From: Anaerolineae bacterium | Lineage (GTDB): Bacteria; Chloroflexota; Anaerolineae; Aggregatilineales; Phototrophicaceae | Direction of reading: 5' to 3' | Assembly (NCBI GenBank): GCA_013821665.1 | Contig: JACDGI010000010.1 | Coordinates: forward strand, 1 to 33,128 | DNA length: 33,128 nt | The notes under the pieces: model-generated | What the model saw: the letters and a program-made list of their open reading frames with translations, nothing else | What the model was told of the DNA's origin: nothing | Database searches by the model: none | Program-made: the position numbers and the translations under genes | Shown: positions 1 to 33,128 of the stretch, in pieces | How the letters are laid out: each line of letters begins with the position of its first letter | How positions within the stretch are numbered: the stretch's first letter is position 1

Positions 1-2025
1 CTCCATAAAGGCGACCTGTGTGCCGTCAGCACTTATAGCGATATTGCGGAAATTTCTCCTCGCCTCATGATAATCGAGGAAACGCCTGCTATGGTCTTCG
101 TCCGCAGTTTGATTTTTATCCGAGACGGTTTCCTTCAGAATTGTGTTCACATCCAGCATATCTAATTCACCATCCCACCCGACTAACAACCATTTACTAT
201 CGGGGCTGAAGATTTGGGAATTCGGGCCACAGGTGCCACCGTAGTAGTTTAATGATTCAACGCCTGTTTGCGTGTTCCACATAAAGTGTGCGCCTCCACC
301 ACCATCACCGCACGCACCTTCCAAGCCGGACAGCAGTTTGCCGTCGGGACTTAACAGTAGATCTCTTCCCCGATATGAGGCATCAGCCTGCGAAATCGGA
401 TCTTGAAAATCGTCCGTATGCCAGAGATTTATAGTAGCACGATAATTGCTTCTGTCTGTTGTGCTCAAGTTCGAGCGGGTGACAAAGTACGACGCGTCGG
501 CATTAAAAACAGCATTTTTGAACGTCTCGTCAACTGTTTTCCGCAGCACCTCTTGGCCTGTTCGCAAATCGTAAAGAGCTGCGAAATCTTGCCCCGAAAA
601 AATTGCTAAACGTTGTGTGGGGTTGAAGCCTAACACCGAGCCGAGATAATTTTCAATCACTTTCAAATCCGTTTGCTGATTACTCCGAATATCCAGCACA
701 TGAACCGTTCCACCCTCCCAATAAGCTGCCCGTAGTCCATCAGCGGAGAAATTCGCACGGTTGGGCAAGGTTCCTATCAGTTTTGCTTGCTTAACATTCC
801 AAATCTGGATGTTGTCATCGATGGTGGCGCGTGCAAAATGTCCATCTGCACTAAATATCGGCGCGGAACTCGATGATTCTATAGCGGATGTAAAGAGGGA
901 TAATTTTGCGCCTGTTCGCGCATCCCACACTTCAATCTTTTTCCATTCCACTGAAATCAGTAGTGATCCGTCAGGACTGTAATAGAGCCGCTCGATGGTG
1001 TCAGCCGTCGGTATGACTAAACGCGGCGCATCCGGTATTGAATCAACAGGGACATCCCACAACTCCAACTGCTTCACACCAGTCTTTACAAATGTCTTGC
1101 CATCAGGGCTAAAGGCGAAAGGTGGGCCACCCTCCTCTCCGGAATACCCTAGATATTCGAGCGAGCCGAGTAGATGATCTGTCCACATTTCAATATGTCT
1201 ACCGATGAAAATCATCATCAGTTTGTTATCCGGACTAAAGTAGACGACACCTTCCGCTGATCCCATTGGGCCAATGCGTTCGCCTGTATGCCCGTCCCAT
1301 ATCGCCACTGTATCGGCAGCCCCGCCGTCATAATAGGCTGTAGCGACAATCAATTTACCATCACCGCGAAAGCTCACATCCTTGAGCATATCCAGATTGT
1401 CTAGATCTGTAATATGTTTTCCAGACTCCATATTCCAAAAACTCATTCTGGAAAGTATATAGTCGTCAATTGTATAGGTCATGACGAGTACAGCATATTG
1501 CTCGTCGGGGCTAAAGACAATTTCATTAAAGGAGTCGCTGCTGTTCATATGCAGCGATACGGTTTTACCGGAAGCCTTTTTGACATCAATAATGACTTCG
1601 CCGTTTTTGGTTCGAACTTTCACTTTTGTATTGTTAGTCGAATCCGGTATAGATGAAGCAGGTACAGCAGTCGATTCGACCTGTTCTCCCGTATGCTCAT
1701 CGATATCATGTCCATTTGCAACGATTTGATCATTCTTACCAAAATAAGCATATGAGACATTCGCTAATTTGATAGGCGATTGTTGAGGTTGGGTCAGATC
1801 ATACAGTTGTAGCCCTGCGGATGTATTAACAATCAACCTTTTCCCATCGTGTGACAAACTCAGAGAACCCGGCAGCAAACCGCCCACAGAGGCCAACAGT
1901 TTGATCTGGGCAGCATTTTCAACAGTCATTGGTTGCAAGTCATCAGGCAGTGGATAGCCTTCCTGTGCGGCAACAGGTAAGACGAGTACCAACATGAACC
2001 ATAAGAATAGAGTTACATAACGCAA
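1..2025 (-). CDS. Secreted WD40-like beta-propeller protein (C-terminus off the window)
   Basis: The minus strand is open from a TTG at 2025 to the window edge (675 codons, no stop), so the ORF track missed it. The TTG is preferred because GAGGGA lies 5 bases upstream; an in-frame ATG at 1995 lacks such a site. The N-terminus LRYVTLFLWFMLVLVLPVAA followed by Q is a typical signal peptide, so the protein is probably exported. The remainder shows repeated propeller blade signatures (FSPDGK, FSADG, SPDNK, followed by strands ending in WD, WN or LWD), more than ten times. Such propellers usually scaffold protein contacts; no catalytic motif is visible. Its 3' end and partners lie outside the window. 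It follows the alpha/beta hydrolase by 79 bases on the same strand but need not be co-transcribed. Specific function is unknown. Confidence 0.85.
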   Translation of the reverse strand, partial: MRYVTLFLWFMLVLVLPVAAQEGYPLPDDLQPMTVENAAQIKLLASVGGLLPGSLSLSHDGKRLIVNTSAGLQLYDLTQPQQSPIKLANVSYAYFGKNDQIVANGHDIDEHTGEQVESTAVPASSIPDSTNNTKVKVRTKNGEVIIDVKKASGKTVSLHMNSSDSFNEIVFSPDEQYAVLVMTYTIDDYILSRMSFWNMESGKHITDLDNLDMLKDVSFRGDGKLIVATAYYDGGAADTVAIWDGHTGERIGPMGSAEGVVYFSPDNKLMMIFIGRHIEMWTDHLLGSLEYLGYSGEEGGPPFAFSPDGKTFVKTGVKQLELWDVPVDSIPDAPRLVIPTADTIERLYYSPDGSLLISVEWKKIEVWDARTGAKLSLFTSAIESSSSAPIFSADGHFARATIDDNIQIWNVKQAKLIGTLPNRANFSADGLRAAYWEGGTVHVLDIRSNQQTDLKVIENYLGSVLGFNPTQRLAIFSGQDFAALYDLRTGQEVLRKTVDETFKNAVFNADASYFVTRSNLSTTDRSNYRATINLWHTDDFQDPISQADASYRGRDLLLSPDGKLLSGLEGACGDGGGGAHFMWNTQTGVESLNYYGGTCGPNSQIFSPDSKWLLVGWDGELDMLDVNTILKETVSDKNQTADEDHSRRFLDYHEARRNFRNIAISADGTQVAFME

Positions 2026-2104
2026 GGTGATCCCTCATTTGATTGTGTTAACTCTATTCTATGCTGCCTCGCCGTAATCCTGATAGACGACTACCCGCCG
2101 GAAG

Positions 2105-2923
2105 CTATACCTCTTTTAAGAAATCCAGCACGGCTTTATTGAACTCAGCGGGCTTTTCCATATTCGGCATGTGAGCCGTTTCGCTGATAATCAACTTCTT
2201 AGCATTGGGAACAGCCCCTTGCATCACGTCGGCTGCGCGTACAATTTCAGAATTATCAAGCGCACCAGCGATGATGAACACGGGCACTTTGATGGTATCC
2301 AACTGCTGCACCGCTGGTGGATTTAGCGGATTCAAAGGCTGCGAATCGGCTTTGATGAAAGTAGCATTTTCGACGGGAATCTTGTTCATCTTGGCAGCGT
2401 GTTTACGTACGGCGGCGTTTACCTGATTGGGTTGGCGATACGGCCCATCGATCCATACACGCATTTGCAATTCACTCTCGCCTTCCAGATTACCCTTTTT
2501 AGCGGCTTCCATCATTTGCATGAGTTCATCTGGCGGCTTGCCCTGCATCTGGAAACCGCTAGGAACAGCCGATACTGGAATGAGTGATAAGACACGTTCA
2601 GGATGTTCAAGCGTGTAATCAATGACGATTTCGCCACTCATCGAGCAGCCGATCAGATGGGCTTTCTCAACCTTGAGATGGTCGAGCAGCTTGTGCAGAT
2701 CATCACGGCGAACAATGGGTGCTTCCAATTTGGATGATTTACCAAAGCCACGCATATCGAAGCGGATGACGCGATACTTCTCGGCGAATGGTTCCCATTG
2801 GTTGTCCCACATGCCGCTGTCTACAAAACCCGCATGAGACAAGACCAATGCCTCGCCCTCGCCAGCCACCTCATAATAGATGTGACCATCTTTGAGTTCG
2901 AGCTTGCCGGTTTCCGTTTTCAT
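2105..2923 (-). CDS. Alpha/beta-fold hydrolase
   Basis: This 272-residue protein has the full alpha/beta hydrolase layout: an oxyanion segment near residues 28-33 (LSHAGF), DMRGFGKS at 56-63, a nucleophile elbow GCSMSG with Ser94, an acid in AGALDNSE (Asp223), and a catalytic histidine in ETAHMP (His251). The family hydrolyses esters, lactones or C-C bonds; the sequence resembles enol-lactonase or haloperoxidase-like members, but the substrate is not determinable. The ORF track begins 20 residues earlier. I prefer the ATG at 2923 because AAGGAG lies 7 bases upstream and the protein then begins with the usual first strand. It is divergent from the WYL regulator at 3072, with a 25-base palindrome between, so control by that regulator is likely. 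The stop is TAG, showing amber works as a stop here. Confidence 0.88.
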   Translation of the reverse strand: MKTETGKLELKDGHIYYEVAGEGEALVLSHAGFVDSGMWDNQWEPFAEKYRVIRFDMRGFGKSSKLEAPIVRRDDLHKLLDHLKVEKAHLIGCSMSGEIVIDYTLEHPERVLSLIPVSAVPSGFQMQGKPPDELMQMMEAAKKGNLEGESELQMRVWIDGPYRQPNQVNAAVRKHAAKMNKIPVENATFIKADSQPLNPLNPPAVQQLDTIKVPVFIIAGALDNSEIVRAADVMQGAVPNAKKLIISETAHMPNMEKPAEFNKAVLDFLKEV

Positions 2924-2972
2924 AGGTTTATCTCCTTCGTGTGTCGTTAACCTAATCGCATGATAAACTACT

Positions 2973-2997
2973 TTGGGTGACACCTTATGTCACCCAA
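2973..2997. promoter_or_regulatory. Perfect inverted repeat, candidate operator of the WYL regulator
   Basis: TTGGGTGACA, then CCTTA, then TGTCACCCAA: 10-base perfect arms around a 5-base spacer. It is central in the 148-base gap between the divergent alpha/beta hydrolase and WYL regulator genes. That position and symmetry fit an operator acting on both promoters. Binding by the neighbouring regulator is inferred. Confidence 0.6.
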
Positions 2998-3071
2998 GAT
3001 ACGACAATCGGGAAATGTTCACTTTTGCCTCATAGCAAGCGCTCGACATGATGGGGAAATGAGAGGAAATT

Positions 3072-4025
3072 ATGCGTGCAGATCGCTTGTTGGCGCTGGT
3101 CATGCACTTACAAACACGCGGGAAAACCACAACTCAAACATTAGCCGAAGAATTAGGCGTTTCACGCCGGACGATTTTGCGTGATGTTGAGGCGCTGTCG
3201 GTAGCAGGTATTCCCGTTTATACCGATGGTGGGCATGGTGGCGGTGTAGCGTTGGATGAAAATTACCGCGTGACGCTGACCGGACTCAAAGAGGTGGAAA
3301 TCCGCAGCCTGTTTATCTCGAATAACAATCAACTTCTAGCCGATATAGGGTTGGGGGCTGCGGCTGATAGTAGTTTGCTTAAACTCTCGGCAGCGCTGCC
3401 GACTGCTCACCAACCCTCGGTTGAGTTCATCCGCCAGCGCATCCACATTGATCCGATGTGGTGGTGGCACGACTCGCAGCAAGTCCCCTTTTGGGATGAT
3501 CTACAGAAAGCGGTTTACGAGAACATCTGTATCCGTGCCGTATACGAGAGCTATGACGGAACAATCGGCGAACGTATCCTCGAACCGTACAGCTTGGTCG
3601 CGAAATCCAGCTTCTGGTATTTGATCGCCAAACGCGATGGCGAATTCCGCACCTATCGCGTTTCACGCTTCCACAGCATCACTTTATTGGATGAACATTT
3701 CCAGCGTGACCGCGACTTTAATCTGGCGAACCATTGGCAAACACATCTGCAAGAATTCACCGAGGCACTCACCGAATTCGCTTTTATCCTGCGTATCCGC
3801 GAAAGCCGCTTCGACTTTGTTCGGCGGCTGACACCCGGACGCTTCCAAATTAGTGAGCCAGTGGACGAAACGGGCTGGCTCACGATCAATGTTCACATGG
3901 AGTCAATCGAACTGGCAAAGATGCTTGTATTTGGCCTCGGTAAAGATGGTGTCGTAGTTGAGCCGCCAGAACTGCATCGGGCAGTGGTTGAGGCAGCACG
4001 CGAGATTTTAGAACAACATAATTAG
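3072..4025 (+). CDS. HTH-WYL transcriptional regulator (YafY/DeoR-like)
   Basis: A 317-residue cytoplasmic regulator. Residues 1-60 form a winged helix-turn-helix (RADRLLALVMHLQTRG, then LAEELGVSRRTILRDVEAL), followed by the typical IPVYTDGGHGGG wing. The middle carries the WYL core: YSLVAKSSFWYLIAKRD and then FRTYRVSRF, the ligand- or nucleotide-sensing segment. The C-terminal WCX-like domain ends near residue 317, the normal length for the family. The ATG follows AGAGGAAATT, a suitable ribosome site. The gene is divergent from an alpha/beta hydrolase and separated from it by a palindrome, the usual arrangement of a YafY-type regulator with its target. Its TAG stop overlaps the stop codon of the converging aldo/keto reductase by four bases. 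The effector is unknown. Confidence 0.9.
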   Translation: MRADRLLALVMHLQTRGKTTTQTLAEELGVSRRTILRDVEALSVAGIPVYTDGGHGGGVALDENYRVTLTGLKEVEIRSLFISNNNQLLADIGLGAAADSSLLKLSAALPTAHQPSVEFIRQRIHIDPMWWWHDSQQVPFWDDLQKAVYENICIRAVYESYDGTIGERILEPYSLVAKSSFWYLIAKRDGEFRTYRVSRFHSITLLDEHFQRDRDFNLANHWQTHLQEFTEALTEFAFILRIRESRFDFVRRLTPGRFQISEPVDETGWLTINVHMESIELAKMLVFGLGKDGVVVEPPELHRAVVEAAREILEQHN

Positions 4026-4897
4026 GCCGCAGCCAAAACGTTAAGCGCGTTGTATTCGGCTTCCGAAAGCTGCAAACTAGCGGCACCAATATTATCTTCC
4101 AGATGGGCGACTGAACTGGTGCCGGGAATGGGCAGCATCACTGGTGAGTGCATTAAGAGCCACGCGATGGCGACCTGTCCGGTACTCACGCCATGCGCTT
4201 GAGCAATGGTGGCGATGACACCATCCGCCTGACCGAGTTTGCCCATTGCCAACGGGAAATAAGGTAAGAAGGGAATGTTCTGAGCCGCGCAAGCCTCGAG
4301 AACAGCCTCAGAATGTCGATCCGAGACGTTATAGAGGTTTTCCACCGAAACAATGGTTGCAATCGACTGGCCTTCGGCTAATTGTTCGACACCTACGCTG
4401 CTCAGGCCGAGATGCCGGATTTTCCCCTCACGTTGGAGATCAGCCATCGCACCAAAAGACTCGGCGAAGGGAACATCGCCAGCATCAAAGTGACGGAAGT
4501 GGACGAGGTCCAGATGATCCAACTTCAGCCGTTGCAGATTGGTTTCGCAGGTGGCGCGAATACGTTCAGGGCGAAAGTCGCTCTGCCAGCTTTTATCCTC
4601 ACCGCGTTTGGCACCGAGCTTACTGACAATGATGAGGTCTTTGGGATAAGGAAAAAGGGTTTCGGCGATGAGGCGGTTGGCGACCGATGGACCATAAGTT
4701 TCAGCGGTATCAATCAGGTTGACACCTAACTCGACTGCACGTTTAAGCACGGCTTTCGCGCCTTCCCGGTCTGCCGGTTCACCCCAGATGCCGGGGCCGG
4801 TCAAACGCATGGCTCCATACCCTAAACGATTGACGGTCAGATCGCCTAATTTGAGTGTGCCAGCGGCTTGGGCTGTCGGTAGTGTGTTCGTGGTCAT
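4022..4897 (-). CDS. Aldo/keto reductase
   Basis: An NADPH-type oxidoreductase of the AKR (TIM barrel) family, 291 residues from the chosen start. The catalytic tetrad is visible: Asp63 and Tyr68 in NLIDTAETYG, Lys93 in VSKLGAK, and His133 in LDLVHFRH. The C-terminal part has the cofactor region (PIPGTSSVAHLEDN). I chose the ATG at 4897 because AAGGAG is 7 bases upstream; the ATG two codons earlier sits almost on that site and the ORF-track start adds 12 residues without support. Such enzymes reduce aldehydes or ketones; members of this short subgroup are often stress- or detoxification-related, but the substrate is not visible. It is divergent from an MmyB-type regulator gene (pseudogene as read), a frequent pairing. 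The 3' end overlaps the WYL gene by 4 bases, stop against stop. Confidence 0.9.
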   Translation of the reverse strand: MTTNTLPTAQAAGTLKLGDLTVNRLGYGAMRLTGPGIWGEPADREGAKAVLKRAVELGVNLIDTAETYGPSVANRLIAETLFPYPKDLIIVSKLGAKRGEDKSWQSDFRPERIRATCETNLQRLKLDHLDLVHFRHFDAGDVPFAESFGAMADLQREGKIRHLGLSSVGVEQLAEGQSIATIVSVENLYNVSDRHSEAVLEACAAQNIPFLPYFPLAMGKLGQADGVIATIAQAHGVSTGQVAIAWLLMHSPVMLPIPGTSSVAHLEDNIGAASLQLSEAEYNALNVLAAA

Positions 4898-4987
4898 TTT
4901 CATACTCCTTGAAATCCGGGTGTGCGAGGGCATAACCTATTTGGATGTGGCTTCCAGTGAAGCGCTGCACTAGAATCGCACCAATGG

Positions 4988-5021
4988 AATACCCGTACCA
5001 GAGTGTCTCGATACTGGTATT
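4988..5021. promoter_or_regulatory. Nested imperfect inverted repeats between AKR and MmyB-type regulator
   Basis: Two interleaved symmetric pairs occur: AATACC with GGTATT, and TACCAG with CTGGTA. They lie 28 to 61 bases upstream of the regulator start, where an auto-regulatory operator would be expected. The arms are only six bases, so chance is not excluded. Confidence 0.3.
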
Positions 5022-5048
5022 AAGACTACCAGCCTGAGAGGGTTTAAG

Positions 5049-5888
5049 ATGCAAGATAGCGAACGTAGACAAGCCCTAGCCGATTTCTTAAAGACGCGAC
5101 GGTCACGGTTAGCACCGGAAGCGGTCGGATTGCCGCGTGGTGTACGCCGCCGGACTCCCGGTTTACGACGCGAGGAAGTGGCACAACTGGCCCACATCGG
5201 TACGACATGGTACACATGGCTGGAACAAGAACGCGACATCCATGTGTCGGTGGATGTATTGGACAGCCTTGCCTCGGCGTTGATGCTGACACCTGATGAA
5301 CGGCGACATCTGTTCACTTTAGCTGAACAAGCGCTGCCGACTGATAATCCACCGTTTGAGGAAAAAATTAGCCCGATTATCGAACGATTTATAGACAACC
5401 TCGGCGACATTCCTTGTTATGTACTGGGGCGACGCTGGGATCGGATTGCGTGGAATGCAGCGGCCTGTGCCCTGTTTGAAGATTTCAGCTAGTTATCGGT
5501 GCGGGAACGTAACCTGATCTGGCAAGTGATGACCAACACCAATCGCAACCGGTTTGCGGGTGATTGGGACGAATCGGCGCGGCTGATTTTGGCAGAATTC
5601 CGGTCGGATTACGGGCGGCATGTGGGTGATCCGTGGTTCGCAGAACTCATCCGTGATTTGGAGGCGGCTAGTCCACAGTTCCGGCAGTGGTGGACACAAT
5701 ATGATGTACTCGAACCGATGGACCGGCGTAAGGTGATGAATCATCCGGTGATGGGCACATTGGTTTTTGAACATGTGACACTGCTGGTGCCAGAAAACCC
5801 TGACCTGAAGCTCATGATTTACAGCCCGTTACCGGAGTGCGATACACCGAATAAACTGCGTCAGTTGATGGAAACGGTTAAAGAGTAA
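5049..5888 (+). pseudogene. XRE/MmyB-type transcriptional regulator interrupted by an in-frame TAG
   Basis: ORFs 5049-5492 and 5499-5888 are in the same frame and together form one normal MmyB-like regulator of about 279 residues. The N-terminal HTH covers RRTPGLRREEVAQLAHIGTTWYTWLEQ-type sequence (quoted in part: PGLRREEVAQLAHIG, then TWYTWLEQ). The C-terminal ligand-binding domain starts near PCYVLGRRWDRIAWN and continues after the stop as RERNLIWQVMTN through VFEHVTLLVPENPDLKL. The only defect is TAG at 5490-5492, between FEDFS and LSVRERN. A single C-to-T change from CAG would explain it. Five nearby genes end in TAG, so general amber recoding is unlikely; a real nonsense mutation or a sequencing error is more probable. 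A start preceded by GAGAGG supports 5049. It is divergent from the aldo/keto reductase it probably controlled. Confidence 0.85.
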
Positions 5889-6060
5889 GGTAAATAGGAC
5901 AACTAAGTAATCACGGGTACATCCTACGAAAAAAAGCCTTGCAAAATCGGTTACGGGAAATTATCTGCGCTTTCGTGGGTTATGGGTTCTGAATGGAACG
6001 AATCACTCGATACTCAGGTATAAATAATTAACCTCTATATATTCGATAAGCTTTCCCTAT

Positions 6061-6089
6061 TTGAAACCTGTCTACAACTGCCTTACAAT
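6061..6089 (+). promoter_or_regulatory. Sigma-70-type promoter for the dehydrogenase gene
   Basis: TTGAAA, a 17-base spacer, then TACAAT. Both hexamers are one or two bases from consensus at optimal spacing. Transcription would start near 6096, leaving a leader of about 29 bases before the ATG at 6125. The 236-base gap 5889-6124 holds nothing else I recognise. Confidence 0.65.
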
Positions 6090-6124
6090 GCGATAAACAA
6101 CATTCCGCAAAAGAAAGAACCAAG

Positions 6125-7204
6125 ATGATTCCCAAAACGATTATCGTCCTGAAGGGCGACCAAACCGGGCAAGAACTGCTCGACGAAGCGCTGCGCGTGA
6201 TTGAACCGAGCGTGATTGGATTCCCTCTTACCCTCGAAACCTATGATCTTTCCCTCGAAAATCGCCGTGCGACCAAGAATGATGTGGTGCGGGAAGCGGC
6301 GGCACGGATCAAGGAAACCGGACTGGGCATCAAAGCGGCGACCATTACCACACCGGATAAAGGTGATGTGGGCAGCCCGAACGCGCTTTTACGCGAACTG
6401 GTCGATGGACAGGTGATCCTGCGGACGGGGCGACGTATTCCATCAGTGCGACCAATTGCGGGCGTACATGCGCCGATTGCGGTAGTGCGGATGGCGGTGG
6501 ATGGCGAGTACAGCGAAAAGGCATGGCGCGAGGGTGAAGGCTTGGATGAAGTCGCCTACAGCACACGCCGGTTATCACGGCGGACGTGCCGCGCGGTAGC
6601 CGAGTTCACTTTCCGGTATGCCCAGCGGAATAATGCCAAGGTGTTCGGTGGGCCGAAGTACACGGTTAGTCCGGTTTACGAAGGCATGTTCAAGGAAGAA
6701 TTGGATGCTGCCCATTTGCGTAATCCTGATGTGGAATATGATCCCCAATTGATTGATGCGACCTACGCTCTGCTGCTGGGGACAGAAGGCGAGCCGCTGG
6801 TGATTCCGGCATTGAATCGTGACGGTGATAATTTGAGCGACCTCGTCATGAAGATGTTCGGTACGATTGCGGGTGCTGAGTCGGTGATTTTCAGCTTCGA
6901 CGAGAATTTTGAGGTCAAAGTCGCGCTGACCGAAGCGCCTCATGGAACGGCTCCGAGCCTTCAGGGTAAGAACATTGCAAATCCGATGGCGATGATTCTG
7001 GCGGGAGCGGCGGTACTGCGTTACGTCAAAACTGAGAAGGCCAACCGTGCCAGCCGAGCGATTTACGAGTCGGTGTTGGAGGCGGTGCAGAGCGGCGTGA
7101 AGACCAATGATCTGAGCGGGTCGGCCAGCACCAGCGAATTTACCGACGAGGTGATTAGCCGGGTGAAGTCGAAGTTGGAGATTTGGGATTCGCTGGGTGG
7201 ATAA
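6125..7204 (+). CDS. Isocitrate/isopropylmalate dehydrogenase-family protein
   Basis: A 359-residue NAD(P)-dependent beta-decarboxylating dehydrogenase homologue. The family's C-terminal signature is clear: EAPHGTAPSLQGKNIANPMA (about 270-289). The divalent-metal and substrate region is DGDNLSDLVMKMFG (233-246). The catalytic lysine is probably Lys178 in GGPKYTVSPVYE, paired with Asp211 (LIDATYALL). The substrate loop (VILRTGRRIPSVRPIAG) and the segment where classical enzymes have an arginine-rich or ENTEG loop (VVRMAVDGEYSEKAW) depart from standard isocitrate and isopropylmalate dehydrogenases, so neither should be assigned. It would oxidise and decarboxylate a 2-hydroxy acid with a neighbouring carboxylate. 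A good promoter lies upstream and a likely terminator downstream, so it is probably monocistronic. The STAS-like, citrate synthase-like and HMGL-like genes follow. Confidence 0.8.
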   Translation: MIPKTIIVLKGDQTGQELLDEALRVIEPSVIGFPLTLETYDLSLENRRATKNDVVREAAARIKETGLGIKAATITTPDKGDVGSPNALLRELVDGQVILRTGRRIPSVRPIAGVHAPIAVVRMAVDGEYSEKAWREGEGLDEVAYSTRRLSRRTCRAVAEFTFRYAQRNNAKVFGGPKYTVSPVYEGMFKEELDAAHLRNPDVEYDPQLIDATYALLLGTEGEPLVIPALNRDGDNLSDLVMKMFGTIAGAESVIFSFDENFEVKVALTEAPHGTAPSLQGKNIANPMAMILAGAAVLRYVKTEKANRASRAIYESVLEAVQSGVKTNDLSGSASTSEFTDEVISRVKSKLEIWDSLGG

Positions 7205-7240
7205 GTTAAAAGTGCTGAGCAACAAGTGCTGAGTAAAATG
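7205..7240 (+). repeat. Family D post-stop repeat, copy D1
   Basis: Immediately after the TAA of the dehydrogenase gene come two copies of AAGTGCTGAG separated by CAAC. The same word follows the stop of the Gfo/Idh gene at 12097 on the other strand. See findings. Confidence 0.6.
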
Positions 7241-7242
7241 CG

Positions 7243-7272
7243 AAGGCGGTGGGCGGAAGTTCGCCGCTTTTT
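7243..7272 (+). terminator. Probable intrinsic terminator after the dehydrogenase gene
   Basis: AAGGCGGTG pairs with CGCCGCTTT (two wobble pairs) around the loop GGCGGAAGTT, and the stem runs into TTTTT. It lies 38 bases after the stop codon. Confidence 0.5.
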
Positions 7273-7367
7273 GATTCGGAAGATTCACAAATTTCTTCAT
7301 TTTCACAGTGAAATTGTCGGAAATGTCGTCAGTGTCAGGCTGTGGACTTGCCCCGTTTGAGGGGAGA

Positions 7368-7391
7368 GGGCACACAGCCGTGTGCCCCTAC
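7368..7391 (+). repeat. Family B hairpin repeat, copy B1
   Basis: GGGCACAC-agcc-GTGTGCCC followed by CTAC. Eight perfect pairs. The tail matches the CCCTACR tail of the other four copies although the stem sequence differs. Confidence 0.7.
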
Positions 7392-7416
7392 AATTATGCA
7401 TTTGGTGGCGTGTGCA

Positions 7417-7444
7417 GCGGGATGGTCTGAGACCATCCCCTACG
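7417..7444 (+). repeat. Family B hairpin repeat, copy B2
   Basis: GC, then GGGATGGTC-tga-GACCATCCC, then CTACG. Nine perfect pairs with a three-base loop; only 25 bases after B1, in the same orientation. Confidence 0.75.
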
Positions 7445-7600
7445 GAGGCGTGGTTAAATCGTGATGGTTGGCCTGTGAAATGGACGCATGGATGATGTAA
7501 GAAAGTGATAAGGTTTAGACAAACTTAAGTCCAAAAATCCGATTCTGATCGTATGGTATAGGAGTAGGCTTGAAGCAGTAAGGTAAAGGGGGCGTAATCA

Positions 7601-7993
7601 ATGAGCGCATGCAGTTATTGGCATGATGATCGGAAGACCATATTGCATCAAGTTTATGAGGGCCGGTGTGTGGCGGCGGATTTTCATACCTGCATCAATG
7701 ATGCGTACCGGATGGTCAACATGGTTAATCATCCGGTTGACATTATCGTAGACATGACCAAAGCGACGTTCATCGGAACCAGTTTCTTATCGGCACAGGG
7801 CAATTCTGAAGCAAAAGTACAGGACAACCAGCGCATGGCAATCCTCGTGGGTGCGCCAGCATTCATCAGAGCATTGGTGAATATTGGTAAAAAGATTGCT
7901 CCCAAAACGACCAAAAATATTCATTTTGCTAAGACGGTTGACGAGGCAATTATTTTGATTGGGAAAACATTCGATGCTTCCGTGCTAGGTTGA
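7601..7993 (+). CDS. Small STAS/SpoIIAA-like protein
   Basis: A 130-residue soluble protein with alternating strands and helices like SpoIIAA/STAS-type proteins: HQVYEGRCVAADFH, then PVDIIVDMTKATFIG, then RMAILVGAPAFIRALVNIG, then KNIHFAKTVDEAI. Similar small proteins occur in many Chloroflexota; I recall them as uncharacterised, and the fold assignment is by pattern only. There is no clear phosphorylatable Ser in the classical DSSG position, so an anti-sigma-antagonist role should not be assumed. AAGGGGG lies about 8 bases before the ATG and supports the start. It converges on the citrate synthase gene with a 3-base gap. Two family B hairpins precede it. Confidence 0.7.
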   Translation: MSACSYWHDDRKTILHQVYEGRCVAADFHTCINDAYRMVNMVNHPVDIIVDMTKATFIGTSFLSAQGNSEAKVQDNQRMAILVGAPAFIRALVNIGKKIAPKTTKNIHFAKTVDEAIILIGKTFDASVLG

Positions 7994-7996
7994 GAT

Positions 7997-9193
7997 TCAA
8001 GCGGTGGGCGGGCGGCCTATGTAACGGGCGCGGGGGCGAATAATTTCGGACGAGCCATATTGTTCGATGGCATGTCCGAGCCAGCCGATGGTACGACCGA
8101 GTGCAAAGAGAGTCAGGGCTGAACCATCAGGCAGTGACAAGGCATTTTCAAGAGTCGCCAAGGCAAAGTCGATGGTGGGAAAGCCTCCGGTGAGGTTGTG
8201 GACAGCTTGGGCGATGGCTTGCGCTAATAGAACCGCTGGTGACCCGGCGTGGGTTTGCAGCAGCATATTCATCAAGGTTATAGCGCGGGGATCACCATCG
8301 GGGTAGAGGAAGTGTCCAAAGCCGGAGAGATTGTCACCCCGCCGCAGCCGTTCACCAATGGCTTGATTGACGCGCTCGACCTGCCCGACTTCGCGCATGA
8401 AGGCGGAGACACGAGCGGTGTGTCCGCCGTGTTTGAAGCCCTGCAAGGTGGCGAGTCCAGCTTGGACAACCGCATAGGGATTGGCTTCGACGGCGGAGGC
8501 GATACGGGCGGTGAAGGATGAGGCGTTGAGTTCGTGATCGGCGCACAGGATCATGGCGGCGTTCAAGAGATGGGCGGAGTCTGGCGACCATGCAGCGGCG
8601 AGGGTATCAGCAATTGAGGTTTCAACGGTTGGCGAGTGAGTGATAACCGAAGCCATTAGCTTGAGAATACGCGCGCCGGTTCGGGCGACTCCACTGGGAC
8701 TGAGATCATAGGCGGCGAAATCGGTGGTCGAGGCGAGAGTCAGCGCGATTTGGATGGCGGGGATGGCAGATAAATTTATTGATACCATGACAGTGGAATC
8801 TAAGAGTGGAATGGGTTGTGCAAATAAATTGGGTGCGGCGGTGAGATCATCTAACCAGATGAGGGCGGCGACGGATTCCAGTGATTGGGTTTGGGCTAAG
8901 GTGGAGGCATTGTAACCCCGAAAATAGAGTTGATTATCAGCAATCAAGGTAATGGCGGAATCGAGGAGTGGCACACCCCAATGAAGAGCATCCTCGACTA
9001 CTTTGGCAGGATCGCGGCGTTGTTCTTTACGCTCGACGAGTTTATCGACATCTTCGGCCAGATAGCGGCGTTTGCGGCTGGCCTGACTTTCAACCTCCGA
9101 GCGGATTAATCCCCGGCTGACATAGGCATAGAGCGTGGCTTCTTTGACACCGAGACGCTGACAGGCTTCTTGTGCAGAAAGATATTGTGACAC
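7997..9193 (-). CDS. Citrate synthase-family protein with N-terminal HTH
   Basis: A 398-residue fusion. Residues 1-60 are a MerR/excisionase-like helix-turn-helix (AQEACQRLGVKEATLYAYVS, then SRKRRYLAEDVDKLV). The rest is a citrate synthase fold with all expected landmarks: ADHELNASSF (His220), KHGGHTARV (His255), GFGHFLYPDGDPRA (His294) and IDFALA (Asp342). It should condense acetyl-CoA or another acyl-CoA with oxaloacetate or a related 2-oxo acid; citrate versus methylcitrate cannot be decided. The start is GTG at 9193 with no strong ribosome site. The HTH suggests DNA binding or self-regulation, but that is inference; many such fusions are untested. It is divergent from the HMGL-type gene, and the gap between them has three ATCAATAT-type words. 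Confidence 0.85.
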   Translation of the reverse strand: MSQYLSAQEACQRLGVKEATLYAYVSRGLIRSEVESQASRKRRYLAEDVDKLVERKEQRRDPAKVVEDALHWGVPLLDSAITLIADNQLYFRGYNASTLAQTQSLESVAALIWLDDLTAAPNLFAQPIPLLDSTVMVSINLSAIPAIQIALTLASTTDFAAYDLSPSGVARTGARILKLMASVITHSPTVETSIADTLAAAWSPDSAHLLNAAMILCADHELNASSFTARIASAVEANPYAVVQAGLATLQGFKHGGHTARVSAFMREVGQVERVNQAIGERLRRGDNLSGFGHFLYPDGDPRAITLMNMLLQTHAGSPAVLLAQAIAQAVHNLTGGFPTIDFALATLENALSLPDGSALTLFALGRTIGWLGHAIEQYGSSEIIRPRARYIGRPPTA

Positions 9194-9244
9194 AGATCAG
9201 ATAACCCCTACCCTTAAATTTGTATCAATATTTTTGTGTAAAGA

Positions 9245-9272
9245 GCGGAAGGGTCACAGACCCTTCCCTACG
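9245..9272 (+). repeat. Family B hairpin repeat, copy B3
   Basis: GC, then GGAAGGGTC-aca-GACCCTTCC, then CTACG. Nine perfect pairs. It lies between the divergent citrate synthase-like and HMGL-like genes and is oriented with the latter. Confidence 0.75.
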
Positions 9273-9289
9273 AAAATTCGCAAGACAAT

Positions 9290-9311
9290 ATATTGATTTT
9301 TCAATCAATAT
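9290..9311. promoter_or_regulatory. Palindrome abutting the -35 box of the HMGL-type gene
   Basis: ATATTGATT-tttc-AATCAATAT has nine-base perfect arms. A third ATCAATAT occurs at 9224-9231, nearer the citrate synthase start. Three copies of one half-site in a 210-base divergent region suggest an operator; the HTH of the adjacent citrate synthase is one candidate binder. That is inference, and AT-rich palindromes can arise by chance. Confidence 0.45.
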
Positions 9312-9339
9312 TGACAAGTATATCACAAAAATCTACTCT
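9311..9339 (+). promoter_or_regulatory. Sigma-70-type promoter for the HMGL-family gene
   Basis: A perfect TTGACA, a 17-base spacer, then TACTCT. The -10 is weak and the -35 overlaps the end of the palindrome, so a repressor bound there could block it. The transcript would begin near 9346, just before the family A repeat. Confidence 0.5.
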
Positions 9340-9357
9340 TAAATCAACATCGAATAC

Positions 9358-9404
9358 TAACCGCCAAGAACGCCAAGATGAAGGCAGAGAAAGCAGAGAT
9401 AATC
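9358..9404 (+). repeat. Family A start-proximal repeat, copy A1
   Basis: TAACCGCCAAGAACGCCAAG, then a GGCAGAG/GCAGAG stretch ending at the start codon of the HMGL-type gene. It is on the coding strand of that gene. The ATG at 9378 used by the ORF track lies inside the repeat and is unlikely to be the true start. Confidence 0.75.
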
Positions 9405-10709
9405 ATGATTCCAGAGCCGCAGTCACCAGAGTACTTTTTGGAGAGTTTTCCGCGAGAGGATTTCCCGCGTTATTTGTGGGCGGAAAAGCCAGCCGATTTA
9501 CCGGCGCAAGCATGGACAACCGAAACGACTCACCGTGACGGTCAACAAGGCGGTTTGCCATTGACGGCTGAGCAAAGCCTGAAAATCTATGACATTTTGT
9601 GCGCGTTTACGGGTAAGAGCGGCGCGATCCGGCAAGCGGAGTTTTTCGTTTATCGACCGTCGGATAAGGCGGCGTTACAAGGGGCATTGGAGCGTTATCA
9701 TGCCGGGGCACCGATTGAGCCGACAACATGGATACGGGCTTCGGCCAAAGATGTCGAATTGATTAAGACGTTGGGCATCCGCGAAACGGGGATGCTGGCT
9801 TCGGCTTCGGATTACCACACCTTCCATAAGTTTAAGCCGGGTGGGCGCAATCAAGCGGCGGACACCTATTTGGAGGCGGTGCAGGTCACGGTCGAGGCGG
9901 GCATCCGTCCGCGTTTGCATCTGGAGGATGCGACACGCGCGCCGATGGATTTTATGCTGCCATTCGTGGAGGCGGTGCAAGCGATCTGTGCGTCCAGCGG
10001 ATTGAAGCCCAAATTCCGTGTGTGCGACACGATGGGTTTGGGACTGCCCTATGAAGATGTGGAACTACCACGCAGTGTGCCGAAGATCATCCGGAAGCTG
10101 CGAGGGATGGGATTGGCGGCGGAAGATTTGGAGTTTCATCCACACAATGACACCGGTTTAGTGGTGGCGAATTGTCTGGCAGCGATCCGGGCGGGCTGCG
10201 CGGTTATTAATGGGACATCGCTGGGCAAAGGCGAACGTTCGGGTAATGCGCCATTGGAACAAGTGCTGCTGCATCTGATTGGAATGGGTTATTTTGGAGA
10301 CGGTCAACCCGACTTCAAAGCGCTGAACGCGTTGGTCGATTTGTACGCGTCAATGGGTGAGGCGATCCCACCGAAGTATCCGTTGTATGGGCGTGATGCG
10401 CACCGGACGCGGGCGGGTGTCCATGCTGATGGATTGAATAAATTCTGGTGGATGTACGCGCCGTTCAATGTACCGGATTTGTTGGGCCGTCCGTTGGAAG
10501 TTTCGTTGACCAAGGATTCGGGCATCGCAGGGTTGATCTTCTTGATCCGGCAGCACCTTGGTGTTGATCTGCCGAAGGATGCGCCAGAACTGCAACCGAT
10601 CCAACAGTGGCTGCTGAACGAGTTTGATAATGGTCGGCAGACAAGCATTGAGTGGGAAGAGATCGAACCGTTGGTGCGGCGTGAGGTCGGGCAGTTGAGC
10701 GCGGGATAG
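9405..10709 (+). CDS. HMGL-family acyltransferase (homocitrate/isopropylmalate synthase-like)
   Basis: A 434-residue TIM-barrel enzyme of the HMG-CoA lyase-like superfamily. The divalent-metal and proton-transfer motif TTHRDGQQ is at 41-48 (Arg44, Asp45) and the metal-binding HxH is His245 and His247 in FHPHNDTG. GTSLGKGERSGNAPLE near 270 is the usual loop of the synthase branch. Members join acetyl-CoA to a 2-oxo acid (homocitrate, citramalate, isopropylmalate, Re-citrate) or cleave the reverse product; the exact acceptor is unknown. The C-terminal leucine-binding regulatory domain of true LeuA is absent. I moved the start to 9405 because the first nine codons are family A repeat. It is transcribed away from the HTH-citrate synthase, and a Re-type versus Si-type condensing enzyme pair side by side is notable. 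Stop is TAG. Confidence 0.8.
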   Translation: MIPEPQSPEYFLESFPREDFPRYLWAEKPADLPAQAWTTETTHRDGQQGGLPLTAEQSLKIYDILCAFTGKSGAIRQAEFFVYRPSDKAALQGALERYHAGAPIEPTTWIRASAKDVELIKTLGIRETGMLASASDYHTFHKFKPGGRNQAADTYLEAVQVTVEAGIRPRLHLEDATRAPMDFMLPFVEAVQAICASSGLKPKFRVCDTMGLGLPYEDVELPRSVPKIIRKLRGMGLAAEDLEFHPHNDTGLVVANCLAAIRAGCAVINGTSLGKGERSGNAPLEQVLLHLIGMGYFGDGQPDFKALNALVDLYASMGEAIPPKYPLYGRDAHRTRAGVHADGLNKFWWMYAPFNVPDLLGRPLEVSLTKDSGIAGLIFLIRQHLGVDLPKDAPELQPIQQWLLNEFDNGRQTSIEWEEIEPLVRREVGQLSAG

Positions 10710-10750
10710 CAATTAGTAACCGCTTAAAATGTGTGGAGGGCACATGAACA

Positions 10751-10774
10751 CATCCCCTCCCTTTATCCCTCTTT
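10751..10774. repeat. Family C-like half palindrome flanking the IS (left)
   Basis: CATCCCCTCCCTTTATCCCT directly precedes the left inverted repeat. The right side carries the complementary kind of sequence. It resembles the C-rich half of the palindromes inside the M20 and M14 genes. Confidence 0.4.
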
Positions 10775-10787
10775 CAGGGGTAGGTAT
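10771..10787 (+). repeat. IS4-family terminal inverted repeat, left
   Basis: CTTTCAGGGGTAGGTAT, identical to the reverse complement of 12038-12054. Confidence 0.85.
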
Positions 10788-10789
10788 GG

Positions 10790-11971
10790 TCAAGATAAAG
10801 GTTGAAATTTCCAAGAAGAGCGCGGCCATTGTTCATAAACAAACTCACAAACGAAGACGGGAACATGGCGAATAAAGGCAGCCAGAATTGCTAGTTGACC
10901 GAGCGTAAAGCAAGAAAGACGACGATAACCTTTTTGGGACGGGCTCCAAGTATCGGGTAAGGGAGTGAATGAACTGGCAGGCAGTTGGGATGCAACAGAG
11001 CCGCCGACACTCAGTGTCCATAAAGTGGCGACGGTCAGAACCAACCAGAGGCGTTCGGCACGAGCAGGATCCTGCATCTTGGTATGATGCCAACCCCAAC
11101 CCCCGCGTTTGAGGTCTTTAAAACCGGCTTCAATCCACGAGCGCATCCCATACCAAGCAATATCGGCGTGTTTGGGTGCTAAATCTGTCACGACCAACCA
11201 AGGATCGTCATAGGTTGGGTCATAATGTGCTAACAAGGTGCAGTCGAGTTGGGAATCTTTGGTTTTAAAACAGGTCACACGCCCCGACCAGTCGGGACGT
11301 TGAGCATGAACCAGGCTGGATAAAAGCCGAAAACAGCGATTGCGTTGCGGGCGAAATTGACCCTGTTGGTTGATGCGTAGAAACGGATGCCACTCCACCT
11401 GTAGACACTTCTGGTATAACCATTTGGCATACAAGCCTCGATCCGCTAAAACCAAGACAAACCAGTCGGCAGGGACAGCCGACGATAAATGGTCGATTAA
11501 GCCTTCCCAATGCGGTCGCCACTCGCCTTTTTGCTCACTTTTCAATACTTTCCAAGCCACCGGAATAGCGCATCCCCGATAGACAACACTAATGCTCAGT
11601 ACCGTGAAGATATTCCGAAAACTGGTGGCATCTAATACCAAGGCCAGACGCTGTTCGCTGCTCGCCCACCACGATAATATCCATTTCAGTAAGTCCCCAA
11701 AACTGTGTTCAACCGCTAAACTGCGGCGTTTTTCCCCTCGTTTATCCCTACCCTCATACGTGAATTCCCGTAAACGCTGGCGCAGTGTATTCGGCGATTG
11801 TTCAAGTAGCATACTCAGCAAGCCGCTAATCTTACTGATCCCACAGCATTGGCTTAACACCGCTCCAAAGCTATACAGAGCCAGTACCTTCGCCTCGGCT
11901 GAGTACAAATGCGGTAACTTCCTTGACACGATCTCCATCCATTCCGATAATTCTTGTTGGTGGTGTCTCAT
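10790..11971 (-). CDS. IS4-family transposase
   Basis: A 393-residue DDE transposase filling the element. The first catalytic Asp is in LVLDATSF (Asp114), the second in VLADRGL (Asp177), and the Glu is in the IS4 signature Y-(2)-R-(3)-E-(6)-K: YGMRSWIEAGFKDLK (Tyr274, Arg277, Glu281, Lys288). Length and motif spacing are normal, with no frameshift or stop. It should cut and paste or copy the element using the 17-base inverted repeats. The start at 11971 leaves a short leader inside the element; no strong ribosome site is seen. Nothing suggests cargo genes. Confidence 0.93.
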   Translation of the reverse strand: MRHHQQELSEWMEIVSRKLPHLYSAEAKVLALYSFGAVLSQCCGISKISGLLSMLLEQSPNTLRQRLREFTYEGRDKRGEKRRSLAVEHSFGDLLKWILSWWASSEQRLALVLDATSFRNIFTVLSISVVYRGCAIPVAWKVLKSEQKGEWRPHWEGLIDHLSSAVPADWFVLVLADRGLYAKWLYQKCLQVEWHPFLRINQQGQFRPQRNRCFRLLSSLVHAQRPDWSGRVTCFKTKDSQLDCTLLAHYDPTYDDPWLVVTDLAPKHADIAWYGMRSWIEAGFKDLKRGGWGWHHTKMQDPARAERLWLVLTVATLWTLSVGGSVASQLPASSFTPLPDTWSPSQKGYRRLSCFTLGQLAILAAFIRHVPVFVCEFVYEQWPRSSWKFQPLS

Positions 11972-12037
11972 TTTCTCAGGTTTCGATTGGTTTTAGAGAA
12001 CTCTATCTTAACCTGTTTTTTTGCCTCACCACCTCAA

Positions 12038-12054
12038 ATACCTACCCCTGAAAG
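12038..12054 (-). repeat. IS4-family terminal inverted repeat, right
   Basis: ATACCTACCCCTGAAAG, the exact reverse complement of the left end. Confidence 0.85.
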
Positions 12055-12073
12055 GGGTTGGGGTGGGGGTTCT
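12051..12073. repeat. Family C-like half palindrome flanking the IS (right)
   Basis: AAAGGGGTTGGGGTGGGGGT follows the right inverted repeat. Read on the minus strand it is a C-rich run ending in CTTTCAGGGG, parallel to the left flank. Confidence 0.4.
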
Positions 12074-12096
12074 TTCAACTCAGTACTCAGCACTTC
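12072..12096 (-). repeat. Family D post-stop repeat, copy D2
   Basis: On the minus strand, directly after the TAA of the Gfo/Idh gene, reads GAAGTGCTGAGTACTGAGTT. It shares AAGTGCTGAG with D1 and has the same position relative to the stop codon. Confidence 0.6.
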
Positions 12097-13164
12097 TTAC
12101 AAATCCACCCACCGTCGTTCCTGTGACGACAACCGGATCGCATCCATCGCCTGTTGAGTCTTAAACCCATCTGCGAAGGTCGCGCCCCACGTCACACCGC
12201 GTCCCTCACGGATTGCGTTAGTTGTCTCTTGGATCAGCGCCACAAACGAAATGTTCCAAATCCCTTTACCGATCCCCGGCAAGTTCGCGTTGGGATCGCT
12301 CTCGCTCACATCTACAAAGTCTTCACCGGCCTTTGCCAGCCATAACTTCTCTTCGCCCTCGGTGAGTTTGATCGTTCCCTCACTACCGAAAATTTGTACA
12401 TGGTTACCCATGTTGTTCCGCGCCACCGTACTAATAAACACCTGCGCTATCGCACCGCTTTTCATCTCGGCTGTGAAAGTAGTCAAATCGTCAGCGGTCG
12501 CCACGAACGCGGCACCATTATTCTTATCCGTCCGGTCAGGAACCATCGTCACCACCTGCCCACTCACTGCGTTGATGTCACCGAGCCAGAAACGCAGCAA
12601 ATCCAGTTGATGTGAGCCGTTTGCTCCCAAACGACCGCCGCCCATCTCGACCTTTGCCAGCCAGCTATCAGCCGCTTGTGACGCAGGATTGCCCCAACTT
12701 GAACCGATCACCGAAACGTTGGCGTGTCGAATCTGACCGATCACACCATCTTTAATCAACTGGTGGATTTTGCGTCGGTTCGGGTTAAAGCGCAGCTCAT
12801 GTCCGATCATATGAACCCGATTGAGCGCCGTCGCCTTCTCTAACATCAACAGCGACTCGTTACTGTTCATCGCCATCGGCTTCTCGCAAATCACATGTGC
12901 GCCAGCCTCTAATGCTGCCAGCACCATCGGCGCGTGGTAAATCGTCGGTGTCGCAATGCCTACTAGATCGACTTGATGCTTCTCTAGCATCACCTTCCAG
13001 TTGTCGTAGGCGTTCGGGATATTGAATTTGTCCGCAACCGCCTTTGCACTCTCCAACCGCGCGCTGGAAATCGCCACCAACTCCACGTCTGGAATAGTCG
13101 CCAACGCCGGTAAATAAGCCTCTTTGGCGAAACTCGCCCCAATCACTGCTGCTCTAATCGTCAT
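12097..13164 (-). CDS. Gfo/Idh/MocA-family oxidoreductase
   Basis: A 355-residue NAD(P)-dependent dehydrogenase. The Rossmann N-terminus is MTIRAAVIGASFAKEAYLPA; the hallmark CEKP is at 93-96 with catalytic-region Lys95, and the C-terminal domain has GSHQLDLLRFWLGD supplying the conserved His. Members oxidise or reduce sugars, inositols and sugar acids. It closes the minus-strand operon, 60 bases after the glycoside-hydrolase-like gene; nearly all of that gap is a family A repeat which runs to the ATG. A family D repeat follows its stop, then the IS. The sugar substrate is unknown. It is only distantly like the second Gfo/Idh protein in this operon, so the two probably act on different intermediates. 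Confidence 0.88.
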   Translation of the reverse strand: MTIRAAVIGASFAKEAYLPALATIPDVELVAISSARLESAKAVADKFNIPNAYDNWKVMLEKHQVDLVGIATPTIYHAPMVLAALEAGAHVICEKPMAMNSNESLLMLEKATALNRVHMIGHELRFNPNRRKIHQLIKDGVIGQIRHANVSVIGSSWGNPASQAADSWLAKVEMGGGRLGANGSHQLDLLRFWLGDINAVSGQVVTMVPDRTDKNNGAAFVATADDLTTFTAEMKSGAIAQVFISTVARNNMGNHVQIFGSEGTIKLTEGEEKLWLAKAGEDFVDVSESDPNANLPGIGKGIWNISFVALIQETTNAIREGRGVTWGATFADGFKTQQAMDAIRLSSQERRWVDL

Positions 13165-13214
13165 TTTCTCTTTGCCTTTATCTTGGCGCTCTCTGCGTCT
13201 TGGCGGTTAAACTG
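13165..13214 (-). repeat. Family A start-proximal repeat, copy A2
   Basis: On the minus strand: TTTAACCGCCAAGACGCAGA, then GAGCGCCAAGATAAAGGCAAAG up to the ATG of the Gfo/Idh gene. This is the only minus-strand copy and it serves the only minus-strand gene with this kind of leader. Confidence 0.8.
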
Positions 13215-13224
13215 TATTTCTTCC

Positions 13225-14604
13225 TCACCACAGATCGCGTGCTTTCAACACCTCGCCAACTGCTTCCAAGTTTCGCAGTTCCGCCTCGGAATAATTCCGT
13301 GAGAGCAGTACACCGCTTGCCCCACCATCAAAAGCGGCATTCACACCATCCTTGATTTCGTCGGGTGTGATTTCCTTGCTCTTGCCACCATCACCCACGC
13401 CTACGCCGATCCCCGAATAGACTTTGCGTCCAGTATCGGCCACCAGATTTGCTGTCCATTGCTTGACGTATTCCGGCTTGAAACCCGCCATCGGTGCTTC
13501 ACTGCGTGGCGCGATGAACTCATTCAAATTAAGGATGGTCGCCAGCGCATTATAGGCACCATCCGGAGTCGCATCGGCCAATACGGCTTTCTGCCAGCTC
13601 TCGGCGAAGTTCGCAAACCGTGCCCCTGCGGGTGTGTGATACAAAACCGGCTTGAACCAATCCGCGTACGGCGCATACTCCGTCTGGTCGTACTGCGCCT
13701 TCGCGTATGGATTATAGGTATTAATCACCTGCCACACGCCGAAACCAACTTCTTTTTTCGGGTCAAAAAACTTGATCAGTCCCGAAACTTCGTGGTACAT
13801 ATCCTGATGTGCATCCAACCACATTTTCTCCCACATCAGCACTTCGGGATTCAACAGCAGATGCCGCAGCAGGGTCACAAACACCCCATCACGCGGACGT
13901 TCGCCTTTCCGCACGCCTTGAAGGAAGCGGTCTATTTTCTGGTAGCCTTCGATTGAGCGCTGCACATCCAAGCCGCGCGCCCGTGCCTCAGCTTTGAAAT
14001 ACTCATCAAAGCCGGTCGAACTATCCCCTCTAAAAATATCCATCAACGGACTGTGCCGCTCAATTCCCCATAGCATTCCAGTCAAATCATGGTTGCTAAA
14101 CCAGTCGCTAATTACCGACCGCCACCATGCGCGGTATTGCGGGTTCATCAATGAAGGTCGTGTCGCCAGCTTGCCCCAGTGATCACGATCTAAAAAGTGC
14201 GCGAACCCCGGTTGCCAGATCGAGCGGATGCTGGAAGCCGATGTTTCACAGTAATAGGGATAGACTTGCATCCCGCGTTTCTTCGCCGCTGGAATCACAT
14301 CGCGGAAGGTATCAAATCCTTTATAAAGCGGATCAGGCGCGGCAAACTTCTTATGAAAAGTGCCTTCGTAGAACTCAGGATCAGGTTCAAAGAAAGCCCC
14401 GCCTTGTAAATTATCCTTTTCGGCTACACCGTGGTCAGGGAAGCCATAAGGCGCTCGTCCCGCATTACCATAGCTCCACGACAATGCCGAAATCAGCAGG
14501 GCATTCACACCCGCTTTCTCTTGTAGAATGTCTAATACTTGCTCGACACCCTCATCAATAAAACTGATGGCACCAATTTGGATGCCTACCCATGTCTTGG
14601 TCAT
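13225..14604 (-). CDS. Putative glycoside-hydrolase-like TIM-barrel protein
   Basis: A 459-residue protein without signal peptide or membrane segment. The layout is that of a glycoside-hydrolase-like (beta/alpha)8 barrel: WVGIQIGAISFIDEG at strand 1, GMQVYPYYCETSAS, NPQYRAWWRSVISDWF, LTGMLWGIERHSP, and GASGVLLSRNYSEAEL near the end. Glu in GIERHSP and YYCETS are possible catalytic acids, by position only. I recall similar hypothetical glycosyl-hydrolase families in sugar-acid loci but cannot assign one. GTAGGGAAAC precedes the ATG. It follows the permease genes by 70 bases on the same strand and precedes a Gfo/Idh dehydrogenase, so it probably acts in the cytoplasm on an imported glycoside-like solute. 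Confidence 0.6.
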   Translation of the reverse strand: MTKTWVGIQIGAISFIDEGVEQVLDILQEKAGVNALLISALSWSYGNAGRAPYGFPDHGVAEKDNLQGGAFFEPDPEFYEGTFHKKFAAPDPLYKGFDTFRDVIPAAKKRGMQVYPYYCETSASSIRSIWQPGFAHFLDRDHWGKLATRPSLMNPQYRAWWRSVISDWFSNHDLTGMLWGIERHSPLMDIFRGDSSTGFDEYFKAEARARGLDVQRSIEGYQKIDRFLQGVRKGERPRDGVFVTLLRHLLLNPEVLMWEKMWLDAHQDMYHEVSGLIKFFDPKKEVGFGVWQVINTYNPYAKAQYDQTEYAPYADWFKPVLYHTPAGARFANFAESWQKAVLADATPDGAYNALATILNLNEFIAPRSEAPMAGFKPEYVKQWTANLVADTGRKVYSGIGVGVGDGGKSKEITPDEIKDGVNAAFDGGASGVLLSRNYSEAELRNLEAVGEVLKARDLW

Positions 14605-14674
14605 GTTTCCCTACCACTTTAATGAATTACAACTATGCCCAATGGTTAACCGATGCACATTCTGCTTCTCGTCT

Positions 14675-15616
14675 CTAGCTTCGTCCACGCAGTCTCGGAT
14701 CAAGGAAATCGCGCAGCCAGTCGCCTAGAATATTAATCGCCAACACAGTCAGCATGATCGCCAAACCGGGTAATACGGCCAACCACCATTTCCCAGCCAG
14801 CAGTTGGTCGCGGCTTTCCGCCAGCATTCCACCCCATGTTGGAACGGTCGGCGGCACACCCAATCCCAAAAATGATAGCGATGCTTCCGAGAGAATTACG
14901 CTCGCCACATTAAAGGAAGAAATCACGATTAACGGTGCCAGCACATTCGGGAAAATGCTGCGGAACATAATCCGCGTATGGCTGGCACCCATGCTGCGTG
15001 CTGCCTCAACATATTCTTTCTCACGCTGGCTGATGGTCTGACCACGGGCGATACGGGCATACGTCACCCATTGACCAACGCCCAGTACCAGCACCAGATT
15101 TGGGATACCCGGCCCCAGCACTACCAGTACCATAATCGTCAGCAAAATAAATGGGAACGCCAGTTGAATATCGGCCAGCCGCATAATTACATCGTCCAAC
15201 GCACCACCGTAGTAACCGGCGATAATGCCTAACGTTGTGCCCATCACACCGCCGATACCAACAGCGGTTACGCCCACCATCAGCGAAATTCGTGCGCCGT
15301 AAATCAGACGAGAAAGTACATCGCGACCCAAGCCGTCCGTCCCTAGAAGAAAACTGCTGTTGTCCAATCCAGCCGCTGGAAACGGCGGTAATAGTCTTAG
15401 AATAAGGGTCTGGCGATTGGGATCTTTCGGTGAAATTTGTGGACCAAGTACCGCACAAAAAACCACCGCTGCAAGAATGATAAGTCCCAGAACCGGCCAG
15501 CGGGCTTTGATTAAGCTAATACGTGCCCGTCGCCATACGGAAGATTGCGTTTGAACCGTCAGTACAACCGGAATTACCGGCGAAAGGGTTTTGGCTTGCA
15601 CCGTAGTTTCTCCCAC
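14675..15616 (-). CDS. ABC transporter permease, DppC/OppC type
   Basis: A 313-residue inner-membrane permease. A leader of about 35 residues precedes TM1 (WPVLGLIILAAVVFCAVLG). The DppC signature GTDGLGRDVLSRLIYGARIS lies before TM2, and the EAA loop that contacts the ATPase is EAARSMGASHTRIMFRSIFP. The start is GTG at 15616, five bases past the stop of the DppB gene, with AAGGG very close; a second GTG five codons on has GGGAG at better spacing and may be the true start. It pairs with the DppB-type permease and the binding protein. The cognate DppD/DppF ATPases are absent from the window. Confidence 0.9.
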   Translation of the reverse strand: MGETTVQAKTLSPVIPVVLTVQTQSSVWRRARISLIKARWPVLGLIILAAVVFCAVLGPQISPKDPNRQTLILRLLPPFPAAGLDNSSFLLGTDGLGRDVLSRLIYGARISLMVGVTAVGIGGVMGTTLGIIAGYYGGALDDVIMRLADIQLAFPFILLTIMVLVVLGPGIPNLVLVLGVGQWVTYARIARGQTISQREKEYVEAARSMGASHTRIMFRSIFPNVLAPLIVISSFNVASVILSEASLSFLGLGVPPTVPTWGGMLAESRDQLLAGKWWLAVLPGLAIMLTVLAINILGDWLRDFLDPRLRGRS

Positions 15617-15621
15617 AGCCC

Positions 15622-16599
15622 TTACCCCAGCCTTATCCGGGGGTCGAGCCGCGCATAAATAACGTCAACGAACAAATTCAAGCCAACAAAGATGAACGAG
15701 AACAAAATCACTGCCGCCTGTACCAGCGGAATATCACGCTGGGTAATCGCGGTAAAGACCAAGCGTCCAACACCCGGCCACGAAAACACCGTCTCAACAA
15801 TGACAACACCGCTTAGCAGGAAACCGAATTCCAAACCGAGCATGGTCACCACTGGAATAAGCGCATTACGAAAAGCATGTTTGAGGATGACAACCCGTTC
15901 GGCTAAACCTTTGGATCGGGCAGTCACCACATAATCCTGCGACAAAACTTCCAACATCGATGAGCGCACCAAACGTGCATTACGCGATAGCGAGAACACG
16001 CCAATGGTTATGCCGGGCAAAATAAGATGCCGTATAGCCTCAGGAATATTCCTGAAGGCGAGTTGTGTATCCCCCTTCAACAGCGGATCAAGCAGCGCCG
16101 TTCGCCCCGAAATGGGCAGCCAGCGTAACGCCAGTCCCACAAACAAAATCAGCATGATGCCTAGCCAAAAACTCGGCATCGACTGCCCAACCATTGCCAA
16201 CATCATGATGCCACCGTCAAGGGCTGTACCACGCCGCATGGCCGAAATAATCCCAATGGGAATCGCCAGCAGCGTCGAAAATAACATGGCAAAGAAAGTG
16301 AGTTCAATGGTAGCGGGCAGGCGTTCAAGTACCAGATCCAGCACGGGCGTTTTTGACCGCAGCGACATACCCATATCACCATGCAGCAAATTACCGATGA
16401 AAATCAGGTATTGTTCGGGCAGCGGTTTATCAAAACCCAACTTCGCTCGTACCTGAGCGATTTCTTCGTTACTGGCCCGTTCGTTCACATAGAGATAGGT
16501 GGGATCACCTGCCAGATGCAGACTAAAAAACGAAAGCATTGTCACACCTAAGATAACGATAATGGATTGCAAGAGGCGGCGTACTAAATACCGGCTCAT
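15622..16599 (-). CDS. ABC transporter permease, DppB/OppB type
   Basis: A 325-residue permease with six predicted membrane segments, starting with the typical MSRYLVRRLLQSIIVILGVT. The periplasmic loop (GDPTYLYVNERASNEEIAQV, GFDKPLPEQY) is diagnostic for DppB/OppB. The EAA-type loop is VTARSKGLAERVVILKHAFR. A TAGGAAAT ribosome site sits upstream of the ATG. The gap to the preceding binding-protein gene holds a strong hairpin that may favour higher expression of the binding protein. Substrates of this family include peptides, nickel, and oligosaccharides; the sugar-type enzymes nearby make a glycoside or glycopeptide plausible. Confidence 0.92.
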   Translation of the reverse strand: MSRYLVRRLLQSIIVILGVTMLSFFSLHLAGDPTYLYVNERASNEEIAQVRAKLGFDKPLPEQYLIFIGNLLHGDMGMSLRSKTPVLDLVLERLPATIELTFFAMLFSTLLAIPIGIISAMRRGTALDGGIMMLAMVGQSMPSFWLGIMLILFVGLALRWLPISGRTALLDPLLKGDTQLAFRNIPEAIRHLILPGITIGVFSLSRNARLVRSSMLEVLSQDYVVTARSKGLAERVVILKHAFRNALIPVVTMLGLEFGFLLSGVVIVETVFSWPGVGRLVFTAITQRDIPLVQAAVILFSFIFVGLNLFVDVIYARLDPRIRLG

Positions 16600-16639
16600 A
16601 ATGAGAATTTCCTACTTATCTTAACGATAGGACAAGATT

Positions 16640-16666
16640 ATGGGGCGAACACTATGTCCGCCCCAT
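16640..16666 (-). promoter_or_regulatory. Intercistronic hairpin between binding protein and permeases
   Basis: On the minus strand ATGGGGCGGAC pairs with GTTCGCCCCAT (11 pairs, one G-U) around a 5-base loop. It lacks a following U-run, so it is more likely an mRNA-stabilising or attenuating element after the binding-protein gene than a terminator. Its GGGGCGG...CGCCCC form may be a diverged family B repeat. Confidence 0.55.
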
Positions 16667-16704
16667 TTCAAACAATAAACTATGAAACCTGACCGTTCAG
16701 CGAA

Positions 16705-18294
16705 CTACGACGGTTTAAGGGTAACGTTATTGACGATGATTTGCTCATCGCGGCGTGCTTGCCATTCCACACGGTTGCTGACACCGTAGAAATCCGGTTG
16801 CATGTACAGGAAAATCCACGGCGGATCGTCATGCATCACCTGAAGCATCTGGTTAACGACATCTTTTTCCTTGGCGGGATCACGGATGTCAGCCAAGCTG
16901 TTCCACAACTCGAACCACTTGGGGTTGGCCCAACTGGTGTAGTTGGTGGAAGCATCTGGAGCCGAAATATCGGACATGTCGTAAATCGCGCTCCATGTAT
17001 CGCCACCGGTTCCAAGGAAGAACATCGGCCCCATCTTGTGTGTACGCACCAATGGGACGTATTCCGAACTCCAATCCTTGATTTCCAGATCGACCTTCAC
17101 ACCCACATCGGTCAGGTATTGGGCAATCGCCTGTACTACCGCTGCATCATTCAGGTAGCGACCACGAGGCCCCTGGAAGGTAATCTCGAAGCGTGTGCCG
17201 TCAGCCTTGAGCGGATAACCAGCAGCGTCGAGGAGTTCTCCGGCCTTCTTGGGATCATAAGGATAGGGTTCGATTGCGGGGTCGCCATTCGGATCATTGA
17301 CCATCGTGGCCGCACGTTTGCATTCTGTACCGAGTAATGTCTTGCAAATGGTCGGGACATCAATTGCGTACTGCAATGCGACGCGCACGTCACTCTTCTG
17401 GATCACGTCAGCACCCGGCAGACTAGCCATATCTGCGGCTAAGTTGAAACCGACATACATACGGCGTGTACCTTGAACGGCTTCGACCTTGGCGCTGTCC
17501 GAACTGTTGACGGCATCGACTTGATCTGCTGGTACGTTGGCAGCAATATCGACGTTGCCAGCCAAGAGTTCAGCTACGCGGGTCGAGTTTTCGGGGATAA
17601 CACGCCAGATCAGGCGGTCAAATGTTGGTGTGAACAGCTTAAAGCTTTCATTACGAGCAAGTTCAATGTAGTCATCCTTGACGCGAGTGACGAGTTTGTA
17701 TGGGCCAGAGGCAACTGGAGACTCAGCCGCTTGTTCCAGCGTCATCTTCTCGTATGAGTCTTTGCAATGAATACCAACCTCGGCGATCAAGCCCAGCGCA
17801 ATCGATTGATACTTCTTCATCACGATGGTGACGTTCAGCGGATCAACAACCTTAGCATCCGCATAGCTAATGGCATCCAAGACGAAGCCAGCCGTATTAC
17901 CCGTAAATTTATTATCGGGGTTGGCAGCACGTTGGAAGGTATAAGCCACATCTTCAGCCGTTAGTGCTTCACCATCTTGGCAGGTCAAGCCATCATTCAG
18001 CGTGAAGGTCATTTCTTTACCGTCGTCCGAAAGTTTATAGGACTTGGCAAGATAGGGGACAATCGAACCCTTATCGTCAACCGTATACAGTGAAGCGAAA
18101 ATGTGGTTGTCAATATTGGCTTCTGAACGTGAGTTCGAGTTTGATGGGTCAAACGTTTCAAGATCAACGCTCTGGGCAATTACCAACGTCTTTTCGTCCG
18201 GCGCAGTTTGTGCGTGAACGACCAACGGCAGGGCAGCCAGAAGCAAAACGGGAAACAACATGAGCTTACGAACTTTTAAGAAGTGACCGGGCAT
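16705..18294 (-). CDS. ABC transporter substrate-binding protein, family 5 (SBP_bac_5)
   Basis: A 529-residue extracytoplasmic solute receptor. Residues 1-29 are a signal peptide (MLFPVLLLAALPLVVHA then QTA); there is no lipobox cysteine, which is unusual if the host is a monoderm because the receptor would not be anchored. The mature part is a normal family 5 protein: LVIAQSVDLETFDPSNSNSR at the start, GLTCQDGEALTAEDVAYTFQ, then VASGPYKLV, and DPNGDPAIEPYPYDPKKAGE. AGGAG lies about 9 bases before the ATG. The family binds peptides, nickel or oligosaccharides. Gene order binding protein, DppB, DppC is standard, but no ATPase follows; a shared ATPase elsewhere is likely. Confidence 0.92.
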   Translation of the reverse strand: MPGHFLKVRKLMLFPVLLLAALPLVVHAQTAPDEKTLVIAQSVDLETFDPSNSNSRSEANIDNHIFASLYTVDDKGSIVPYLAKSYKLSDDGKEMTFTLNDGLTCQDGEALTAEDVAYTFQRAANPDNKFTGNTAGFVLDAISYADAKVVDPLNVTIVMKKYQSIALGLIAEVGIHCKDSYEKMTLEQAAESPVASGPYKLVTRVKDDYIELARNESFKLFTPTFDRLIWRVIPENSTRVAELLAGNVDIAANVPADQVDAVNSSDSAKVEAVQGTRRMYVGFNLAADMASLPGADVIQKSDVRVALQYAIDVPTICKTLLGTECKRAATMVNDPNGDPAIEPYPYDPKKAGELLDAAGYPLKADGTRFEITFQGPRGRYLNDAAVVQAIAQYLTDVGVKVDLEIKDWSSEYVPLVRTHKMGPMFFLGTGGDTWSAIYDMSDISAPDASTNYTSWANPKWFELWNSLADIRDPAKEKDVVNQMLQVMHDDPPWIFLYMQPDFYGVSNRVEWQARRDEQIIVNNVTLKPS

Positions 18295-18383
18295 TGCTCA
18301 AAACTCCTATAAACCTAAACACAATGACTAACGAAATGGTAAATCGATATACATATCCCCAATAAATATCTCCTTCGTCAGAT

Positions 18384-19436
18384 TTAAACAATACGGTCAT
18401 ATTGACCAAATTCAGGTGGCAAAACACTTGCAATGGTTACACTCCGTGCCTCGCGACTCGAAATCGCACAGGCTTCAACCATTGCTAAAGACATCAGGTG
18501 ATCTCTACCGCTGCATTGCAACGGCTCACCATCAATCACACAATTGAGGAATGCTTCTAGTAGTCCACTGGTTTCGGTAATCCAAATCTCATGTGGGGGC
18601 AGCGGAACAGCATTCAATGCAGAGTCACTCGGCTTCGCAAAATAAAGATCACCAAATTGATCTTTCTGGCTAATAATCCCGTTGGTGCAATCGGTGCGCC
18701 ATTCAAAGCGGGGTTCGGCCCAACCGCTTTGCCATGTCCCCTGATAATTGACGATCATGCCGTCATTAAACGTAATTAGTGCGGCAACGTTTGCGTCACT
18801 TTGATACACACTCCATGAAGGATTCCATGTTTTCGCTTGGATCAATACCGGCTCTTGCCCATAGATGTAACGCATCAGGTCAAAATGATGGATGGATTGC
18901 TCCCACAACATCGGTTGATCCATTGTGAGCGGATATTTGTTGAGGTCAGGTCGGTTGCCATCACGATAGCGTTCATACGTAAAACGCCCGAAGCTTGCCT
19001 TACCGACAATGCCATCATTCAACAACCGCATCACTTCTTTAGTGACGGCCAGATAACGAAAGTTCAACCCAACCATCAATGGCACTTTCGCTGCTTCGGC
19101 AATCCCAACAAGTTTTGCGGCTTCCTCCACTGTCAGTGCCAACGGCTTCTCAATCAACATGGGAATATCGCGCTCTGAGGCAGCACGAATTTGACTCTCA
19201 CGTCCGATTGGCGGGTTGGCGAGGATTAAGGCCTGTGCATCAGGTAGGGCTGCGATTGCTTCTTCAGGCGACTTAAATGTTGGTCGTTCACCGTACTGCG
19301 CAGCCATTCGTTCGCAAGCCGCCGGATTAGGGTCAGCATAGGCAATAATCTCGCAGCGTGGTGAACGCGTCAGCACTTCTGCCCAATAACGCCCACGCAC
19401 ACCTAAACCTGCCAATATCACTTTTAAGGGTGTCAC
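18384..19436 (-). CDS. Gfo/Idh/MocA-family oxidoreductase
   Basis: A 350-residue NAD(P)-dependent sugar-type dehydrogenase. The Rossmann start is VILAGLGVRGRYWAEVL; IEKP at 95-98 is the family hallmark; WEQSIHHFDLMRYIYGQEP supplies the conserved His. The start is GTG, and it overlaps the stop of the epimerase gene by four bases (GTGA), implying translational coupling. The same operon begins with the GntR gene and continues into the ABC transporter. It differs strongly from the second Gfo/Idh protein at 12097, so the pathway may need two sugar-oxidation steps. Substrate unknown. Confidence 0.9.
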   Translation of the reverse strand: MTPLKVILAGLGVRGRYWAEVLTRSPRCEIIAYADPNPAACERMAAQYGERPTFKSPEEAIAALPDAQALILANPPIGRESQIRAASERDIPMLIEKPLALTVEEAAKLVGIAEAAKVPLMVGLNFRYLAVTKEVMRLLNDGIVGKASFGRFTYERYRDGNRPDLNKYPLTMDQPMLWEQSIHHFDLMRYIYGQEPVLIQAKTWNPSWSVYQSDANVAALITFNDGMIVNYQGTWQSGWAEPRFEWRTDCTNGIISQKDQFGDLYFAKPSDSALNAVPLPPHEIWITETSGLLEAFLNCVIDGEPLQCSGRDHLMSLAMVEACAISSREARSVTIASVLPPEFGQYDRIV

Positions 19437-20392
19437 GATGTCATAACCTCTTTGTTTTGTCCCTGAAGTGCTTGGCGGATGCCCTCTGCAAACGGTGTCC
19501 AGCTCTGAAAGCCGGTTTCTTCCTGCAAACGCTGGTTACTTAAATAACCTCGCCGCGTCAGCATAGGCATGTTTGGATCACTGCCTTGTTGTATATCCAG
19601 TTCAACATCCGGCATCAACGATTGAATAACCTTCGCAATATCCAACGGCGATAGCACCTGCTGCGAGGCCACGTTATAAAGCGCGTGATGCAGCATAGGT
19701 TGCTTCAACAATGCTGCAACTGCTGCACCAATATCAGGCGCAAACGTCCAATCGCGCGCCGGATCATCCTGATAAACAGTCACTTTGCCCGTTTGTGTCG
19801 CTTGCCGCACCAACCGACCAGCTAAACTGACGCGTGGACGGGTCGAACGCGGCTGTTCGTCCGGCCCATAAATATTACTGAGGCGAAAGGTTGCCACATC
19901 GCGTCCATATTCTCCGCGCAAGGTGGCGACGAGCGATTCCATTGTCTGCTTAGCCACCGCATACAAACCATTTGGCGAAGTCAGATCATTTTCACTAACC
20001 ACACCCGGTTCTGTTGCTGCATAAACGGCGCTTGAACTGATACTCAATACCCGTCGCACTGAATGGGCTTGTGACCATTCGAGAACGGCTAAAAGCGGAT
20101 CAAGATTGGCGCGAAAATTGGCTTCTGGTGTTTGATCGAGTTCTTCTGGTGAGGCAGTAATGGCGGCACCATGAATCACTGCATCCACTTCAACCGACGG
20201 CAAATTCGCGCTGTCGGTCTGGATAAACTGGATGTTGTCACCCCATCGCTTTAGCCAGCTTGCCTGTAAAACCTCGTCAAACTGGCGATCAACCGCGATA
20301 ACGGCCCAACCTTCATTCAACAATGCTTGCGTGATATTGCTGCAAACAAAACCGCCAGCACCTGTTACCATCACACGTGGAGAAGCGTTCAT
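19433..20392 (-). CDS. NAD-dependent epimerase/dehydratase (extended SDR)
   Basis: A 319-residue extended short-chain dehydrogenase/reductase. The N-terminal NAD motif is VTGAGGFVCSNI; the third glycine of TGxxGxxG is replaced by Cys17, an unusual change at the pyrophosphate. The active site is SISSSAVY with Tyr142 and Lys146 in LYAVAKQTM. GADEQPRS-type sequence (YGPDEQPRS) and PARDWTFAPDIG are typical of sugar-nucleotide or uronate dehydrogenases and epimerases. The ATG overlaps the GntR stop by four bases (ATGA), and its own stop overlaps the next GTG, so three genes are translationally coupled. It is probably a catabolic sugar-acid epimerase or dehydrogenase here; the substrate is inferred only from context. 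Confidence 0.88.
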   Translation of the reverse strand: MNASPRVMVTGAGGFVCSNITQALLNEGWAVIAVDRQFDEVLQASWLKRWGDNIQFIQTDSANLPSVEVDAVIHGAAITASPEELDQTPEANFRANLDPLLAVLEWSQAHSVRRVLSISSSAVYAATEPGVVSENDLTSPNGLYAVAKQTMESLVATLRGEYGRDVATFRLSNIYGPDEQPRSTRPRVSLAGRLVRQATQTGKVTVYQDDPARDWTFAPDIGAAVAALLKQPMLHHALYNVASQQVLSPLDIAKVIQSLMPDVELDIQQGSDPNMPMLTRRGYLSNQRLQEETGFQSWTPFAEGIRQALQGQNKEVMTS

Positions 20393-21066
20393 ATGTCGCC
20401 ACCTTCCCCATCATCATGCCAGCCTTCAGCAATTAATTCGCCGGAGGCTGCGACGTGGGCTTCCATAAGCTCAACCGCTTTTTGGACTTCACCGGCTTCA
20501 ATCGCGTCAATAATTGGCACGTGGTTATAGGCAATTTTCTTAAGGTCGCTGTTGCGTCGATTGAGTAATGCCATCACCTGACGCACCCTCATCGACACCA
20601 CATTCCAACTGGTCAGCAGCAAACTGTGTCCACTGAGTTCAATCAAGGTGTCATGGAATTCACGGTCAATCTGGTTAACCTGTTTCAGGTCGCCTGCTTC
20701 CGCCGCTGCTAACATAGCTTCAAAGCATTTCCGTAATCTAATCACGTGCTTTGAATTGTCTTGCCCGATAATCCGTCGAATAGCAAAGGTCTCCAAAACG
20801 CTACGGAGGCTATAGAGTTCTTCAATATCCGTCTTCGTCAGCCGCCGGACAGTCGTGCCATGATAGGGGACTGTTTCGGCTAAACCCTCAGTACTCAGGA
20901 TTTGCAGAGCCTCACGCAGTGGTGCGCGGCTTACACCGAGACTGGCTGCTAAGTCTGTCTCGATGAGCTGCTGGCCGGGTTTAAATTCGCCTGTGATGAT
21001 GGCCTCGCGTAGTGCATCCAGTACGCGGTCACGAAGCGAACGATTTTCAATATGGTTCAAAGTCAT
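20389..21066 (-). CDS. GntR-family regulator, FadR/FCD type
   Basis: A 225-residue regulator from the chosen start. Residues 8-75 are the winged HTH (LRDRVLDALREAIITGEFKP, then ETDLAASLGVSRAPLREAL and TVPYHGTTVRRL). The rest is the helical FCD ligand domain with metal-site features (DREFHDTLIELSGH and a late NHVPIIDAIEAG). The ORF track uses TTG at 21093; I prefer ATG at 21066 because a plausible minus-strand -10 (TATAAG at 21113-21108) would leave only about eight bases before the TTG. It heads the minus-strand operon and is divergent from the DUF4438 genes. A perfect ATTGTCGACAAT lies between, so it probably represses both arms until an organic acid ligand binds. Confidence 0.9.
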   Translation of the reverse strand: MTLNHIENRSLRDRVLDALREAIITGEFKPGQQLIETDLAASLGVSRAPLREALQILSTEGLAETVPYHGTTVRRLTKTDIEELYSLRSVLETFAIRRIIGQDNSKHVIRLRKCFEAMLAAAEAGDLKQVNQIDREFHDTLIELSGHSLLLTSWNVVSMRVRQVMALLNRRNSDLKKIAYNHVPIIDAIEAGEVQKAVELMEAHVAASGELIAEGWHDDGEGGDI

Positions 21067-21123
21067 AATTGGATTTTTCAAATTGCTTGACAAGCCATAG
21101 GTGCAAACTTATAATCGCCAGAA

Positions 21124-21135
21124 ATTGTCGACAAT
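21124..21135. promoter_or_regulatory. Perfect palindrome, probable GntR (FCD) operator
   Basis: ATTGTCGACAAT is perfectly symmetric and fits the short TTGT-NN-ACAA type bound by FadR-like GntR regulators. It overlaps the -35 zone of the likely GntR promoter and lies just upstream of the plus-strand promoter zone (GGATTATAGA near 21159-21168). A further half-site CGACAAG follows at about 21143-21149. Confidence 0.65.
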
Positions 21136-21201
21136 CGACAGACGACAAGTAATGACAGGATTATAGAAAGCACATTCGTATGTGTCAAGGAATCCACAAA
21201 A

Positions 21202-22068
21202 ATGCCTCTTGCAACCAATGAATCACAACTTGTAGAGATTGCTGTTACGGGGAATATCAGCCCACCTACCTTACGTTATCCGGGTTATACGCTGGATGAT
21301 AAAGGTGTGGGGCGGGTGCTGCCGGGGATGGCCGGCGTGGTGTATAACGCACGAGTCGGTGACGCGGCGTTTGGTTGGGCAGGTGACCATGTTGAGCCGG
21401 GTGTTTCGATAGCCAACCCTGACAACGCTGCCGAATTTGCCTTGCACTATTTGACGTGTATGGGCAATAAAGCAGTAGTTACCAGCGGCATGGGTAAAGG
21501 TGCAGAAGGTATCGTCACAGGTGAACACGCGCGTCTGCTCGTGGATTTCTCGCCGGATGTGCATGACCTATTGTGCGTAGGCGATTCGATCCAGATTATT
21601 GCCTGCGGACGCGGTTTAGAGCTCACCGATTATCCTCAAATTACGCTCAAGAAATCCAGTCCACAGCTTATCAACGGTATTCCGTTTGAAGTCATCAGTG
21701 ATACCAAAATTCGCGTGCCGGTAACAACGGTTTTACCACCGAGAATTATGGGGTCAGGTGCCGAACTGAACTCGGAATATGTTGACCAAGATTTGATGTC
21801 GGGCGACCGGGCATTGATGGCCGAGCTAGGCATTGACCAGATGAAATTAGGTGATTTGGTGGTCATACCGGATGCCGACCACCGCTTCGGACGCACTTAT
21901 CGCAAAGGCGCAGTGACGATTGCGCTGTGCATTCATGGCGACTCGGTGATGATCGGGCATGGGCCGGGGATATTGACCTTGATGACCTGCCCCGAATCCT
22001 GTATCGAATGGATTATCGACCCCAAGGCTAACATTGCAAATTACTTCAATATTCGGGAGATGGCATGA
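21202..22068 (+). CDS. DUF4438-family protein, first of a tandem pair
   Basis: A 288-residue soluble protein that I recognise as DUF4438, a family without a firmly assigned activity. Shared blocks with its neighbour are LPGMAGVVYNARVGDAAFGW, HVEPGVS, LTCMGNKAVVTSGMGKGAEG, ITLKKSSPQL, VPVTTVLPPRIMGSGA, MKLGDLVVIPDADH and GHGPGILTLMT. The conserved Gly-rich VITG/IVTG and GHGPG segments suggest a ligand pocket, but no known catalytic signature is visible. AAGGA lies about 10 bases before the ATG. The gene opens the plus-strand arm opposite the GntR regulator and its ATGA overlap with the second copy shows tight coupling. I infer a catabolic or substrate-binding role from context only. Confidence 0.85.
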   Translation: MPLATNESQLVEIAVTGNISPPTLRYPGYTLDDKGVGRVLPGMAGVVYNARVGDAAFGWAGDHVEPGVSIANPDNAAEFALHYLTCMGNKAVVTSGMGKGAEGIVTGEHARLLVDFSPDVHDLLCVGDSIQIIACGRGLELTDYPQITLKKSSPQLINGIPFEVISDTKIRVPVTTVLPPRIMGSGAELNSEYVDQDLMSGDRALMAELGIDQMKLGDLVVIPDADHRFGRTYRKGAVTIALCIHGDSVMIGHGPGILTLMTCPESCIEWIIDPKANIANYFNIREMA

Positions 22069-22946
22069 ACGTCCGAACCAATTCTGACAAGCTGGTTTCT
22101 GTTTCGGTAATGGGGCTGATTGCTTCGCCCGGTTTCCCCGGCTTACCTGCCGAGCCTTATCGGTTGGATTCCAACGGTAAACCCTTCTTACTGCCGACTT
22201 ACGGTGGCATCGTTTATAACGTGTCAATCGGTGACTCGGCTTTCGGATGGCTGGCTGACACCATTCACCCCGGTGTGAGTATTTCACTGAAGGATGATGT
22301 GGGCAATCGTGGGCTCAATTTGTTCGCCTGTGTTGGCAATGTGGCAATGGTGATGAGTGGCGATGCTAAGGGGATCAAGGGTGTGGTCACGGGAAAGTCG
22401 GGACGTTTTTCGGAACAGGTCATCATCCATTTTGATAAAGAAGCTCGCAAGAAGATGGCGATTGGCGACAAGATCAATATCAAGTCGATTGGTGTAGGTA
22501 TGGAGCTGGCTGACCATCACGACATTAAACTCAAAAGCTGTTCACCGGACATTCTTGAGAACTTAGAAGTCACTACAGGGTCGGATGGTAAGTTGAACGT
22601 GCCGGTGGTGGGTGTGGTTCCACCACATCTGTTGGGTTCGGGTGCAGGGTTGACCAGCGAAGGCGGTTCACTGCACATCCAAACGGCTGACAAAGACGCA
22701 CTAAAAGAAGCCAAACTAGACGACCTTAAATTGGGTGATGTGGTGGCGCTGTTGGATTACGACAGCAGTTGGAACCACGGCTATTTACGGGGTGCCATTG
22801 GTATCGGTGTGATCGGTCAAGGGGACAGCCCACGCGCTGGACATGGCCCCGGCATCACTTTACTGATGACCTCACCGCAGACCGGCATTAACCCGATGGT
22901 CACACCGGGCGTCAACCTCAAGAGTGTATTTAATCTTCAAGATTAA
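22065..22946 (+). CDS. DUF4438-family protein, second of a tandem pair
   Basis: A 293-residue paralogue of the upstream gene, sharing its order of motifs: LPTYGGIVYNVSIGDSAFGW, HPGVSI, FACVGNVAMVMSGDAKG, IKLKSCSPDILEN, VPVVGVVPPHLLGSGAG, LKLGDVVALLDYD and GHGPGITLLMT. Identity by eye is moderate, so the duplication is old and the two subunits may form a hetero-oligomer or act on different substrates. The ATG overlaps the previous stop (ATGA). A family B hairpin and a 70-base gap separate it from the VOC gene. Function unknown. Confidence 0.85.
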   Translation: MNVRTNSDKLVSVSVMGLIASPGFPGLPAEPYRLDSNGKPFLLPTYGGIVYNVSIGDSAFGWLADTIHPGVSISLKDDVGNRGLNLFACVGNVAMVMSGDAKGIKGVVTGKSGRFSEQVIIHFDKEARKKMAIGDKINIKSIGVGMELADHHDIKLKSCSPDILENLEVTTGSDGKLNVPVVGVVPPHLLGSGAGLTSEGGSLHIQTADKDALKEAKLDDLKLGDVVALLDYDSSWNHGYLRGAIGIGVIGQGDSPRAGHGPGITLLMTSPQTGINPMVTPGVNLKSVFNLQD

Positions 22947-22955
22947 AAATGCAAA

Positions 22956-22984
22956 GCGGGAGCACACATAGGTGCTCCCCTACG
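22956..22984 (+). repeat. Family B hairpin repeat, copy B4
   Basis: GC, then GGGAGCAC-acatag-GTGCTCCC, then CCTACG. Eight perfect pairs. It sits between the second DUF4438 gene and the VOC gene, in the coding direction. Confidence 0.75.
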
Positions 22985-23016
22985 GAAATTTATCTGATTG
23001 AAGATAGAGAGAAATC

Positions 23017-23481
23017 ATGGACAAACCATACATCAAGCACATGGCATTTGCGGTCAAAGATGCTAAAGCCGCGCTCAAGACTTATCAAGATTTGTTGAGT
23101 GTGGGGCTAGAAGCGAAGGTCGATGACTTCCCCAAGTCGCGCAACCGCGTGGCGCAATTCTGGGTAGGCGATGTGGAATACCAGTTGTGCCAATCGCTAG
23201 ATGAGGGTGGACGCTTCGACAAGTGGATTAAAGAACGAGGTTATGAAGGACTGCACCACATTTGTTACGCCGTCCCCAATATTGACCAAGCGCTGGCGGA
23301 CGCGCAAGCAAAAGGCGCAACTCTCAAAGAGTGCAGTGCGTGTAAGGTCAAAGGCAGCCACGTTCACCCTGAAGGTTGGGTAGCATTCCTCGACCAAGAA
23401 GCGGGCGGGATTGAACTGGAATTGATGCAGGTTTATACACCTGAAGAACTGCAAGAGTATAAGAAGGTCAAGGGAATTTGA
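23017..23481 (+). CDS. VOC-family protein (methylmalonyl-CoA epimerase/glyoxalase-like)
   Basis: A 154-residue vicinal-oxygen-chelate protein with two beta-alpha-beta-beta-beta modules. Metal ligand candidates match the epimerase pattern: His8 in IKHMAFAV, Gln56 in VEYQLCQ, His80 or His81 in GLHHICYAV, and Glu133 or Glu135 in GGIELELMQ. The GLHHICYAVPNIDQAL segment most resembles methylmalonyl-CoA epimerase, but related glyoxalases and dioxygenases share it. AGAGAG precedes the ATG. It is three bases from the Ldh-family gene, so the two are co-translated; an epimerase plus a dehydrogenase acting on the same hydroxy acid would make sense. The exact substrate is not determinable. Confidence 0.82.
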   Translation: MDKPYIKHMAFAVKDAKAALKTYQDLLSVGLEAKVDDFPKSRNRVAQFWVGDVEYQLCQSLDEGGRFDKWIKERGYEGLHHICYAVPNIDQALADAQAKGATLKECSACKVKGSHVHPEGWVAFLDQEAGGIELELMQVYTPEELQEYKKVKGI

Positions 23482-23484
23482 GCC

Positions 23485-24552
23485 ATGCCGATTACCTTGG
23501 TTCGCGTTCCGGTTGATGAACTTGAAAAATTTAGCGTTAATGTGTTCCAAGCGTTGGGGGTCTCGGAGGATGAGGCGCGGCGCTGTACACGCGGTTTAAT
23601 CGAGAGCGAACTACACTGCTTGCCGGGGCAAGGACAGGGTGTACGACGATTACCTGTTTACCGCGAGCGTATTACGAATGGGTGGATTATACCCGGTGCG
23701 CCATATGAGATTGTGAAGGAAAGTCCGGCGTTGGCGCTTGTTGATGGTCACAACGGACTGGGTTCGGTGGTGGCGCAGAAGTCAATGGAACTGGCAGTAC
23801 AGAAAGCCAAAATTAGCGGGATAGGGACGGTGATCGTCCGAAACAGCACGCACTTTGGTTCAGCCGCAGTGCCGGGGCGACTGGCGCTTGAACAAGATTG
23901 CATCGGAATTGTGATGACGAACGCAGGGCCGGAAATGGCTCCGTGGGGAGCAGCGAGCGGTGTTGTTGGCACCAATCCGTGGGGGATTCTTGCGCCAACA
24001 GGTGGCGATTTCCCAGTGGTGCTGGACATCGCACTGACGACTGCTGGAAAAGGGATGATGCGCTGGTACGAACGCGAGGGCAAAAAGATGCCGCTCGATT
24101 GGGCGCTGACACCTGACGGTTACGAGACCGATGATCCCAGTGCAGCGATGCAAGGTTTCTTGTTGGGCATTGGGCAGCACAAAGGTTACGGATTGTCGAT
24201 GATGACCGACGTAATTACCGGTGTTCTGGGTGGTGGTGGTTATGGTTTAGCACCCTACTCCAATCCCGCCAAGCAAGATGTTTCGCACCTATTCATAGCG
24301 CTGGATATTGAGTGGTTTATGCCCATGAGCGAGTTCAAGGCGCGGATTGACGACTTTATCAAACAGATTAAATCGGCCAAGAAACGACCGGGATTCGATG
24401 AAATTCTCGTACCGGGTGAGTTGGATTACCGGCGCGAACTGGAGTATCGCAAAGATGGAGCCAAGTTGGATGCGGTGGTTTTTGATGAACTGGCTGTGCT
24501 GGCGAAAGATTTAAACATCGACTTCCCGTTTGAGCGGGAGGTAGTGGCCTGA
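23485..24552 (+). CDS. Ldh-family (type-2 malate/lactate) oxidoreductase
   Basis: A 355-residue NAD(P)-dependent dehydrogenase of the malate/L-sulfolactate/ureidoglycolate (AllD) type. The catalytic His is His123 in VRNSTHFG; later landmarks are TNAGPEMAPWG, GTNPWGI, PVVLDIALTTAGKGMM and GQHKGYGLSMMTDVITGVLG. The usual DSHG of the N-terminus is changed (GQGQGVRRLP), so a helper histidine is missing. The family oxidises 2-hydroxy acids such as malate, sulfolactate or ureidoglycolate. Its stop overlaps the next start by one base (TGATG). With the allantoinase-like gene further down a ureide route is possible, but allantoate and ureidoglycolate-specific genes are not recognised. Confidence 0.88.
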   Translation: MPITLVRVPVDELEKFSVNVFQALGVSEDEARRCTRGLIESELHCLPGQGQGVRRLPVYRERITNGWIIPGAPYEIVKESPALALVDGHNGLGSVVAQKSMELAVQKAKISGIGTVIVRNSTHFGSAAVPGRLALEQDCIGIVMTNAGPEMAPWGAASGVVGTNPWGILAPTGGDFPVVLDIALTTAGKGMMRWYEREGKKMPLDWALTPDGYETDDPSAAMQGFLLGIGQHKGYGLSMMTDVITGVLGGGGYGLAPYSNPAKQDVSHLFIALDIEWFMPMSEFKARIDDFIKQIKSAKKRPGFDEILVPGELDYRRELEYRKDGAKLDAVVFDELAVLAKDLNIDFPFEREVVA

Positions 24553-25274
24553 TGTCCATTTCCCAAACTTTGACACGGCCTTTAGCGGCGCGAATTGCTG
24601 CGCTGCCGGAAGTGGTCGAACACACGCATAATCCGCCTATTCCTGAAGGCGTGATTGAGGCGGCTATCCAAGCACTGAAAGACGGCAAGACACATTATAC
24701 CGACCGTCCCGGCATTCTTGGCCTGCGCAAGTGGGTGACGGACATGCTTCAGAAGCAATATGCCGTGACGCTGAAACCGGATGCCGTCACCATTACTTGC
24801 GGGGCGACGGAAGCACGGTTCGTCGTTATCAAACGGCTGGTGAAGGCTGAAGGTACGATTTTATGCGTCGGTGACAGCCAAGCAATTGAAGGCGCAGCAC
24901 AATTGGTGGGCGCGAAAATCGTCTCTGAGATGACTGATGTTTCGGCTATCAAGCTGGTTTATGCTACGCCTGAAGATCCTGTTGAAACGCTGCGACCGAT
25001 TTTGGAGCAAGCCAAAGTACATGGCTGGTGGGTGATGTGGGATGTTAATCAGCAGCCCTCTCTCTCAAACAGTACATTCCATCCAGCACAGGATGAGGCA
25101 CTGGCGGCGAAGGTGATTAGCATCGGCAGCTTCTCGGACGTGATGCCGGGGTGGCGCGTGGGTTGGATGGCGGGTTCGGAGATGGCCGATAAGCTGCGTG
25201 CGTATAAGCAGAGCATGACGATTTGCAGCACCAGCATCTCGCAGTGGGCGGGGATGGGGTTGGTGGAAGAATGA
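24552..25274 (+). CDS. Truncated aminotransferase-like protein lacking the PLP lysine
   Basis: Only 240 residues, against about 395 in the intact homologue two genes on. It keeps the class I fold order: HYTDRPGILGLRKWV, ITCGATEARFVVIKRL, VMWDVNQQ and IGSFSDVMPGWRVGW. The Schiff-base lysine of SFSK is Asp196 (SFSD), and the NPTG asparagine region reads TPEDPVE. The reading ends at SISQWAGMGLVEE, exactly where the partner has ATISQWAGIAAL, so the C-terminal domain is missing; a family A repeat begins six bases later. It cannot be an ordinary transaminase. It could be a decaying paralogue or a catalytically inactive partner subunit. The 1-base overlap with the Ldh gene shows it is still embedded in the operon. 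Confidence 0.8.
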   Translation: MSISQTLTRPLAARIAALPEVVEHTHNPPIPEGVIEAAIQALKDGKTHYTDRPGILGLRKWVTDMLQKQYAVTLKPDAVTITCGATEARFVVIKRLVKAEGTILCVGDSQAIEGAAQLVGAKIVSEMTDVSAIKLVYATPEDPVETLRPILEQAKVHGWWVMWDVNQQPSLSNSTFHPAQDEALAAKVISIGSFSDVMPGWRVGWMAGSEMADKLRAYKQSMTICSTSISQWAGMGLVEE

Positions 25275-25279
25275 GAAGA

Positions 25280-25362
25280 TTTAATCGCAGAGACGCAGAG
25301 AAGAACAGCACAGGCGAATTGAACCGCCAAGTCGCCAAGAGCGCCAAGATTAAGGCAGGAGG
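25280..25362 (+). repeat. Family A start-proximal repeat, copy A3 (two tandem units)
   Basis: Unit one is TTAATCGCAGAGACGCAGAG; unit two is TTGAACCGCCAAGTCGCCAA followed by GAGCGCCAAGATTAAGGCAGGAGG. The terminal AGGAGG (25357-25362) is the ribosome site of the aminotransferase gene, 9 bases from its ATG. The repeat occupies nearly the whole gap. Confidence 0.85.
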
Positions 25363-25371
25363 TTGGGGAAA

Positions 25372-26559
25372 ATGAATAACCTCAACCCGAATATTCCAGA
25401 GGCAGTACGGGCGGTGGCGTCGGATGGAACGCAGCTTCGGTATGCGTTGATGGAGCTTTCTGCGCAGTACAAGGACGCGATTGCGCTGGGTCGTGGCGAT
25501 CCTGATTTGGCGACACCCGAACACATTTTGGCGGCTGTCGAAGAGTCGATTATCCAGCAAAAAACAGGGCTGACACCGGTAGCAGGGATGCCTGAAATAC
25601 GAGAGGCGATTGCCAAGAAGTTCCAGCGCGAGAACGGGCTGTCGGTTTCGGCTGAGAACGTGATGGTGACGACGGGCGGGCAAGAAGCGCTTTACCTGTT
25701 GATGCAAACCCTGCTTGACCCCGGTGATGAGGTGCTGGTACCTGATCCGCGTTACACGTCTTACGACGAGGCGATTGAGAGCGCGGGCGGAAAAATGGTG
25801 ATGGTTCCAACTGACCAAGTTGATGCTTTCAACCTGCGACCGGAAGCGGTGGAGGCGGCGATTACGCCCAAAACCAAGGCGCTGTTGATCATCACACCGA
25901 GCAATCCGACCGGCGGAATTGTGACCGAGGAACGGCTGCGAGAAATCGCGGCGATTGCTATTAAGCACAATCTGATCGTGATTTCGGACGAGATTTACGA
26001 GAAGTTTGTCTACGATGACTGGAAGCACTTTAGCATCGGGTCGCTGCCGGGGATGGAAGACCGCACGATCACACTGAATGGGTTTTCCAAGACGTACGCA
26101 ATGACTGGATTTCGAATCGGATTTGTGGCCGCGCCCAAGAACTTCATCGACGCGATGACCAAGGTGAAGGCCATTACGAGTGGGCCGGTGGCGACGATTT
26201 CCCAATGGGCTGGGATAGCGGCTTTGACGGGATCGCAAGCACCGATTGAAGAGTTTCGACAGATTTACAGCGAGCGACGGCGTTTTATGATGGACGGCCT
26301 GAGCGCGATGGGTTTGACTTACAGCGATCCACGCGGGGCCTTCTTCCTGTGGACGGATTGTTCGTCGATTGGTGTGCATTCGACCGAGCTTTCTTACTTA
26401 CTGCTGAAAGAAGCGCAGGTGTTGATTTTCCCCGGTACAGGCTTCGGTGAGAATTGGGGCGGATACCTGCGAATCAGCCTTTTGCAGACGACTGATTTGC
26501 TGCGAGAAGCGCTTGACCGGATGAAGCCGGTGGTGGAAAAGTATCGGGCACTTCGCTAG
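25372..26559 (+). CDS. Class I/II pyridoxal-phosphate aminotransferase
   Basis: A complete 395-residue fold type I transaminase of the aspartate aminotransferase class. PLP-binding features are intact: TTGGQEALYLL, Asn178 in TPSNPTGG, Asp206 and Tyr209 in ISDEIYEKF, the Schiff-base Lys240 in LNGFSKTYAMTGFRIGF, and the substrate-carboxylate Arg in GYLRISL. The ORF track starts at TTG 25363; I use ATG 25372, 9 bases after AGGAGG. It should transfer an amino group between an amino acid and a 2-oxo acid, but donor and acceptor cannot be read. It is a homologue of the degenerate gene upstream. The stop is TAG and a family D repeat follows. Confidence 0.92.
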   Translation: MNNLNPNIPEAVRAVASDGTQLRYALMELSAQYKDAIALGRGDPDLATPEHILAAVEESIIQQKTGLTPVAGMPEIREAIAKKFQRENGLSVSAENVMVTTGGQEALYLLMQTLLDPGDEVLVPDPRYTSYDEAIESAGGKMVMVPTDQVDAFNLRPEAVEAAITPKTKALLIITPSNPTGGIVTEERLREIAAIAIKHNLIVISDEIYEKFVYDDWKHFSIGSLPGMEDRTITLNGFSKTYAMTGFRIGFVAAPKNFIDAMTKVKAITSGPVATISQWAGIAALTGSQAPIEEFRQIYSERRRFMMDGLSAMGLTYSDPRGAFFLWTDCSSIGVHSTELSYLLLKEAQVLIFPGTGFGENWGGYLRISLLQTTDLLREALDRMKPVVEKYRALR

Positions 26560-26562
26560 CTA

Positions 26563-26615
26563 GAAGTTAAAAGAGACAAGTTACAAGTTGAAATACAGTC
26601 ATCAGCTATCAGTCT
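26563..26615 (+). repeat. Family D post-stop repeat, copy D3
   Basis: Directly after the aminotransferase stop: AGTTAAAAGAGACAAGTTAC, then AAGTTGAAA and CAGTCATCAGCTATCAGTC-type words. D1 also begins AGTTAAAAG right after its stop. Confidence 0.6.
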
Positions 26616-26900
26616 CCAGCTTTAAGCGATCATGCAAGTGAGGGTGGCAGAAATGACACAAATTGCACAATTTGCACATTTATCCGCCGAAATGGCAGGC
26701 GGATGTGAGAGAGCAATCCGCTGAATTGACATTTTTGAACGGCGGCTGGCTCGCCTAAATCCGCCAGTGCAGCGAATGGCTCCCGTGTGTCCGCCGCTGC
26801 ACATTTGGGGTGACGGTTCGGAGGATGGTAGGGAGTGATCTGCCGAGATGAGAGTCACAAGTTGCAAGAAGCAAGTTACAAGACAAGAAAAGCAAATGCA
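26616..26900. other. Gene-free stretch with small palindromes
   Basis: No supported gene; the minus-strand ORFs here are shadows of repeat sequence. Visible structure: CAAATTG-CA-CAATTTG at 26659-26674, the hairpin ATCCGCC-gaaatggca-GGCGGAT at 26682-26704, and a family D-like patch. The palindromes could be operators or remnants of a small element; I see no promoter strong enough to name. Confidence 0.5.
26853..26886 (+). repeat. Family D-like patch, copy D4
   Basis: GTCACAAGTTGCAAGAAGCA followed by AGTTACAAGACAAG. It repeats the ACAAGTTACAAG word of D3 but does not touch a stop codon, lying before a family A repeat. Confidence 0.45.
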
Positions 26901-26998
26901 ATTTAACCACAGAGACACAAAGAACACCCAGATCAATGCGGAGAGTGTTAACCGCAGAGTCACAGAGAACGCGGAGATTAAGACAGAGAAAAGTAGAG
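26901..26998 (+). repeat. Family A start-proximal repeat, copy A4 (two tandem units)
   Basis: TTTAACCACAGAGACACAAA opens unit one; GTTAACCGCAGAGTCACAGA opens unit two, which runs to GATTAAGACAGAGAAAAG. The M20 start codon is about 90 bases further on, the largest distance of all copies. Confidence 0.8.
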
Positions 26999-27090
26999 AT
27001 CGCATCATTCATAGAGAAATTATAGCACAGAAGTTCTTATTTGATGGTTCGAGTTTACAAACCTTTTAGGCACAGAAAAGACATACGCTG

Positions 27091-28380
27091 ATGATTGATG
27101 CGGTGGTGTTGTTGCAGGAATTGGTGAAAATTCCATCACCGAATTTGCCGGGGGATACACGAGCGATTGCGGCTTATATTGCCGAGGTGATGCGCGAGGC
27201 GGGGTGCATGGTGAAGATGCTTGCACCGGAGCAAAAACCAGAGGCGCAAAGTGTGGTGGCGACATTTGGTCAAGGTGCGCCGGTGATTATGCTGCACGCA
27301 CATATTGATACGGTGCCGATTGCGGTGAATGAGGCACAGCGCTGGAGTGTCGATCCGTATGCAGCGGTGATTCAAGAAGGGAAACTTTACGGCAAAGGCA
27401 GTGTGGATGATAAAGCGCCGTTGGCCGCGATGATGGCGGTGATTTTGGAGAAAGCGCATCCTCTCCCCCTAACCCCCTCTCCGCTGCGCAGCGAGAGGGA
27501 ACCAGAAAATGCAAAACCTCTTTCTCAACACGGAAACGAGGGGGAACAAATAGAGGGGACGTTAGTGCTGGTGGCGGCGGCGGAAGAGGAAACAGGTGGA
27601 GTGTTAGGTACCAAATGGCTGGCAGAAAATGGGCATCTGCCAATGTGTGATTTTATTGTGGTGGGCGAGCAAACGCATAACCATGTAGCGACAGCGCATA
27701 AGGGTGTGATGCGTGCGACGGTTCGCGCTACTGGACGGTCGGTTCATGCGACCAACCCTGACCGGGGTGTGAATGCGATCACAGCGATGGCGAAGGCAGT
27801 TCTGGCGCTGGATGCTTACCACAAGGAACTGGCAACGCGACCGCATCCGATTGTGGGCGTTCCGACTTGCAATGTGGGCGTGATTCAAGGTGGGAGTACA
27901 GCGAACGCGGTGCCGGATAGCTGCGTGGTTTATCTCGACCGTCGAATGGTTCCCGGTGAAAATCCAGCGGTGGTGCAGGATGAAATGCGAGCGGTAATCG
28001 ATGGAGTCGATGCAGGTGAGGCAACGCTCAGCATTGGCGAGTTCCAAACCTCAAACTGGTTTGAATCGACGGCAGTATCAGCGTTGGCGCAGACATTTTT
28101 GGGATGTGTGGAGGGGGAGTTCAGAAAAACCCTCGCCCCCCAGCCCCCTCTCCCTCATGGCGAGGGGGAGTCAGAAAATCCTTATTATCCGGGGCCGATT
28201 GGGTATTTGCCGGGAAGTGATGCCAAACATCTGACAGGCGTGACGCGCGGTGAGATGATCATCTTCGGGCCGGGGAGCTATGAGGTGGCTCACGCGTTTG
28301 ACGAATATGTGGATGTGAAAGAGTTTGCAAGTACAGTGAATATCCTACGGGCATTTGTGGAACATACAATACGGGATTAA
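27091..28380 (+). CDS. M20-family metallohydrolase (ArgE/DapE type) with two repeat insertions
   Basis: A 429-residue zinc hydrolase that would cleave an N-acyl, N-carbamoyl or dipeptide-type amide. Metal and catalytic residues are in place: His71 and Asp73 (HAHIDTVP), Asp106 (GSVDDK), Glu165 and Glu166 (AAEEETGG), Glu193 (VVGEQ) and His401 (AHAFDEY). Two low-complexity segments break the fold between conserved blocks: about 123-155 (PLPLTPSPLRSERE and following) and about 343-363 (TLAPQPPLPHGEGESEN). Both are encoded by family C palindromes, in frame. Without them the protein would have about 375 residues, the usual size. The ATG has no strong ribosome site. Its TAA stop lies inside the next family A repeat. 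Neighbours suggest a step in degrading an amide- or ureide-linked compound. Confidence 0.88.
   Translation: MIDAVVLLQELVKIPSPNLPGDTRAIAAYIAEVMREAGCMVKMLAPEQKPEAQSVVATFGQGAPVIMLHAHIDTVPIAVNEAQRWSVDPYAAVIQEGKLYGKGSVDDKAPLAAMMAVILEKAHPLPLTPSPLRSEREPENAKPLSQHGNEGEQIEGTLVLVAAAEEETGGVLGTKWLAENGHLPMCDFIVVGEQTHNHVATAHKGVMRATVRATGRSVHATNPDRGVNAITAMAKAVLALDAYHKELATRPHPIVGVPTCNVGVIQGGSTANAVPDSCVVYLDRRMVPGENPAVVQDEMRAVIDGVDAGEATLSIGEFQTSNWFESTAVSALAQTFLGCVEGEFRKTLAPQPPLPHGEGESENPYYPGPIGYLPGSDAKHLTGVTRGEMIIFGPGSYEVAHAFDEYVDVKEFASTVNILRAFVEHTIRD
27458..27558 (+). repeat. Family C palindromic repeat inserted in frame, copy C1
   Basis: CTCTCCCCCTAACCCCCTCT then CCGCTGCGCAGCGAGAGGG: a near-perfect hairpin at 27475-27499 within about 100 bases of insert. 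A further GAGGGGGAAC-ended arm follows. Translated as PLPLTPSPLRSERE, in a loop between conserved M20 blocks. Confidence 0.75.
28117..28176 (+). repeat. Family C palindromic repeat inserted in frame, copy C2
   Basis: CCCTCGCCCCCCAGCCCCCT then CTCCCTCATGGCGAGGGGGA. It is bracketed by two copies of GAGGGGGAGTyCAGAAAA, which look like a duplicated junction. Translated as TLAPQPPLPHGEGESEN. C1 has the related GAGGGAACCAGAAAA. Confidence 0.8.
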
Positions 28381-28456
28381 TCGCCAAGACGCAGAGAGAT
28401 ACACGAGTTTAACCGCAGAGGCGCAGAGAACGCCGAGAGTAAACAGAGCAGAGAAA
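28376..28456 (+). repeat. Family A start-proximal repeat, copy A5 (two tandem units)
   Basis: TTAATCGCCAAGACGCAGAG opens at the stop codon of the M20 gene, whose TAA is part of the repeat; unit two is TTTAACCGCAGAGGCGCAGA through GAGTAAACAGAGCAGAG. The next start (GTG 28482) follows 26 bases later. Confidence 0.85.
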
Positions 28457-28481
28457 TCAATATAACCATTGGAAAACTAAC

Positions 28482-29882
28482 GTGGAATTTGAAACCCTGA
28501 TTATCAACGGCGACGTGGTGACCGAAACAAGAATCGAACAACTCGACATCGGTATTCGTGGAGGGCAGATTGCAGCCCTGCTGGCTCGTGGAACAGCGGT
28601 GACAGCCAACGAAGTGATCGATGCAGAGGGGGAGCTGGTCATTCCGGGCGCGATTGACATCCACTTCCACTGCCGTGCGCCAGCGTATCCACAGCGCGGG
28701 GATTTCGCGACGGAAACCCGCGCGGCTGCGGCTGGCGGCGTGACAACCATTTTCGAGATGCCAATTTCCAAACCGTGCTGCGCGACCGGTGATATTTTCC
28801 GAGCACGAAAGGCACTGGGCGAGGCGGATTCGTATGTGAACTTCGCGTTGTATGGCGCACCGGGTTTGCTGGATCGCAAAGAAATCGCGGATATGGCGAA
28901 CGAAGGCGCAATTGGTTTCAAGATCTTTATGACCGGCGCACCGGCAGGACGCAACGATGAATTCGAGGGCTTGTGTTTGCCGCAGGTGCCGGAACTTTAT
29001 CAAGCGATGAAGCTGGTGGCGGAGACCGGATTGGTATGCGTGGTTCATGCCGAGAATGACCAACTTTTGGAGTGGCATACGGCGCAAATGATGGCCGCTA
29101 AACGTAATGATGTGGCGGCACACGGCGAATCCCGTCCACCGCATGTAGAGGCGCTGGCGGTGGCGACATTGTTAACGCTGAACCAAACGGCAGGGATGCA
29201 ACTGCATATCGCGCACATGACATCCAAAGAGACGTTGGATGTATTCCGGCAGTTCAAGCAAGCTGGCGCAAAAGCCACAGCGGAGACCTGCCCCCAATAT
29301 TTATTTTTCACCGAGGCAGATATGGAGCGCGTAGGGCCGTATGCCAAGATTAATCCACCGCTGCGGAAGCAAGAAGATGTCGAGGCGTTGTGGGGTGGCA
29401 TTGAAGATGGCATGTTAATGGTGGTGACGACTGATCACTCGCCGTTTACAGTCGAGGAAAAGGAACGGGCGAGGACGGACATCTGGCGAACGCCGCCGGG
29501 TGCACCGGGTGTCGAGGAATTGGTACTGGGAATGATGGATGCAGCGCTTAAAGGACGGCTGACGATTCCACAAGCAGTGGCATTGGTTAGTACCAACGGC
29601 GCGAAACGCTTCGGGATTTATCCGCAAAAAGGTGCGATTGCAGTAGGGACAGACGCGGATATTGTGATTTATGATCCGCAGCAGACGACGACGATTCAGC
29701 CGGACATGCTGTTCAGTAAGGCGAAGGATTGTGACAAGCTGTACGCGGGAATGACCTTCCAAGGCAAGGTCATGCGGACGATTGTGAACGGGACAACCGT
29801 GTTCGTGGATGGCGAAGTGGTGGGCAAACGTGGCGGGGGAAAATTCGTCCGACCCAATGCGAACCTCGTGCAGGAACTTTAA
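28482..29882 (+). CDS. Allantoinase/hydantoinase-type amidohydrolase
   Basis: A 466-residue binuclear zinc cyclic amidohydrolase. Ligands are all visible: His61 and His63 in GAIDIHFHCRAP, the carboxylated Lys147 in IGFKIFM, His189 in VVHAEN, His245 in LHIAHMTS (or His242), and Asp318 in TTDHSPF. The ending TTDHSPFTVEEKE is closer to allantoinases than to classical D-hydantoinases, where GSDHC is typical. It would open a cyclic ureide or imide ring such as allantoin, hydantoin or dihydroorotate; which one is unknown. The start is GTG preceded by GGAAAAC. A family A repeat precedes it and another precedes the next gene. The length is normal. Confidence 0.88.
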   Translation: MEFETLIINGDVVTETRIEQLDIGIRGGQIAALLARGTAVTANEVIDAEGELVIPGAIDIHFHCRAPAYPQRGDFATETRAAAAGGVTTIFEMPISKPCCATGDIFRARKALGEADSYVNFALYGAPGLLDRKEIADMANEGAIGFKIFMTGAPAGRNDEFEGLCLPQVPELYQAMKLVAETGLVCVVHAENDQLLEWHTAQMMAAKRNDVAAHGESRPPHVEALAVATLLTLNQTAGMQLHIAHMTSKETLDVFRQFKQAGAKATAETCPQYLFFTEADMERVGPYAKINPPLRKQEDVEALWGGIEDGMLMVVTTDHSPFTVEEKERARTDIWRTPPGAPGVEELVLGMMDAALKGRLTIPQAVALVSTNGAKRFGIYPQKGAIAVGTDADIVIYDPQQTTTIQPDMLFSKAKDCDKLYAGMTFQGKVMRTIVNGTTVFVDGEVVGKRGGGKFVRPNANLVQEL

Positions 29883-29893
29883 GGCAAATACGG

Positions 29894-29967
29894 ATTAACC
29901 ACAGAGACACAGAGTAAAGCAGAGAAGAATTAACCTCAGAGATGCAGAGAGTTAAGAGAAAAGCAAA
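29894..29967 (+). repeat. Family A start-proximal repeat, copy A6 (two tandem units)
   Basis: TTAACCACAGAGACACAGAG, then a TTAACCTCAGAGATGCAGAG unit running to within a few bases of the M14 start codon. Confidence 0.85.
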
Positions 29968-29970
29968 GCG

Positions 29971-31719
29971 ATGAGCTACAACATTGAATTCGGGGAATAT
30001 TTTCTGTTTGATGAGCTGACGAGTCATTTGAAGGCGCTGGCGAATAGTTATCCGGCACTGGCAACGTTGGAGTCGTTGGGAAAAAGTTGGCGCGAGCGTG
30101 ACATCTGGTGCCTGACGATCACCAACAGCGCGACCGGTGAACATACGACTAAACCGGCCTTTTATATCGATGCACATATCCACGCGGAAGAAGTGACTAC
30201 ATCGCATACGGCGCTGTATACGATCTGGTATCTGCTGACGAATTATGGAAGCGATGCGCAAGTCACTTGGCTGCTGGATAACACCACGTTTTATATCATC
30301 CCACGACTGAATCCGGACGGCGCAGAAATCAGTTTGACGACGGCCCATCATTGGTGTGGGAACGGGCGCTATCTACCGGGCGAGGAACAGACGCACGGTT
30401 TGTGCCAGCAGGACATCAACGGTGATGGATTGATTGTGCAAATGCGCATCAAAGATGACGCGGGCGAGTGGAAAATTTCCAAGGATGACCCGCGCTTGAT
30501 GATCCAACGGCAAGCGGGCGAAATCGGTGATGGGCCTTATTACCGCTTGTATCGCGAGGGGTTGATCAAGGGCGATTGGGACGGCGTGACGATTGATATT
30601 GAACGTCCGCGCGACGGCAACCTGAACCGCAATTTTCCCGCCGGATGGTGGTCGGAGCAGCGTCAATATGGCGCGGGTGATTTACCACTTTCAGAGCCAG
30701 AAGCGCTGGCTTGCGCACAATTTATTTTAAGTCACCCGAATATCGCGGGGATGCAGTGCTATCACACGCATGGCGGTTTACATCTACGACCATCGTTGAT
30801 CGCACCGGATGCGACGTTACCAAGAAGTGATCTGGCACTCATCAAACGGATCGGAGCGATGGGTACGGCTATCACCGGTTATCCAACCATTTCGGTGTAT
30901 GAGGAATTTACCAGTGATCCCGACAATCCACGGACGGGGTCGTTGATGCAGTGGTCATATGACGAGATGGGCATCATCACCTTCTCGACGGAGTTGTGGA
31001 ACCCTGAGTTGGCGGCGGGTTTGCAAGATCCGGCGAAGTATCAAATCCGAGCGCGTTCGACCGAGGATGAAGTTAAGCTGCTCAAATATAACGATGAGCA
31101 TCTGGGCGGCAAAGGCTTTGTAAATTGGGAGCCATTTGAGCATCCGCAGTTGGGTTCAATTGAGATTGGCGGATGGACGCATATGTATACCTTCCGCAAT
31201 CCGCCGCCAGCATCCATGGCGACAACTGAGAAGGCACGAAATTTCCTTCGGGATACGATCCACAATAACTGCTTATTCACGCTCAAACATGCGGCTTGTA
31301 CACCTTTGGTACAAATCGAGTCAGTGAAGGCCGAATCACTGGGTGCGAATTTATATAAGGTAACGACGGTGGTGGCGAATGTGGGTTTCCTGCCGACGAA
31401 TATGACGGCACGGGCATTGAAGCATGGGACGGCGGGAAGTGTGAAAGCAGAATTACAGTTATCCCCTCCTCCCAGCCCCCTCTCTGCGAAGCGGGGAGGG
31501 GGAGAAGTCCAATTGATTATGAACGCACAAAGTCAAGATCTAGGGCATTTAGCGGGGCGTGATGAACGGGTGGCGACGTGGTCACCGTGGATGACAGATT
31601 GGCATCATCCAAAAGGCAAAGCCGAGTGGTTGGTGCGCGGTGATGCGGGCAGTACGATCACGATTACGGCAGGCGCTCAACGGGCGGGATGGAAACAAGC
31701 ATCGGTGACGTTGGAATAG
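29971..31719 (+). CDS. M14-family zinc carboxypeptidase
   Basis: A 582-residue metallocarboxypeptidase. Zinc ligands are His71 and Glu74 in DAHIHAEE and His265 or His267 in CYHTHGG; substrate-binding RLNPDGAE and NLNRNFPAGWW are present, and the general-base Glu is Glu341 in FSTELWNPE. A C-terminal beta-sandwich of about 140 residues follows (YKVTTVVANVGFLPTN, then ITITAGAQRAGWKQASV). No signal peptide is visible, so it likely acts in the cytoplasm on imported peptides or amides. Residues 497-513 (LSPPPSPLSAKRGGGE) are a family C insert in a surface loop of that domain. The stop is TAG. A family A repeat supplies the leader; the ribosome site is only purine-rich. Confidence 0.9.
   Translation: MSYNIEFGEYFLFDELTSHLKALANSYPALATLESLGKSWRERDIWCLTITNSATGEHTTKPAFYIDAHIHAEEVTTSHTALYTIWYLLTNYGSDAQVTWLLDNTTFYIIPRLNPDGAEISLTTAHHWCGNGRYLPGEEQTHGLCQQDINGDGLIVQMRIKDDAGEWKISKDDPRLMIQRQAGEIGDGPYYRLYREGLIKGDWDGVTIDIERPRDGNLNRNFPAGWWSEQRQYGAGDLPLSEPEALACAQFILSHPNIAGMQCYHTHGGLHLRPSLIAPDATLPRSDLALIKRIGAMGTAITGYPTISVYEEFTSDPDNPRTGSLMQWSYDEMGIITFSTELWNPELAAGLQDPAKYQIRARSTEDEVKLLKYNDEHLGGKGFVNWEPFEHPQLGSIEIGGWTHMYTFRNPPPASMATTEKARNFLRDTIHNNCLFTLKHAACTPLVQIESVKAESLGANLYKVTTVVANVGFLPTNMTARALKHGTAGSVKAELQLSPPPSPLSAKRGGGEVQLIMNAQSQDLGHLAGRDERVATWSPWMTDWHHPKGKAEWLVRGDAGSTITITAGAQRAGWKQASVTLE
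31459..31512 (+). repeat. Family C palindromic repeat inserted in frame, copy C3
   Basis: CCCCTCCTCCCAGCCCCCTC then TCTGCGAAGCGGGGAGGGGGAG. Translated as SPPPSPLSAKRGGGE inside the M14 C-terminal domain. Its CCCCCTCTC core is read in a different frame from C1 and C2. Confidence 0.78.
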
Positions 31720-31723
31720 GGAG

Positions 31724-31768
31724 TTTGAACCGCCGAGTCGCAGAGAACGCCAAATTCAAGGCATAGCA
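31724..31768 (+). repeat. Family A start-proximal repeat, copy A7
   Basis: TTTGAACCGCCGAGTCGCAG then AGAACGCCAAATTCAAGGCATAG. A single unit, followed after 16 bases by the family B hairpin B5. Confidence 0.8.
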
Positions 31769-31784
31769 GCAGGATTTTAAGTAA

Positions 31785-31810
31785 GCGGACGGGATGTATC
31801 CCGTCCCTAC
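31785..31810 (+). repeat. Family B hairpin repeat, copy B5
   Basis: GC, then GGACGGGAT-gt-ATCCCGTCC, then CTAC. Nine perfect pairs with a two-base centre. It is oriented with the M24-fold gene. Confidence 0.75.
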
Positions 31811-31837
31811 AAACGCCATATTTTATGGGTAGAAATA

Positions 31838-31882
31838 ATGCAATTACTCAATGAAGCGTTTTACAGGCGGAAGATCGGGTAG
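31838..31882 (+). pseudogene. Original 5' end of the M24-fold gene, cut by TAG
   Basis: ATG at 31838 opens a frame that reads MQLLNEAFYRRKIG, then TAG (31880-31882), then IQARMDAEQLDGMLLL in the same frame. The N-terminal YRRKI-x-IQARM block is typical of creatinase/prolidase N-domains, so the amber codon interrupts an ancestral coding region. One C-to-T change from CAG explains it. Confidence 0.7.
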
Positions 31883-31894
31883 ATTCAGGCGCGG

Positions 31895-32980
31895 ATGGAT
31901 GCCGAGCAGTTAGATGGAATGCTGCTGCTGGATGTGCCGAACGTGATTTATGCTTGCGGGTTTTTCCATACGCCATCAGAGCGACCACTGGGGTTATACA
32001 TCCCAAAGAGTGGTGAAGTGGTGTTGTTCGTGCCACTGCTGGAGCAGGAAAACGCGGGCGCAACATGGATTAAAGATATCCGCACTTATTTCGAGTATCC
32101 GGGTGAGGTGCATCCAATTAAATGGATGGTTGAAGAAATTGGTGTTCGAAAGCTAGGAGTGGACACCATCAATGCCCAAGTCCTATACAATATCGGCGGC
32201 GGTGTTCTTCCTTCATCATTGGTCGAGCAGATGCGATGGATCAAAGAACCGGAAGAAATCGCTTTTGTCGAAAAGGCGGCGACTTATGCCGATTATTGCC
32301 TCGAATACATTCTCGAAAACGCGGGCGCGATTATCCGCGATGGCGGAACCGAACTCGATATTTTGAAAGCGTGTATTGGTGCAACATCTGCCAAGATGAA
32401 GGCCGAAGTCGGCGAAATTTTCAAGCTCGGCAGCAGTTCAGTCGTGGGAACTGTCCACAGCGGGCCACGGGCTGCGCTACCACATGGATCACCGATTGAA
32501 CGTAAGCCACAAATTGGTGAACCGATGATCGCAGGGATTGGGGCATCGGTCGGCGGATACCATGCCGAGAGTGGCGCGACATTTGTAATCGGGGAACCGA
32601 AAAACGATGTCATGCGCTGTTTGGAAGCGGCGATGGAGTGTGATCTGGCAGGAATTAAGGCGCTGCGAGTTGGGAATACCTGTACGCAGGTGAATGATGC
32701 GGCGCTGAATGTGCTACGCGAGTATGGATTGGGCGACGCGATCCGTCACCGGATTGGTCACGGGATGGGATTACAAGGACACGAAGGGCCGTGGCTGGCA
32801 CCGGGGGACAATACACCGTTGGTGGCTAACATGGTGTTTTCCAACGAGCCGGGGATTTACCGACCGGGGATTGATGGCTATCGACTCATCGATAGCATGA
32901 TTGTGACCGAGGGCGAGGCTCAAATACCAAGCCGATTCCTCGCAAATCATCCGCCGGAAAAGCGAATTATTGCAGTGTAA
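31895..32980 (+). CDS. M24 (creatinase/Xaa-Pro peptidase) fold protein with lost metal ligands
   Basis: A 361-residue pita-bread protein: a creatinase-type N-domain to about 110, then the C-domain with SGPRAALPHG, GHGMGLQGHEGP and SNEPGIYRPGI. The five dinuclear metal ligands of Xaa-Pro peptidases are only partly kept: first Asp is Gly214 (IAGIGA), second Asp is Glu225 (YHAESGATF), His289 and Glu318 remain, and the last Glu is Ile332 (YRLIDS). That pattern suggests a non-metal hydrolase like creatinase, or a non-peptidase role. The best start is uncertain: ATG 31895 has no ribosome site, and the true N-terminus appears to lie at 31838 beyond an amber codon. The C-terminus is complete. It sits at the end of an amidohydrolase run. 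Confidence 0.8.
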   Translation: MDAEQLDGMLLLDVPNVIYACGFFHTPSERPLGLYIPKSGEVVLFVPLLEQENAGATWIKDIRTYFEYPGEVHPIKWMVEEIGVRKLGVDTINAQVLYNIGGGVLPSSLVEQMRWIKEPEEIAFVEKAATYADYCLEYILENAGAIIRDGGTELDILKACIGATSAKMKAEVGEIFKLGSSSVVGTVHSGPRAALPHGSPIERKPQIGEPMIAGIGASVGGYHAESGATFVIGEPKNDVMRCLEAAMECDLAGIKALRVGNTCTQVNDAALNVLREYGLGDAIRHRIGHGMGLQGHEGPWLAPGDNTPLVANMVFSNEPGIYRPGIDGYRLIDSMIVTEGEAQIPSRFLANHPPEKRIIAV

Positions 32981-32991
32981 ATAGCAATACA

Positions 32992-33034
32992 ATTTAACCA
33001 CAGAAACGCAGAGAAAATCAGAGAGAAAACACGA
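32992..33034 (+). repeat. Family A start-proximal repeat, copy A8
   Basis: TTTAACCACAGAAACGCAGA then GAAAATCAGAGAGAAAACACG, leading into GAGGAG and the ATG at 33046. Confidence 0.8.
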
Positions 33035-33045
33035 GGAGAATTATC

Positions 33046-33128
33046 ATGCCTGAACCGGCTGCATGGCGCTACCAAAAAATTATCCGTCCGTTGTTTGACC
33101 TGCCTTCAACGCATCGCATCCTTAAAGG
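33046..33128 (+). CDS. Start of an unidentified protein (cut by the window edge)
   Basis: An ATG 7 bases after GAGGAG opens a frame reading MPEPAAWRYQKIIRPLFDLP to the edge (27 codons). The ribosome site is good and a family A repeat supplies the leader, as for the genes before it, so it is likely a further member of this gene run. The visible part is too short to name a family. Confidence 0.65.
   Translation, partial: MPEPAAWRYQKIIRPLFDLPSTHRILK

Follow-up and report, generated by a model that had tools for sequence, protein, structure and literature searches.

Among proteins of the DUF4438 family, TM1086 of Thermotoga maritima (PDB 3DCL, 3N99) is a single-copy member with one chain type in its crystals. 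A literature search on DUF4438 and PF14505 recovered no function, and for TM1086 it returned a crystallization paper only; this agrees with Pfam and with the preliminary description of the DNA considered here, wherein the family was said to have no settled function. On the regulatory side, the closest described system comes from Pseudomonas aeruginosa, where the FCD-GntR repressor PrpR controls the methylcitrate operon; the predicted site of PrpR is ATTGTCGACAAT, and the protein binds the region carrying that site in gel shifts (PMC9765439). Among catabolic systems, the nearest points of comparison are the allantoin/hydantoin clusters, with AllB, AllD and PuuE, and ectoine utilization, which combines an M24 hydrolase (EutD/DoeA) with an AstE-type deacylase (EutE/DoeB).

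The window, i.e., the whole stretch of 33,128 nucleotides that was analyzed, is an entire contig of an 8.1-Mb draft genome; among named genomes, its closest relatives are MAGs of Chloroflexota, the majority from Anaerolineae. It carries two DUF4438 genes, here D1 and D2 (Table 1), and there are none elsewhere in the genome. The two open reading frames and the 4-base overlap described at 21202-22946 are present, the overlap being ATGA, and the pair does head an operon as proposed, D1 and D2 being the first two genes downstream of a divergent FCD-GntR gene. The architecture of the family is complete in both, with PF14505 followed by PF20999 in one chain (PF14505, 155.6 bits in D1 and 168.5 in D2 against a cut-off of 24.9; PF20999, 148.6 and 130.2 bits against 27). 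TM1086 is the same two-domain protein, matched over its full length in phmmer searches by D1 (8e-62) and D2 (6e-64). The AlphaFold2 model of D1 (pLDDT 87.4) shares its fold, with a TM-score of 0.90 to 3DCL; the model of D2 has a pLDDT of 84.6, and the likeness of D2 to TM1086 rests on the sequence match. A search of PDB folds with the D1 model found only TM1086 itself to be similar, and because this is the sole similar solved fold, any reaction class for DUF4438 is a guess.

Table 1. Features of the DUF4438 locus and its surroundings, in window coordinates.
Feature	Position	Strand	Remarks
Second Gfo/Idh/MocA oxidoreductase	12097..13164	-	
459-aa protein	13225..14604	-	no Pfam match; conserved with the cluster; Devosia homologue weakly GHL10 (glycosyl-hydrolase-like)
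Opp/Dpp-type ABC permease C	14675..15616	-	
Opp/Dpp-type ABC permease B	15622..16599	-	
Family-5 ABC solute-binding protein	16705..18294	-	peptide/nickel type
Gfo/Idh/MocA oxidoreductase	18384..19436	-	
NAD-dependent epimerase/dehydratase family protein	19433..20392	-	
FCD-family GntR regulator	20389..21093	-	divergent from D1; PF00392 64.3 bits, PF07729 95.4 bits
ATTGTCGACAAT palindrome	21124..21135		proposed GntR operator, between gntR and D1
D1, A-type DUF4438 (PF14505 + PF20999)	21202..22068	+	288 aa; putative catalytic subunit
ATGA overlap	22065..22068	+	D1 stop/D2 start
D2, B-type DUF4438	22065..22946	+	293 aa; partner without ancestral site residues
VOC-superfamily protein	23017..23481	+	methylmalonyl-CoA epimerase-like, below that family's cut-off
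Ldh_2-type dehydrogenase	23485..24552	+	sulfolactate/malate/ureidoglycolate dehydrogenase relatives
ATs, truncated aminotransferase paralogue	24552..25274	+	without PLP lysine
AT, intact class I/II aminotransferase	25363..26559	+	with PLP lysine
M20 deacylase	27091..28380	+	ArgE/DapE-like
Cyclic amidohydrolase	28482..29882	+	hydantoinase/allantoinase-like
M14 zinc carboxypeptidase	29971..31719	+	
M24 peptidase	31895..32980	+	creatinase/prolidase-like

D1 and D2 show 38% identity from end to end and have in common the motifs G[VI]VYN..[VI]GD.AFGW, GSGA, LKLGD and GHGPG. To that extent the preliminary description, which saw two diverged copies sharing all the main motifs, holds; however, it overlooked that the two are not equivalent, for four other motifs differ between D1 and D2 (DHVEPG to DTIHPG, VDQD to GSLH, FGR to WNH and IHGDS to GQGDS), precisely at positions that are invariant in the rest of the family. 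Residues were counted by column over 194 sequences, comprising 14 single-copy, 83 D1 and 7 D1' rows together with 90 second-gene rows, with positions in D1 numbering unless D2 numbering is stated (the primes denote a second pair type, introduced below). H63, E65 and D197 are invariant in the 104 single-copy (TM1086 included), D1 and D1' rows, whereas not one of the 90 second-gene rows has all three together; D195, H245 and H253 show the same invariance among the single-copy and D1 rows, where R231 is nearly invariant too. The D1 of the window retains D62, H63 and E65, H109, D195 and D197, R231, H245 and H253, and six of these (H63, E65, D195, D197, H245 and H253), the A-type residues, are present in TM1086 as well.

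The corresponding positions in the D2 rows read C/T63, H65, S195, H197, H231, Q245 and mostly Y253, with nine family-conserved sites altered in all, and the D2' rows mostly have R, Q and E at 63, 65 and 197. In the D2 of the window the six A-type residues have become T, H, S, H, Q and H, and since they are not all kept, the protein was filed as B type; in its own numbering it has T66, H68, S202, H204, S234, H238, Q252 and H260. Its pattern T/C66-H68-S202-H204-S234-H238 (D2 numbering) recurs in 80 of 83 rows. Further, comparison with the two nearest relatives gives D1 and D2 alike a dN/dS of about 0.03, a value that is approximate given a dS of about 1 or above; both genes are thus under strong purifying selection, and D2 is not decaying. 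These patterns suggest that D1 probably keeps the active site of the family, with D2 probably being a maintained partner that lacks that site.

The pairing itself is widespread and regular. A scan of named genomes yielded 80 loci, distributed over Chloroflexota, Alphaproteobacteria (e.g., Devosia, Rhizobium, Aureimonas and Microvirga), Gemmatimonadota, Deinococcota and one Acidobacteriota MAG, with D1 followed by D2 in every one of them and an exact 4-bp overlap in 72. The 4-bp ATGA is the most frequent overlap in bacterial operons and is by itself unremarkable for that reason, but the recurrence of both pair and overlap across phyla places the pairing beyond chance. Within the same GTDB family, each of the 14 genomes with the domain (that of the window included) has exactly two adjacent copies; likewise, 19 of 20 genomes reached via the pair loci have exactly two, the remaining one having a single detected copy and a partly masked D2. 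DUF4438 is rare in Alphaproteobacteria, being found in 1 of 385 genomes, namely the known carrier on which the sample was centered, and the patchy occurrence of the pair fits a horizontal transfer of the whole module. A tblastn search against plasmids gave no match. A second type of pair, D1'/D2', adjoins Gfo/Idh genes in another Chloroflexota family. Across both kinds of cluster, no B-type gene without an adjacent A-type gene was encountered in any locus read. The single-copy genes have diverse neighbors with no common function apparent. One of them lies beside LarB, LarC and LarE-like genes and a glutamine cyclotransferase (locus L073:247-5718); a link to lactate racemase (Lar) was dropped, because the arrangement was seen in one genome only and unrelated genes surround the other single-copy genes examined.

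In phylogenetic analysis, one branch (support 99/95) separates D2 and D2' from a group uniting D1, D1' and the single-copy proteins, TM1086 among them, which thereby stands apart from every second-gene protein. On the simplest reading, one old duplication would have given rise to a B lineage that is found only beside an A gene. Taken together, a pair that is obligatory and old, purifying selection on both genes and the loss of invariant residues from D2 make it the best reading, and in our estimate a moderately probable one, that the two proteins form one obligate hetero-oligomeric DUF4438 enzyme, with D1 as its A and D2 as its B subunit; a D1 that keeps the site next to a maintained D2 without it is what one would expect of a catalytic/non-catalytic heteromer. 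The preliminary description had arrived at a hetero-oligomer from the strict coupling of the genes; the proposal survives on the strength of the sequence asymmetry and the obligate pairing, whereas the overlap alone is too common to carry it. The same asymmetry would be compatible with a physical A/B complex whose activity depends on A. In such a complex, D1 would be the catalytic subunit, with H63, E65 and D197 forming its putative active site along with D195, R231, H245 and H253, and D2 would complete or regulate the oligomer, which in single-copy members (TM1086, for example) may be built from one kind of chain.

The strongest competing reading, which we regard as rather unlikely, is that each protein is a homo-oligomeric enzyme in its own right, the two catalyzing different, probably consecutive, steps, with D2 having acquired a new site after the duplication. 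It draws on the nearly invariant residues that D2 has of its own (H68, S202, H204, S234, H238 and often C66), on the equal constraint acting on the two proteins and on the single chain type in the crystals of the solved relative. The absence of a natural D1-D2 fusion from the loci read counts against the heteromer. However, separate enzymes sit poorly with a B-type gene that, in the loci read, never occurs without an A-type neighbor in two kinds of cluster, and the D2' proteins as well as the D2 of loci L081 and L084 carry other residues at the same positions; the shared trend is therefore the loss of ancestral residues rather than the gain of one new site. A non-enzymatic role, in which the DUF4438 proteins would be a metabolite-binding or chaperone pair, i.e., a carrier or sensor, with D2 as a variant of altered ligand specificity, appears distinctly improbable: it would account for the absence of a described function from the literature searched, for the lack of an enzymatic fold resembling TM1086 and for a D1 model that is beta-rich with no recognizable nucleotide or cofactor motif, but invariant H, E and D that span several phyla in single-copy and A-type proteins would be expected of catalysis or metal binding rather than of a carrier. 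Finally, a recent tandem duplication for dosage with no division of labor, which the adjacency and homology of D1 and D2 might bring to mind, is scarcely conceivable, being ruled out by the tree and excluded by the 38% identity, the separate old clades and the systematic site differences.

The regulator of the window has both a GntR and an FCD domain, and a palindromic candidate operator, ATTGTCGACAAT, lies in the divergent promoter region; nowhere else in the 8.1-Mb genome does the palindrome recur. The core of 10 bp, TTGTCGACAA, is found in exact form upstream of D1, at a distance of no more than 260 bp, in 38 of the 80 loci; 1.37 Mb contained 39 copies, all but one of which are these. A looser TTGTN(1-2)ACAA is seen in 42 of the 80 upstream regions, that of the window among them, where shuffling gave a mean of 0.5. 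Since relatives do not provide independent evidence, the separate observations are fewer than these counts suggest; the palindrome is nonetheless common to different phyla. Several of the remaining loci have versions of TTGTCGACAA with one mismatch. Among the loci with the second pair type (L085-L091), four have the exact TTGTCGACAA, two of these near a GntR gene. The conserved palindrome between gntR and D1 thus supports the GntR control that had been proposed for the operon, and we envisage that the regulator would bind it and control the operon in response to a pathway intermediate. The parallel with PrpR extends to an FCD-GntR protein and an identical palindrome upstream of an operon, but the enzymes encoded differ, and an operator in common need not mean that the effector is the same. 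An assignment as a methylcitrate (prp) operon was rejected, as methylcitrate-cycle genes are absent among the genes beside GntR and the operator sequence alone is shared. A gene for a citrate synthase domain joined in one chain to an N-terminal MerR/excisionase-type helix-turn-helix lies 12 kb away (7997-9193, minus strand).

The nature of the pathway can be approached through the neighbors of the pair, which were counted in the 47 loci with full flanks. The most constant are an Ldh_2 dehydrogenase (43/47), an aminotransferase (42/47) and a family-5 solute-binding protein (41/47), followed by VOC (35/47), GntR (34/47) and hydantoinase-like amidohydrolase genes (26/47), with the M24, Gfo/Idh, epimerase and 459-aa proteins each in about half of these loci. 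Rhizobial clusters add an M32 carboxypeptidase, an AstE-type deacylase, a close relative of PuuE allantoinase, a DHDPS-family aldolase and another amidohydrolase. The small-molecule catabolism suggested at the outset is consistent with this context, which fits a small peptide-like molecule, the type of substrate being read from the neighbors. From these we infer that the cluster imports and dismantles an amide-rich, peptide-like or cyclized amino-acid derivative. A peptide-type ABC importer would bring in the N-acylated, cyclized or peptide-like compound, the amidohydrolase, deacylases and peptidases would open and trim it, and Ldh_2, the VOC protein and the aminotransferase would convert the released amino acid. 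The A/B enzyme would then take one early step, most likely hydrolytic or isomerizing, on a carbonyl or amide compound.

Comparison with described pathways brings out both likeness and difference. With the allantoin/hydantoin clusters the window shares the hydantoinase/allantoinase-like and Ldh_2 superfamilies, and the counterpart of PuuE is a close relative in the Devosia cluster; however, the window also encodes a peptide importer as well as several peptidases, none of which allantoin calls for, and allantoin degradation was set aside on scores of 331.2 bits for AllB (TIGR03178, cut-off 357.85) and 151.3 for AllD (TIGR03175, cut-off 496.2). Ectoine utilization has an M24 protein in common with the window, and an AstE/AspA-type deacylase and an aminotransferase in common with many relatives of the cluster, but no other ectoine-specific gene was recognized in the cluster, and the M24 protein scores 54.5 bits against the 613 needed for EutD (TIGR02993). 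Ergothioneine utilization was likewise rejected, with 335.8 bits against 650 for the ErtD equivalog (NF058539).

A second adjacent pair of paralogues is found further down the operon. The PLP lysine is absent from all 30 relatives of ATs with a residue at that position and present in 88 of 88 intact aminotransferases, and ATs is conserved directly upstream of the intact AT in related loci, suggesting that it is likely a pseudoenzyme partner of AT. As a further pair in which one member lacks key residues, AT/ATs makes the D1/D2 heteromer more plausible. A more elaborate version, which we consider unlikely as a whole, would have an undescribed heteromer with two sites, namely H/E/D/D in A and a His-rich site of its own in B, working in an undescribed, horizontally spread pathway for a peptide-like compound, with AT/ATs as a second catalytic/pseudoenzyme pair of that pathway; the His-rich reading derives from the changes of H63 to C/T and of E65, D197 and R231 to H. 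Elsewhere in the cluster, the M20 and M14 genes contain in-frame GC-rich palindromic segments (27457-27555, 28123-28197 and 31456-31512) that share CCCCCTCTC-type arms, resemble protein-coding palindromic repeats and appear to be missing in relatives such as locus L100. An IS4-type transposase lies near the cluster (10790-11971, minus strand).

Structures of DUF4438 proteins have been available since 2008, and the family still lacks a function. Distinguishing an A lineage that keeps the invariant site from a B lineage that lost it and is always paired indicates the chain, the residues and the partner that merit testing. Through its conserved operator, the cluster likewise offers a handle on the inducer and thereby on the substrate. 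If the proposal is true, the presence in one operon of two catalytic/degenerate pairs, DUF4438 A/B and AT/ATs, would represent an unusual catabolic design.
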